Below are positions 1 through 44,008 of a DNA stretch of 44,008 nucleotides, piece after piece. Source of the stretch: Ruminococcus sp. (GTDB lineage Bacteria > Bacillota > Clostridia > Oscillospirales > Ruminococcaceae); contig JAFWSI010000006.1 in NCBI GenBank assembly GCA_017519415.1, forward strand, positions 1 through 44,008, given 5' to 3'. Position 1 is the first letter of the stretch; each line of letters starts with the position of its first letter. The notes beneath the pieces were generated by a model. The model searched no databases and was not told the DNA's origin. It saw only the letters and a list, made by a program, of their open reading frames with translations. The position numbers and the translations under genes were made by a program.

Positions 1-285
1 AGTAAAACTTCAGTCAAGCCAAAAAGACCTTTTGAAAAAGAAAGATTAGATTCTGAATTATTATTAAATGGTAAATATTGTCTCAAAAATAAAAGAGAAA
101 TCTGGAGATCTCAATATCTTTTAACTAGAAAAGAAAAGCCGTGAGAGAATTATTAACATTAGAACCAAATGACCCAAGAAGACTTTTTGAAGGAAAAGCT
201 CTTATTGATCATATGATGAGAATTGGTGTTTGAAACAAAGAAGAAAAACAACTTGATTAAGTCTTATCTTTGACTACTCAAAAAT
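1..285 (+). pseudogene. Eukaryotic-type ribosomal protein uS4 (RPS9) fragment, foreign to the contig
   Basis: Frame 1 from base 1 reads a stretch containing [12 protein letters not shown] and KNKREIWR. From about base 138 the reading continues one base out of frame with [20 protein letters not shown] and RIGV. This order and spacing match the N-terminal half of eukaryotic uS4, called RPS9, which in animals reads RPFEKSRLDQEL, RNKREVWR and [17 protein letters not shown]. The shift falls in an A run near 134-138, as if one A were missing. A TGA follows RIGV and a TAA sits where most eukaryotes have Tyr in LDY, so the source uses a variant genetic code or the copy is broken. The match ends near 285 at the stop of rplW on the other strand. 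Bacteria do not carry this form of uS4. I infer a chimeric contig end, probably rumen-protist DNA. Homology is fairly sure; the exact source is not. Confidence 0.8.
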
Positions 286-287
286 TT

Positions 288-578
288 TTAGCCCTCGAAG
301 AACTCGATAGCCTTTGAATCGGCTGTAAGAGTTACGATAGCCTTTTTCCAGTCAGGTGTCTTGCCGGCAAATCTGCCCACTCTCTTGTTGCGGCCGTTGC
401 AGTTCATTGTATTTACCTTTGCGACCTCAACTCCGAAGAGCTGCTCTACTGCCTTCTTTATCTCGGACTTGTTGGCGTCCTTAGCTACCTTGAAGGTGTA
501 CTTTCCTGCCTGAAGATCGTCCATTGACTTTTCAGTGATAACGGGCTTCAGAATAATGTCCTGAGCTGCTTTGATCAT
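288..578 (-). CDS. rplW: 50S ribosomal protein L23 (uL23)
   Basis: This 96-residue protein is L23, which binds 23S rRNA at the peptide exit and docks trigger factor and SRP. It opens with [11 protein letters not shown], the family hallmark, continues with [22 protein letters not shown], and ends with the usual IEFFEG tail. Length is normal. The ATG overlaps the rplD stop in an ATGA arrangement, so translation is coupled. In an intact S10 operon rplB would follow within a few dozen bases. Here the sequence turns into eukaryotic uS4 directly after the stop codon, so the operon is cut by the contig junction. One or two native C-terminal residues could have been lost at that junction. Confidence 0.95.
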
Positions 579-1198
579 GCGTACACCTCCTCGATCTTTC
601 CAACGGCATTCTTAACAACGATGAACTTATCGTAGTTGAGTATGTCGTAAACGTTAAGAGTGTTTACAGCGGCAGTCTTAACACCGGGGATGTTAGCTGC
701 GCTCTTTATAACCTTTGCATCAGCCTCTTCCGTTACGATGAGAGCCTTGCCCTCAACGCCGAGAGCCTTGAGCATTTCAACAACCGTCTTTGTCTTGAAC
801 TCGTCAAGTGTGAGAGCGTCAAGAACGATCATGTTGTTGTCAAGAACCTTGGTAGAAAGTGCGGACTTCATTGCAAGTCTCTTTACCTTCTTATTAAGTG
901 AATAACCGTAATCTCTGGGCTTGGGACCAAGAGCGATTCCTCCGTGTACCCACTGAGGAGCACGGGTCGAACCCTGTCTTGCATGGCCTGTACCCTTCTG
1001 TCTCCAGGGCTTTCTGCCGCCGCCGCTTACTTCTGTTCTTGTAAGAGTGGACTGTGTGCCCTGTCTCTGGTTGGCAAGGTAATTAACAATTGCAGCGTGC
1101 ATAACGCCTTCATTGGGAGTAATTCCGAAGACTGCGTCGTTGAGCTCTGTCTCGGAAACCTGCTTACCTGTCATATCAAATACTGAAATTGTAGACAT
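575..1198 (-). CDS. rplD: 50S ribosomal protein L4 (uL4)
   Basis: This 207-residue protein is L4, an early-assembling large-subunit protein whose long loop lines the exit tunnel. The tunnel-loop signature [20 protein letters not shown] lies at about residues 53-72, followed by [15 protein letters not shown]. The length fits the bacterial family. A strong GGAAGGAGG site stands about 8 bases before the ATG. It follows rplC by 17 bases and overlaps rplW by four. In E. coli L4 also represses the S10 operon through its mRNA leader. Whether that holds here is unknown, but the operon does have a long structured leader. Confidence 0.96.
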
Positions 1199-1215
1199 TT
1201 ACGCTTCCTCCTTCC

Positions 1216-1848
1216 TTAAGCCTTAACGCTGTCAACGATATAAACGATACCGCCCTTGGGACCGGGGATAGCGCCCTTGATAGCGATGAGATTGTTCTCT
1301 GCGTCTATTTTAACTATTTCGAGATTCTGAACAGTTACCTGCTCTGCGCCCATGTGACCTGCCATGCCCTTGCCCTTGTAGATTCTTGAAGGGGATGAGC
1401 AAGCGCCCATTGAACCTGCCTGTCTGTGAACAGGGCCTGTACCGTGGGTCTCCTTGAGTCTGTGCTGATTGTGGCGCTTGATAGCACCTGCGAATCCCTT
1501 ACCTTTGCTTGTGCCGACAACGTCGATTGAGTCGCCCACAGCAAATGTATCAGCCTTGATGATGTCGCCTACGTTAAGAGTGTCGCAGTCGTCAAGTCTG
1601 AACTCCTTGAGCTCCTTCTTGCAGGCTACGTCAGCCTTATCGAAGTGACCCTTCATAGGCTTGTTAACTCTCTGTACCTTTACGTCGCCGTAGCCCAGCT
1701 GAAGTGCTGCATAGCCGTCGTTCTCTACAGTTTTCTTCTGTACAACGACGCAGGGGCCGGCTTCCACTACTGTTACAGGAACAACTTTTCCTGCTTCGTC
1801 GAAGATCTGTGTCATACCGATCTTCTTACCGATAATGCCTTTCTGCAT
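1216..1848 (-). CDS. rplC: 50S ribosomal protein L3 (uL3)
   Basis: This protein of 210 residues is L3, one of the two proteins that start 50S assembly near the peptidyl-transferase centre. It begins [18 protein letters not shown] and contains the conserved segment [16 protein letters not shown] followed by [20 protein letters not shown], the extension that reaches into the rRNA core. I chose the ATG at 1848, not the ATG two codons upstream, because the AGGAGG site sits only two bases before the first but eight before the second, and most L3 proteins start right before KGIIGKK. It lies between rpsJ (about 110 bases upstream) and rplD. Confidence 0.95.
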
Positions 1849-1958
1849 TTTCATTTCCTCCTGTTAGGTTATTGGTTGATGATTTACGCATCAACTTGAC
1901 CGACGGATCACCGTCATTCCGCTTCCCGGGCGGTATTTTCAAGCGTAATACCGGTTAA

Positions 1959-2273
1959 TTACTTAACCTCCATAACAACGTCTACGCCTGCGGGGATCTC
2001 AAGCTTCTCAAGAGCGGCAGATGTCTTGTCTGTAGGACGGATAACATCGATGAGTCTCTTGTGAGTTCTCATTTCAAACTGCTCACGGCTGTCCTTGTAC
2101 TTGTGTACAGCGCGAAGGATAGTAACAACTTCCTTATCTGTGGGGAGCGGGATAGGACCCGAAACTCTCGCACCGCTTCTCTTGGCTGCCTCCACGATCT
2201 TAGCTGCTGCAATATCAACAGTAGCGTGATCGTAGCCCTTGATCTTGAATCTGATTTTTTCGTTGACTGCCAT
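1959..2273 (-). CDS. rpsJ: 30S ribosomal protein S10 (uS10)
   Basis: S10 of the small subunit is also NusE, the partner of NusB in transcription antitermination. All 104 residues fit: [10 protein letters not shown] at the start, [13 protein letters not shown], and [12 protein letters not shown] near the middle. A perfect AAGGAGG site stands nine bases before the ATG. It is the first gene of the operon, as usual in Bacillota when tufA is elsewhere. About 110 bases separate it from rplC. That gap holds an inverted repeat (CGGTATT with AATACCG, near 1930-1955), which may be an internal mRNA structure. Confidence 0.97.
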
Positions 2274-2590
2274 TATTTTCGCCTCCTTGGAATTAATTAC
2301 GGGGACGCAGATTGGAATATCACACGCTTCCGTGTGTTTCGTGCTTCACCTGATAAAAAAACTCGAAAAACCTGAGTTTTCCGAGCGGTGTCAGCAAAAT
2401 ATGAACACAAAAAGAGCATAGTTCACGCATACGCAAGCTGCGTGAATAATAACCACAAACTGTGTTCAATATCCCATTCGCCCGGTTTAAAATCGGACAT
2501 ACTCCACGGAAATTACCTGCCATACCGGCAGCAACCTTCCGTTTCAACGCATATCTTCTGCAGTCAGTGCGCACCTCGCGCACTCAACGA
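2274..2590 (-). promoter_or_regulatory. Long structured leader of the S10 operon
   Basis: About 315 bases lie between the predicted transcription start and rpsJ, with no credible gene. Reading the minus strand there is a hairpin TTCACGC/GCGTGAA near 2425-2450, an AT-rich stem AAAACTC/GAGTTTT running into a T7 tract at 2355-2380, and a tight hairpin CACACG-GAAG-CGTGTG at 2321-2336. The second looks like a weak intrinsic terminator and could serve as an attenuator. Many bacteria control S10 operons by L4 binding to the leader; I see no recognisable E. coli-type L4 site, so regulation is inferred from length and structure only. Confidence 0.5.
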
Positions 2591-2595
2591 AGACA

Positions 2596-2624
2596 ATTAT
2601 ATCATATATAAGGGACAAAATCAA
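2596..2624 (-). promoter_or_regulatory. Sigma-A promoter of the S10 operon
   Basis: On the minus strand TTGATT (2619-2624) is followed after exactly 17 bases by a perfect TATAAT (2596-2601). Transcription would start near 2589. No gene other than the S10 operon lies in this direction. Confidence 0.8.
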
Positions 2625-2689
2625 CAATTTGCAGAAATTGTATTTGTAAATTTTTAGTTAACGATAATTTTGTTTTAACAAAATATGTC

Positions 2690-2725
2690 ATTTCCCGCAG
2701 GAAGTCCTTTTTCTCTGCGGGAAAT
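2690..2725 (-). terminator. Hairpin downstream of the phosphodiesterase gene
   Basis: An 11-bp stem ATTTCCCGCAG/CTGCGGGAAAT lies 15 bases past the stop of the gene ending at 2740. On the minus strand it is followed by a T-rich stretch and a second AT-only hairpin at 2667-2684. The T tract is not classical, so this is a probable rather than certain terminator. It also isolates the S10 promoter. Confidence 0.6.
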
Positions 2726-2739
2726 GTACGCGATAACGC

Positions 2740-4557
2740 TTATCCGTTGCCGAAGATATATTTCAGTGCAGTCAGCACCGAGTCACCGACCTTCTTTGAG
2801 TCCACAACCTCGAGAGCCTTATCGGGACGGTTGGTGATTATATTGTCCACTCCGAGGGCCATCATCTTCTGCATCTCGCTCTGACGGTCCACAGTCCACA
2901 CGAATATCCTCTTTCCGTTATGGTGAGCGGAGTTGACCACGCTCTGGTTGACGAACAGGTAATTCATGCTCACTGCGTCGATATACGGCAGATGAGAATA
3001 GGACGTAGCCGTGGCAAGATTTGCGATAAGCCCAGTTTTTATCTTTGGATTGAGCTTCTTCACCTTTTTCAGTGCAGGATAGGAGAAAGAGGTAACATAG
3101 CAGGAATCCTCTATGCCGTGAGCCTCTATGAGCTCAACCACCTTTTCGGCGGTGGCATTCACGTTGCCCGAGCGCTTTATCTCGATATTCAGCAGTATGT
3201 CCCTGCCCACCAGATCCAGCACCTCATCAAACAGGGGGATCTTCACGTCACTGAACTCCCCGTCCTTTCCGAACCACGCTCCTGCGGAGAACGCCTGAAG
3301 CTGCTCGTAGGTATAGTTCGTGAGGACTCCCCTGCCGTTGGTGGTACGCTCTATGGTATCGTCGTGGAAGACGACGAGCTGTCCGTCCCTTGTGAGCTGT
3401 ACGTCCAGCTCTATATAATCGGCTCCGCTGTCCAGCGCCGCCTGGAAGGCGGGCATGGTATTCTCGGGAGCAACTCTCGAAAAGCCTCTGTGAGCCGTCA
3501 CCTGAGTACGGGTTATAATACCTACATTAAGGCTGATATTGCCCTTATAGAGCGCCTTGAAGTAGGAGAAGTTCATTAACGCGCCCACTGTGATAAGGCT
3601 GATTATAATGACCGTGCCCTTTGCCCTGCCGATCTTCTTCGTATACCTGTTGGGCAGGATTATCTCCTCGTCCCTGACGTCGCCGAGGAATTTCTGGGTG
3701 AGCCAGCACATTATGGCAGGAGCCGAGAAGAAGGCCGATACGGCGGTAAATACGTTCCATGCGTATTTCAGCACCTTAAGCGCCTTTCCGAAGGCTGCGC
3801 CGGGCTTTGAGAAGCCCTTGAGCACAAAAATGATGATGAAGCTGACTCCGAAGGTTATCAGAGCGGTAACGGCGAAAACGAGTATGGTCCAGAGAAAGAG
3901 GTTGATTATCCTCTTCAGACGTCCGCTGCTTACTGCGCGGCGGCTCTTTTTCACGCTCTCACCGAAGCTGCTGTCTGTGAGAATGAGGTAATGCAGGCTG
4001 TAGCTCCCGCTGAGTATCAGTATGACGAACAGCAGCTCTATGAGTATGAACACCGCAGCCGCGCCGATACCGTTCAGAGATGAGAACAGTCTCCTGAGCA
4101 CAGGCAGGAGCGGCGCCATGAACATACCCGCCGACAATGAGAACTGTGCAAGGGGCATTATGGTCATGTAGCGTATGAAGTTGAATATTCCCGCACCCTT
4201 TACAGCCTTTTTGAAGGCTCTCGTACCCGTGCGGAACATTCCGCCCACAGTGAGACGCTCTCCTTTGCTGAAGCAGGCAAAGCAGCCCGCCAGCGCTGAA
4301 AGCTCCACAAAGGAGAACAGCGCGTAGAAGAACAGCATCAGTATGATGACGAGTATGGTCGCAGGGTGCTTTATATATACAAGAAGATTTTCGTCGTTGA
4401 GGTAGCTTATCCCCGAAAGCTTCATGGTGAGCTTCAGGAGCAGCACCAGCACGGGCGTTCCGATAGCGAGCAGCAGCAGCTTGAGTATAAGCTCAAAGGC
4501 CAGGAAGTGCGGCATCGCTCTCATAAAAGCGCCCACGGATCGGAAAAAATTTTTCAT
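2740..4557 (-). CDS. Membrane-anchored glycerophosphodiester phosphodiesterase
   Basis: The 605-residue protein joins an N-terminal multi-pass membrane domain (about residues 1-335, six or more hydrophobic segments, of the GPDPase_memb type) to a C-terminal GDPD catalytic domain (about 350-595). The catalytic domain shows the family's metal and active-site residues: HRG at 356-358, ENT at 365-367, ELDVQ at 383-387, HDD at 398-400 and IEIK near 458-461. It would hydrolyse glycerophosphodiesters to glycerol-3-phosphate and an alcohol outside the membrane. In Bacillota such two-domain forms may act on lipoteichoic acid or lipid head groups, which is inference. It has its own promoter and stands as a single gene. 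Confidence 0.92.
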   Translation of the reverse strand: MKNFFRSVGAFMRAMPHFLAFELILKLLLLAIGTPVLVLLLKLTMKLSGISYLNDENLLVYIKHPATILVIILMLFFYALFSFVELSALAGCFACFSKGERLTVGGMFRTGTRAFKKAVKGAGIFNFIRYMTIMPLAQFSLSAGMFMAPLLPVLRRLFSSLNGIGAAAVFILIELLFVILILSGSYSLHYLILTDSSFGESVKKSRRAVSSGRLKRIINLFLWTILVFAVTALITFGVSFIIIFVLKGFSKPGAAFGKALKVLKYAWNVFTAVSAFFSAPAIMCWLTQKFLGDVRDEEIILPNRYTKKIGRAKGTVIIISLITVGALMNFSYFKALYKGNISLNVGIITRTQVTAHRGFSRVAPENTMPAFQAALDSGADYIELDVQLTRDGQLVVFHDDTIERTTNGRGVLTNYTYEQLQAFSAGAWFGKDGEFSDVKIPLFDEVLDLVGRDILLNIEIKRSGNVNATAEKVVELIEAHGIEDSCYVTSFSYPALKKVKKLNPKIKTGLIANLATATSYSHLPYIDAVSMNYLFVNQSVVNSAHHNGKRIFVWTVDRQSEMQKMMALGVDNIITNRPDKALEVVDSKKVGDSVLTALKYIFGNG

Positions 4558-4588
4558 GGCATTACTCCGTAAGATTCAATATATTTCA

Positions 4589-4617
4589 ATTATACGCGTC
4601 CGCAGTCCGAATGTCAA
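4589..4617 (-). promoter_or_regulatory. Sigma-A promoter of the phosphodiesterase gene
   Basis: On the minus strand a perfect TTGACA (4612-4617) and a perfect TATAAT (4589-4594) are 17 bases apart. The ATG at 4557 follows about 25 bases after the expected start point. Confidence 0.85.
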
Positions 4618-4633
4618 TAACGGCGGCAATAAA

Positions 4634-4665
4634 AATATCCGCTCTTGGCTGCAAGAGCGGATATT
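4634..4665 (-). terminator. Terminator of locus A
   Basis: A 13-14 bp stem AATATCCGCTCTTG/CAAGAGCGGATATT begins three bases after the stop codon of the last permease gene and runs on the minus strand into ATTTTTATT. It is placed to end the ~12 kb locus A transcript just before the next promoter. Confidence 0.85.
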
Positions 4666-4667
4666 CA

Positions 4668-5699
4668 TTATCCTACAAGCCCCGATCTTTCTATTCCCTC
4701 GGTGAAATACTTCTGAAGGAACACATACATGAGCAGTACGGGCGCTATGGAGATAAGGCAGCCCGCCTCCTTCCAGACTATCTGCTCCCTCGGGCTTATC
4801 TGCACCTTGGGATCGTTGAACAGCCTCAGCTTGAGCTCGCTGTCGAGGTTCGTGAGCATGATGGCTATGGTCCTTGTATTGGTGAAGAAGGTGCTGCTCA
4901 CATAGTAGTCGTTCCAATACCACACCACAGAGAACAGGAACACCGTCAGGAACGCCGGGGCGGCATTGGGCGCCATGACCCTCACAAAGGTCCTGAAAGG
5001 CCCGCAGCCGTCGATATAGGCTGCGTCCTCCAGTTCTCTCGGGAGCCCCCGGAAGAACTGACGGAATATAAGTATCATAAGTCCCGCCCTTATTCCGTTT
5101 GCCGTCATGGCGGGCAGGTACATGGTGAGCCTGCTGTCTATGAGGTTGAGGGAGAACAGCCCCCTTATGCCGAAGTAGCGGAACTGCGCATACAGTGGCA
5201 GGGAGATCACCTGCGTCGGCACCAGTATCATCATTATCACCACCGCAAAAAGCAGCTTTTTGCCGCGGAAGCTGAACCTTGCAAAGCCGTAGCCCGTTAT
5301 CGCGCAGGAAATCACCTGAAAAAGGGAACAGCCCACATTCAGCAGCAGGGTATTCCCCAGGGTCTTCCAGTAATCCATAGCGTCTATGGTGTCCTTTATG
5401 ACCCTGAAGGTATAGTGTCTCGGTATCCACATTACCGTGGGATCGCTCATGTCGCCCCTCTCCCTGAAGGAGCAGCTTATCATGTATATGAGCGGATACA
5501 TTATGACAAAGCCCAGCCCGAAGAGGATAACGGCTCTGAATACGGGCCATATCATGTCCTTTGCAGCCTTTCTGCGCAGGTAGCCCCTCTCCTCAGGAGA
5601 CATGTTCTTCCTGCGTATGCGCTTTGCCTCGCGCCTGCTCATTCCGCCGCCTATCTCGTCGGCTGTCTTTACCGCGGGAGCCTTCATCTCATCTGCCAT
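4668..5699 (-). CDS. Carbohydrate ABC transporter permease, MalG type (second pair of locus A)
   Basis: This 343-residue inner-membrane permease has six predicted membrane helices and a long basic N-terminal cytoplasmic extension of about 65 residues. The EAA loop that docks the ATPase reads ELEDAAYIDGCGPFRTFVRV, placing it in the CUT1 sugar importer group with its partner encoded just upstream. I chose the ATG at 5699 because AAGGGGG stands at the right distance before it. An ATG nine codons further up overlaps the previous gene and has no site. No ATPase is encoded in the locus. It is the last gene, directly followed by a terminator. Confidence 0.88.
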   Translation of the reverse strand: MADEMKAPAVKTADEIGGGMSRREAKRIRRKNMSPEERGYLRRKAAKDMIWPVFRAVILFGLGFVIMYPLIYMISCSFRERGDMSDPTVMWIPRHYTFRVIKDTIDAMDYWKTLGNTLLLNVGCSLFQVISCAITGYGFARFSFRGKKLLFAVVIMMILVPTQVISLPLYAQFRYFGIRGLFSLNLIDSRLTMYLPAMTANGIRAGLMILIFRQFFRGLPRELEDAAYIDGCGPFRTFVRVMAPNAAPAFLTVFLFSVVWYWNDYYVSSTFFTNTRTIAIMLTNLDSELKLRLFNDPKVQISPREQIVWKEAGCLISIAPVLLMYVFLQKYFTEGIERSGLVG

Positions 5700-5712
5700 A
5701 CGGTCCGCCCCC

Positions 5713-6654
5713 TTATTCGTTCTCATAGTAGACAGACCTGCGTATCAGAGCTGTCACCGCGCCTATAGCCGCCAGAACCACCCCAAAGTATACCCACGCC
5801 ATAGCGGCAGCCTCGCCGAAGTCGAACTGGCTCCTCATGGTGCCTATGCGCTCCATTACCTTGTTCATGGGATTGGTAAATGAATCTATTACCGTAAATA
5901 TAAGGTTTGCCAGTATGAAGGGCGTCACATAGGGGAAGGTTATCTTCCAGAAGTACTCCCACGCCGTAGCTCCCTCCAGCTGAGCCGCCTCTCTTGCGGA
6001 GGAGGGTATATTCTGCAAAGCCGCAAGGAACAGCAGTATCTGTATGCCCGAGCTCCATACTATGCCGAATACATTGTCCGCCACGGCGGTTATGAAGCCG
6101 CTCATCCTGTCACTTATGCCGTATATGCCGAGGAACTGCATGAGCTGTCCCACAAGATCGGTAGAGAACATGGTTGAGAACTGAGCAGCGCCCGAATTTC
6201 CCGTGGAATCCATATCGCCGCTGATTATCCTGAAAACAGGTCCCGTGGCGATTATTACGGGCAGGAAGAACACAGCTCTCGCCAGAGTCCTGCCCCTGAA
6301 CTTCTGATTGAGCATCACCGCTATGAACAGCGAGAATATGAGTATCAGCGGAGTCTTCCACAGCGTTTCCGTGAGCACGTCCGTCAGGTACTCGGTATAG
6401 TAGGGATCCTCCCCGAGGACCTTGCTGTAATTCTTAAAGCCTGCAAAGGAGGTATGGACAGCTCCCGGGTCAAGGGATACGTCACTGAAGGAATACCACA
6501 GCGACTTCCCGAGAGGTATCAGGAAGAACAGAACGGTGCCGACGAGCCACAGGCCTATAAAGCCGTAGCCGTAAAGAGATTTTTTCCGCTCATATGTCAG
6601 CCTGCCGCGTTTTTTCACGGCCTTTTCCGCAGCTGCGTCCGCTTTTCCGCTCAT
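5713..6654 (-). CDS. Sugar ABC transporter permease, MalF type (second pair of locus A)
   Basis: A 313-residue CUT1 permease with six predicted membrane helices after a short basic cytoplasmic tail. The EAA loop is seen at AREAAQLEGATAWEYFWKIT followed by FPYVTPF. Its ATG overlaps the stop of the DUF5696 gene as TGATG, with GGAGGGAG upstream, so translation is coupled to that gene. With the downstream MalG-type gene it makes the second complete permease pair of this locus. No extra solute-binding protein accompanies it, so the pair either shares the binding protein of the first pair or serves a different task. Confidence 0.88.
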   Translation of the reverse strand: MSGKADAAAEKAVKKRGRLTYERKKSLYGYGFIGLWLVGTVLFFLIPLGKSLWYSFSDVSLDPGAVHTSFAGFKNYSKVLGEDPYYTEYLTDVLTETLWKTPLILIFSLFIAVMLNQKFRGRTLARAVFFLPVIIATGPVFRIISGDMDSTGNSGAAQFSTMFSTDLVGQLMQFLGIYGISDRMSGFITAVADNVFGIVWSSGIQILLFLAALQNIPSSAREAAQLEGATAWEYFWKITFPYVTPFILANLIFTVIDSFTNPMNKVMERIGTMRSQFDFGEAAAMAWVYFGVVLAAIGAVTALIRRSVYYENE

Positions 6655-9467
6655 CAGCCCGCTCCCTCCTTCATTAACTGTTTCACGTCAGCGGTACTGC
6701 CCTTATAGCTGACAGTACCCTTTTCAAGGTCGGCGCTCACCACCGCACCGTTTTCAAAGGTGGTCGTGATAAGCTCTCCGTCCATTTCATAGCTTTTTAT
6801 AAAGCTGTCCGAGGTATCGGCAAGTATGGGTTCCAGAAACCTGTATGCCCTTGCCGCCGTATCCGTCCAGTATCTGTGATCCGCATAGTAGAGCACGTCG
6901 TACTCCGTGTCCTTGAGCACACCGGGCTCCTCGTATATCATATCAAAGCAGAGACTGCTTCCCGTGACCGCCGCCATGAGTATCATTCTCTCGGGATCGG
7001 CCGAACCGTTCACCGCCTCCGTGGAGTAGGGTATGACCCCGTGGAGCACCAGCTGATAAAAGGGTATATCCTCGTCAAAGAGGTCGAAGCGGCCGGAGCT
7101 CACCGGCACTCCCCTGATACAGCTCACATAGGGCAGCGCGTAGGCGTTGGCGCCGTCGGCGAGTATGCCGTCGGGAAGACTGCCGTTTATGCTCTCATAG
7201 CCCTCTTCAAGGAGCTCCTGCGCCCTTCCGCGGGATATGGATTTTTTTCCGTAATCGCCGTAAAGAGCAGCCGTAAGGCCGTCCAGCGATACCCCCTCAA
7301 GTCCCGCTCTGCTGTAGTTCGCGGCAATATCCCCGAACACCTTTCCGTAATAGGATGGGGACAGCAGCGACAGGTTCTTCCTGAAACCGTCGGGTATGCC
7401 GTAGGCTCTGTCATAGCTCACTATCCTCGCATAGGAGCCCGATATTCTCACCGCCGTATCCGTAAAGGAATAGTAGCCGTTTCCCGATCTGAAATTCCTG
7501 TTGTCCGAGGCCGGATAGAAGCCGAAGCCCTTTTCCTCGGTCAGGTTCTTCAGACGTTCAAAGCCCTTTCTGCCGCCTAATTTTCCCGAGGGAGAAGCGT
7601 CGGTATCCACCTTTTTCTTCATGCCGTCGCCGGTCCAGTTGTGGTAGGAAATATTCATATCCTCAACGCCGCCGTCCGAAAGCCTTTCTATTATATCCGC
7701 TGCCTGACCGTAATCCGTAAGGGCTGTGCGCACGGAAACGGGTATGCCCAGCAGGGATCTCTTCTTCATGGTGCCGCCGTAAAGGTCAAGATAAAGGGGA
7801 CCTTCCCCCGCTCTGCACCTTGGCTCAACGCCCTGCTCGTCGATGAGGTACTGCCTGTATCGCGCGGCTATGTCCGTGTAATCCGCCCCCGCACTGTCTA
7901 TGGGGAAATACCGCAGCACTATGTCGTCTGACTTTATGGCGCCCTTCTCGAAAACGGTATACTTATCGCTGCTGCTTCCCGACATATAGAAGCTGTCGGT
8001 GCCGCGAAGCGTAAAGGTGAAGCCGCAGAGATTATAGCTGCTGTTGGACTGCTGCGACACGTTTGCCGTCAGACAGGCGTTGGAGGCTCCACTCTCTGCA
8101 ACCGCAAGGAGGGCGTTGTCCTCCTTTACGATACCGTAAACGGGAAGATATATCTGCTCCGTCACCGCTCCCCTGTTCTGAGGAACGGCGGTGATGTCGC
8201 TGCCGTATACGCGCTGCTGGTATATATCCTTCTGGAAGGACTTCCTGTTGTTGAAGCGTATGAGGGCGCCGCTGCCGTCGGGAACGACGAAATAGCCCTC
8301 CTCATCTGTGCCCGCAGCCCCGAAGCTGCCCAGCACAGTCATTTCCGTGGCTATGTTTGCACTTTTGCTCTCCGTGATCTCCGACACCTTCACCGAAGCT
8401 CTCAGAGAGTCGCCCTCGAGGGTGTATTCCGCAGGGAATCTGAAGCCCCCGCCCTGATAATCGTAGACCACCCTTATACCGTTCTTTATATCGCTGACCG
8501 TAAAGGTGCAGTCCCTTTCGCTGCCCGAACGCAGGAAATTATTGTTTGAACGGCTCAGGGGCACTCCGTAACGCAGAACGTTGGAGGAGCGCAGCTCATC
8601 GGAGATTATATCCGTAGCTATGGGATCACGGGTGGAATCTATGGGCGACGACCACCATATATAGCCGCTTTTCTTGCTCTCAATACCGAATATGGCTGTC
8701 CTGTCGTCGATTATCATGCGGAAGTATTCGTTCTCCGCCCCGTACCTGTAGGCTCCGTAAAAGCGGCTGCCGTCCTGTGACAGCCAGGCAAAGCTGCCGC
8801 TGTCAGAACTGTAGACCCGCTTCCCGTCCTCGGTGCGGTCATAGGAAAAGATCCCGTCCGGAGCCTTCATGTCCCTGCGGAGGAGCTCTACGGTCTTTCC
8901 GTCGGCAGATATGAAGGCATATCTGCTGTCAAGGGCAGAGATGATCTTTCTCAGCCTTTTCACCCTTGAAACGCTCTCGTCGGTGATGACAAAGAACCTG
9001 CCTGCTTCACTTACATAGAGCATTCCCTCGTCGCATCTGCTGCCGCTCCCGAACGAGGCGGCGGCTCTGCCGGTCTTCCGGTCGATTGCCACCAGCTCTC
9101 CCAGTTTTTTAAGCTCGTCTATCTTTTCCGCAAGAGCCTTCTGCTCATCGGTGTAATCCTTTTTGCTCTTCGGCCTGCCGCCTGCGGCCTCCCACAGTCT
9201 GTCGCCGAAGTCCTTGTCCTTGTAATATATATCGTATCCGTCGGCAGAGCCTATCTTTTTCAGATACCTGTCGGCGTCCTCAGCAGAGAGCTCCGCCTTT
9301 TCCACGGTCTCCGAGCGCCTTGAGGACTGCTCCTTCTCCTCCGTCTGCTCCTCCGCTCCGCTTCCGGCAGTCTCCGCGCCGCCGTCAGCAGCACTTACTC
9401 TTCCCGAAACCGTCATAAGGGATACCGCCAGCAGGCACAGAAGCAGCTTTTTGATACCTTTTCCCAT
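6654..9467 (-). CDS. Secreted DUF5696 protein, glycoside-hydrolase-like
   Basis: A protein of 937 residues with an N-terminal signal peptide (basic GKGIKK, hydrophobic LLLCLLAVSLM, then a small-residue cleavage region). After a charged linker the middle part is beta-rich (about 210-560). The C-terminal half (about 580-910) resembles a TIM-barrel glycosidase: ISYHNWTGDG, an Asp in EGVSLDGL, and a final beta-domain with TTFENGAVVSADL as in GH101-like enzymes. I assign DUF5696 by overall character; the hydrolase role is inference. The start at 9467 has GAGGAGG upstream, while further ATGs lie inside the YIP1 gene. It sits between a YIP1 gene and the second permease pair, which suggests a surface enzyme or ligand-handling protein of the transporter. 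Confidence 0.75.
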   Translation of the reverse strand: MGKGIKKLLLCLLAVSLMTVSGRVSAADGGAETAGSGAEEQTEEKEQSSRRSETVEKAELSAEDADRYLKKIGSADGYDIYYKDKDFGDRLWEAAGGRPKSKKDYTDEQKALAEKIDELKKLGELVAIDRKTGRAAASFGSGSRCDEGMLYVSEAGRFFVITDESVSRVKRLRKIISALDSRYAFISADGKTVELLRRDMKAPDGIFSYDRTEDGKRVYSSDSGSFAWLSQDGSRFYGAYRYGAENEYFRMIIDDRTAIFGIESKKSGYIWWSSPIDSTRDPIATDIISDELRSSNVLRYGVPLSRSNNNFLRSGSERDCTFTVSDIKNGIRVVYDYQGGGFRFPAEYTLEGDSLRASVKVSEITESKSANIATEMTVLGSFGAAGTDEEGYFVVPDGSGALIRFNNRKSFQKDIYQQRVYGSDITAVPQNRGAVTEQIYLPVYGIVKEDNALLAVAESGASNACLTANVSQQSNSSYNLCGFTFTLRGTDSFYMSGSSSDKYTVFEKGAIKSDDIVLRYFPIDSAGADYTDIAARYRQYLIDEQGVEPRCRAGEGPLYLDLYGGTMKKRSLLGIPVSVRTALTDYGQAADIIERLSDGGVEDMNISYHNWTGDGMKKKVDTDASPSGKLGGRKGFERLKNLTEEKGFGFYPASDNRNFRSGNGYYSFTDTAVRISGSYARIVSYDRAYGIPDGFRKNLSLLSPSYYGKVFGDIAANYSRAGLEGVSLDGLTAALYGDYGKKSISRGRAQELLEEGYESINGSLPDGILADGANAYALPYVSCIRGVPVSSGRFDLFDEDIPFYQLVLHGVIPYSTEAVNGSADPERMILMAAVTGSSLCFDMIYEEPGVLKDTEYDVLYYADHRYWTDTAARAYRFLEPILADTSDSFIKSYEMDGELITTTFENGAVVSADLEKGTVSYKGSTADVKQLMKEGAG

Positions 9468-9478
9468 GCTCCGCCTCC

Positions 9479-10108
9479 TCAGACTCTCGCTCTGTAGGAG
9501 AGCTCGGTATATACACTGGAAACGAAAATGTATATCTGCTGTATCAGCGACATGAAAAGCACCAGCAGAACGAGTATTATCAGCATAGCCGCTATGGTCA
9601 GAGCCACCGCCAGCACGGTCTTGCCGAAGGAGTAGCGGTGTACGGACTTCACCGCCGAAAACAGCAGTATAACCGTCCACAGCGTCCCTATGATCTTTAT
9701 TGACTGCATAAAAACAGCCTCGTCCCGTATGAGTATATGGGACAGTATAACGTTTATATAGAGCTGCGCCACGTAGGGTATTAGGGCATAGGCGCTGAAT
9801 ATACAGATATTGCGTATAGTGCCCTCTCCGTCAAGAAGGGTGCACACCGCCCAGTTGCCTATGACCCATACCCCGAAGATCACAAAGCTCATTACGAGAT
9901 ACGGCACGATGCTGAAGGTCTTGTCATCGTCCGTACGGAACTGAGCGCCATAGAGCCGCCCGCTTGCTATCTCGCCGAAGAAGAGAAGCGCAACTATCAG
10001 CAGGGCTATCTTCACCGAGCCCGACTTCTTCCAGCGCATATCGTCAAAGCCCTCAAAGGGGTGCATGACCGTATAACCTACCCACTGCTTCTGAGTGAAG
10101 TCCATCAT
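9479..10108 (-). CDS. YIP1 family membrane protein
   Basis: This 209-residue protein starts with a cytoplasmic segment containing HPFEGFDDMRWKKSGS, a pattern typical of bacterial YIP1 proteins, followed by about five hydrophobic helices (for example IALLIVALLFFGEIA and VLAVALTIAAMLIILVLLVL). The biochemical role of bacterial YIP1 proteins is unknown. The gene overlaps the stop of the NHL gene by four bases (ATGA) and is followed 11 bases later by the DUF5696 gene. The tight packing indicates that its product works with these two secreted or membrane-tethered proteins. Confidence 0.8.
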   Translation of the reverse strand: MMDFTQKQWVGYTVMHPFEGFDDMRWKKSGSVKIALLIVALLFFGEIASGRLYGAQFRTDDDKTFSIVPYLVMSFVIFGVWVIGNWAVCTLLDGEGTIRNICIFSAYALIPYVAQLYINVILSHILIRDEAVFMQSIKIIGTLWTVILLFSAVKSVHRYSFGKTVLAVALTIAAMLIILVLLVLFMSLIQQIYIFVSSVYTELSYRARV

Positions 10109-11592
10109 TGCTGCTTCTCCTCCTTTCCCTTCCTCTTTTTCCTTCTGTATCTTCCCGCAAGTATCAGAGCAGCAGCCAAGGCAGCTGCCGCCGCGGCTAT
10201 GGTCGAAAAATGCCTGTCGAGGAACTCCCTGCGGTAGCCTTCAAAGGCCTTGTTGTATATATCGCCTGCGTCCGCAAGCTTAGCATATCTCATGGATTCC
10301 CTGTATTCGCCCTTGCGGAGCAGAGCCGAGGCTACTCCCACATAGGCTCTGCGGTAATTCCCGTCCCTTTTCAGCACCTCCTGCCAGGGACCAAGAGCCT
10401 CCTCGTAGTAGCCCGCATTGTACAGAGCCGCCGCCTCGTGGACTATGCTGCCGAAGGAGGTCTCCCTGAACACGGTCACCGTATCCTTTACGGAGTCCAC
10501 CACATAGAGCCTGTCTCCCGCGGATTCAAGCGCCGCAGCGTGATCGAAGCCACCAGTCTGCTTTGCGGAGGCGCCCGTGATGAACAGCAGGTTGCAGTCC
10601 TCGTCGTACTGGAAGATACGTCCCGTGGTAAGGTCGAGGCAGTTTATATTTCCGTCCTCGGCTATGTCTATATCCACTATTGCGGGAGTCAGAAGCTTCT
10701 TCTGCGCGGTGTCGTATACCGGCTTTATGTCTCCGAAATCCGCACGCAGGTCGGCAAAGATATTCTTTCCCGCCGCATTCAGCTTCTTGACCGTATCCGT
10801 GGTCTGAGTGGAGGAGGAGGTACAGGTGAATATGAAATCCCCCTCGATGTCAAAGCCGGTTATTCCCGTGGGGACTGTCCTCGTCCTTGAAGCTTTCTTC
10901 TTTTCCGAGCTGAAAAGATCGGCGATATGGTTCCTGATTATCTTTGCGGTGGGCTCGACCCGGTTCGCACCGTAAAAGCCCGTAAAGCTGCCGTCGGGAC
11001 CGAACATGGCAGCGCCCGTTGTGATATTACCGAGAACTACGTACACATTTCCCGCCTTGTCGGCTATTACCCGCTGCGGCAGGAAGGTCCTCTTCTGATC
11101 GTAGACCTCGGACTCGGGCTTGGTTATCTCGCGGATAACATTCCCCTCACGGTCGGAAACGAGAACTCTACCGTTCTCGCTGTCTGCTATATAGATATAT
11201 CCGTTCTCCGCGGACACGAACACTCCCGCAGGCTTGCTGAGCCTTGTCTCGGAGCCGTCGGGCATGGTGAAGCTGTCGTAGACCCTTACAGCCTCCGAGA
11301 GCTGCTCGTCGGCGACAATTATCCTGTCGTTGCCAGTGTCGGCGATATAGAAATTGTTCTCGCTGTCGAAGAAAATATCGCCGGGACTGTCGAGAGCGCC
11401 CACGCCGAGATCGAAGCCCGATACCGAGCGCTCGGCAGTATAGCCTGCCTGAGAGGGTATGGCCTCGCCCCAGCGGTCGTAATTGTAGCTTTCAAAGGGA
11501 TCCCCCGCCGCCGCCGTGAAAGGGATAAGCTCCGTTGCGAGTGCAGCAAGCGCAAATACGGCAGCAGCGGTTTTTTTTAGTTTTGTTTTCAC
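10105..11592 (-). CDS. NHL-repeat beta-propeller protein with TPR-like region and C-terminal membrane anchor
   Basis: The 495-residue product has a signal peptide (MKTKLKKTAAAVFALAALAT), then NHL-type blades from about 45 to 370, seen in repeats such as LDSPGDIFFDSENNFYIADT, LSKPAGVFVSAENGYIYIAD and PQRVIADKAGNVYVV. Residues 380-460 look like tetratricopeptide helices (AAALYNAGYYEEALGPWQEV and the following pair). A hydrophobic helix AAAAAALAAALILAG and the basic tail RYRRKKRKGK close the protein, so the propeller would face outward, tethered to the membrane. The start is GTG at 11592 with AAAGGAG eight bases before. It is translationally coupled to YIP1. A sensing or scaffold role for the permeases is inference. 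Confidence 0.85.
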   Translation of the reverse strand: MKTKLKKTAAAVFALAALATELIPFTAAAGDPFESYNYDRWGEAIPSQAGYTAERSVSGFDLGVGALDSPGDIFFDSENNFYIADTGNDRIIVADEQLSEAVRVYDSFTMPDGSETRLSKPAGVFVSAENGYIYIADSENGRVLVSDREGNVIREITKPESEVYDQKRTFLPQRVIADKAGNVYVVLGNITTGAAMFGPDGSFTGFYGANRVEPTAKIIRNHIADLFSSEKKKASRTRTVPTGITGFDIEGDFIFTCTSSSTQTTDTVKKLNAAGKNIFADLRADFGDIKPVYDTAQKKLLTPAIVDIDIAEDGNINCLDLTTGRIFQYDEDCNLLFITGASAKQTGGFDHAAALESAGDRLYVVDSVKDTVTVFRETSFGSIVHEAAALYNAGYYEEALGPWQEVLKRDGNYRRAYVGVASALLRKGEYRESMRYAKLADAGDIYNKAFEGYRREFLDRHFSTIAAAAAALAAALILAGRYRRKKRKGKEEKQQ

Positions 11593-11607
11593 TTGCTACA
11601 CTCCTTT

Positions 11608-11623
11608 CATAAATCATGATTTA
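11608..11623. repeat. Perfect 16-bp AT palindrome before the NHL gene
   Basis: ATAAATCATGATTTAT stands just upstream of the ribosome binding site of the NHL gene. A similar element, AAATTATAATTT (13530-13541), stands at the same place before the first permease gene of the locus. Both are followed by CTCCTTTC on the plus strand. They may be mRNA hairpins near the start or binding sites; only the symmetry is seen. Confidence 0.4.
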
Positions 11624-11692
11624 TATTTGCAGGTACGCTTTCCGGGTGCCCGCTGCTTATTATAACCTTGCAGGGAACACCGCCCCGACTTA

Positions 11693-12571
11693 TCACTCTT
11701 TGATGCCCGAATGCGCCATGGTCTCGATGACCTGTCTCTGCGCCAGCATGAATATGACCACAGGCGGTATCAGCAGGAAAACTGCCGCCGCCATGGCTAC
11801 GCCCGCCCTTGCAAGTCCCGAGGCAGCTGCCTGCGAGACCACCGTCGGCAGGGTCTTGTACTGCTCCTTGAGCACCACCGAGCCCGTCTGTATATTCCAC
11901 GCCCCCTGGAATGCGAATATTATCAGAGTCATGAGGGCTGGCTTCTGATTGGGCATGACTACCTGCCAGCATATACGGAAAAGCCCCGCTCCGTCCACCT
12001 TTGCAGCCTCTATTATGGAATCGGGCACTGTGCTAATGGACTGCCTCATAAGGAACAGTCCCATGGGCGATGCCACCGCAGGGAATATCAATGCCATATA
12101 AGTATCTATCATGTGCAGCTTCGCCATTACGATGTACTGCATTATGTATATTACGCTGCTCTGATAGAGCAGTGCGATGACGATGACGCTGTTTATCAGC
12201 TTGCTGCCGGGGAATCTGCACTTTGCCAGCACGAATGCCGCCATTGACGAGAACACGCACTGCAAAACGGTCACCGCCGCCGTAACGAACACACTGTTGA
12301 ACACATACCGCGAAAAGGGTACTCTGTTCTGATGCAGTACCCTGAACATATCCCTGAAGTTATCCAGCGTAGGTCTTACGGCATAAAGCTTCGGAGGGAA
12401 CACAAAGAGCTCCTCCACGGGCTTCACCGACATCACCAGGGTAAGATATATCGGCAGAGCCATGAACAGACCAAGTATGAAAAGCAGCAGGAAAATAAAG
12501 ACGGTCCCCCATCTTTTTCTGCCCGCCTGCCTGTTGGAAGCGCGGAGCTTCGAAGTATCCACATTTGCCAC
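11693..12571 (-). CDS. Carbohydrate ABC transporter permease, MalG type (first pair of locus A)
   Basis: A CUT1 permease of 292 residues with six predicted membrane helices. The ATPase-docking loop reads IIEAAKVDGAGLFRICWQVV followed by MPNQKPAL. The start is GTG with GAGGAGG seven bases upstream, 12 bases after the MalF-type stop. About 100 bases separate it from the NHL gene, the widest gap in the locus apart from the one holding the repeat after the binding protein. Together with the preceding gene it forms the membrane channel served by the large binding protein. The energy-giving ATPase must come from elsewhere. Confidence 0.9.
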   Translation of the reverse strand: MANVDTSKLRASNRQAGRKRWGTVFIFLLLFILGLFMALPIYLTLVMSVKPVEELFVFPPKLYAVRPTLDNFRDMFRVLHQNRVPFSRYVFNSVFVTAAVTVLQCVFSSMAAFVLAKCRFPGSKLINSVIVIALLYQSSVIYIMQYIVMAKLHMIDTYMALIFPAVASPMGLFLMRQSISTVPDSIIEAAKVDGAGLFRICWQVVMPNQKPALMTLIIFAFQGAWNIQTGSVVLKEQYKTLPTVVSQAAASGLARAGVAMAAAVFLLIPPVVIFMLAQRQVIETMAHSGIKE

Positions 12572-12583
12572 AGCCCCGCCTCC

Positions 12584-13510
12584 TCAGTCCGTATACCTGC
12601 CCAGCACCTTGGCAATGAGCCTGCTGCACAGGAACATGGCGACAAAGAGTATCATGCATATCGCCGAAGCATAGCCCATTTCAAAGCGCTGCCAGCCGTA
12701 GTCGAAAGCGTGTGTCATTATGGTATGAGCCTTGTAGTCCGTGCTCGGGAAACCCACAAGGTTCTGCGCCACGGTACCCGCCGTAAAGGAGCTTACTATC
12801 TGCATTACAGCCGCGAACATCAGCTGAGGTCCCATGGAGGGGATAACTATGTATATGAGCTCCTGCCAGCGTGTACGGATACCCTCGATAGCTCCCGCCT
12901 CGTACATTGAGCGGTCTATGTTCTGGAAGCCCGCACGGAGGGCAAGGAAGCCCGCGCCGAGGGAGATCCACAGCTGCACGACGATAGTGACTCCGAGAAC
13001 GTATCTTCCGTCCGTAAGCCACTGCACGGGATAGCTTATAATACCGAGATCTATCAGGATCGAATTCATATATCCGTTCATATCGCCGCTGAAAATGATC
13101 TTCCACACCGTATATACATTGGCCATGGACGGAGCATAGAATATGAGGGTGAAAACGGTCTTGAGCCGGGGATTCATCTCGTTTATGAGCCATGCCAGCA
13201 GGAAGCAGAGCACATAGCTGACAGGTCCCGTAAGCAGGGCGAAAACTATGGTGACTCTTATGGAGCGTATGAATATCTTATCCGAAAGGAAGAGGGTGGT
13301 ATAGTTGGAAAGGCCGACGAATTTCGGCGGCTGAGCCATATTGAAGTCCGTAAAGCCCATAGGCAGCGACATGAGCACGGGGATCACCGTGAACACTATG
13401 AAAAAGATCATAAAGGGCGCTATCATACCGTAGCAGGCCTTGTTCCGCTTTATTTCGCGCCACAGCCCGCCTTTTCCGCCCTTTGAGGACTTCTTTGTAT
13501 CAACTGCCAT
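12584..13510 (-). CDS. Sugar ABC transporter permease, MalF type (first pair of locus A)
   Basis: This 308-residue permease has six predicted helices and the EAA loop YEAGAIEGIRTRWQELIYIV followed by IPSM. Early FTVIPVLMSLPMGFTDFN is typical of MalF-type CUT1 subunits. I prefer the ATG at 13510, since the AAAGGAG site is nine bases before it, while the GTG two codons upstream is only three bases from the site. It follows the binding protein gene after a ~160-base gap that holds an inverted-repeat element, so expression relative to the binding protein may be tuned by that element. Confidence 0.9.
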   Translation of the reverse strand: MAVDTKKSSKGGKGGLWREIKRNKACYGMIAPFMIFFIVFTVIPVLMSLPMGFTDFNMAQPPKFVGLSNYTTLFLSDKIFIRSIRVTIVFALLTGPVSYVLCFLLAWLINEMNPRLKTVFTLIFYAPSMANVYTVWKIIFSGDMNGYMNSILIDLGIISYPVQWLTDGRYVLGVTIVVQLWISLGAGFLALRAGFQNIDRSMYEAGAIEGIRTRWQELIYIVIPSMGPQLMFAAVMQIVSSFTAGTVAQNLVGFPSTDYKAHTIMTHAFDYGWQRFEMGYASAICMILFVAMFLCSRLIAKVLGRYTD

Positions 13511-13563
13511 TTTCACTCACTCCTTTCGCAAATTATAATTTTGCTATACAAAAATATGATCCG

Positions 13564-13673
13564 GTTGAGAGTTTAGAGCTGACAGTTGAGGCGTCGCCTG
13601 CGGCGACAATTTTTAAATAATGTGAGTGAAGCGAACACATTAACTCTCAACTCTCTGCTTTCAACTTTCAGCT
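13564..13673. repeat. MITE/REP-like intergenic inverted-repeat element
   Basis: The gap between the binding protein and permease genes is almost filled by nested symmetry: GTTGAGAGTT (13564-13573) with AACTCTCAAC (13642-13651); AGCTGACAGTTGA (13577-13589) with TCAACTTTCAGCT (13661-13673, one mismatch); GTCGCC-TGC-GGCGAC (13593-13607); and AATGTG/CACATT (13619-13641). No coding sense is seen. It resembles the small dispersed intergenic repeats of gut clostridia. Other copies cannot be seen in this window. Confidence 0.6.
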
Positions 13674-16597
13674 TATTCAAGTCCGAGATTCTTACGCTTT
13701 CGCGTTATTTCGTCATTTATGTCCTTATTGTACCATATGAGCGTATCGCGGGGATTGCTGTGCTGGTTTATGGTCTCTCTGAACGCGTTCATTATATTCC
13801 TCGTCAGCGCATACGAAGCGGGAGTAACGGGTATCTCTGTGAGCTCCTCCTGCTGTGCTCTGAGTCTTGACAGCTCGTCCTCCGACCATGACAGCTGACC
13901 GAGAGCCTCCGTATTTGCGGTATCGAATCTTCCCATAGTACCGAGAAGTCCCTCTATCTGCGCCGCGTACTGCACCTGCGTATCCGTCTCCGTGAACCAC
14001 TTTATGAAGCGCCATGCATTCTCCTTGTTCTTCACCTTATTGAAGATAACGGCACCCGCGCCGTTGGAGTTTGCCGCATGGGAAACAGTACCGTCCTCCC
14101 TCTCCGTGCCCGGCACCGGACATATATCCCACAGTCCCTTTATCTCGGGAGAGGCTGCCGTCAGCTGATTGAAGAAGGTATAGTTTGCTATTACCATGGG
14201 GTATTCTCCCGTCCTGAAACGGCTGAACGCGTCGTAGGTCTGCTCAAAGCTGTATTTGGTATAGAAATCCGTCCACTCCTCGAAGGACTGTACCGCCTCA
14301 ACGGAATCAAAGGTTGAAGCCGTCATGTCACTGTTGTAGTAATTCATACCCTTCTGAAGCAGCTTGAGCGCAAAGGTATGACCTGTCTCCGTAGCGGGAG
14401 ATATATCATTCGGCGGCAGTACAAGTCCCACCGACATATAATTCCTTTGCATAGCGGGCAGCATATCCGTAAGGTCCTTCCATGTCTCGGGAGGCGAGGA
14501 AAAGCCCAGCTCCATAAGTATATCCGTGCGATAGAACAGCATGGGAAAGCTCTGACTTATGGGAATTCCGTAGCAGCCGCCGTTATAGCTGTACTGCGTC
14601 ATGGCGTTCTCCTGAAATCTTCCCCTTACCTCATCAAAGTCCCCGAACTGCGATATATCCGCAAGAAGTCCTCGGGCGGCAAGATTAACGGGGAATTCTC
14701 CCCCCAGGAAAAGCGCCACATCGGGGCCCTTTCCCGCAAGAGTAGCCTCCACGACTCCGCCGACAACGAGATTAACGGATACAGGTATGCCTGTTTCCTG
14801 CATGAACCTGTTCTCGGTCATCTCCTTGACCACCTGAGCCTGATCCCTTCCGAGAGCGACCCATACTTCTATTGCATCCTCACCGGTAACGTCCGAAAGA
14901 GTGGTGTAGTCCTCAAAAAACGAGCCTATAAAGGCGTCAAAGCCGAATTTCAGCGACTTCAGCAGCTTCTCGTCACAGCTTGCGAACTCCCTGCCGGCAG
15001 ACGCGAACTCGATATAGTCCACCTCGAGGGGCTGGTCGCGGTTGTCCCTTATCCATGCCGACAGAGAAGCGATACTGTCCTTTATCTGCGAAAGGTATGA
15101 GGGTATCTTCAGGGGCTTTGCGGTACACTTGTCAAGTATCACCGCCATATTCTCTATAGCCGCCGCTTCGGTGCCCTTGCTGCCCGAAAGCTTCTCGATG
15201 CCGAGCTGTATATCCTTCAGCTCCGCCGAGAGCTCTCCCAGCCTGTCTGTGAGCCCCGGTATCTTCTCATGGACGTAATAATCCGTATATTTGTCGGGAA
15301 CGGGTCCCGTTATCATAAGTATCCTGCGGTAATACACGTTCAGGTCTGCCACAACGCTGCCGAGCTGGCGGAGGTATGCGCCTATCTCTCCGGGAACAGC
15401 CTCCATGGTGAAGGTGTGATCCCTTCCGCCCTCCAGCCATACGTATACGCTTTCATCGCCGCTTTCCGGGCATACCACAGACCAGTCCGTACCATAAGGG
15501 AACTTAACGCCGTCAAGCTCCCTGCACGGCACCTTACCGTCGATATATATGCGCCTTACGGAATAAAAGCCGCGTATCTGATCCTGTCTGGCCTTTATCC
15601 CTATCCTGTACCAGCCGCCTGCGCCGACGTTCTCTGCGGGTATCTCCCATGTGACGGACTGGAGCGCCTTTTTCCAGTTTCCGCTGCCTATGGTATTGTA
15701 TACCATTTTGTTTGGGTCCGCAGGTGAGGCAAGGTAGCTGCTGTTGTCGTATGTAGGGTAGAGCGTCGGATCCGACTTATAGGCCGCATTTTCGCCCTCT
15801 ATCCTGAACAGACCGGGCTCCGTATCCTCAACTCTTATATCCGCCTCCGCCCTATCCGCATATTCCCTGTAGGAGGGCAGCTCCTCGCAGCCGCGGAACC
15901 GCAGCTCCGCAACGGCAAGCTGCGCTCTCTCTGAGCTGAAGCTGATCTTATGCCTGCCCTTTTCAAGATGAAAGAAAAGGGGCTGGCTGAACAGTCCGTC
16001 CGAATCGCCGAAGAAGCAGCTTTTCCACATCTGCTTCTGCACCTGTGGGGGACGCACCTGATTTCCGCGCATATCGGTATATATATCTCTTTCGTTCACC
16101 CACACCCTGCCGAGAGTGATACGGAAAGCGGTATCGTAGGGCAGTCTGCCGTCTATTTCCATGCTCAGCTCTATATCGGAGCTTCCCGAGAGCATGGGAC
16201 AGTATTCTATCTCAGCGCAGTAATTCCCTGTCTCGGGAACATCTATCTCGCAGCTTATCTCCCCCTCGGAGCTTTTCCACAGGAGGACGCCGCTGCGCTC
16301 CTCACCGAGATCGTCGGTAAAGCTGCCCGAGGAAAAATCACCGCCTGCACTGTGAGCGAAGTCTGTGCCCTTTATGGTTATCTCCTCCGAAGCGTAGCCC
16401 CCGGAGCCGTACTTGTCGCAGTAATCGCCGAAGCTCATGAGCTCCGGGTCGGCAGGCTCTATGGGATAATATTCCTCAGCGGCAGCCGCAAAGGCGACCG
16501 TACCCCCGGAAAGAACCCCGGAAGCTCCCGCAGGCAGCTGTGCAGCCATGAAAAATGACAGCATCCCTGCCGTCAGAGCTCTGAAAAATCTTCTCAT
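13673..16597 (-). CDS. Oversized extracellular solute-binding protein with jelly-roll-like domains
   Basis: The 974-residue protein has a signal peptide ending near AFA-AAA (about 37), with no lipobox cysteine. Residues 70-235 and 265-400 look like carbohydrate-binding jelly rolls (GNYCAEIEYCPM, GRHKISFSS; GGWYRIGIKARQ, RIYIDGK). Residues 435-565 are mostly helical, and residues 575-974 form a family-1 solute-binding domain (IEVWVALGRDQ, GKGPDVALFLGG, GIPISQSFPMLFYRTD, PETWKDL, AWRFIKWFTE). Usual sugar-binding proteins are ~430 residues, so more than half is extra. The start at 16597 was chosen for its signal peptide and the GGAAAGGCGG site; the longer frame above has neither. It is the first gene of locus A and should feed the permeases. 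How it is held at the surface is not evident. Confidence 0.88.
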   Translation of the reverse strand: MRRFFRALTAGMLSFFMAAQLPAGASGVLSGGTVAFAAAAEEYYPIEPADPELMSFGDYCDKYGSGGYASEEITIKGTDFAHSAGGDFSSGSFTDDLGEERSGVLLWKSSEGEISCEIDVPETGNYCAEIEYCPMLSGSSDIELSMEIDGRLPYDTAFRITLGRVWVNERDIYTDMRGNQVRPPQVQKQMWKSCFFGDSDGLFSQPLFFHLEKGRHKISFSSERAQLAVAELRFRGCEELPSYREYADRAEADIRVEDTEPGLFRIEGENAAYKSDPTLYPTYDNSSYLASPADPNKMVYNTIGSGNWKKALQSVTWEIPAENVGAGGWYRIGIKARQDQIRGFYSVRRIYIDGKVPCRELDGVKFPYGTDWSVVCPESGDESVYVWLEGGRDHTFTMEAVPGEIGAYLRQLGSVVADLNVYYRRILMITGPVPDKYTDYYVHEKIPGLTDRLGELSAELKDIQLGIEKLSGSKGTEAAAIENMAVILDKCTAKPLKIPSYLSQIKDSIASLSAWIRDNRDQPLEVDYIEFASAGREFASCDEKLLKSLKFGFDAFIGSFFEDYTTLSDVTGEDAIEVWVALGRDQAQVVKEMTENRFMQETGIPVSVNLVVGGVVEATLAGKGPDVALFLGGEFPVNLAARGLLADISQFGDFDEVRGRFQENAMTQYSYNGGCYGIPISQSFPMLFYRTDILMELGFSSPPETWKDLTDMLPAMQRNYMSVGLVLPPNDISPATETGHTFALKLLQKGMNYYNSDMTASTFDSVEAVQSFEEWTDFYTKYSFEQTYDAFSRFRTGEYPMVIANYTFFNQLTAASPEIKGLWDICPVPGTEREDGTVSHAANSNGAGAVIFNKVKNKENAWRFIKWFTETDTQVQYAAQIEGLLGTMGRFDTANTEALGQLSWSEDELSRLRAQQEELTEIPVTPASYALTRNIMNAFRETINQHSNPRDTLIWYNKDINDEITRKRKNLGLE

Positions 16598-16730
16598 ACC
16601 GCCTTCACCGCCTTTCCGCGGAACAGTCCCCGCTGCTGCTCCCACAAATAAAAATGCGCACGCTCCCCTGCGTCGGGAATTATGCGCACGGACAGCCTGC
16701 CGACAGTCCCGCTGACTGTCCTTATCCTTC
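16598..16730 (-). promoter_or_regulatory. Locus A leader with attenuator-like hairpins
   Basis: The ~130-base leader carries, on the minus strand, a first hairpin GACAGTC-GACTGTC (16702-16720) and then a larger one whose arms are TGCGCA at 16683-16688 and 16655-16660 with an inner TCCC/GGGA stem. The second is followed directly by ATTTTTATTT (16645-16654). That is the form of an intrinsic terminator placed before the first gene, so transcription attenuation is possible. I recognise no known riboswitch or T-box. Confidence 0.5.
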
Positions 16731-16736
16731 AAAGTC

Positions 16737-16765
16737 AGTATATCAAATTTATTGACCGATGTCAA
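16737..16765 (-). promoter_or_regulatory. Sigma-A promoter of locus A
   Basis: On the minus strand a perfect TTGACA (16760-16765), a 17-base spacer and TATACT (16737-16742) give a start near 16730. The region 16770-16970 between this and the divergent exporter promoter is AT-rich and holds no gene that I can support. Confidence 0.85.
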
Positions 16766-16971
16766 GAAAATGCACGTTCGGTTACATATATAATATTTTT
16801 ACATATCGCAATGAGTTCCAACGACCGTATAAACCGTATAAGCTGCACAAATAATTCTGCCATTTATTGGAGGCACTCACAGATTTTTTCTCCTCATTGC
16901 CCTAACTGTGAATGCAGGATTTTACCAATATTAAAAATATGTAAAATTTCACTCCGTTTTTACGCTTTGTA

Positions 16972-17000
16972 TTGACATTTCGTTGTTTTTGTGGTATTAT
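16972..17000 (+). promoter_or_regulatory. Sigma-A promoter of the ABC exporter operon
   Basis: A perfect TTGACA (16972-16977), a 17-base spacer and TATTAT (16995-17000) lie about 59 bases before the TTG start of the ATPase gene. Confidence 0.85.
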
Positions 17001-17058
17001 GATAGTGTAGAGCAATATATGACGCAATACACGATCACACCAAAAAGGAGAGATAGAC

Positions 17059-17799
17059 TTGGCAAATGTCCTTAAAGTAAAGGAGCTTTCCAAGCAGTAC
17101 TCAAAGGTACTTGCTGCGGACAAGGTTTCCTTTGAGATAGGCGAGGGCGAGATCTTTGCTCTTATCGGACCCAACGGTGCTGGCAAGACAACTACCATCA
17201 GAATGATCTCAACGCTGCTCACTCCTACTTCGGGCGATGCGGTGGTCGCCGGATACAGCATAAAAAAGAACCCCGAAAAGGTCAGGGAGAATATAACCTA
17301 CCTTCCCGACGAAGCGGGTGCATATAAACAGATGACGGGAATAAAGTACCTGAGATTCATGGCAGGTCTTTTCGTTTCCGATCTGGACAGGATAAACGCC
17401 TGTGTGGACCGCGCAAAGAACATCTGCGGTCTCGGAGACAGGCTCAACGACAAGATAGGAAGCTACAGCCGCGGCATGATCAGGAAGCTCCTCCTCGCGA
17501 GAGCCGTAATGACCAAGCCGAAGCTTGCAATACTTGACGAGCCCACAAGCGGTCTCGACGTGCTCAACGCCATAGAGATACGCAAGATGATAAGAAAGCT
17601 CGCCGAGGAAGAGGGAATGTCCTTCCTTCTCTCATCACATAATATGCTCGAGATAGAATTCGTTTCTGACCGCGTCGGCATCATATCCAAGGGTCACCTC
17701 ATGGTGACGGGACGTACCGACGAGCTGAAGGAGCGCTACAGTGCTCCCAATCTCGAGGAAGTATTTGAAAGGGTGGTGAAAGAGAATGAAGTTCATTAA
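17059..17799 (+). CDS. ABC-2 exporter ATP-binding protein, NatA-like
   Basis: This ATPase of 246 residues carries Walker A (GPNGAGKTT, residues 37-45), an ABC signature variant SYSRGMIRKLLLARA, Walker B with the catalytic Glu (KLAILDEPTSGLD) and the switch His in LLSSHNM. Its segment LPDEAGAYKQMTGIKYL is typical of the NatA/CcmA-like drug or sodium exporter class. The start is TTG at 17059 with AAAAAGGAGA upstream, matching MANVLKVKELSK. It overlaps the permease gene by 14 bases, so the two form one exporter. The substrate cannot be read from the sequence; NatAB of Bacillus exports sodium. Confidence 0.92.
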   Translation: MANVLKVKELSKQYSKVLAADKVSFEIGEGEIFALIGPNGAGKTTTIRMISTLLTPTSGDAVVAGYSIKKNPEKVRENITYLPDEAGAYKQMTGIKYLRFMAGLFVSDLDRINACVDRAKNICGLGDRLNDKIGSYSRGMIRKLLLARAVMTKPKLAILDEPTSGLDVLNAIEIRKMIRKLAEEEGMSFLLSSHNMLEIEFVSDRVGIISKGHLMVTGRTDELKERYSAPNLEEVFERVVKENEVH

Positions 17800-19138
17800 C
17801 CTTCTCAAAAAGGAGCTCTCGGAGCTCATAAACGCACAGATGATCTTCGGACTCGTCATCTCTCTCAGCCTGTTCTTCATCATGGGAAATGTGATGCAGT
17901 CCGTGACCGACGAGCTCAAGGAGGACTCCACCCACCCCAAGGTAAACATATGCGACCTTGACGATACGGAGCTCACAAAGGACCTCATCTCTTCGCTGAA
18001 GGAAAGCTGCGAGAAGGTGAATATTATAAGCGTTCAGGGCGAGAATTATGCCGCACCCATGAACGGCAGCGATATTAAGGGCTATGTAGTGATCCCCAAG
18101 GGCTTCACCGAGTCGGTGGAAAAGGGCGAAAAATCAGAGCTCATTTCCGTTAACAAGGTGAAATCCGCTTCGATGTTCAGCTCTCTTACGGGCGGAACGG
18201 ACGGAACGATAGCTCTTATAAACAGCTTCGTCACCTCCCGTCTTGCGGAGCAGAAGGGTCTGTCTCAGGATGATCTGAGCACTCTCGAGTCTCCCGTTAC
18301 GATCACAGAAAACACCGTGGTGGCAGATAAGTCGGCAAAGATCTCCGTATCTTCCGTGCTCGGAAAGATCACCATGCAGAATATGCTGCTTCCCATAATC
18401 ATACTGGTGCTGATAATGATGACCTCACAGTCGCTTATCGCATCAATATCCAACGAGAAGATAGACAAGACCCTTGAGACTCTTCTTTCCACACCTGTTT
18501 CAAGAGGTACGGTCATAACCGCAAAGATGCTTGCAGCCGCTATCGTGGCAATGATTAACGCAGGCGTTATGATGATAGGCTTTTCGGCATACTCAAAGGG
18601 AATGACCAGCGCCATCACCAGCGATCTTCCCGGTGATGTCAGCGTTTCGGACGCTATCGGCGGCCTGACATCCACAAACGACGCTTTCCGCCAGCTGGGA
18701 CTCAGCCTCGGCGCATTCGATTACGTTCTTGTGGGCGTACAGCTTTTCGTCACCATAATGATATGCCTTGCGCTTTCTATAATTCTGGGAGCCCTCGTCA
18801 ACGACTCCAAGTCGGCTCAGACAATGCTCCTTCCCATAATGATGATGGTAATGATACCCTGGTTCGTATCGATGTTCACCGATGTGAACGCGCTTCCCAC
18901 GGTACCTAAGCTCATCGTCAATGCGATACCCTTTACCCACACATTCACCGCGATACCGAATCTCATGTTCGGAAACATGAAGGAATTCTGGACAGGATTC
19001 GTGTATCAGCTGATTATATTCGCCGTCGTGATGTTCTTCGCACTGAAACTTTTCAAGTCGGACAAGATACTCACGATGTCACTCAACTTCGGACAGAAGT
19101 CGAGGTTCAGAAAATCAAGCAAGACCACCGAGGATTGA
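17786..19138 (+). CDS. ABC-2 exporter permease, NatB-like
   Basis: A 450-residue membrane protein with one N-terminal helix (about 22-42), an extracytoplasmic domain of ~170 residues, and a cluster of five or six helices from about 195 (MLLPIIILVLIMMTSQSL through LIIFAVVMFFALKLF). The segment SNEKIDKTLETLLSTPVSRG is the characteristic ABC-2 cytoplasmic loop seen in NatB-type permeases. The C-terminus is basic (KSRFRKSSK). Start overlaps the ATPase gene and has a good AAAGAGAATG context. The pair is followed by a strong terminator. Function beyond export is not determinable. Confidence 0.9.
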   Translation: MKFINLLKKELSELINAQMIFGLVISLSLFFIMGNVMQSVTDELKEDSTHPKVNICDLDDTELTKDLISSLKESCEKVNIISVQGENYAAPMNGSDIKGYVVIPKGFTESVEKGEKSELISVNKVKSASMFSSLTGGTDGTIALINSFVTSRLAEQKGLSQDDLSTLESPVTITENTVVADKSAKISVSSVLGKITMQNMLLPIIILVLIMMTSQSLIASISNEKIDKTLETLLSTPVSRGTVITAKMLAAAIVAMINAGVMMIGFSAYSKGMTSAITSDLPGDVSVSDAIGGLTSTNDAFRQLGLSLGAFDYVLVGVQLFVTIMICLALSIILGALVNDSKSAQTMLLPIMMMVMIPWFVSMFTDVNALPTVPKLIVNAIPFTHTFTAIPNLMFGNMKEFWTGFVYQLIIFAVVMFFALKLFKSDKILTMSLNFGQKSRFRKSSKTTED

Positions 19139-19165
19139 TCCTCTCCCCTTTCCCCATGAAAAGGC

Positions 19166-19206
19166 GCAGCAGCACCGGAACGGAGCTGCTGCACTTTTTT
19201 TATTTC
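19166..19206 (+). terminator. Terminator of the ABC exporter operon
   Basis: The stem GCAGCAGC/GCTGCTGC (19166-19173 with 19185-19192) is followed by ACTTTTTTTATTT, 27 bases after the permease stop. Confidence 0.9.
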
Positions 19207-19234
19207 ACGGGATTTTATCCCAATAAAGCAAAAA

Positions 19235-19255
19235 GCTATGCTTAAACAGCATAGC
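19235..19255 (-). terminator. Terminator of the flippase-deoD operon
   Basis: The stem GCTATGCT/AGCATAGC is followed on the minus strand by TTTTTGCTTTATT. It lies about 130 bases beyond the deoD stop; that stretch is AT-rich and holds nothing else that I see. Confidence 0.75.
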
Positions 19256-19382
19256 CGAGACAAATAAAATGAATAAATATAGAAGGGGAATTGGGGGATT
19301 ACTTAATCCTCTTCTAATATATCGTTTCAACCTTAAAATAATCTTAAAGTTTCCTTAAAAAACTCTGAATATATAAATTAGT

Positions 19383-20093
19383 TTATTTAACAGAATAAGC
19401 CGTCTCCAGAGCGATCTCCATCATATCACGGAAAGTAGTCTGTCTTTCCTCTGCCGTGGTGGAAAGGCCCTTGAGCGGACAGTCCGATACAGTAAGTATG
19501 CAGAGGGCATTCCTGCCCAGTCTTGCCGCATTCATATACAGTGCAGCCGCCTCCATTTCAATGGCGAGTACTCCCATCTTCTGCCACTGAGCAAGGCTGT
19601 CCGCGTCGTCGTAGAAGGTGTCGCTGGAGAAGATATTGCCCACATGGAAGACTCCGCCCTTTTCCTCCGCTGCCTTTACCGCTGCGGACAGCAGGCTCCA
19701 CGAGGCTGTGGGAGCATAGGTGCCGGGAAGTCTGTACTGCGAAGCGTAAGCGGAATTGGTGCTGGCGCTCATTCCGATTACTACATCGCGGAGCTGCACA
19801 TTATCCGCAACGGCGCCCGCCGTACCCACGCGGATAATATTTTCAACGCCGTATTCGCTGAAAAGCTCCCATGAGTAGATGCCTATGGAGGGCATACCCA
19901 TTCCGCTGCCCTGAACGGATACGGGTACTCCCTTATAGGTGCCCGTATAGCCAAGCATTCCCCTGACCTCGTTATAGCATACGGGGCCATCGAGGTAATT
20001 CTCGGCGATGAATTTTGCTCTCAGCGGATCGCCCGGCATAAGAACCGTTTTTGCAATGTCGCCCTTCTTTGCATTGTTATGTGGTGTCGGCAT
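19383..20093 (-). CDS. deoD: Purine-nucleoside phosphorylase, DeoD type
   Basis: This 236-residue enzyme belongs to the hexameric DeoD family, which splits purine (deoxy)nucleosides with phosphate for salvage. Seen are MPGDPLRAKFIAE (phosphate loop), RVGTAGAV, the nucleoside-binding IEMEAAALY, and SDCPLKG with the catalytic Asp (E. coli has SDHI) before STTAEERQTTF. The length is standard. An AAAGGAGG-type site precedes the ATG. It lies 30 bases after the flippase stop, so it is probably cotranscribed with it, although the two functions are not linked by any known pathway. Confidence 0.95.
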   Translation of the reverse strand: MPTPHNNAKKGDIAKTVLMPGDPLRAKFIAENYLDGPVCYNEVRGMLGYTGTYKGVPVSVQGSGMGMPSIGIYSWELFSEYGVENIIRVGTAGAVADNVQLRDVVIGMSASTNSAYASQYRLPGTYAPTASWSLLSAAVKAAEEKGGVFHVGNIFSSDTFYDDADSLAQWQKMGVLAIEMEAAALYMNAARLGRNALCILTVSDCPLKGLSTTAEERQTTFRDMMEIALETAYSVK

Positions 20094-20123
20094 AATAAGA
20101 CCTCCTTTTTTAGCCGTTATTTG

Positions 20124-21554
20124 TCAGCCCCTTTTGAGGAGCTTGTTCACAGTTACGATCAGTGCCTTGTAATTCAGGAATAATATTACTCCCGCAAGTA
20201 TCAGGGCCCACAGCGGATAAAGCTTCACATCTGCCATCAGCAGGCCGCTCATGGCAAGGAGCACCGCCATATTCAGAAGATTTTTCAGGCCGTCGAAGCG
20301 GAAGGGTACATAGTACCTTGCGTCGATGATACGTGCCCAGAAGCTTATGACATAGCTCAGGAAGGTTGCGACTGCCGCACCCTGTATGCCCCAGGCAGGT
20401 ATGAGGAAGTAGTTCATGGGTATATTTACTCCGCAGGCGACGAGAGCCGTCCAGAATGAGTTCTGCGGACGCTTGATAGCAGAATAGATACTGCCGAGGA
20501 ACTGACAGAAGCACATGAACACTACCGCAACAACAAGTATCGGTGTGTAGATATACACGTCTGCATACTCCGCGTGCTTGTCCGCAGGCACAAGGAAGGT
20601 CGTCACAGGCTTGATTATCACAAGGAGCGCCGCCGCCGCAAGGAACATAATGGACTCATAGGCGTTGTATATCTTTCCGTAGAACCTGTTCCTGTCGGCC
20701 GAATTGCTTTCGGTTATGGCAGACATGCTCCACGCCTGAAAGAATATGGTGGAAACAATGCTGATAAGACTTGGTATCCTGTTGGCGAAGTAGTATATAC
20801 CCACAGCGCCCTCGCCGAGCTCGTGGCGGTCGCTGTGCATCTGCTTGAGAAAAAGCCTGTCGGAGAGAGAAGTAACCGCCCACATAACTATAGTAGGTAT
20901 GAGGGGCAATGCAAAGCGCATCATTTCCTTTGCCAGAGCCTTATTGAAATACTCTGCACCCATAAAGCTCCTGAGCTTTGCCGCTATGCACAGAAACAGC
21001 ACCGAGCAGCTGTCCGAGAGTATTACCGCGAGGAGGAAGCCCCTTACGCCCATTCTGAGTCCAAGTATGAACATCATATTGAAGATGAAGAATGTCAGCG
21101 TTGCAAGTATTCCGTCAAGGGAGAAGAGCTTTACCATTTCCCGCGAACGCACGAAGTTCTGACACAGCATACGCAGGGACGACATGGTCACATAGAGTAT
21201 GAACAGTATCCCGTACCCTCTGAAGAAGCTGAACAGCGGCACAAAATGCAGAAACGGCACTATCAGCGCCATGAGCACCATTCCCGTCAGCGTTATCATG
21301 CCCGAGGTGGTGAATACCTCTCTCTTGTCGTAGTCCTTGTCAAGTCCGAAACGGATAAGGTACTCCTGCAGGGCAAAGGTAAAGAGGGGCTGCATGAACA
21401 GCAGCATGGTCTCGAGGAGGTCCTTTATTCCGTTGTTGACGGGGTTCATATTATGGGCATAAAGCCTTGTCAGCAGGATTATGAGTATTTTCGAGCCGAA
21501 GGTACCTATTGCGAATATTCCCGTATTAAATACAAGCTTTTTATATTTATTCAT
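20124..21554 (-). CDS. Polysaccharide flippase, Wzx/MATE-fold (oligosaccharide flippase family)
   Basis: The 476-residue protein has about 12-14 predicted membrane helices, starting NTGIFAIGTFGSKILIILLT as is usual for polysaccharide biosynthesis proteins of the MOP superfamily. Further family-like segments include IYYFANRIPSLISIVSTIFF and FLGSIYSAIKRPQNSFWTAL, where a long-range Asn-rich turn is typical. It would flip lipid-linked glycans across the membrane, but no glycosyltransferases are nearby, so the substrate is open. It has its own promoter and is followed by deoD. Confidence 0.85.
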   Translation of the reverse strand: MNKYKKLVFNTGIFAIGTFGSKILIILLTRLYAHNMNPVNNGIKDLLETMLLFMQPLFTFALQEYLIRFGLDKDYDKREVFTTSGMITLTGMVLMALIVPFLHFVPLFSFFRGYGILFILYVTMSSLRMLCQNFVRSREMVKLFSLDGILATLTFFIFNMMFILGLRMGVRGFLLAVILSDSCSVLFLCIAAKLRSFMGAEYFNKALAKEMMRFALPLIPTIVMWAVTSLSDRLFLKQMHSDRHELGEGAVGIYYFANRIPSLISIVSTIFFQAWSMSAITESNSADRNRFYGKIYNAYESIMFLAAAALLVIIKPVTTFLVPADKHAEYADVYIYTPILVVAVVFMCFCQFLGSIYSAIKRPQNSFWTALVACGVNIPMNYFLIPAWGIQGAAVATFLSYVISFWARIIDARYYVPFRFDGLKNLLNMAVLLAMSGLLMADVKLYPLWALILAGVILFLNYKALIVTVNKLLKRG

Positions 21555-21586
21555 TTCACACGCTCCGAATATAATGATTTAAGGAT

Positions 21587-21615
21587 ATTATATCACATTT
21601 ACCGCTGCTTGTCAT
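21587..21615 (-). promoter_or_regulatory. Promoter of the flippase-deoD operon
   Basis: On the minus strand ATGACA (21610-21615), a 17-base spacer and a perfect TATAAT (21587-21592) precede the flippase ATG by about 35 bases. Confidence 0.7.
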
Positions 21616-21625
21616 CATTTTCAGC

Positions 21626-21653
21626 AAAAAAGCTCCCCGAGGGAGCTTTTTAT
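21626..21653 (-). terminator. Terminator after the DUF4190 gene
   Basis: AAAGCTCCC/GGGAGCTTT with a 4-base loop, followed on the minus strand by a T tract, lies directly beyond the stop at 21660. The symmetric A/T tracts could also let it act in the other direction. Confidence 0.85.
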
Positions 21654-21659
21654 TTATTC

Positions 21660-22010
21660 TCAGACGGACATTAAAGCATCCATATCAAAGAATACCCACT
21701 CGCCACTTGCGAGAGAGACTGCGATAAAGACGACAGCGGCAGCCAGAGAAAGTACGCTCAGAATCAATCCCGCGATGGCCATGCCCTTGCCCGGAGCCTC
21801 CTTATTCAGAGAGATTATGCCGAGTATAAGGCTGACGACGGCAAGCACTGCCGATACGGGATAGCAGCACGATATAAGGAATGCGATGATACCCGTTATC
21901 ATAGAGCCCACAGCAAGTCCCCGGCTTCCCGCAGCCTGTGCATCACTGGGATTCTGCGTACCGTAACAGTTCTGACTGTCCTGCTGTCCGTTGTTGTAAT
22001 TATTATCCAT
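21660..22010 (-). CDS. DUF4190-like small membrane protein (second copy)
   Basis: This 116-residue protein begins MDNNYNNGQQDSQN, a hydrophilic Asn/Gln-rich tail, and has two hydrophobic segments (about 33-65 and 80-105) linked by the short loop NKEAPGKGMAIAGLIL, the pattern of DUF4190 proteins. The start at 22010 has GGGAGGGG upstream; a longer frame would run back through a terminator. Its first ten residues almost equal those of the gene at 22530-22937, so the two are paralogues flanking a DUF2752 gene. The role is unknown. A terminator separates it from the DUF2752 gene, so it may depend on read-through or a weak promoter that I do not see. Confidence 0.75.
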   Translation of the reverse strand: MDNNYNNGQQDSQNCYGTQNPSDAQAAGSRGLAVGSMITGIIAFLISCCYPVSAVLAVVSLILGIISLNKEAPGKGMAIAGLILSVLSLAAAVVFIAVSLASGEWVFFDMDALMSV

Positions 22011-22083
22011 TTGAAGCCCCTCCCGAACATACTTGCCGGATAAATTATACCATTTACGGCGGGTCATGTCAATATAAAAACAA

Positions 22084-22104
22084 GGCTCCCGACCTGCGGG
22101 AGCC
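22084..22104 (-). terminator. Terminator after the DUF2752 gene
   Basis: The perfect 8-bp stem GGCTCCCG/CGGGAGCC with a 5-base loop is followed on the minus strand by TTGTTTTTATATT, 12 bases past the stop codon. Confidence 0.85.
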
Positions 22105-22116
22105 TGTCTGAAGCCT

Positions 22117-22512
22117 TTAAGACACGGGAGCGAGAGCTCCCACAAAATTTCTGACCACATAAAACACCACGAACGCCGCTATCACTATCCACCAGAAAAG
22201 CTGCTTCCGCGGAAGGAGCCTTATCTCCCTGCCGCCGAGAGCCGCCGCATTCTCCGCATAGAGAAGCACCAGCAGCAGCCCGAGAAAGGGCATGGTGGGA
22301 TTATTCCGTATCGCGAGCCATAAATGTCCGTGCAGAAGCGCCAGAACGCTCCTTGTGTTTCCGCAGCCCGGACACCAAAGCAGAGTGGCCTTATGGAAAT
22401 AGCACTCCGGCAGATGTCCGGCAAGTCCGCCGATATATCCTCTGAGAGCAAATACCGCAGCCGCAGCCAATGGCCCTGCCGCAGCTATTATTATTCTCAG
22501 GCGTTTAGTCAT
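22117..22512 (-). CDS. DUF2752 membrane protein
   Basis: A 131-residue protein with three or four hydrophobic helices and the DUF2752 hallmark CPGCGNTRSVLALLHG, in which two Cys residues and an Arg sit at the start of a helix. The spacing LPECYFHKATLLWCPGCG is also typical. The biochemical role of this family is unknown. It is often found beside DUF4190 or TM2-type proteins, as here. The gene lies 17 bases after the upstream DUF4190 gene. No clear ribosome binding site precedes the ATG, which suggests coupling to the upstream gene. Confidence 0.88.
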   Translation of the reverse strand: MTKRLRIIIAAAGPLAAAAVFALRGYIGGLAGHLPECYFHKATLLWCPGCGNTRSVLALLHGHLWLAIRNNPTMPFLGLLLVLLYAENAAALGGREIRLLPRKQLFWWIVIAAFVVFYVVRNFVGALAPVS

Positions 22513-22529
22513 GATTATGTATCAAAAGC

Positions 22530-22937
22530 TTACTTGTTCTGCTCTGCCATCTCCTGAGCCCACTTATAGATAGAATCGCCCATAACAGCAGCAAGGATCA
22601 TGCTTACCGCACCGAGAGCAGCGCCGATGATACCGCATACAAGACCGCCTGTTGTAAGGCCGTTCTTACCGTTCTTCTTCCTGTCTGTAACAGCGAGAGC
22701 GACAGCGATTATACCGAGAATAACGCCGATCAGTGCAACGCAGCAGCCGATAACTATCGAGCAGATACCGAGAACCAGTGAAGCAACAGCCATACCGCTG
22801 TTTCCCTGAGGCATGGGTGTTGTGTTGTAAGGATCATATCCGCCGGGCTGACCGTAGGGATCAGAGGGTGTCTGATTGAACTGATCCTGTGCATTGTTCT
22901 GATAGTCGTTCTGACCATTGTTGTAGTTATTATCCAT
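22530..22937 (-). CDS. DUF4190-like small membrane protein (first copy)
   Basis: The 135-residue protein has an Asn/Gln/Pro/Tyr-rich cytoplasmic N-terminus (MDNNYNNGQNDYQNN, later PYGQPGGYDPYN) and two hydrophobic helices (about 50-78 and 92-120) around the loop TDRKKNGKNGLTTGGLVCG. This matches DUF4190. It leads a three-gene run with DUF2752 and a second DUF4190 protein. An AGGGAGG-like site stands before the ATG and a good promoter lies 40 bases upstream. A role in the envelope is likely from topology alone; nothing more can be said. Confidence 0.8.
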   Translation of the reverse strand: MDNNYNNGQNDYQNNAQDQFNQTPSDPYGQPGGYDPYNTTPMPQGNSGMAVASLVLGICSIVIGCCVALIGVILGIIAVALAVTDRKKNGKNGLTTGGLVCGIIGAALGAVSMILAAVMGDSIYKWAQEMAEQNK

Positions 22938-22973
22938 AATTGAATCCTCCCTAAAGGTTAATATAACAAATAA

Positions 22974-23002
22974 AGTATAACACTTTTCCCGATTTTTGTC
23001 AA
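22974..23002 (-). promoter_or_regulatory. Sigma-A promoter of the DUF4190-DUF2752 operon
   Basis: On the minus strand a perfect TTGACA (22997-23002), 17-base spacer and TATACT (22974-22979). Confidence 0.85.
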
Positions 23003-23069
23003 TAGATGATATTGATTTTATTATGAATATTTATATATTCATATGCGGAATGTATTACAGAAAAGAAAG

Positions 23070-23096
23070 TCGCCGCAGCGGTCAGTACTGCGGCGA
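23070..23096 (-). terminator. Terminator of locus B
   Basis: The 9-bp stem TCGCCGCAG/CTGCGGCGA with a 9-base loop is followed on the minus strand by CTTTCTTTTCTG. It lies about 55 bases after the stop of the solute-binding protein gene, the last gene of the locus. Confidence 0.8.
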
Positions 23097-23148
23097 AAAA
23101 TTAAGGAGGTTGTATTTATATACGAATGTATGTATATAACTTGTTCTA

Positions 23149-25764
23149 TCAGCTCTGCTCGCTTACGAGAAGAGAGATGCGGTTCTGAAGGAGATCGACT
23201 ATCTCGTCGCAGGACTTTTCGCCCTTGAGGAAAGCCATTACCTCTTCATTGAATATCTCGGATACCTCGGGATCGAAATCGCCGTAGCACCTGTCTATGC
23301 TCTTGATATAATCTACTATGTAATCCTTTTCTTCCTTGGTAAGGGGGTCTATCTTGATATTATCGCCGTTCATGCCGTAATAATAGAGATCCTCTTCTCT
23401 TTCGTTGCCCTCCTCGTCCTTGTAAACGGGCTTCTTCATACTTGCCTCTGCCTGCGCGTCGAACTTGGATACCAGTGAGGAAAGACCGCCCATGCCGTAT
23501 TTGCTGTTCTCTTCATCGTCGGTACCGGTGAACATCTCCTTGATGAAGTTCCAGCAGGCGTCCTTGTCGGAAGCATTTGAAAGGATAGCGTAGTTCTCGC
23601 TGAAGTTGAGGAGGCCTCCGTTGCCCTCTCCGTCCATGGGATAGCCGACGAGGGTAACAGGCTCGTTGAAGGCGCCCTTGATCTGTCTTGTGTACTCTTG
23701 GAAATCATAGATGTACATATCCGATGTAAGCACCTTATCCTTCCAGATATTGTCGTCTGAATACATCTCGTTTACAGCCTTGCTGTCCTCCCAGTCTATC
23801 TCGTCCTCTGACGAGGGGAACCTATTGCAGAATTCAAGGAGGCTCCTGAACTCGGGAGTATCGAAATTGCAGGTACCCTTTTCGTAATCGATAGCGCTGG
23901 AAATATAATACATTATCATTCCGAGGATATTTTCCTTGTAGTTATATACGGAAAATCTCATGCCGTCGGGCATATCGTCGTATGCCTTGATCATCTCGTC
24001 TATGGTCCAGCCCTGATCCTTTATGAACTTGGACTTGGCTGCGATAGTTGATACAGTGAATGAAGGAGCGATCGATGTGAGCTGTCCCTTCGTCTCGCAG
24101 GCCTTGAGAACATTAGGCATGATATCATCCCTGCTGAGGTCGGGATCCTTGTCGAGGAACTGGTAAAGGTCAGCGAAAAGTCCCTTGTTCTGGAGACTCT
24201 TTACCATTCCGTTGCTGTAGGTAACGATCATATCGGGAGCCTTGCCCGAAACTATATCCTTCTTGAGCTGCTGCTCTGCGGAATTATTGTACTTTTCAGT
24301 CTTCTCATCATAATCGTCGTAGATGCTGTAATCCACCATCTTGTAGCGGACATCGGTATTCTTCCTGTTGAGGACGGATATCCTCTGCTTTACGGACCAG
24401 TTGTCGTAGAGCACACCTATAGTCACGACCTTGAGGTTCTCAAGCTCCGAGGCGTCTCTCTTGCTGAGCCTGTAGAGCTGACAGCTGCCCTCTCCGTCAT
24501 ACGAATAATATGCCACGATGAAATCGCCGTTTTCGAGGGAAACAACTCCGCTGGCATTGCCGTTGCCCATATCGGAGTCCATCCAGTTGATGATCTCCTC
24601 TGCTGTGCCGTCCTCCTTGAGACCGTAGAAGCCCTTCTCGTTGGTGAATGAGAATTTATAGTCTCCGGAGCCCTCGTATATCTGGTTTATGTCATTGTTG
24701 CCCATGTTGGTTATCTTGATAACATCGCCCTTTATGGTCATATTGTCGGGGTCGATGTATGCGATAGCCGAATCATTGTTGAAATAGCCCGAAGCAACGC
24801 ATTCGTTATCGCCGATACATGAGAAGCTGCTGATATAGGTATCATCTCCGAGATCCAGCTCGGGACCGAAGGAACCGTCCTCGTTAAGCAGAGTATAGCT
24901 TGTGGGACCGTCGTTGTATATGGAGATGACAGTCTTTCCGCCGCCTATGGGAGAAATATTGCCTATGCTCACGCCGTATTCGCTGTCGCTGTCAAGCTCG
25001 TTGAGCTCCTTTATATCATTCTCGGAAAGCTTCTTGCCGTCAAGATCGAAGGTAACGAGCTTGTAGGTGCGGGTGGTAGCTTTCTCGAGAGCATCGTAGT
25101 CATAGTTCTGATAATCGAAGTTCTCGTCCCCGTAATCGGGAGGTGTCATGCCGTCGTACTCTGTGACAGTGGCAACAGCCATGATCTTCTCATCGGGAGA
25201 AAGCGCAAACTGATACCTTACGTCCCTGGCGTGGACATTGTCGTCCTTTCCTTCGTCCTTTTTCTCACCTGACTTCTCCTCATCACTGGTCTCATCGGAC
25301 TTCTCATTGTCCTTTTCCTCATCGGACTTCTCCTCATCCTTGGCCTCATCGGACTTCTCATTGTCCTTTTCCTCTGCGCCGGCCTCTTCATCGTCTTCCT
25401 TCACAGGCAGCGGTTCCTTCTTTCCGCTCATGCCCTCCTGAGAGCCTTTCTCAACCTCGGGAACTATCTCCTGAAAATCCACGAACTCGCTGTCGCCGAT
25501 GTAGAATACGGTGCTGTTCTTCCTTTCATTGAAGCCGCTGATGAAATATCTTCCGTCGCTGAGGCTCTCAAGATCATTGATATAAGTCAGATCTATATCC
25601 GTCTCAAGCTCCGTTGCCTTATAGGCGGCTGCCATGAGCTCCTGAGCTGTCTTTGACTTCTCATCGCCCTTGCCGCTCTTGCTGCTGCATGATACTGCCG
25701 AACCCGCCACCACAGTCAGCGCTGCGGTGCAGGCAAGAAATCTCTTTTGAATTGTCTTTTCCAT
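23149..25764 (-). CDS. Lipoprotein joining propeller-like region, acidic linker and solute-binding domain
   Basis: The 871-residue protein starts with a lipoprotein signal peptide whose lipobox is SAVSC with Cys26. Residues about 55-100 and 177-440 form repeated beta segments like a propeller (LESLSDGRYFISGF, FALSPDEKIMAVATV, VSLENGDFIVAYYSYD). Residues 104-176 are a highly acidic, repetitive Glu/Asp/Lys/Ser linker inserted early in it. From 444 on there is a solute-binding domain (VVTIGVLYDNW, APDMIVTYSNG, LFADLYQFLDKDPD, ACWNFIKEMFTG). Sugar-binding lipoproteins are usually half this size. It is the last gene of locus B, far from its permeases, with adaptor-type genes between. AGAGGT precedes the ATG. 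Confidence 0.88.
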   Translation of the reverse strand: MEKTIQKRFLACTAALTVVAGSAVSCSSKSGKGDEKSKTAQELMAAAYKATELETDIDLTYINDLESLSDGRYFISGFNERKNSTVFYIGDSEFVDFQEIVPEVEKGSQEGMSGKKEPLPVKEDDEEAGAEEKDNEKSDEAKDEEKSDEEKDNEKSDETSDEEKSGEKKDEGKDDNVHARDVRYQFALSPDEKIMAVATVTEYDGMTPPDYGDENFDYQNYDYDALEKATTRTYKLVTFDLDGKKLSENDIKELNELDSDSEYGVSIGNISPIGGGKTVISIYNDGPTSYTLLNEDGSFGPELDLGDDTYISSFSCIGDNECVASGYFNNDSAIAYIDPDNMTIKGDVIKITNMGNNDINQIYEGSGDYKFSFTNEKGFYGLKEDGTAEEIINWMDSDMGNGNASGVVSLENGDFIVAYYSYDGEGSCQLYRLSKRDASELENLKVVTIGVLYDNWSVKQRISVLNRKNTDVRYKMVDYSIYDDYDEKTEKYNNSAEQQLKKDIVSGKAPDMIVTYSNGMVKSLQNKGLFADLYQFLDKDPDLSRDDIMPNVLKACETKGQLTSIAPSFTVSTIAAKSKFIKDQGWTIDEMIKAYDDMPDGMRFSVYNYKENILGMIMYYISSAIDYEKGTCNFDTPEFRSLLEFCNRFPSSEDEIDWEDSKAVNEMYSDDNIWKDKVLTSDMYIYDFQEYTRQIKGAFNEPVTLVGYPMDGEGNGGLLNFSENYAILSNASDKDACWNFIKEMFTGTDDEENSKYGMGGLSSLVSKFDAQAEASMKKPVYKDEEGNEREEDLYYYGMNGDNIKIDPLTKEEKDYIVDYIKSIDRCYGDFDPEVSEIFNEEVMAFLKGEKSCDEIVDLLQNRISLLVSEQS
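25240..25400. repeat. In-gene tandem repeat encoding the acidic linker
   Basis: Units such as TCATCGGACTTCTC and CATTGTCCTTTTCCTC recur several times with 30-60 base periods, giving EKSDE/DNEKSDE repeats in the protein. The repeat stays in frame and could vary in copy number between strains by slippage. It is coding, not CRISPR. Confidence 0.7.
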
Positions 25765-25836
25765 TACGATACCTCTTTTTATTATTTAACTTTCTTTTGT
25801 TTTTCCCGTATCAAAGGGTGCTGTCCTTTTTCTCTT

Positions 25837-26979
25837 TTATTTCTTTTTCTGCGGGAGCCTGCTCCTCAGCGACTTCCATTTCGCCGAAACAGCCTTCCCC
25901 GCTGCTTTTTTAATGGCTGTTTTTCTCCGCCTCAGCCATATGTACCCCTTTACGGCGAGCCATATCAGGGTTATAAGCGGTATAGCAAGAAGGATACGTC
26001 TTCCTCCATAAATATATGAAAGCTTGAGATCCACTATCCTGGAAGCGTTCTCCCAGAACGGATAGATTATGGTGTCATCCCTGACAACAAGATCGCCAAG
26101 CTGCTTCAGAGCCTTTACGCGGACCTTCGGGTCCGAGCGCTCCGAATTCTTTACTATAGTGAATTTGTCCTTGTAGGGCTCGCTGAACTGCTTCTTCATC
26201 ATGTCGTAGCCGAAGTTCTCAACGGGCTCCGGAAGCACGCATTCATAGCAGGTTATACGGTCGAAGCTCTCTTCAAAGCCCATACCGGAGAAGTCCTCCC
26301 CGTAGCCGTACATGGCGCCCGGGGAGTCTCCGGAGACCGAACCTGCCGCATAGTAGGATATATATGCCAGAGGAGCCGAGCCTATGCATCTCTCCTCGGG
26401 ATCTGTGGAAGGAGTCTTTACAACTCCCGAAATATAGAATTTAACGCCGTTTATGTAAATGGCCTGCCCCGATATATTGGGAGAGCCGTAGAGCGCCCAC
26501 GCCAGTCTTTCGTCTATGACGGCGCCGTCCTGCATGATGTCGTCCTCGGTGAAGTAGGCTCCGTCAAGAAGGCGGAAATTCCTGAAAAAGAAGAACTCTC
26601 CGCCCACAGCCGTTATCTGCGCATCGGCGCTGCCGCCAATATCACAGCTCACCGAAGCCTTTCCCACGGGAGTGCTGTAAGCGTCCGGAAAAAGGAGCTT
26701 TCCCTTTTCCTCGGTTATGGAGGCCTCCTGAAGGTTTGAACGGAAGCTGCTCCTTATACTGTTCATCTCGTTTATGTTAAAGCCTGCGTCGTTACTGAGA
26801 AAGCAGCTCAGCTGGGAATAATCCATATCGCCGCTGTGCTTCCAGCGCTCCGCAGCGAAGTTATAGCCCTGTGACCTTGCGGTAATGCTGCCCGCCAGAG
26901 TAAGGACGGCAGCTCCCGCGATCGCAGCCGCATTCACCGCAGCCGTGACTATATGCCTGAGTTTGAATTTCCATCGCAT
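25837..26979 (-). CDS. Stand-alone MacB-type extracytoplasmic domain protein with two membrane helices
   Basis: The 380-residue protein has one N-terminal helix (about 10-32, VTAAVNAAAIAGAAVLTLAG), an extracytoplasmic domain of ~290 residues and one C-terminal helix (ILLAIPLITLIWLAVKGYIW) with a very basic tail. The middle resembles the MacB periplasmic core domain: AVGGEFFFFRNFRLLDGAYF, GAVIDERLAWALYG and YINGVKFYISGVVK match the usual 'pLl.Gr.f...d', 'v.ViGe..A..lFG' and 'v.I.g..f.VvGv' blocks. A true MacB/FtsX permease would have four helices and an ATPase partner; both are missing. The ATG at 26979 is preferred for AAGGTGGTGG just upstream. It follows the HlyD-like gene directly, suggesting that the two products interact. 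Confidence 0.75.
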   Translation of the reverse strand: MRWKFKLRHIVTAAVNAAAIAGAAVLTLAGSITARSQGYNFAAERWKHSGDMDYSQLSCFLSNDAGFNINEMNSIRSSFRSNLQEASITEEKGKLLFPDAYSTPVGKASVSCDIGGSADAQITAVGGEFFFFRNFRLLDGAYFTEDDIMQDGAVIDERLAWALYGSPNISGQAIYINGVKFYISGVVKTPSTDPEERCIGSAPLAYISYYAAGSVSGDSPGAMYGYGEDFSGMGFEESFDRITCYECVLPEPVENFGYDMMKKQFSEPYKDKFTIVKNSERSDPKVRVKALKQLGDLVVRDDTIIYPFWENASRIVDLKLSYIYGGRRILLAIPLITLIWLAVKGYIWLRRRKTAIKKAAGKAVSAKWKSLRSRLPQKKK

Positions 26980-26992
26980 AAGGTCCACCACC

Positions 26993-28723
26993 TTATTTAT
27001 CCTTGATGCGGACCTGATCTCCTGCTGTGATCGGCTTGCTTGAAGCTGTGATTATATAATCTCCTCTGTTGACGCCTCCCGATACTGCGGTAGACACCTC
27101 GTCGGAAGCCTCCTCGTTGACGGACACGCGCTCAACGTAATAGCGGTTGCCGAGAGGAGTGCTCTTGGAGCGTACAGTAAGCACGTACTTTCCGTCGTTG
27201 TCCTGCTTGACGGCACTCTTGGGAACTATGGTATCATAGCTGCCGCTGCCGCAGGGTATGGAAATATCCAGTGACTCGCCCGAATCCACATCTCCCGAGA
27301 TGTCGAATACGAGTATCTTGTTCTTTCCGCCCGATGTGGTATCGTTCTTTATCTCGCTGAGGACAGCGGTTATGTCGCCCTTCCAGTTATTCATTACCTC
27401 GGCTTCTATGCCCTTCTTCAGCTTCTTCACCTTGCTGTTCTCAACTGTGAACTGTAATGTGAAGCCCGAATCCACAAGGTCTATGGTAGCCAGTGATGAG
27501 CCGGGAGTCGTTGTCTCGTTGGGGGAAACATTTATCGAGCTTATAACGCCGTCGTACTTGGACTTTATATCGGAATCGGCGGATTCCTTCTTCATCTTGT
27601 CCACCTTTTCCTGCTGCTTGTCTATGGCCTTCTTCTTGGACTCAAGTGTAAGAGCTTCCCTGCGGTTTGATATGGAATCCGTCTGCTTGGTCTTGTTGAG
27701 GGAGATAATAAGAGTCTCCAGAGCATTCTGCTTGTCCTCAACGTCCTGAGCCAGCGACTCGTAGGTATTTCCCGCGCTCTCGCCGAATTCGTTGTTGAAA
27801 TCGTTTATGGCGTTTTCCAGCCTGTCAAGGGTGCTTTCCGTATCGGCAAGCTTTGCCACAAGGTCAGCGCGTATAGAGCTCTTTGCGTTGTTGTAGGCGT
27901 CCCTTGCAGCGTCTCTTGCAGACTTCTTCGCGTCCGCGTCGCTCTTGGCAAGCTCTGCGTTCTCGCCCTTTTCAATGGCGATCTGGAACATACTGTAGGC
28001 TTCGCTGTATTCGTCCTCAGCCGCCATGGCCGCGCTGTTGAGAGCGGCAAGGTCTCCGCTGTATTCGGGAGCCGCAGCCACGTATGAATCCATATCTATA
28101 GCCGAGATAGTGTCCTCTATCTTTGACTTCACGTTAGTTAGCCTGCTGAACTCCGCCTTGTTTGCCTTATAGGTATCCTTTGCGGCATTGGCTCTGCTGT
28201 CGTTGCCGCTTGCGGCGTCGCGCTTGGCGATAGCCTCGTTCAGAGCCGCACGGGCTGCTCTTATCTGCTGATCCTCCGAGGAGTAATCGGTAGGCTCCTT
28301 GAGGAGAGCGCTCTCGTAATCCAGCTTGAGGTTTTCCAGAGCCTCCTCTGCCTCTGCGAGCTTATCGTCGTCAACGGTATTCACGGTAAAGAGCACGTCG
28401 CCCTTCCTGACCTCCTGACCCATCTTGACATGGATCCTCTCGATGACGAAATTATTGTCAACGGTAACGTTGTAGGCCTGATTGGACTCCACAACGCCCT
28501 TTCCTCTGATGCGCTCCGTGAGTTTTCCCGAGGTAGCCGATTCCGTTGAGATCTCCGGCAGCGACTTGTTCATTATCGTGTTCGAGAAGAACGTCAGCAC
28601 CAGCATAGCTGCGAGGAATATTATTATAACAGTCTTTATTATGTCCTTTTTTCTGGCAGCGGGATTCCTGTACTTTTCATCCTCTGCCAGAAGGCGTTCC
28701 CTGACTTCGTTTGTATCGTTCAT
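26993..28723 (-). CDS. HlyD/MacA-like membrane fusion (adaptor) protein
   Basis: The 576-residue protein has a short cytoplasmic tail, a membrane helix (about 28-46), a first half-lipoyl segment (VERIHVKMGQEVRKGDVLFT in register near 90-112), a long Ala/Lys/Glu-rich coiled coil (about 115-385), the second half-lipoyl segment (YDGVISSINVSPNETTTPGS near 390), and a beta-barrel region to the end. This is the order of adaptor proteins that pair with exporters. Its coiled coil of ~270 residues is long. AAGGAG stands eight bases before the ATG. In Gram-positives such adaptors usually serve MacB-like exporters; here the neighbours are sugar-import permeases and a permease-less MacB domain, which is unusual. 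Confidence 0.88.
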   Translation of the reverse strand: MNDTNEVRERLLAEDEKYRNPAARKKDIIKTVIIIFLAAMLVLTFFSNTIMNKSLPEISTESATSGKLTERIRGKGVVESNQAYNVTVDNNFVIERIHVKMGQEVRKGDVLFTVNTVDDDKLAEAEEALENLKLDYESALLKEPTDYSSEDQQIRAARAALNEAIAKRDAASGNDSRANAAKDTYKANKAEFSRLTNVKSKIEDTISAIDMDSYVAAAPEYSGDLAALNSAAMAAEDEYSEAYSMFQIAIEKGENAELAKSDADAKKSARDAARDAYNNAKSSIRADLVAKLADTESTLDRLENAINDFNNEFGESAGNTYESLAQDVEDKQNALETLIISLNKTKQTDSISNRREALTLESKKKAIDKQQEKVDKMKKESADSDIKSKYDGVISSINVSPNETTTPGSSLATIDLVDSGFTLQFTVENSKVKKLKKGIEAEVMNNWKGDITAVLSEIKNDTTSGGKNKILVFDISGDVDSGESLDISIPCGSGSYDTIVPKSAVKQDNDGKYVLTVRSKSTPLGNRYYVERVSVNEEASDEVSTAVSGGVNRGDYIITASSKPITAGDQVRIKDK

Positions 28724-28790
28724 ATCTTTACTCCTTCTGAGCGGATAACCATTTTAATTCTGTCTCCGTATTTTGTTATCATTTGCAGGC

Positions 28791-29681
28791 TTACCCCTTT
28801 ATTCCGCCGGAATAAGCTATTCCCTCTATCAGATCCTCCTCGCCGTAGAGGAACATCAGCACCGTGGGTATCATGTACACCGTTCCCACGGCAAAGGCAA
28901 GTCCTATATCTCCCGTATTTATCTGCGAAAGGAAGACCGAAAGCGGGTGGAGCGAGGTCTCCTTCATAAGCACCAGGGGCTGTTCCACCATGTTCCAGTA
29001 ATCGATGAATACCAGCATGGCTATCGAAACGATAGCGCCCTTGCACAGTGGGATATATATCTTTGTGAGCACCCTGAATTCTCCTGCGCCGTCCAGCTTC
29101 GCCGCCTCCACATAGGAAACGGGAATCCTCTTCATTACCTTTGTCAGCAGGAATATGCTGAAGGGAGAGAATATGGCCGGCAGTATGATGGCGCTTCTCT
29201 TGTCGAGGAGCCCGAACTTGTCTGCCACAAGGAAATTCGGTACCAGAGTTACCTGATAGGGCATTATCATAAGGATTATGTAAGCGAAAAAGATTATCCC
29301 CTTGAATTTATTCGGGTATCTTGCAAAGCCGTAGGAGGTAAGTATCGCCACAGCCATCTGGAATACCGTTATGGGCACCGTCAGCAGCACCGAGTTCCAG
29401 AATTTCATTAGATAATCTGAATTCTGTATAAGGACCGCCTTATACTGAGCAAAGGTGACCTTGTCGGGAATGAATTTGAGATTTACGTTCTCCGATATAA
29501 ATACCTTCTTGGCCTCGGTCATGTTCGAGAACATGGCGCCGTAGTTGGCGGAGATCTCTCCCGAGGTCATGAACGAATTCGCTAAGGTGAGCACCGTGGG
29601 GAACAGGAAAAGCACCGCCGCCAGAGCTATAAAGACGAATACAAGGCTGTCCGCTATCTTACGCCGTCTTCTTATGTTCAT
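28791..29681 (-). CDS. Carbohydrate ABC transporter permease, MalG type (locus B)
   Basis: A CUT1 permease of 296 residues with six predicted helices. The docking loop reads SYVEAAKLDGAGEFRVLTKI followed by YIPLCKGA. The large extracytoplasmic loop after helix 1 is longer than usual (TSGEISANYGAMFSNMTEAK and onward). The ATG overlaps the stop of the MalF-type gene as TGATG. The next gene, for the HlyD-like adaptor, starts 67 bases later with its own strong ribosome binding site and no terminator between, so one transcript is likely. Confidence 0.9.
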   Translation of the reverse strand: MNIRRRRKIADSLVFVFIALAAVLFLFPTVLTLANSFMTSGEISANYGAMFSNMTEAKKVFISENVNLKFIPDKVTFAQYKAVLIQNSDYLMKFWNSVLLTVPITVFQMAVAILTSYGFARYPNKFKGIIFFAYIILMIMPYQVTLVPNFLVADKFGLLDKRSAIILPAIFSPFSIFLLTKVMKRIPVSYVEAAKLDGAGEFRVLTKIYIPLCKGAIVSIAMLVFIDYWNMVEQPLVLMKETSLHPLSVFLSQINTGDIGLAFAVGTVYMIPTVLMFLYGEEDLIEGIAYSGGIKG

Positions 29682-30568
29682 CAGTTCTCCACATCCTTTC
29701 CGAAGATGTTCTCCGCGATGAGGAGAAGAGCCATGATGACTATCATGACGAGAGCGAACAGTACCGCCGCAGCCGAAAGCTTCTGATAATCGAGGCTGTT
29801 GAAGGTATTGTTCATGAAGTGCTGGAGCATATAGAGCTTATCCTGCGGATAATTGCCCGTAAGAAGATATACCTCCCTGAATATCTTGAAGGAATTGATG
29901 AGAGAGAGTATCAGCACGAAGAGTATCGTAGGTGAAAGATACCTCAGCTTTATATGCAGGAACTTGTAAAGGCTGCCTGCGCCCTCAAGATCAGCCACCT
30001 CTATGATGTCGCGGGGGATCGCGCACAGTGCCGACATGAAGAGTATCATGTTATAGCCGAGATTCTTCCACAGGAACATACATATTATAATGACCTGTCC
30101 GTAGGGGGACTTTATCCAGTCCACCGTCTGACCGCCGAAGCGCTCGATTATCTGGTTTATGGTGCCGTGATTGTGAAACAGCACCTGCCACACAAGAACT
30201 ACCGAAGCCGTGGGGACCATGAGCGGACTGAGGAAGAAGGTCCTGAAAATGCTTTTTCCGGGTATGTTCCTTTCCAGCAGCATAGCCAGTCCGAGAGAGA
30301 GGATCACCGACAGCGGCACGGATACAAGTGAAAAGAAGGCGGTGTTCTTTACCGCCTTCGTAAACGCCGAATTGCTGAAGAGCTTCGTATAGTTGTCAAG
30401 CATTACGAACTCTTTCATAACAGGGTTGTTGATAAGCGAGTAATATATTACGATACAGAACGGTATAAGGAAGAAAACGAGCACGCCGACGAGACTCGGC
30501 AGGATACAGACGTTGCTGAATATCCGTTCCCCGCGCCTTCCGCACTGGTTCCTGATCTTGTTTTTCAT
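29681..30568 (-). CDS. Sugar ABC transporter permease, MalF type (locus B)
   Basis: This 295-residue permease has six predicted helices and begins with the MalF-like FSNVCILPSLVGVLVFFLIP. The docking loop is IIEVADLEGAGSLYKFLHIK; the proline that usually follows the loop is replaced (KLRYLSPT), a small departure. It is the first gene of locus B, about 275 bases after the predicted transcription start. The ribosome binding site GTGAGGTTG is only moderate. It forms the channel with the MalG-type product of the next gene; no ATPase is encoded. Confidence 0.9.
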   Translation of the reverse strand: MKNKIRNQCGRRGERIFSNVCILPSLVGVLVFFLIPFCIVIYYSLINNPVMKEFVMLDNYTKLFSNSAFTKAVKNTAFFSLVSVPLSVILSLGLAMLLERNIPGKSIFRTFFLSPLMVPTASVVLVWQVLFHNHGTINQIIERFGGQTVDWIKSPYGQVIIICMFLWKNLGYNMILFMSALCAIPRDIIEVADLEGAGSLYKFLHIKLRYLSPTILFVLILSLINSFKIFREVYLLTGNYPQDKLYMLQHFMNNTFNSLDYQKLSAAAVLFALVMIVIMALLLIAENIFGKDVEN

Positions 30569-30849
30569 TGGAATACAACCTCACTGATTTTCTTTTTCCG
30601 ACTTTTGCAGAAATGTCTCCACTTTATTAGTGTCAATAAAGACGCAAAAAGACAAACGTCAGAAATATTTTTTTATTTTAACAAGCTCTGCCGCAGCAGG
30701 AGCCGCTGCTTACACGGACGCTCCCGGCAGCTCCGCACATAATGAGCCGCCACTATAAACACACATGAGAGCAGCCTTTTTGTGCATCACGGTAGAATTA
30801 TTTTCAGCCTCAGTATCCGCGGCTGCCCGAAAACACCTGTCAATTGAAT
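30569..30849 (-). promoter_or_regulatory. Leader of locus B
   Basis: About 275 bases without a gene. On the minus strand there is a GC-rich region with GCAGC/GCTGC symmetry (near 30680-30705) followed by an AT-rich stretch (30655-30680), and an isolated TTGACA near 30632 without a fitting -10 box. A weak regulatory structure is possible; I see no known riboswitch. Confidence 0.35.
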
Positions 30850-30878
30850 ATAATACATCATTGACAAACGTTTGTCAA
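30850..30878 (-). promoter_or_regulatory. Sigma-A promoter of locus B
   Basis: On the minus strand a perfect TTGACA (30873-30878), 17-base spacer and TATTAT (30850-30855). The -35 box lies inside a 20-bp perfect palindrome, so repressor control is likely. Confidence 0.8.
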
Positions 30879-30879
30879 T
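30860..30879. promoter_or_regulatory. Perfect 20-bp palindromic operator candidate
   Basis: ATTGACAAACGTTTGTCAAT reads the same on both strands and spans the -35 box and first part of the spacer of the locus B promoter. A centre AACGTT with flanking arms of this size is of the kind bound by dimeric LacI- or TetR-type repressors; the family cannot be decided. A regulator gene is not in the window. Confidence 0.65.
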
Positions 30880-31172
30880 ACACTGTGCATTATTTTTCCT
30901 TTTTCACCGCCATTAAATTCCGGAGCTCATTCACGGTACAATATCATCATACACTGTGAACGTGACATATACGTGACAATCAAATAACAAAAATGTCACT
31001 TTCGGGGAAGTGTTCTTCATGGCGCTCTATAATATTAGACGTATAAAAAAGGGAAAATGTGACAGATTTTTCCGAAAAAAATCTACCCCGCACCATTAAT
31101 CGGCATTTTGACTTTACCGCAAGCGAACGCCGGTAAAAAATTAGTGAATGTGACTGTTTTTGAAAAGCGGTA

Positions 31173-31201
31173 TTGACATTTTGAACTGATTATGATACAA
31201 T
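31173..31201 (+). promoter_or_regulatory. Sigma-A promoter of the tRNA cluster
   Basis: Perfect TTGACA (31173-31178), 17-base spacer and TACAAT (31196-31201), about 20 bases before tRNA-Gly. The 300-base stretch 30880-31172 upstream holds no gene; it contains several GTGAC motifs. Confidence 0.85.
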
Positions 31202-31221
31202 ATTTTCTGTTGAAACGCCGT

Positions 31222-31295
<74 letters not shown>

Positions 31296-31329
31296 TTTAT
31301 TAGCAGCTGTGGCTGCTAAAATTTTCTGT

Positions 31330-31406
31330 GCGCCTTTAACTCAGCTGGATAGAGTAACTGCCTTCTAAGCAGTAAGCCGCTGGTTCGAATCCAGCAAGGC
31401 GCGCCA
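31330..31406 (+). tRNA. tRNA-Arg (UCU)
   Basis: Acceptor GCGCCTT/AAGGCGC pairs perfectly, the anticodon loop CTTCTAA gives UCU for AGA/AGG, the T loop is TTCGAAT, and CCA is encoded (31404-31406). Confidence 0.95.
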
Positions 31407-31414
31407 AACCGAAA

Positions 31415-31460
31415 CTCTCCGTTACTTAACTCCATCTAATGGAGAGCTTCGTTTTTATTT
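31415..31460 (+). terminator. Hairpin with T tract between tRNA-Arg and tRNA-His
   Basis: The arms CTCTCC and GGAGAG (31415-31420 and 31441-31446, extended by ACTTA-type pairs) are followed by CTTCGTTTTTATTTATT. It looks like an intrinsic terminator, yet tRNA-His lies only 10 bases beyond and has no clear promoter, so read-through or a processing role is possible. Confidence 0.65.
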
Positions 31461-31469
31461 ATTGTATAT

Positions 31470-31544
31470 GGTGGGTGTAGCTTAGCTGGTTAAAGCGTCG
31501 GATTGTGGTCCCGAAGACCGTGGGTTCGAATCCCATCTCCCACC
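31470..31544 (+). tRNA. tRNA-His (GUG), 3' part forms an attachment site
   Basis: The anticodon loop TTGTGGT gives GUG; an extra G at position -1 (31470) faces C73, as in histidine tRNAs. The acceptor arms GTGGGTG and CTCCCAC pair at six of seven positions, with a T-T mismatch at position 6-67. No CCA follows (CTC instead), in contrast to the two neighbours. The 3' part from the anticodon loop on is repeated exactly at 39470, showing integration into this gene. The 3' end may therefore have come with the inserted element. Confidence 0.9.
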
Positions 31545-31567
31545 CTCATGAAATAGGCACTTCTGAG
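31503..31567 (+). repeat. Left attachment repeat (attL) in tRNA-His
   Basis: These 65 bases, from the anticodon loop of tRNA-His to the loop of its terminator, are identical to 39470-39534. Such a copy of the tRNA 3' half at both ends is the signature of tyrosine-recombinase integration. Confidence 0.88.
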
Positions 31568-31588
31568 TTTTCAGAAGTGCTTTTTTCG
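31554..31588 (+). terminator. Terminator of tRNA-His
   Basis: GCACTTCTGA/TCAGAAGTGC stem followed by TTTTTTCGTTTTTTT. A related hairpin with a changed loop follows the right repeat at 39525-39555. Confidence 0.9.
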
Positions 31589-31592
31589 TTTT

Positions 31593-31632
31593 TTTCTAAG
31601 ATTTTTTCTAATATAAAAGCTTTCTAATATAA
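31593..31632 (+). repeat. Left arm-type direct repeats of the island
   Basis: TTTCTAAG (31593-31600), TTTCTAATATAA (31605-31616) and TTTCTAATATAA (31621-31632) lie in the same direction just inside the left end. The same set recurs inside the right end, which argues for recombinase arm sites rather than chance AT-richness. Confidence 0.6.
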
Positions 31633-31634
31633 AT

Positions 31635-31654
31635 GTCCCCGCTATTGCGGGGGC
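31635..31654. repeat. GTCCCCGC hairpin, copy 1, with conserved flank
   Basis: GTCCCCGC-TATT-GCGGGGGC. The ~60 bases after it (to about 31695) are clearly similar to those after copy 2 at 39709, including ATCATTTTTTCATAA and CATGGTACTAA. It lies 70 bases beyond the GNAT stop, where it could serve as terminator. Confidence 0.65.
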
Positions 31655-31723
31655 TATCTGTATCATTTTTTCATAATTTTTGATCTGTCATGGTACTAAG
31701 CTGAATCAGAATTTAATCACCAC

Positions 31724-32242
31724 TTAATCTTTCACAGGACAAATCATCTGAAGATCAAATGGTTCCTCTTCAGCAATTTCTTTTATAGGATTACTTGCCA
31801 GGCCACTTCCCATTGCTCTGTAAAATGCAATCGTCTCCTCAGAAGAACAAGCAGATATGTACAAAGCCTCTGCACCAGCTTTTCTTGCTTCAGCTTTTCC
31901 TACTTCAAATAATTGTCTGCCAACACCTTGACCTCTACATTCAGAAGATACCTGCATCATATCAAGAATCATGTATGGACCATTTAGTTTCCTTAATAGC
32001 CCTATAAAGCCAACAACTTTTTCATTATCTAATGCAACGTATGTAATATAATCATCACTGCTTATTTGCTTTGCCACAGAACGCTTTTTGTTTAGATCCC
32101 AATCTTCGGTATATTTGCATTCTACTAATGTATATTCTCCGTCTATTCTTCGATATACTTTATTTACATTCTGTTTTCTGTTATATAAATCCAATGATTC
32201 TAAACAGAAATTTCTTTCTGATAATAATTCAATTTTAATCAA
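31724..32242 (-). CDS. GNAT family N-acetyltransferase
   Basis: A 172-residue acetyltransferase fold: beta segment YVALDNEKVVGFIGLLRKLN, then the acetyl-CoA pyrophosphate loop SSECRGQGVGRQLF (about residues 98-111), and the late AIFY-like segment ETIAFYRAMG. GNAT enzymes transfer acetyl groups to amines of small molecules or proteins; the substrate is open. The start is TTG with AAGGAGG eight bases before. It is the first cargo gene of the island, in reverse to the tRNA. Codon use is AT-rich compared with loci A and B, in line with transfer. Confidence 0.85.
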   Translation of the reverse strand: MIKIELLSERNFCLESLDLYNRKQNVNKVYRRIDGEYTLVECKYTEDWDLNKKRSVAKQISSDDYITYVALDNEKVVGFIGLLRKLNGPYMILDMMQVSSECRGQGVGRQLFEVGKAEARKAGAEALYISACSSEETIAFYRAMGSGLASNPIKEIAEEEPFDLQMICPVKD

Positions 32243-32388
32243 ATGATAATCCTCCTTATGGTATATATTTCACTCTTCCAACTTGTTTTTACTATTATTT
32301 TTTTCATACGCAACACGCCTTTCATAGTTAAATCAGATTTTATCTGTCCCACGTCTCTAAATGTCAAAACCTGTATTATCTGGAACTA

Positions 32389-33234
32389 TTAACAATTCTT
32401 CCGTACTATATTATCTAAAAATGAAATGATTTTTTCGCTCATCTTTTCACTCTCAAAATAATGAATATAATGACCGCAATCAAGGCATATCATTTCCGCA
32501 TTCGTCTTTTCTGCAAACTCATTTACAGCCTCGATCCAGCCTGAAGAAACTTGCTTACCGTTAGAAACAAAAAGTAATGTAGGACTAAAAATGCCATCAC
32601 CATCTTCAACGGTTTTTGAATTATCCAATACAGCAAAGGCCTCATTTAATATACAATTATTCATTGCGTTTCTTTTCCACAATAAGGTCTGTTGCTTTAT
32701 ATCTTCTTTGCATAATCCTCGTTTGTTTCTGGGAAGCAAATTCAAAAATCCAATTTTCTTGAGCTTTTGTAATTTTTTGATTGTTTGAATTCTCTTGTCA
32801 AGCTCACCGTCAGCCCATGCAAAATATGTCTTGGGTACAGCCATATCAATTCCGATAAGTGAAGTAATCTCTTCAGGATAAAGCTGTATCCATCTTATTG
32901 CTTCAAGCCCTGACATAGAATGGGGCAGCAATATAAACGGTCCGTACTCTCCTATCTGTTTTAGAGCTTCTCTCTGATAATTTACTACTGAATCAATATC
33001 AGTCGGTCCTTCATAAATGTCCGAATATCCATATCCAAACTTTTCAATTACTATAACTCTGAATCTTTCTATCAGTTTGCTGTATAGAATCTTGAAATCA
33101 TAAGCAGGTGCAGCGGTTCCCGAAGCAGATAAAAAAACAAGCTTTGGACTGCTCTCGTTTCCTGCCCTGAAAATATGGATCTTATGCCCCAATACTTCAG
33201 CAAACACTCCGTTAGGAATTAATGAAGCCATCAT
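32389..33234 (-). CDS. Alpha/beta hydrolase
   Basis: The 281-residue protein shows the order of an alpha/beta-hydrolase: oxyanion-region segment LVFLSASGTAAPAYDF, strand FRVIVIEKFGYGYSD, nucleophile elbow LPHSMSGLEA (Ser near residue 107), an acidic residue in the late strand, and the catalytic His in LDCGHYIHYF. No signal peptide is visible, so it acts in the cytoplasm. Likely esterase or lipase-like activity on small esters; the substrate is not readable. GAGGT precedes the ATG. About 145 bases, without recognisable features, separate it from the GNAT gene in the same direction. Confidence 0.85.
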   Translation of the reverse strand: MMASLIPNGVFAEVLGHKIHIFRAGNESSPKLVFLSASGTAAPAYDFKILYSKLIERFRVIVIEKFGYGYSDIYEGPTDIDSVVNYQREALKQIGEYGPFILLPHSMSGLEAIRWIQLYPEEITSLIGIDMAVPKTYFAWADGELDKRIQTIKKLQKLKKIGFLNLLPRNKRGLCKEDIKQQTLLWKRNAMNNCILNEAFAVLDNSKTVEDGDGIFSPTLLFVSNGKQVSSGWIEAVNEFAEKTNAEMICLDCGHYIHYFESEKMSEKIISFLDNIVRKNC

Positions 33235-33553
33235 TCATACCTCATAAATACATTTTTATTTTACATTATATCAACATATAATTCGCTTTCAATTAGCTAG
33301 ACAACCTCCGATTTATCATATCAATAATCATAATATCCTCCTTAGCGGATGCCCGAAGTCATCGTAATTCTATATAAAGTGTACCTTTTTTATCTTATAA
33401 ACTTCAACGATATTTTGTTAATAATGAATTGAAAAAGATATTTTGTAACATTACACAAGTTAGCCGCATAGGTATTGTACAATATGCCATAATTTCAAAG
33501 GTGTAATCAGTCATATGTAAAGCGTTATATACTCTAATGAAATAATTATAATC

Positions 33554-33570
33554 GGGGCATTGTGCCCCGA
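33554..33570. repeat. GGGGC hairpin upstream of the riboswitch promoter
   Basis: CGGGGCATTGTGCCCCG is a perfect stem with a short loop. No gene ends here in either direction, so its role is unknown. It lies 26 bases before the -35 box of the riboswitch promoter. Confidence 0.5.
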
Positions 33571-33595
33571 CACATCTTATCATAAATAAAGCTCT

Positions 33596-33624
33596 TGACA
33601 GCATGAAAAACTTATGCTATTGTA
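33596..33624 (+). promoter_or_regulatory. Sigma-A promoter of the riboswitch gene
   Basis: Perfect TTGACA (33596-33601), 17-base spacer ending in TATGC, and TATTGT (33619-33624); the TG before the -10 box gives an extended -10. Transcription would start near 33631, right at the aptamer. Confidence 0.85.
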
Positions 33625-33630
33625 AAAGTA

Positions 33631-33766
33631 CCATAAAGAGTACGTGAGGGACAAGCCCGTTGACCGTACAGCAACCTGCGAAGACGTAAGGTGCTAAAGC
33701 TTGAACGATGGGATGATAATGATGCTTATACAGCGATCCTGTCGTTACGATGGGATCGCTTTTTTG
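33631..33766 (+). ncRNA. S-box (SAM-I)-like riboswitch with terminator switch
   Basis: The conserved S-box core is present in order: AAGAG, P2 arm GTACG (33641-33645), GAGGGAC (33647-33653), GCCCG (33656-33660), TTGAC, P2 arm CGTAC (33666-33670), GCAACC (33672-33677), and AAGGTGCTAA (33689-33698) closing P3. P1 is weak (CCAT with ATGG) and the usual P4 is not evident, so it is a variant. Then comes an expression platform: AGCGATCC (33733-33740) pairs with GGATCGCT (33754-33761) before T6, a terminator; alternatively ATCC and TCGTT (33737-33747) pair with AACGA and GGAT of 33705-33715, an antiterminator. Ligand binding should turn the gene off. Confidence 0.75.
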
Positions 33767-33803
33767 TGCTCTTATGGAATATTTTTAAAGGAGTGCATGA
33801 TTT

Positions 33804-34127
33804 ATGCGTACAATCAGAGAAATGTTAGGAAACGACAAGAAGGTATGGGTATATCTCAACGGTGAGGATACTTGGAAGGAGTTCGTTAGGATGGCTGTAT
33901 CCGAAGGCTTTCATTTCGGCAATCTTCCGGTTGAGAGATGGATGTTCGGCTATGTAGTTGCAGTACACAGTAACGGAGATATGGGACATCTGCCACTGTT
34001 TATATGGTGCCGGTCTTTTTCAGCTGATGTTGAGAACTGCCCGCGGAAGGTCGACTTTTGGCGATTTATTAACAATCATGAGGACTGGCTTTGCAAAGAA
34101 GCACATTTGCTTGCACATATTAGATAG
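33804..34127 (+). CDS. Unknown 107-residue protein under riboswitch control
   Basis: I do not recognise this protein. It is soluble, with no signal peptide or membrane segment, and has many Trp and Phe residues (VWVYLNGEDTWKEF, FIWCRSFS, VDFWRFINN) and three Cys-type or His-rich spots near the end (CKEAHLLAHIR). AAAGGAG stands ten bases before the ATG. It is the only gene after the S-box-like riboswitch, ending before a GTCCCC hairpin, so a link to sulfur or methyl metabolism can be suspected only from the RNA. The small size and place in an island suggest an accessory function. Confidence 0.7.
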   Translation: MRTIREMLGNDKKVWVYLNGEDTWKEFVRMAVSEGFHFGNLPVERWMFGYVVAVHSNGDMGHLPLFIWCRSFSADVENCPRKVDFWRFINNHEDWLCKEAHLLAHIR

Positions 34128-34163
34128 AAAATGTCACCAACCAGCTATATTTATACTTCATGT

Positions 34164-34184
34164 GCGTCCCCTATACGGGGGCGC
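34164..34184 (+). terminator. GTCCCC hairpin, copy 4, after the riboswitch gene
   Basis: GCGTCCCC/GGGGGCGC with a five-base loop, 36 bases past the stop. No clean T tract follows. It belongs to the GTCCCC hairpin group of this region. The remaining ~220 bases to the Mod gene hold only AT-rich sequence and a promoter. Confidence 0.55.
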
Positions 34185-34300
34185 CGCTGTTTGATACTGT
34201 TTACTGTAAATGGAAATGCTAATATCATGAAAGTGATTGCTGCTGTGATCAATTGGTCTTGAAGAATATAGTGTTTTTTAAATTATAAAACGGAAAGCAC

Positions 34301-34329
34301 TTGAAAAATCATGTGAAATATGGTAAGAT
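34301..34329 (+). promoter_or_regulatory. Promoter of the type III restriction-modification operon
   Basis: TTGAAA (34301-34306), 17-base spacer, TAAGAT (34324-34329). The Mod ATG lies about 75 bases downstream with AAGGAG before it. Confidence 0.6.
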
Positions 34330-34402
34330 TATAAAGGTATATTGTAAGAATTTGTTGAAATTTGATACGCATATCTATTTATAATGATAAGGAGCAATTC
34401 AT

Positions 34403-36526
34403 ATGGCAAATATTAATGCTGTTATTGAAGAAGTCGAGAAGCTGAATCCTGAGCTTGCTAGAGAGATAAAAAAATATGTCAAGAGCCATTCATACGGCCT
34501 TGTATATGAGAACAACCTTCCTGACGCTGTCAGATTATATAAGAAGACCGTAGCTGTTGGAGATTCAGTTAATATTCTTCCTGAGCGCGGACAGGAGGAG
34601 TCTGACGCTAATAAAGCCGTATGGACTGTAAAATCAATAGACAACGGAAAAGCCACACTTGTTAACGGTCTCGAAACTTGTGAAGTTGCTGTGGAGGACG
34701 TAGTCGTTATCGTTGGATATAAGGATGTAATATATCCTGGCCTTAAAGAGATTGACCGTATAGAACGCGGTAATCCAGAAGATCCATATCACATGGTCAT
34801 CAACTCAGAAAACTATCATGCACTTGAAGCCCTTACATATGCTTATGCCGGAAAAGTAGATTGCATATATATCGATCCGCCTTATAATAAAAAGGATACT
34901 AAGGATTGGAAATACAACTGCGACTATGTTGATGGTAATGATCAGTACAAGCATAGCAAGTGGCTTACTTTTATGGAGCGACGCTTGAAGTTAGCTAAAC
35001 AACTATTGAATCCCAAAGATTCTGTTTTGATAGTAACCATTGATGAAATAGAATACGCACGATTAGGACTATTACTTGAACAAATATTTCCCGAAGCAAC
35101 AATTCAAATGATTAGTTCAGTAATTAGTTCAAAAGGCGTTGTAAGAAATGGTCAATTTTCAAGAGTTGAAGAATACATTTATATCCTTCAATTCGGAGAG
35201 TGTTGCGTAAAAAAGCAGCTTATCAATATGCTTGATAATGAAATAAAAAAGGATGCAGATAGGGATATAGAATGGTTAGGATTTAGAAGAAGAGCCCCAC
35301 AAGCCAAAAGATTATCACGTCCAAACCAGTTTTACCCCATATATGTTGATAATGATAAAGGTGTTATTGTTGAAATTGGTGATGTAGTTAAACCAGGCGT
35401 GGATAGAGAAACAGTATACGTCCCCGATAATTGCACAGCTTTATGGCCGCTAAGTAAAGGCGGTGATGAGAGATTGTGGAGTTTAATTCCAGAACAAGCA
35501 CGAATAAATTGGAAAAAGGGATATCTAAGAGTCAATAATTGGAATAAATCTCAAAAAACAGGTACGGTTTATTATTTGGCGTCAGGTACAATAGAAGATA
35601 TTGAAAGTGGTGTTGCAACAACATTAGGTCGTAATACTGATGATTCAATTATTGCCAAATATATAAGTGAAGGAACTACACCGCCTAAAAAAGTATGGAA
35701 CCTTAAAACACATAATGCAGAAACTTATGGTACAAACATTCTTAAAGAAATGATAGGTAACAGATTTAATTATCCTAAATCGATTTATGCTATTCATGAT
35801 GTTTTAAAATTCTATGTTGATGATAAACCCAAGGCTCTAATCATCGATTTTTTCTCTGGATCAGGTACCACTCTTCACGCAGTCAATCTTTTGAATGAAT
35901 TAGATAACGGTAAGCGAAGATGTATTTGTGTTACAAACAATGAGGTTTCTGAAGATGAAGAAACGGAGTTTAAAGCTAAAGGACTTCGTCCTTACGATGA
36001 AGAATGGGATAAGTATGGAATTGCCCGTTATGTAACATGGCCACGTACTATATGTAGTATTGAAGGCCATGATATTAATGGAAATCCTTTAGCTGGAGAT
36101 TATGGCAAACCTTCAGAAAAAATCGATTTAGGGTATTCATTACCAAAGGCAAACGGTTTTAAAGCTAATGCCATTTTCTGTGAATTAACGTATGAATCAG
36201 CTTGGCCCATAAGACTTGACAACGCATTTGATGCAATAGCACCTATTCTCTGGATGCTCGCTGGATGCAGAGGGCCTATTATTCGTAAACTGGGTAAAAG
36301 CTATTTGACTACAGATTACTACGGCGTATTATTTGATTATAGCCAGGCTTCAAAGTTCTGTGAGAAAGTCAAGAGTACGCCAACAATAAAAACCGCATTC
36401 GTTGTTACTGACGATCAAAGAAGATATTCAAATATGTGTAAACGCTTACCAGGCGTTGATGTACACAGACTTTATGAATCATTCCTTAGAACATTCGAAA
36501 TATGCGGTGAGGGGGGACTTGATTAA
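34403..36526 (+). CDS. Type III restriction-modification methyltransferase (Mod)
   Basis: The 707-residue protein is a beta-class adenine-N6 methyltransferase. The catalytic motif IV DPPY is at 158-161 within VDCIYIDPPYNKKDTKDW, and the SAM-binding motif I, FSGSGTT, follows far downstream at about 483-489 within IIDFFSGSGTTLHAVN. This order (IV before I) defines the beta class used by type III Mod subunits. The region between, about 200-440, should hold the target recognition domain. Residues 1-110 are an extra N-terminal part. Its stop overlaps the Res start (TAATG), so the subunits are made together. Sequence specificity cannot be read. Confidence 0.92.
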   Translation: MANINAVIEEVEKLNPELAREIKKYVKSHSYGLVYENNLPDAVRLYKKTVAVGDSVNILPERGQEESDANKAVWTVKSIDNGKATLVNGLETCEVAVEDVVVIVGYKDVIYPGLKEIDRIERGNPEDPYHMVINSENYHALEALTYAYAGKVDCIYIDPPYNKKDTKDWKYNCDYVDGNDQYKHSKWLTFMERRLKLAKQLLNPKDSVLIVTIDEIEYARLGLLLEQIFPEATIQMISSVISSKGVVRNGQFSRVEEYIYILQFGECCVKKQLINMLDNEIKKDADRDIEWLGFRRRAPQAKRLSRPNQFYPIYVDNDKGVIVEIGDVVKPGVDRETVYVPDNCTALWPLSKGGDERLWSLIPEQARINWKKGYLRVNNWNKSQKTGTVYYLASGTIEDIESGVATTLGRNTDDSIIAKYISEGTTPPKKVWNLKTHNAETYGTNILKEMIGNRFNYPKSIYAIHDVLKFYVDDKPKALIIDFFSGSGTTLHAVNLLNELDNGKRRCICVTNNEVSEDEETEFKAKGLRPYDEEWDKYGIARYVTWPRTICSIEGHDINGNPLAGDYGKPSEKIDLGYSLPKANGFKANAIFCELTYESAWPIRLDNAFDAIAPILWMLAGCRGPIIRKLGKSYLTTDYYGVLFDYSQASKFCEKVKSTPTIKTAFVVTDDQRRYSNMCKRLPGVDVHRLYESFLRTFEICGEGGLD

Positions 36527-39219
36527 TGAAATTCGGATTAAAGGATTTTCAAAGAGATGCTGTTCATTCGCTTTTAAAGAAAATCGATGAAATGCAGGAT
36601 ACATACGAAAAACACGGTTCACTTTCTGCTGTACCTCTTACCTCGCCAACTGGCTCAGGTAAAACAGTTATTGCCGCTGCAGTTGTTGAAGGTCTATTTT
36701 TCGGAAATGATATTTATGCAGGAGATCCCAAAGCCACTATACTATGGCTTTCAGATAGTCCCTCTTTAAATGAGCAAACACTAAAAAGATTTGATGAAGC
36801 AACAGATCTTTTGAAGGCTGCTACATTAATGGAAACAATCGGGCCAGAATTTGCAAAGAGCCATTCTCAGCTAAAAAAGGGACATATTTATTTTCTGAAC
36901 AGGCAACTATTGAGCGAGGGAAAGACTTTAGTAAATAACGCTGAAGGTGGACGTACATTTTTCGATGTGATTTCAAACACTATTAATGATAGCGATATCC
37001 ACCTATTCACATTTATTGACGAAGCGCACCGTGGACTTGGATCAGGAAGCAATAAAGCAACATCATATAATGCAAACAAAACCATCTATGCAAAACTGAT
37101 TGACGGGCAAGAAGGAATAAACCCGCCTCTCCCAGTCGTTATTGGTGTTTCTGCTACACCCGAGCGATTTAATAATGCAATGCAAGGGCGAAAGAATCGT
37201 GATATTAAGTCTGGAGTAACTGTTAAAATATCGGAAGTAAAAAAATCCGGACTTATAAAGGATTCTATAGAACTGCGCACACCTAAGCAAGCAACGGATA
37301 CAAAGCATCAAGATTTAACACAAGCATGTTCAAAACTTGCTAATTACTCAAAACTGTGGACACAGTATTATCTTGACAATAAACAGAAAGGCGATTGCAG
37401 ATTAATCGTTCCGTTAATGGTCGTTCAGGTTGAGGATAAAGTATCTAATGATACATTAGGCGCTTTATGTAGTCAAATCTGTAAAACACTTCCTTGGCTT
37501 GATAAGAACGAATGCTTTGCCAATGTATTTGGTGAGCACGAAGATATTAAAACATCATCTGGAATTATCCGTTATATCAAACCTGAAAACGTTTCAGAGC
37601 ATGAAGAAGTAAAGATATTATTTGCAAAGGATGCTGTTTCAACGGGATGGGATTGTCCAAGAGCTGAAGTTATTTATTCAAGACGCAAAAGAACTGATCC
37701 AACTTATATTGCTCAGTTGATAGGTCGTATGGTAAGAACTCCTCTTGCACGACGTATTACTAACGTAGAAGCGCTAAATACAGTATCGTGTTATCTTCCT
37801 GAATATGATGCTTCTACAGTTGAATCTGTTGTAGCAAAGCTAAAAGAAGATCATATTGATGAAACATCAGATATTTCAGTTAATACGGTAGATGTCGGAT
37901 TCTATGGTGATACAAAGAAGGTAATCGAAGCTGAAATTGCAAAACATGAAAAAACAACTTCGGTTGACATGGATAACCAAAAGGTTATCGCTTCAGCTAC
38001 TACAGATAGCAACGATGTTGATACACCGGACAATAGTCAAATTAATATTTCTGATGACGTGAATAATCAATTCTATGTGTCTGATACACCAGAAACAGAT
38101 TACACTGTCATTACAGAAGAACCACAAAAGTCAAAAGAGGAACTAAAAGAGGTGTTGGAACGAATTCCAGATGCTGATGCCGATGCGATTAAGGAATGCT
38201 TTGAAAGCATTGTCACAAGACAAATTCGTCATGATAAACCTAATCATTTCCTCGATTTATGGGATTGCGTAGATATTATTTCTTCAGATCTCATGCCAGA
38301 TTCTAATTTGAATTCAGAAATTGCAGAATCATTCTATAGGAATATTGAAGGAGCAATAGCAATATATCCTGCCGAGTATAAACGTGCATTAAGCCAAATT
38401 CAAAGTACGCAGATGGCCATTGTAAAAGTTGATCCTCTTACTGGAGACAAATACGAAGGCCGTGAAGAACTTGCAACAAATGACGCTGATAGATTAGTGT
38501 CTAACTATAATCATACCGTCAAAGTTTTTTCTGGTGCATCAGATGTTGTAAAATATTACATAAATAAGCGCAAATCTGAGGAAATGGAGTCCGATGAAGA
38601 AGCGATTAGAAGAGTTTGTGCTGTTGGTGAATGCATGGAAATAATACAAAGTATGGAGGAATGGGCTTCTAAAGAGACAGAAAAACTGCTTTCTAATTAT
38701 GGTTCATTCAGAGAGTCTGTCTCAGATGAAAACAGAGAAAAATGGGACAGGATTGAAGGTAATACTAAGCCATATATCGAAGATACATTGAATATTCGCT
38801 CCACAAATACACATCAGAATCAAGATTACGATAAATACCCTAAACATATAATAAGTGACAAAAACGGTTGGTCATATCATAAACTCAATCCTTTGGAGCA
38901 AGCCGTATTAAAGCACGAATTAGATCAACCATTAGTAGTTGCGTGGTATCGTAATCAACCGAAAAATCTTCGTGCTTCTTTGTCAATTCCATATCTTTAT
39001 AACGAACATCTAGAACCAAACTATCCTGACTTTATTTTCTTTCAAAAAGTTAAAGACAAGATAAAGCCAGCCATAGTTGACCCACATGGTGATTGGCTGG
39101 GCGATAGCATAGCTAAACTAAAAGGATATGTTATGTATTTAAAAGATCATCCTACTATGTTCTCCAGAGTATTAGCCGTTACTGATGGAAAAAAGGTGAG
39201 ATTAGATATCTTGATTTGA
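36526..39219 (+). CDS. Type III restriction enzyme helicase-nuclease subunit (Res), C-terminally frameshifted
   Basis: This 897-residue superfamily-2 helicase shows Walker A SPTGSGKT (about 39-46), DEAH in FIDEAHRGLG (about 163), SAT in GVSATPERF (about 208), and motif VI-like TYIAQLIGRMVRTPLARR. The C-terminal nuclease region has YPDFIFF and IVDPHGDWLGDSIAKLKGY, a PD-D/ExK-like arrangement in which Asp replaces the usual Glu. The frame stops at 39219, but the next frame continues at once with LDLMKKDVQDAIEAFTGDTA up to a TGA at 39309. A five-base insertion near 39199-39210 explains this. The catalytic core precedes the shift, so activity may survive. It is coupled to Mod. Confidence 0.9.
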   Translation: MKFGLKDFQRDAVHSLLKKIDEMQDTYEKHGSLSAVPLTSPTGSGKTVIAAAVVEGLFFGNDIYAGDPKATILWLSDSPSLNEQTLKRFDEATDLLKAATLMETIGPEFAKSHSQLKKGHIYFLNRQLLSEGKTLVNNAEGGRTFFDVISNTINDSDIHLFTFIDEAHRGLGSGSNKATSYNANKTIYAKLIDGQEGINPPLPVVIGVSATPERFNNAMQGRKNRDIKSGVTVKISEVKKSGLIKDSIELRTPKQATDTKHQDLTQACSKLANYSKLWTQYYLDNKQKGDCRLIVPLMVVQVEDKVSNDTLGALCSQICKTLPWLDKNECFANVFGEHEDIKTSSGIIRYIKPENVSEHEEVKILFAKDAVSTGWDCPRAEVIYSRRKRTDPTYIAQLIGRMVRTPLARRITNVEALNTVSCYLPEYDASTVESVVAKLKEDHIDETSDISVNTVDVGFYGDTKKVIEAEIAKHEKTTSVDMDNQKVIASATTDSNDVDTPDNSQINISDDVNNQFYVSDTPETDYTVITEEPQKSKEELKEVLERIPDADADAIKECFESIVTRQIRHDKPNHFLDLWDCVDIISSDLMPDSNLNSEIAESFYRNIEGAIAIYPAEYKRALSQIQSTQMAIVKVDPLTGDKYEGREELATNDADRLVSNYNHTVKVFSGASDVVKYYINKRKSEEMESDEEAIRRVCAVGECMEIIQSMEEWASKETEKLLSNYGSFRESVSDENREKWDRIEGNTKPYIEDTLNIRSTNTHQNQDYDKYPKHIISDKNGWSYHKLNPLEQAVLKHELDQPLVVAWYRNQPKNLRASLSIPYLYNEHLEPNYPDFIFFQKVKDKIKPAIVDPHGDWLGDSIAKLKGYVMYLKDHPTMFSRVLAVTDGKKVRLDILI

Positions 39220-39311
39220 TGAAGAAAGACGTGCAGGATGCTATAGAAGCGTTTACTGGAGATACTGCCAAAACTCTGTTTACCGGACCATTAAGTCAAA
39301 AATATAATTGA
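39205..39311 (+). pseudogene. Displaced C-terminal tail of Res
   Basis: In the frame shifted relative to the annotated stop the sequence reads YLDLMKKDVQDAIEAFTGDT and ends GPLSQKYN before TGA. The sequence GTGAGATTAGATATCTTG contains AGAT-TAGAT, which looks like a short local duplication. Removing TTAGA would join KKVR to YLDLMKK in one frame. Confidence 0.65.
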
Positions 39312-39330
39312 ATAGTTTGGGAACAAGCAT

Positions 39331-39367
39331 TTTCTAATATTTTTCTAATATAACCTCAATTTCTAAG
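39331..39367 (+). repeat. Right arm-type direct repeats of the island
   Basis: TTTCTAATAT (39331-39340), TTTCTAATATAA (39342-39353) and TTTCTAAG (39360-39367), the same direction and motifs as at the left end. Confidence 0.6.
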
Positions 39368-39469
39368 TGCCGAGCAAATCAAGGCGTCGCAATCCTCCTT
39401 GCCTATATTCCGTCAAAAATCAGCAATTCTGGTTCAAGCCAATATGCCCTAAAACTACCATGTTACGGC

Positions 39470-39534
39470 TTGTGGTCCCGAAGACCGTGGGTTCGAATCC
39501 CATCTCCCACCCTCATGAAATAGGCACTTCTGAG
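39470..39534 (+). repeat. Right attachment repeat (attR), partial tRNA-His copy
   Basis: Exact copy of 31503-31567. It lacks the tRNA 5' half and is not a functional tRNA. A terminator-like hairpin with TTTTTTCG follows, and then two TTTTCCTACA repeats (39559-39568, 39570-39579), spaced 11 bases, that may be arm sites of a different element. Confidence 0.88.
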
Positions 39535-39790
39535 AAATCGGAAGTGCTTTTTTCGTTATTTTCCTACAGTTTTCCTACACTTAACTTTCAAGACTACCTG
39601 ATCAAGCCTAAAATGATATAATAAGAAAAATGCAAAACAGGGAGTTCTGCTGTCGGGCTAAAGCAACATTTTTCATACTTTCCTATTCAGTCACCTATAT
39701 AAGAATACGTCCCCGCAAGTGCGGGGACTCTCCATATCATTTTTTCATAAGTTGTTGATTTACCATGGTACTAATCAAAATTAAAATTTG
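39535..39790. other. Start of a second partial integrated unit
   Basis: No gene is seen here. The layout repeats that of 31568-31723: terminator remnant, short direct repeats, a GTCCCCGC hairpin, a conserved flank with ATCATTTTTTCATAA and CATGGTACTAA, then a GNAT gene on the minus strand. A third attachment copy further right is not found in the window. Confidence 0.55.
39709..39728. repeat. GTCCCCGC hairpin, copy 2, with conserved flank
   Basis: GTCCCCGC-AAGT-GCGGGGAC, 62 bases beyond the stop of the second GNAT gene; flank shared with copy 1. Confidence 0.65.
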
Positions 39791-40240
39791 TCAATCTAAT
39801 TCTTTTTGGTAGTAAACAACCCCATTATCTCGTTTCACTTCACAATAACCCAGCTTTGTATAAAAAGCATTTGTTCTTACATTCCAAAGAGGTGTATCAA
39901 GCTTAATTCTCTTGATACCAGGATAGAATGTTTCTACCATTTTCATCAAGGAAAGGCCATACCCCTTCCGATAGTGAACTGGGTCTAGAAATATTCTACC
40001 AATGTACAATGTTTCACCTTCTTTGTCCACAAATAGAATTGCACCACCAACGATTTTTCCATCCATGACTACCTGTAGCAAATGTCCTTCATTTTTCATC
40101 TGAATATGCCATGGAATAGAATCATAATCAGGAGGTCCACCTGCTTCGGAAGCACCTACATTAATATCGCTGTCAAACGCAGCCTTTGATATAGCCACGA
40201 TTCTTTCGATATGTTTCAATTCTGCATTTTCTAATTTCAT
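39791..40240 (-). CDS. GNAT family N-acetyltransferase (second, unrelated in detail)
   Basis: A 149-residue acetyltransferase with strand KIVGGAILFVDKEGETLYIG, acetyl-CoA loop DPVHYRKGYGLSLMKMVE (the Q/R-x-x-G-x-G pattern reads RKGYG), and the end segment NAFYTKLGYCEVKRD. It shares the fold but not the sequence of the GNAT at 31724. The ATG at 40240 is preferred, since the one three codons up is only two bases from the GAGG site. Substrate unknown. It lies in the second partial unit right of the attachment repeat. Confidence 0.85.
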   Translation of the reverse strand: MKLENAELKHIERIVAISKAAFDSDINVGASEAGGPPDYDSIPWHIQMKNEGHLLQVVMDGKIVGGAILFVDKEGETLYIGRIFLDPVHYRKGYGLSLMKMVETFYPGIKRIKLDTPLWNVRTNAFYTKLGYCEVKRDNGVVYYQKELD

Positions 40241-40348
40241 TAAAATCATATCCTCGTCAAATTCCGATTTATCATAGTAACTTATGTACTATTCATATTA
40301 TACACTGCACTGTTGCCAAAAGTCAAGATTACATATATGAACGAAGAA

Positions 40349-40364
40349 GTCCCCTCGCGGGGAC
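40349..40364. repeat. GTCCCC hairpin, copy 3
   Basis: GTCCCC-TCGC-GGGGAC followed by TCTCTGTA, close to the TCTCTGTA-like flank of copies 1 and 2. It lies between the divergent GNAT and repeat-protein genes, so it terminates neither. Confidence 0.6.
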
Positions 40365-40398
40365 TCTCTGTAACAGATAATATTTTATCTTATCAAAC

Positions 40399-40428
40399 TT
40401 GACATTCAAAAAGTATAAATGTTATAAT
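40399..40428 (+). promoter_or_regulatory. Promoter of the wall-binding repeat protein
   Basis: Perfect TTGACA (40399-40404), 18-base spacer, perfect TATAAT (40423-40428), about 50 bases before the ATG; AAAGGAG precedes the start. Confidence 0.85.
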
Positions 40429-40478
40429 ATTGCTTGTAAAGGCATTTTAACTTCAATATTCTATAAAGGAGTATTACT

Positions 40479-41108
40479 ATGAAAAAAACAAAAATCATCA
40501 GTGCACTTTTATCGTTAAACATTCTTGCAGCACCTTCAATCGGTATAATTTCAAATGTCACTTCAAAAACAAGCAGCAGCCGGCTGACAGCATATGCCTA
40601 CAGTGAAAATGTGACCGGAAATTGGATAAAGGACAGCCAGAACGGGAAATGGTGGTACAGGCATTCCGACGGCTCTTATACGAAAAACAGCTGGGAAAAG
40701 ATCGATAATGTATGGTACCATTTCGATGTAAGCGGCTGGATGCAGACCGGCTGGCTGGAGCTCAAAGGCAAAAAATACTACCTGAATTCCGACGGCTCAA
40801 TGCACACCGGTTGGAAAAAGATCGAGGATAAATGGTATTATTTCAATACAGACGGTTCTATGCATACCGGTTGGAAAAAATATCAGGATAAATGGTATTA
40901 TATGAACGAAGACGGCAGCATGCATATCGGTTGGCTCACTTTCAGAGGCGAATACTCTTTTCTCCCCATAAAATATTATTTTGACGAAAACGGTGCTATG
41001 TATACCGGTACGCTGTTACGCAACGGTAAAATGTACGAATTCAAAAATGACGGCACTTTATACTGCACCCGGATATACAAGAACGGTATATGGATCAGAA
41101 TAGACTGA
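40479..41108 (+). CDS. Secreted cell-wall/choline-binding-type repeat protein
   Basis: The 209-residue protein has a signal peptide (MKKTKIISALLSLNILAAP, cleavage near TAYA) and then about six repeats of ~20 residues rich in Trp, Gly and Tyr: WWYRHSDGSYTKNSWEKI, YYLNSDGSMHTGWKKI, WYYFNTDGSMHTGWKK, WYYMNEDGSMHIGW. This is the choline-binding/glucan-binding repeat type, which holds proteins on wall glycans or teichoic acids. There is no catalytic domain at all, so it is a binding module alone. In the centre the repeat DNA is strongly conserved (TGGAAAAA with AAATGGTATTA), implying recent duplication. Terminator follows. Confidence 0.88.
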   Translation: MKKTKIISALLSLNILAAPSIGIISNVTSKTSSSRLTAYAYSENVTGNWIKDSQNGKWWYRHSDGSYTKNSWEKIDNVWYHFDVSGWMQTGWLELKGKKYYLNSDGSMHTGWKKIEDKWYYFNTDGSMHTGWKKYQDKWYYMNEDGSMHIGWLTFRGEYSFLPIKYYFDENGAMYTGTLLRNGKMYEFKNDGTLYCTRIYKNGIWIRID

Positions 41109-41138
41109 TTTCCGTTCAGCAGCAGTTAAAGGCAAGAA

Positions 41139-41168
41139 AAATCTCCCCGGTTATCACCGGGGAGATTT
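41139..41168 (+). terminator. Terminator of the wall-binding repeat gene
   Basis: The 12-bp stem AAATCTCCCCGG/CCGGGGAGATTT has a six-base loop and is followed by TATG and a later T8 run. The flanking A/T symmetry could also terminate the minus-strand gene ending at 41251. Confidence 0.85.
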
Positions 41169-41250
41169 TATGTAGATATCTTTTTTTTAAATTAATAATG
41201 CCTTTGTATTTTACTCATATTACTCAGCATAAATAAGATCAACATGAAAC

Positions 41251-41718
41251 TTATTTACCACCGTCAGGCATACTATTATAAAATAATCTTCCATTAAGTT
41301 CGTACTTCAAAGTGCGCGTCACTTTCATAGTTTTTTTGGCGCCGCATTTTCTGCAAGTGTGTGTCACATTCCGCTCTTCGGTATATACTCTATAAAAATT
41401 AAGAGGCGCCATATACTCTATTCCTTTATACTGTCGGTTATGCCATGCGCCTACTCCCGTTGTCTCCCAACTGTGACCCGAACAGTATACCTGACCTGTG
41501 ACCTGCCCACATGATCTGCATTTTTTATAACCATTTTCTGTGTAGTAATTAACGATTCTTTTACCGTTCTTAATTGAACCGTCATGATACTGACAAGCAG
41601 CACTTGCAACAAGAGTATTATCAGACTTCGGATTTACGTTCTTTGCAACAGTTGTTCCTGCTCCGAGGAGAGTAAAAGCCATAGCAACGCTTGCGATCTT
41701 TTTGATCATGTTTTTCAT
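41251..41718 (-). CDS. Secreted cysteine-rich protein with zinc-ribbon-like pairs
   Basis: I do not recognise this 155-residue protein. It has a signal peptide (MKNMIKKIASVAMAFTLLGA, cleavage near ASA-ACQ). The mature part carries CQYH, CRSCG, YCSGHSW and CRKCG, two CxxC knuckles plus Cys/His pairs as in zinc ribbons, unusual outside the cytoplasm. The order is CxxH, CxxC, CxxH, CxxC. I prefer the ATG at 41718, as the AAAGGA site is too near the upstream one. It is a single gene. Metal binding or disulfide-stabilised fold are both possible. Confidence 0.7.
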   Translation of the reverse strand: MKNMIKKIASVAMAFTLLGAGTTVAKNVNPKSDNTLVASAACQYHDGSIKNGKRIVNYYTENGYKKCRSCGQVTGQVYCSGHSWETTGVGAWHNRQYKGIEYMAPLNFYRVYTEERNVTHTCRKCGAKKTMKVTRTLKYELNGRLFYNSMPDGGK

Positions 41719-41754
41719 TTTTATCATATCCTTTTTTTGTGAATTTAAGACTAT

Positions 41755-41986
41755 TTGTATAATCTCATTGTTTTATTATATCATTGTAATCGTTTTTTGG
41801 CAATTCAATTATTGCTGCCCTGTTTACGTGATTTCCGCATTATTCGATGTAATGAAATAGCATATTCCCACGGCTGCCGGAGCTCCGGAAGCTGCGGATC
41901 CCTCTCAATTATTGCTATGCAAAAGCCACTTATTCGATCTCTCCGGGTAAACTGCTGCGTCCGGGGATCACAGATATGTTAAACTG
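41755..41986. other. Intergenic stretch without supported genes
   Basis: About 230 bases between the divergent Cys-rich and protease genes. I see a short inverted repeat GCCGGAGCTCCGG-like near 41877 and no coding sense. The promoter and leader of the protease gene follow. Confidence 0.5.
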
Positions 41987-42015
41987 TTGACATCATGTCT
42001 TAAAAATGTTATAAT
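41987..42015 (+). promoter_or_regulatory. Sigma-A promoter of the S41 protease gene
   Basis: Perfect TTGACA (41987-41992), 17-base spacer, perfect TATAAT (42010-42015); start expected near 42022. Confidence 0.88.
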
Positions 42016-42041
42016 AATAACGTCGACCTGAAACCTATGAA

Positions 42042-42077
42042 AAAGTAATTTCATTAAAATGAGATTACTTTGTTTTT
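42042..42077 (+). terminator. Attenuator-like terminator in the S41 protease leader
   Basis: A 13-bp stem (42042-42054 with 42059-42071, one G-T pair) and TAAA loop run into GTTTTTA. It lies between the promoter and the gene, only ~20 bases after the expected start, so most transcripts would end as ~55-base RNAs unless it is bypassed. Confidence 0.7.
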
Positions 42078-42116
42078 AGGCAGCAGGCTGTTAAATAATT
42101 ATCAAGGAGAATTTAA

Positions 42117-43988
42117 ATGAACAGCAGAAAAAACATCGCAGGAATATCAGCATTGACCGTACTTTTAAGCTATGGCACACTTACAGCTATGAACGCCTTT
42201 GCGGAAGAAGCAGCCGATTTCACAACAGGAAAGCTCACGGCACATCTTTATTCGGACGAAAAGCTCCGGGACGTCGAATGTCGTTACTACAGCGATATGC
42301 CCAGCGTTCCGTACATGAAGCTGTCTGATTACTACAGCTGCTGGCTGGATCAGGAGCTTGAAATAGCGAACAGAAACGACGGAACATATGAGGTCAGGGT
42401 ACCTATCGGCACAACAGGTACTATAGACGTAAACAAGGATACGGTCTCATCGGACGATGCCGTCAGCTTTCTGTATCCCGAGTACGTGATAAAAAGCTCG
42501 GACTCGAATATCTATACATATGTAAAAGGAAAAGAGAGCCAGGATTCAGAAAAGATAAGTGCGACTATAGATCTTTCCGAATACAGGATAGACCTCCGCG
42601 GAGACTCCGACGACATATGGTGGCCTGTGCCGACCTTATGTGATTTTTACGAGTTCTCACTGAATCAGGGTGCGCTGATAGATGACGAGCTCTATTTCTT
42701 CCCCCATATACTTGCGGATTATTCAAGGACCAATCTTGCCGCAGCCGGGGATCATATAGCAGCCTTTACCGAGAAATACCAAAACGGCCGTCCGAAGGAT
42801 CTGGCGGAGTACAACTACAACGAGCTCTGCTTCGTATTTGACAAGGACTACGGCTTCCCGGGAAGATTCGCATACAACGATCTTCTTTCCGAAACGAACT
42901 TTGACACAATGCTCTCGACTGCCAGCGACGGCACCAAAAAGATAAAGGAAATGCTGCTCTCCGAGGACGTATACGAATACTGCGCAGGCTACGAGCTGCT
43001 GAACTGTTATTTCTGGGACGGCGGACACACCTTTTTCACCGATATAATGCTACAGCCCGAAACGGAATTCACAGAAAAGGTGGCAGAGAAAATAAGGTCT
43101 GCCGGTCTTCCCGAGGACGCTTTTGATTATTCTGCGATCATCAACAGCTCCAACAGCAGCGGATTTGCCGCATTCACAGCAAGAGGCGAGATGTACAAGA
43201 CAGCCGATACCCTCGAAGAGCTGAACAGCTCTGTATATTCCACAAAGGGCGATACAGCCGTATTCTCATTCAATTCCTTTACCGACGACTCGAACAGCTG
43301 GCTCAATTATTACTATAACAACGGAGAAATGCCTCAGGATATAATCTCCGAGTTCTATTACTGCGTTGCAAAGGCAGACGCCGATCCCGCCATAAAGAAT
43401 TTCGTTATCGATCTCGGCACAAACAGCGGCGGCTCTCTCAGCGTTGTTGAGTATATGATGGGACTTATCAACGGTCTTGATAATGTAACTGTAGTTACAG
43501 ACAACGAAAAGGGACCCGAAAAGGCGAGATATTCCGTGGACAAGAACCTTGACAAAGCATACGATGAAAAGGACGAGGCTATAAAGCCCGCCCTCAGTTT
43601 CGGTATCATCACAACAAAGTATTCGTTCTCATGCGGAAACCTCATGCCCTCACTGGCAAAGGACGCAGGCATCATGCTCATAGGTGAGAGAAGTGGCGGC
43701 GGCACCTGTGCAACAAACCGCTACATCACACCCGACGGAATGCTGTACACTCTTTCAACGGGACTCAAGTTCGTTGACAAGGACGGAAACACCATAGACA
43801 ACGGCATAGAGCCCGATTATGAGATCGTAAAGGTAAACGGGGACGGCTCCAAGGACTTTTCCGAGCTGTACAACTACAGCAGGCTCAGCGCCCTTTTCAG
43901 CGAATTCTACAGCAATAAGACCGAAAGCGATCCTCCGGCAGCTACGACTGCTCCCGCAGCAGCAACAACAAAAACAACAACACATTAA
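42117..43988 (+). CDS. Secreted S41-family (C-terminal-processing-like) peptidase
   Basis: The 623-residue protein has a signal peptide (MNSRKNIAGISALTVLLSYG, cleavage near AFA-EEA), a ~330-residue N-terminal region without a recognised domain, and a C-terminal S41 peptidase core: KNFVIDLGTNSGGSLSVVEY (about 423-442), the nucleophile region TTKYSFSCGNLMPSLAKDAG with Ser before Cys-Gly, MLIGERSGGGTC, and GIEPDY near the end as in other S41 enzymes. No PDZ domain is evident. The Pro/Ala/Thr-rich end (PAATTAPAAATTKTTT) looks like a surface linker that stops abruptly. AAGGAG precedes the ATG. The substrate is unknown. Confidence 0.87.
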   Translation: MNSRKNIAGISALTVLLSYGTLTAMNAFAEEAADFTTGKLTAHLYSDEKLRDVECRYYSDMPSVPYMKLSDYYSCWLDQELEIANRNDGTYEVRVPIGTTGTIDVNKDTVSSDDAVSFLYPEYVIKSSDSNIYTYVKGKESQDSEKISATIDLSEYRIDLRGDSDDIWWPVPTLCDFYEFSLNQGALIDDELYFFPHILADYSRTNLAAAGDHIAAFTEKYQNGRPKDLAEYNYNELCFVFDKDYGFPGRFAYNDLLSETNFDTMLSTASDGTKKIKEMLLSEDVYEYCAGYELLNCYFWDGGHTFFTDIMLQPETEFTEKVAEKIRSAGLPEDAFDYSAIINSSNSSGFAAFTARGEMYKTADTLEELNSSVYSTKGDTAVFSFNSFTDDSNSWLNYYYNNGEMPQDIISEFYYCVAKADADPAIKNFVIDLGTNSGGSLSVVEYMMGLINGLDNVTVVTDNEKGPEKARYSVDKNLDKAYDEKDEAIKPALSFGIITTKYSFSCGNLMPSLAKDAGIMLIGERSGGGTCATNRYITPDGMLYTLSTGLKFVDKDGNTIDNGIEPDYEIVKVNGDGSKDFSELYNYSRLSALFSEFYSNKTESDPPAATTAPAAATTKTTTH

Positions 43989-44008
43989 ATTTATAATATT
44001 TTTTTTAT

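Follow-up and report, generated by a model that had tools for sequence, protein, structure and literature searches.

What does a bacterium gain from placing the genes of an import pump in one locus with two outer parts typical of export pumps? The question is raised by locus B of Ruminococcus sp., a gut fibre-degrading bacterium, in the 44,008-nucleotide stretch of DNA analysed here (the window). Five genes, MALF, MALG, HLYD, MACB and SBP, lie there on the minus strand, and both the positions of the open reading frames and their common direction agree with an earlier, sequence-only reading of the window. A single transcript of this five-gene operon is likely, judging from a promoter-like site (TTGACA-17-TATTAT, 11/12; 30850–30878, minus strand) that stops 282 bases 5' of MALF, and from a terminator-like hairpin after SBP (23070–23096, minus strand; 10-pair stem with 7 G-C, T-rich tail). 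Both are consensus matches only, and the counts of such sites were compared with shuffled sequences: 21 promoter-like sites were observed against 14.0 ± 3.6, and 14 terminator-like sites against 8.3 ± 3.1. The operon had been said to possess one promoter and one terminator; consensus-like sites do flank it, but further minus-strand promoter-like sites lie inside it (e.g., 28779 and 26459), as do terminator-like sites within MALF (30359 and 30501).

The first two genes encode the permeases of an importer. MALF (29681–30568, minus strand) opens the operon and is of the CUT1 type (MalF/UgpA-like), as is MALG (28791–29681, minus strand; MalG/UgpE-like), which overlaps it by one base. With 58 and 42 bits, respectively, both exceed the Pfam cutoff of 26.4 for BPD_transp_1, so that their naming as MalF and MalG stands and the locus has the two such permeases of a CUT1 importer. 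The top NCBIfam model for MALF is UgpA (104 bits, under the cutoff of that model). Identity with 19 genus orthologues is 72–91% for MALF and 70–88% for MALG, and the mean column identity in the alignments is 76% and 71%. The stretches kept include what we take to be the EAA-type loop in both proteins and the GGIKG tail in MALG.

HLYD (26993–28723, minus strand) encodes a MacA/HlyD-type membrane fusion (adaptor) protein, with one N-terminal membrane helix in a hydropathy scan. The earlier assignment as a HlyD/MacA-like adaptor is borne out by HlyD_3 (34.3 bits; Pfam cutoff 22.2) and by a profile search of solved structures, which reached MacA chains in the PDB at E 9e-5; NCBIfam RND_mfp, at 92.3 bits, is slightly below its cutoff of 94.9. 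HLYD thus represents the adaptor component of a MacAB pump. Between its lipoyl halves lies a stretch of some 273 residues that includes two prolines, versus 186 residues in the MacA of the same genome. Passage through the thick wall and a polymer as cargo, both put forward previously, remain conjectural; the HLYD stretch is long, but ordinary MacAB-type adaptors as long occur. In 7 of 11 ordinary loci, adaptors were called at 434–906 residues, and long adaptors are therefore not specific to the module.

MACB (25837–26979, minus strand) encodes a two-helix protein with the MacB periplasmic core domain. MacB_PCD is matched at 37.9 bits in the window (Pfam cutoff 27) and at E up to 0.01 in all 30 aligned genus members, the window included; among solved structures, MacB chains were reached only at E 0.06. 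The listed reading frame begins at a GTG (26991), and numbered from there the membrane segments span residues 13–38 and 327–353 (hydropathy scan). The true start is probably the ATG at 26979, since AAGGTGG ends 8 bases before it and most aligned orthologues begin at the equivalent position. Domain searches returned no FtsX in the 30 aligned genus proteins, nor in nine module MACBs scanned singly (the window is in both sets), and the complete MacB of the same genome, used as a positive control, scored 83.8 bits for FtsX. The absence of an FtsX match, together with the two segments, excludes a full MacB with overlooked helices 3 and 4, and confirms the description of a two-helix protein retaining only the extracytoplasmic domain. 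Measured against a MacAB pump, the operon has the core domain; it has neither the FtsX domain with helices 3 and 4 nor, among its genes, a MacB-type ATPase with permease.

The last gene, SBP (23149–25764, minus strand), encodes an 871-residue lipoprotein with a signal segment (hydropathy scan) and a lipobox-like AVSC, the C-terminal half of which belongs to the family-1 solute-binding domains and is akin to CbpC of C. thermocellum; the N-terminal half carries no assignment. The window protein alone scores 19 for SBP_bac_1, below the Pfam cutoff of 26. Of the 20 aligned SBPs, 19 show the domain at an E-value no higher than 0.01, and the family profile matches CbpC (7x0o) over the solute-binding domain at E 2.3e-22; it is through this profile that the family-1 solute-binding protein of a CUT1 importer is recognised here. 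Of the giant propeller-plus-binding lipoprotein described earlier, the lipoprotein and its binding domain remain, but the propeller is not confirmed, as none of the 20 aligned SBPs, the window included, matched a propeller family. SBP is also the least constant part of the module, being absent beside MACB in L121, L154 and L168. CbpC-like SBPs are found in G480 and G1191 also away from any HLYD or MACB, which tells against a tight link between such proteins and the module. A search with a CbpC fragment for the cbpC locus of C. thermocellum matched none of six genomes, and in a second set 4 of 22 genomes were matched, with a best identity of 30%.

No ATPase gene lies inside the operon. The remark that neither ATPase is present is correct for the operon but not for the genome, which encodes a free-standing UgpC-type ATPase remote from permease genes (484.7 bits; NCBIfam UgpC cutoff 432). 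Nor does this absence count as an oddity, because Bacillota sugar importers commonly share one ATPase, the cellodextrin importer of C. thermocellum being a case described in the available part of a published report (PMC9601137). Outside the genus, a UgpC/MalK-type ATPase adjoins 15 of the 52 modules of relatives, and the five of these that were checked with NCBIfam were all over the UgpC cutoff. Based on these neighbours and on the free-standing enzyme, the ATPase lacking from the operon is probably an importer's. The MalK/UgpC-type ATPase of a CUT1 importer is thus present in the genome, and would serve this operon. By profile search, no ATPase in the MacB range adjoins MACB on the same strand in any of the 52 modules; a single ATPase of that score range lies 3 kb from the module in L295.

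Conservation of the neighbourhood, proposed earlier as a check, is extensive. MALG-HLYD-MACB occurs in all 20 fetched genus neighbourhoods and in 79 of 80 kept named-genome loci, two samples that have some genomes in common. Outside the genus, MALF-MALG-HLYD-MACB is complete and in order at 52 of 71 places, in 15 families and also beyond the class, while at nine others of the 71 MACB is flanked by an ATPase in the MacB range, and neither MALF nor MALG is present. That neighbours without a common function were brought together by chance or by an annotation artefact has no finding in its favour and is hardly credible, given the recurrence in 15 families and the lack of MALF and MALG both in these nine loci and at the genome's own MacAB; recurrence in the genus, in the named-genome loci and in the 15 families excludes a chance neighbourhood. 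MALF and MACB are jointly absent in the genus members G013, G029 and G033, of which only G013 is near complete; in G011, the contig stops 2.1 kb from MALF, and its MACB would fall past that end. Across 48 modules, the four proteins have correlated distances (Mantel r 0.82–0.91), for which shared inheritance alone would suffice. In all, the linkage of the module genes is well supported.

The two-helix stub is not universal, in that 8 of the 52 modules, from five families, have a MACB with at least three membrane segments. One form of the module combines a multi-helix MACB with 96–142 residues between the lipoyl halves of the adaptor and an SBP mostly of single size; the other combines the two-helix stub with 173–501 residues and an SBP roughly twice as large. 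When 398 phylum genomes were searched with a profile of the multi-helix MACB, 45 gave matches, at least 596 bits in G948, G998 and G1135 and 74–93 bits in the other 42, which is in the range of ordinary MacB core domains.

Might the operon nevertheless encode two machines, namely an ordinary sugar importer and an adaptor-MACB pair working for some other ATPase or permease? The parts do derive from two different known systems, and a contact between them is our own extrapolation. The genome also encodes one complete MacAB (L210, C44) and a 924-residue protein with a MacB_PCD match below cutoff (C3). Furthermore, an adaptor and a four-segment MACB occur in L267 and L269 without MALF and without an adjacent ATPase, and such pairs can therefore exist apart from an importer. 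However, the gene order is held in 15 families, MALF and MACB are absent together within the genus, MACB has no FtsX domain, and no MacB-range ATPase adjoins it on its strand in the 52 modules. The complete MacAB, moreover, has its own adaptor and its own MacB-type ATPase, by which a pairing with HLYD and MACB is excluded. The sequence-only reading had said that it would be refuted if the two genes paired with a complete MacB exporter encoded elsewhere; this finds no support, the sole complete MacAB found having those parts of its own, in an assembly that is only about 75% complete and from which further copies may be missing. Overall, we regard two separate machines as unlikely.

The alternative that we favour, and hold to be an even call, is that locus B encodes a single importer whose adaptor tube rests on a MacB-type domain. 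In this proposal the operon would specify one ATP-driven uptake machine, in which MALF and MALG would form the membrane pore, driven by a MalK/UgpC-type ATPase that is shared and encoded outside the operon, and SBP would bring the substrate. HLYD and MACB would be dedicated outer subunits. Because MACB retains the predicted above-membrane parts of MacB (helix 1, core domain and helix 2) without the FtsX domain, it could act as a docking platform on which HLYD, in the manner of MacA on MacB, would build an adaptor tube that surrounds or covers the MALF-MALG pore. Such a tube might lead or hold the substrate, or SBP itself, between the membrane and the outer wall. The physical complex, its ring stoichiometry, the direction of transport, the conduit and passage of the wall are what we infer from this arrangement. 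Of the new envelope assembly envisaged before, a recurrent unit built on an importer is retained, but not the propeller.

As for the substrate, a plant-glycan oligomer is a guess from the neighbours of the module in some relatives. Small sugars should need no tube across the porous wall. In the available part of the C. thermocellum report, CbpC bound no tested sugar and has a cleft blocked by a loop, although an earlier study had reported binding, and no growth phenotype of the CbpC transporter was seen on glucose, cellobiose or Avicel (PMC9601137). By analogy, the module may not be an importer of sugars. The same absence of binding would also suit an outward machine, in which a lipoprotein, glycan or wall precursor would be released or secreted by way of the HLYD tube at the expense of MALF, MALG and the shared ATPase, with SBP as substrate or chaperone rather than feeder; HLYD and MacB core domains are, in addition, known from exporters and envelope machines, as the accessible text of a further report indicates (PMC5985334). 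We consider export improbable, because MALF and MALG are members of a family of importers and keep their EAA-type loops, a UgpC-type ATPase stands beside 15 of 52 modules, and an SBP is usually present. Improbable too, and placed a little lower, is a sensor or mechanical control, whereby SBP and MALF-MALG would spend ATP on moving MACB and HLYD, acting in this way on the envelope (e.g., on wall enzymes) much like FtsEX and transporting little on balance. It would accommodate the blocked cleft of CbpC (PMC9601137), and the part of the literature available describes MacB-family proteins as using mechanotransmission to do work beyond the membrane (PMC5985334), but the high conservation of both import permeases speaks for a transport path.

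For the importer with an adaptor tube, the recurrence of so odd a gene set across many families hints at an uptake machine of a kind that has yet to be described. Tentatively, and with some doubt, this could be an ABC importer of a new class, in which a MacA-type tube on a MacB-type mushroom caps a CUT1 pore and extends into the Gram-positive wall, or through it, for a large or surface-held substrate; with similar reserve, the tripartite architecture of efflux pumps would in that class run in reverse. The long adaptors of ordinary loci lower the standing of this idea. To our knowledge, no CUT1 importer with a HlyD/MacA adaptor and a MacB core-domain subunit has been described; none appears in the titles and abstract openings of the papers that literature searches listed, and PMC4300822 contained no passage on such a system. 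If HLYD and MACB act with MALF-MALG, importers and adaptor-based exporters are less strictly divided than assumed, and many Bacillota would own an uptake machine for whose outer parts no assay was found in the literature. It would then be possible to test directly how Gram-positive fibre degraders carry wall-surface material to the membrane, and there would be a possible reading of why CbpC of C. thermocellum, a supposed cellodextrin binder, bound nothing tested in one study.

Among known systems, CUT1 importers with a free-standing ATPase (MalFG/UgpAE; C. thermocellum transporter B, in the accessible part of PMC9601137) resemble locus B in their two BPD_transp_1 permeases, their family-1 SBP, and an operon without ATPase whose UgpC-type ATPase is encoded elsewhere in the genome; unlike them, locus B adds a HlyD/MacA adaptor and a MacB core-domain subunit. 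Transporter C of C. thermocellum resembles it in having two permeases and, in CbpC, a related SBP; CbpC, at 438 residues, is without the long N-terminal half of the locus B protein. From the available portions of the reports, its cbpC operon comprises four genes (Cthe_2125-2128) with the permeases msdC1 and msdC2 (PMC8303734), the genes being clo1313_2783-6 in a second naming (PMC11212667), and acrA is named in the legend of a figure drawing the sugar-transporter clusters (PMC9601137). From the other side, the MacAB-type pumps of Gram-positive bacteria (Spr0693-0695, S. pneumoniae) share an adaptor gene of the MacA/HlyD type beside a MacB-core-domain gene. Spr0693 increases the ATPase activity of its transporter, and in the part of that report available a MacA-like nanotube docks on a MacB-type transporter (PMC5768738). 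Unlike this type, locus B is without the FtsX permease domain and the MacB-type ATPase and has import permeases instead, and in its relatives it is an importer ATPase that is found beside the module.

Locus B consists of five genes on the minus strand, running from 30568 down to 23149 in the order MALF, MALG, HLYD, MACB and SBP. Family-model searches assign MALF and MALG to the MalFG/UgpAE-like import permeases, and identify HLYD as a MacA/HlyD-type adaptor and MACB as a protein with the MacB periplasmic core domain. MALF and MALG overlap by one base, and the gaps are 67 bases between MALG and HLYD, 1 base between HLYD and MACB (13 from the preferred MACB start, ATG 26979), and 72 bases between MACB and SBP. 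The locus is likely a single transcription unit. The sequence-only reading had given it one promoter and one terminator; a promoter-like site 5' of MALF and a terminator-like hairpin 3' of SBP agree with this, although additional, weaker promoter-like sites lie within the operon. Three tRNA genes are located upstream on the opposite strand. The SBP is a lipoprotein whose solute-binding domain, in the C-terminal half, is related to CbpC of Clostridium thermocellum; the propeller previously attributed to it was not confirmed by a propeller family search. By hydropathy, the MACB of the window has two membrane segments. Pfam detects no FtsX domain in it, or in any of the nine module MACBs (window included) that were scanned singly, one of which (L209) has zero Pfam family matches.

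Named genomes yielded 205 relatives, of which the best 80 were kept. Of these, 74 have Ruminococcus in the title (many being R. flavefaciens), and 68 of the 80 loci carry all five genes in order. The other 12 include one contig that begins at MACB, the rest lacking SBP, being cut by a contig end or carrying SBP ahead of MALF; MALG-HLYD-MACB is kept in 11 of them. MACB was found in 31 of 35 same-genus relatives. Neighbourhoods were fetched for 20 of these 31, from genomes partly common to the named-locus set, and contain MALG-HLYD-MACB in 20/20 and SBP in 19/20; MALF was called in 19, and whole-genome search places it in the twentieth too. At L035 and L154, on the same contig, no SBP follows MACB; two open frames, 614 and 630 residues long, are present instead, and the first shares 27% identity with an ABC ATPase encoded in the window.

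Beyond the genus, profile matches at the thresholds used were obtained in 68/394 order, 85/391 class and 22/398 phylum genomes, the window's genome being included each time, and many of these matches are ordinary MacB. The 71 places fetched (29 order, 32 class and 10 phylum matches) were mostly the strongest matches with a few weak controls, strong matches in G134, G199, G484 and G795 being among those left out. The module MALF-MALG-HLYD-MACB is whole and ordered in 52 of the 71, spread over 15 family labels, of which three lie beyond the class of the window's genome, and the order is still kept where MACB identity to the window drops to 21%. Neighbourhood conservation, which the sequence-only reading had proposed to check across Oscillospiraceae, is seen within the genus and beyond. 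Parts are rearranged at L273, contig ends truncate six places (L196, L203, L204, L206, L245, L265), and L297, also at a contig end, was assigned to none of the groups. MALF and MALG are absent from 11 places. In nine of these (L208, L268, L270-L272, L274, L299, L300, L302) an ATPase adjoins MACB, scoring 127-141 bits against our own profile, in the range of the MacB-type ATPase of the window's genome (119). The remaining two, L267 and L269, have adaptor and MACB only; there the MACB-like gene has four segments and no adjacent ATPase, and is followed by an open frame of ~760 residues. Two or three SBP genes surround one permease set at L195, L244, L249 and L250.

MALF and MACB are also absent together: of 35 genus relatives, G013 (98% complete), G029 and G033 (both 73%) lack MALF, and the same three lack MACB, G013 being the only near-complete genome among them. 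G011 has no MACB, but its MALF sits 2.1 kb from a contig end; G1184, a fourth genome without MALF, was outside the MACB search. Across 48 modules, the protein distance matrices of the four core genes are correlated (Mantel r 0.82-0.91, reached by 0/2000 permutations), a result for which common descent of the operon suffices.

The sequence-only reading had noted that neither ATPase is present. Of the 52 complete modules, 15 have a UgpC/MalK-type ATPase on their own strand no more than 3.5 kb away, after MACB in 14 and before MALF in one. All five tested against NCBIfam exceed the UgpC cutoff, the L298 ATPase has MalK OB and TOBE_2 domains above the Pfam cutoff, and the others were identified by our own profile alone. 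The window's genome, in an assembly ~75% complete, has a UgpC-type ATPase standing alone on contig C34 (484.7 bits; cutoff 432), and on C44 a complete MacAB with its own adaptor and MacB-type ATPase. One ATPase common to several sugar importers is described for Clostridium in PMC9601137. Given that precedent, the free-standing UgpC-type gene and the ATPases beside other modules, the lack of an ATPase is unremarkable, and what is unusual is the presence of the adaptor and MACB.

The 52 modules have two MACB membrane segments in 42 cases, one in two, and three or more in eight, by hydropathy count. The seven with five or six segments pair with short adaptors (388-433 residues); in the six of these that were measured, the lipoyl halves stand 96-142 residues apart. 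The 42 other adaptors measured, which include five genus members and L253 (three MACB segments), have 173-501, the window's having 273. With a helix rise of 1.5 Å per residue and the stretch taken as two antiparallel helices, these 273 residues would span at most ~200 Å, and sequence breaks may shorten this. For a pneumococcal MacA-like tube, PMC5768738 gives a helical barrel of 56 Å and models the assembly at a height of 154 Å. Adaptor length by itself proves little, since the lipoyl halves of the ordinary MacA in this genome are 186 residues apart, and 7/11 ordinary loci have adaptors with called lengths of 434-906 residues. SBPs beside multi-helix MACB have 457-498 residues in 6/9 loci, the exceptions being L263 (730), L266 (703) and L264 (cut); beyond the genus, complete SBPs beside the two-helix MACB have 688 to 864.

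Some evidence runs against a sugar importer: to judge by the CbpC analogy, the module substrate may not be a sugar. PMC9601137 reports that CbpC of C. thermocellum bound none of the sugars tested in one study, its cleft being blocked, and that a mutant in transporter C showed normal growth on glucose, cellobiose and Avicel. An earlier study reported CbpC binding, as cited in PMC9601137, PMC11212667 and PMC3492117. A figure legend in PMC9601137 names an acrA gene among the sugar-transporter clusters drawn. In the distant family f67, a scan of seven genes from six of nine loci placed a GH9-CBM3, GH5 (both cellulase) or GH94 (cellobiose/cellodextrin phosphorylase-type) gene near 4/9 fetched modules (L254, L255, L259, L261), which is consistent with a link to cellulose; beside locus B none was seen. 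Several large SBP genes or gene fragments resembling CbpC have no permeases, HLYD or MACB nearby (L333 and L334, on contig C33 of G480, L335 and L336), two of these matches holding stop codons.

Elsewhere in the window, a second large transport locus (4668-16765, minus strand, all genes in one direction) encodes a 1030-residue SBP protein, two import-permease pairs, and NHL-repeat, Yip1 and DUF5696 proteins, with no ATPase in the genes scanned. A likely type III restriction-modification system is encoded at 34403-39219 (plus strand) by adjacent genes for a DNA methyltransferase and a ResIII helicase/nuclease, both assigned by family matches, with a SAM riboswitch upstream of the pair (33628-33714). 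The gene at 40479-41108 (plus strand) encodes a short protein that carries choline-binding-type wall repeats.

According to PMC5985334, MacB is a dimer whose periplasmic domain stands on a stalk of helices 1 and 2, while helices 3 and 4 pack on the outside. The window MACB, by comparison, retains helix 1, the domain and helix 2 alone, and for this reason we read it as a possible platform for the adaptor; any movement would then proceed via MALF-MALG and not through an ATPase of its own. Outside the pore, the HLYD adaptor might assemble as a tube or collar that holds the SBP or leads the substrate. The parts are known, and their combination is not described in the literature searched.
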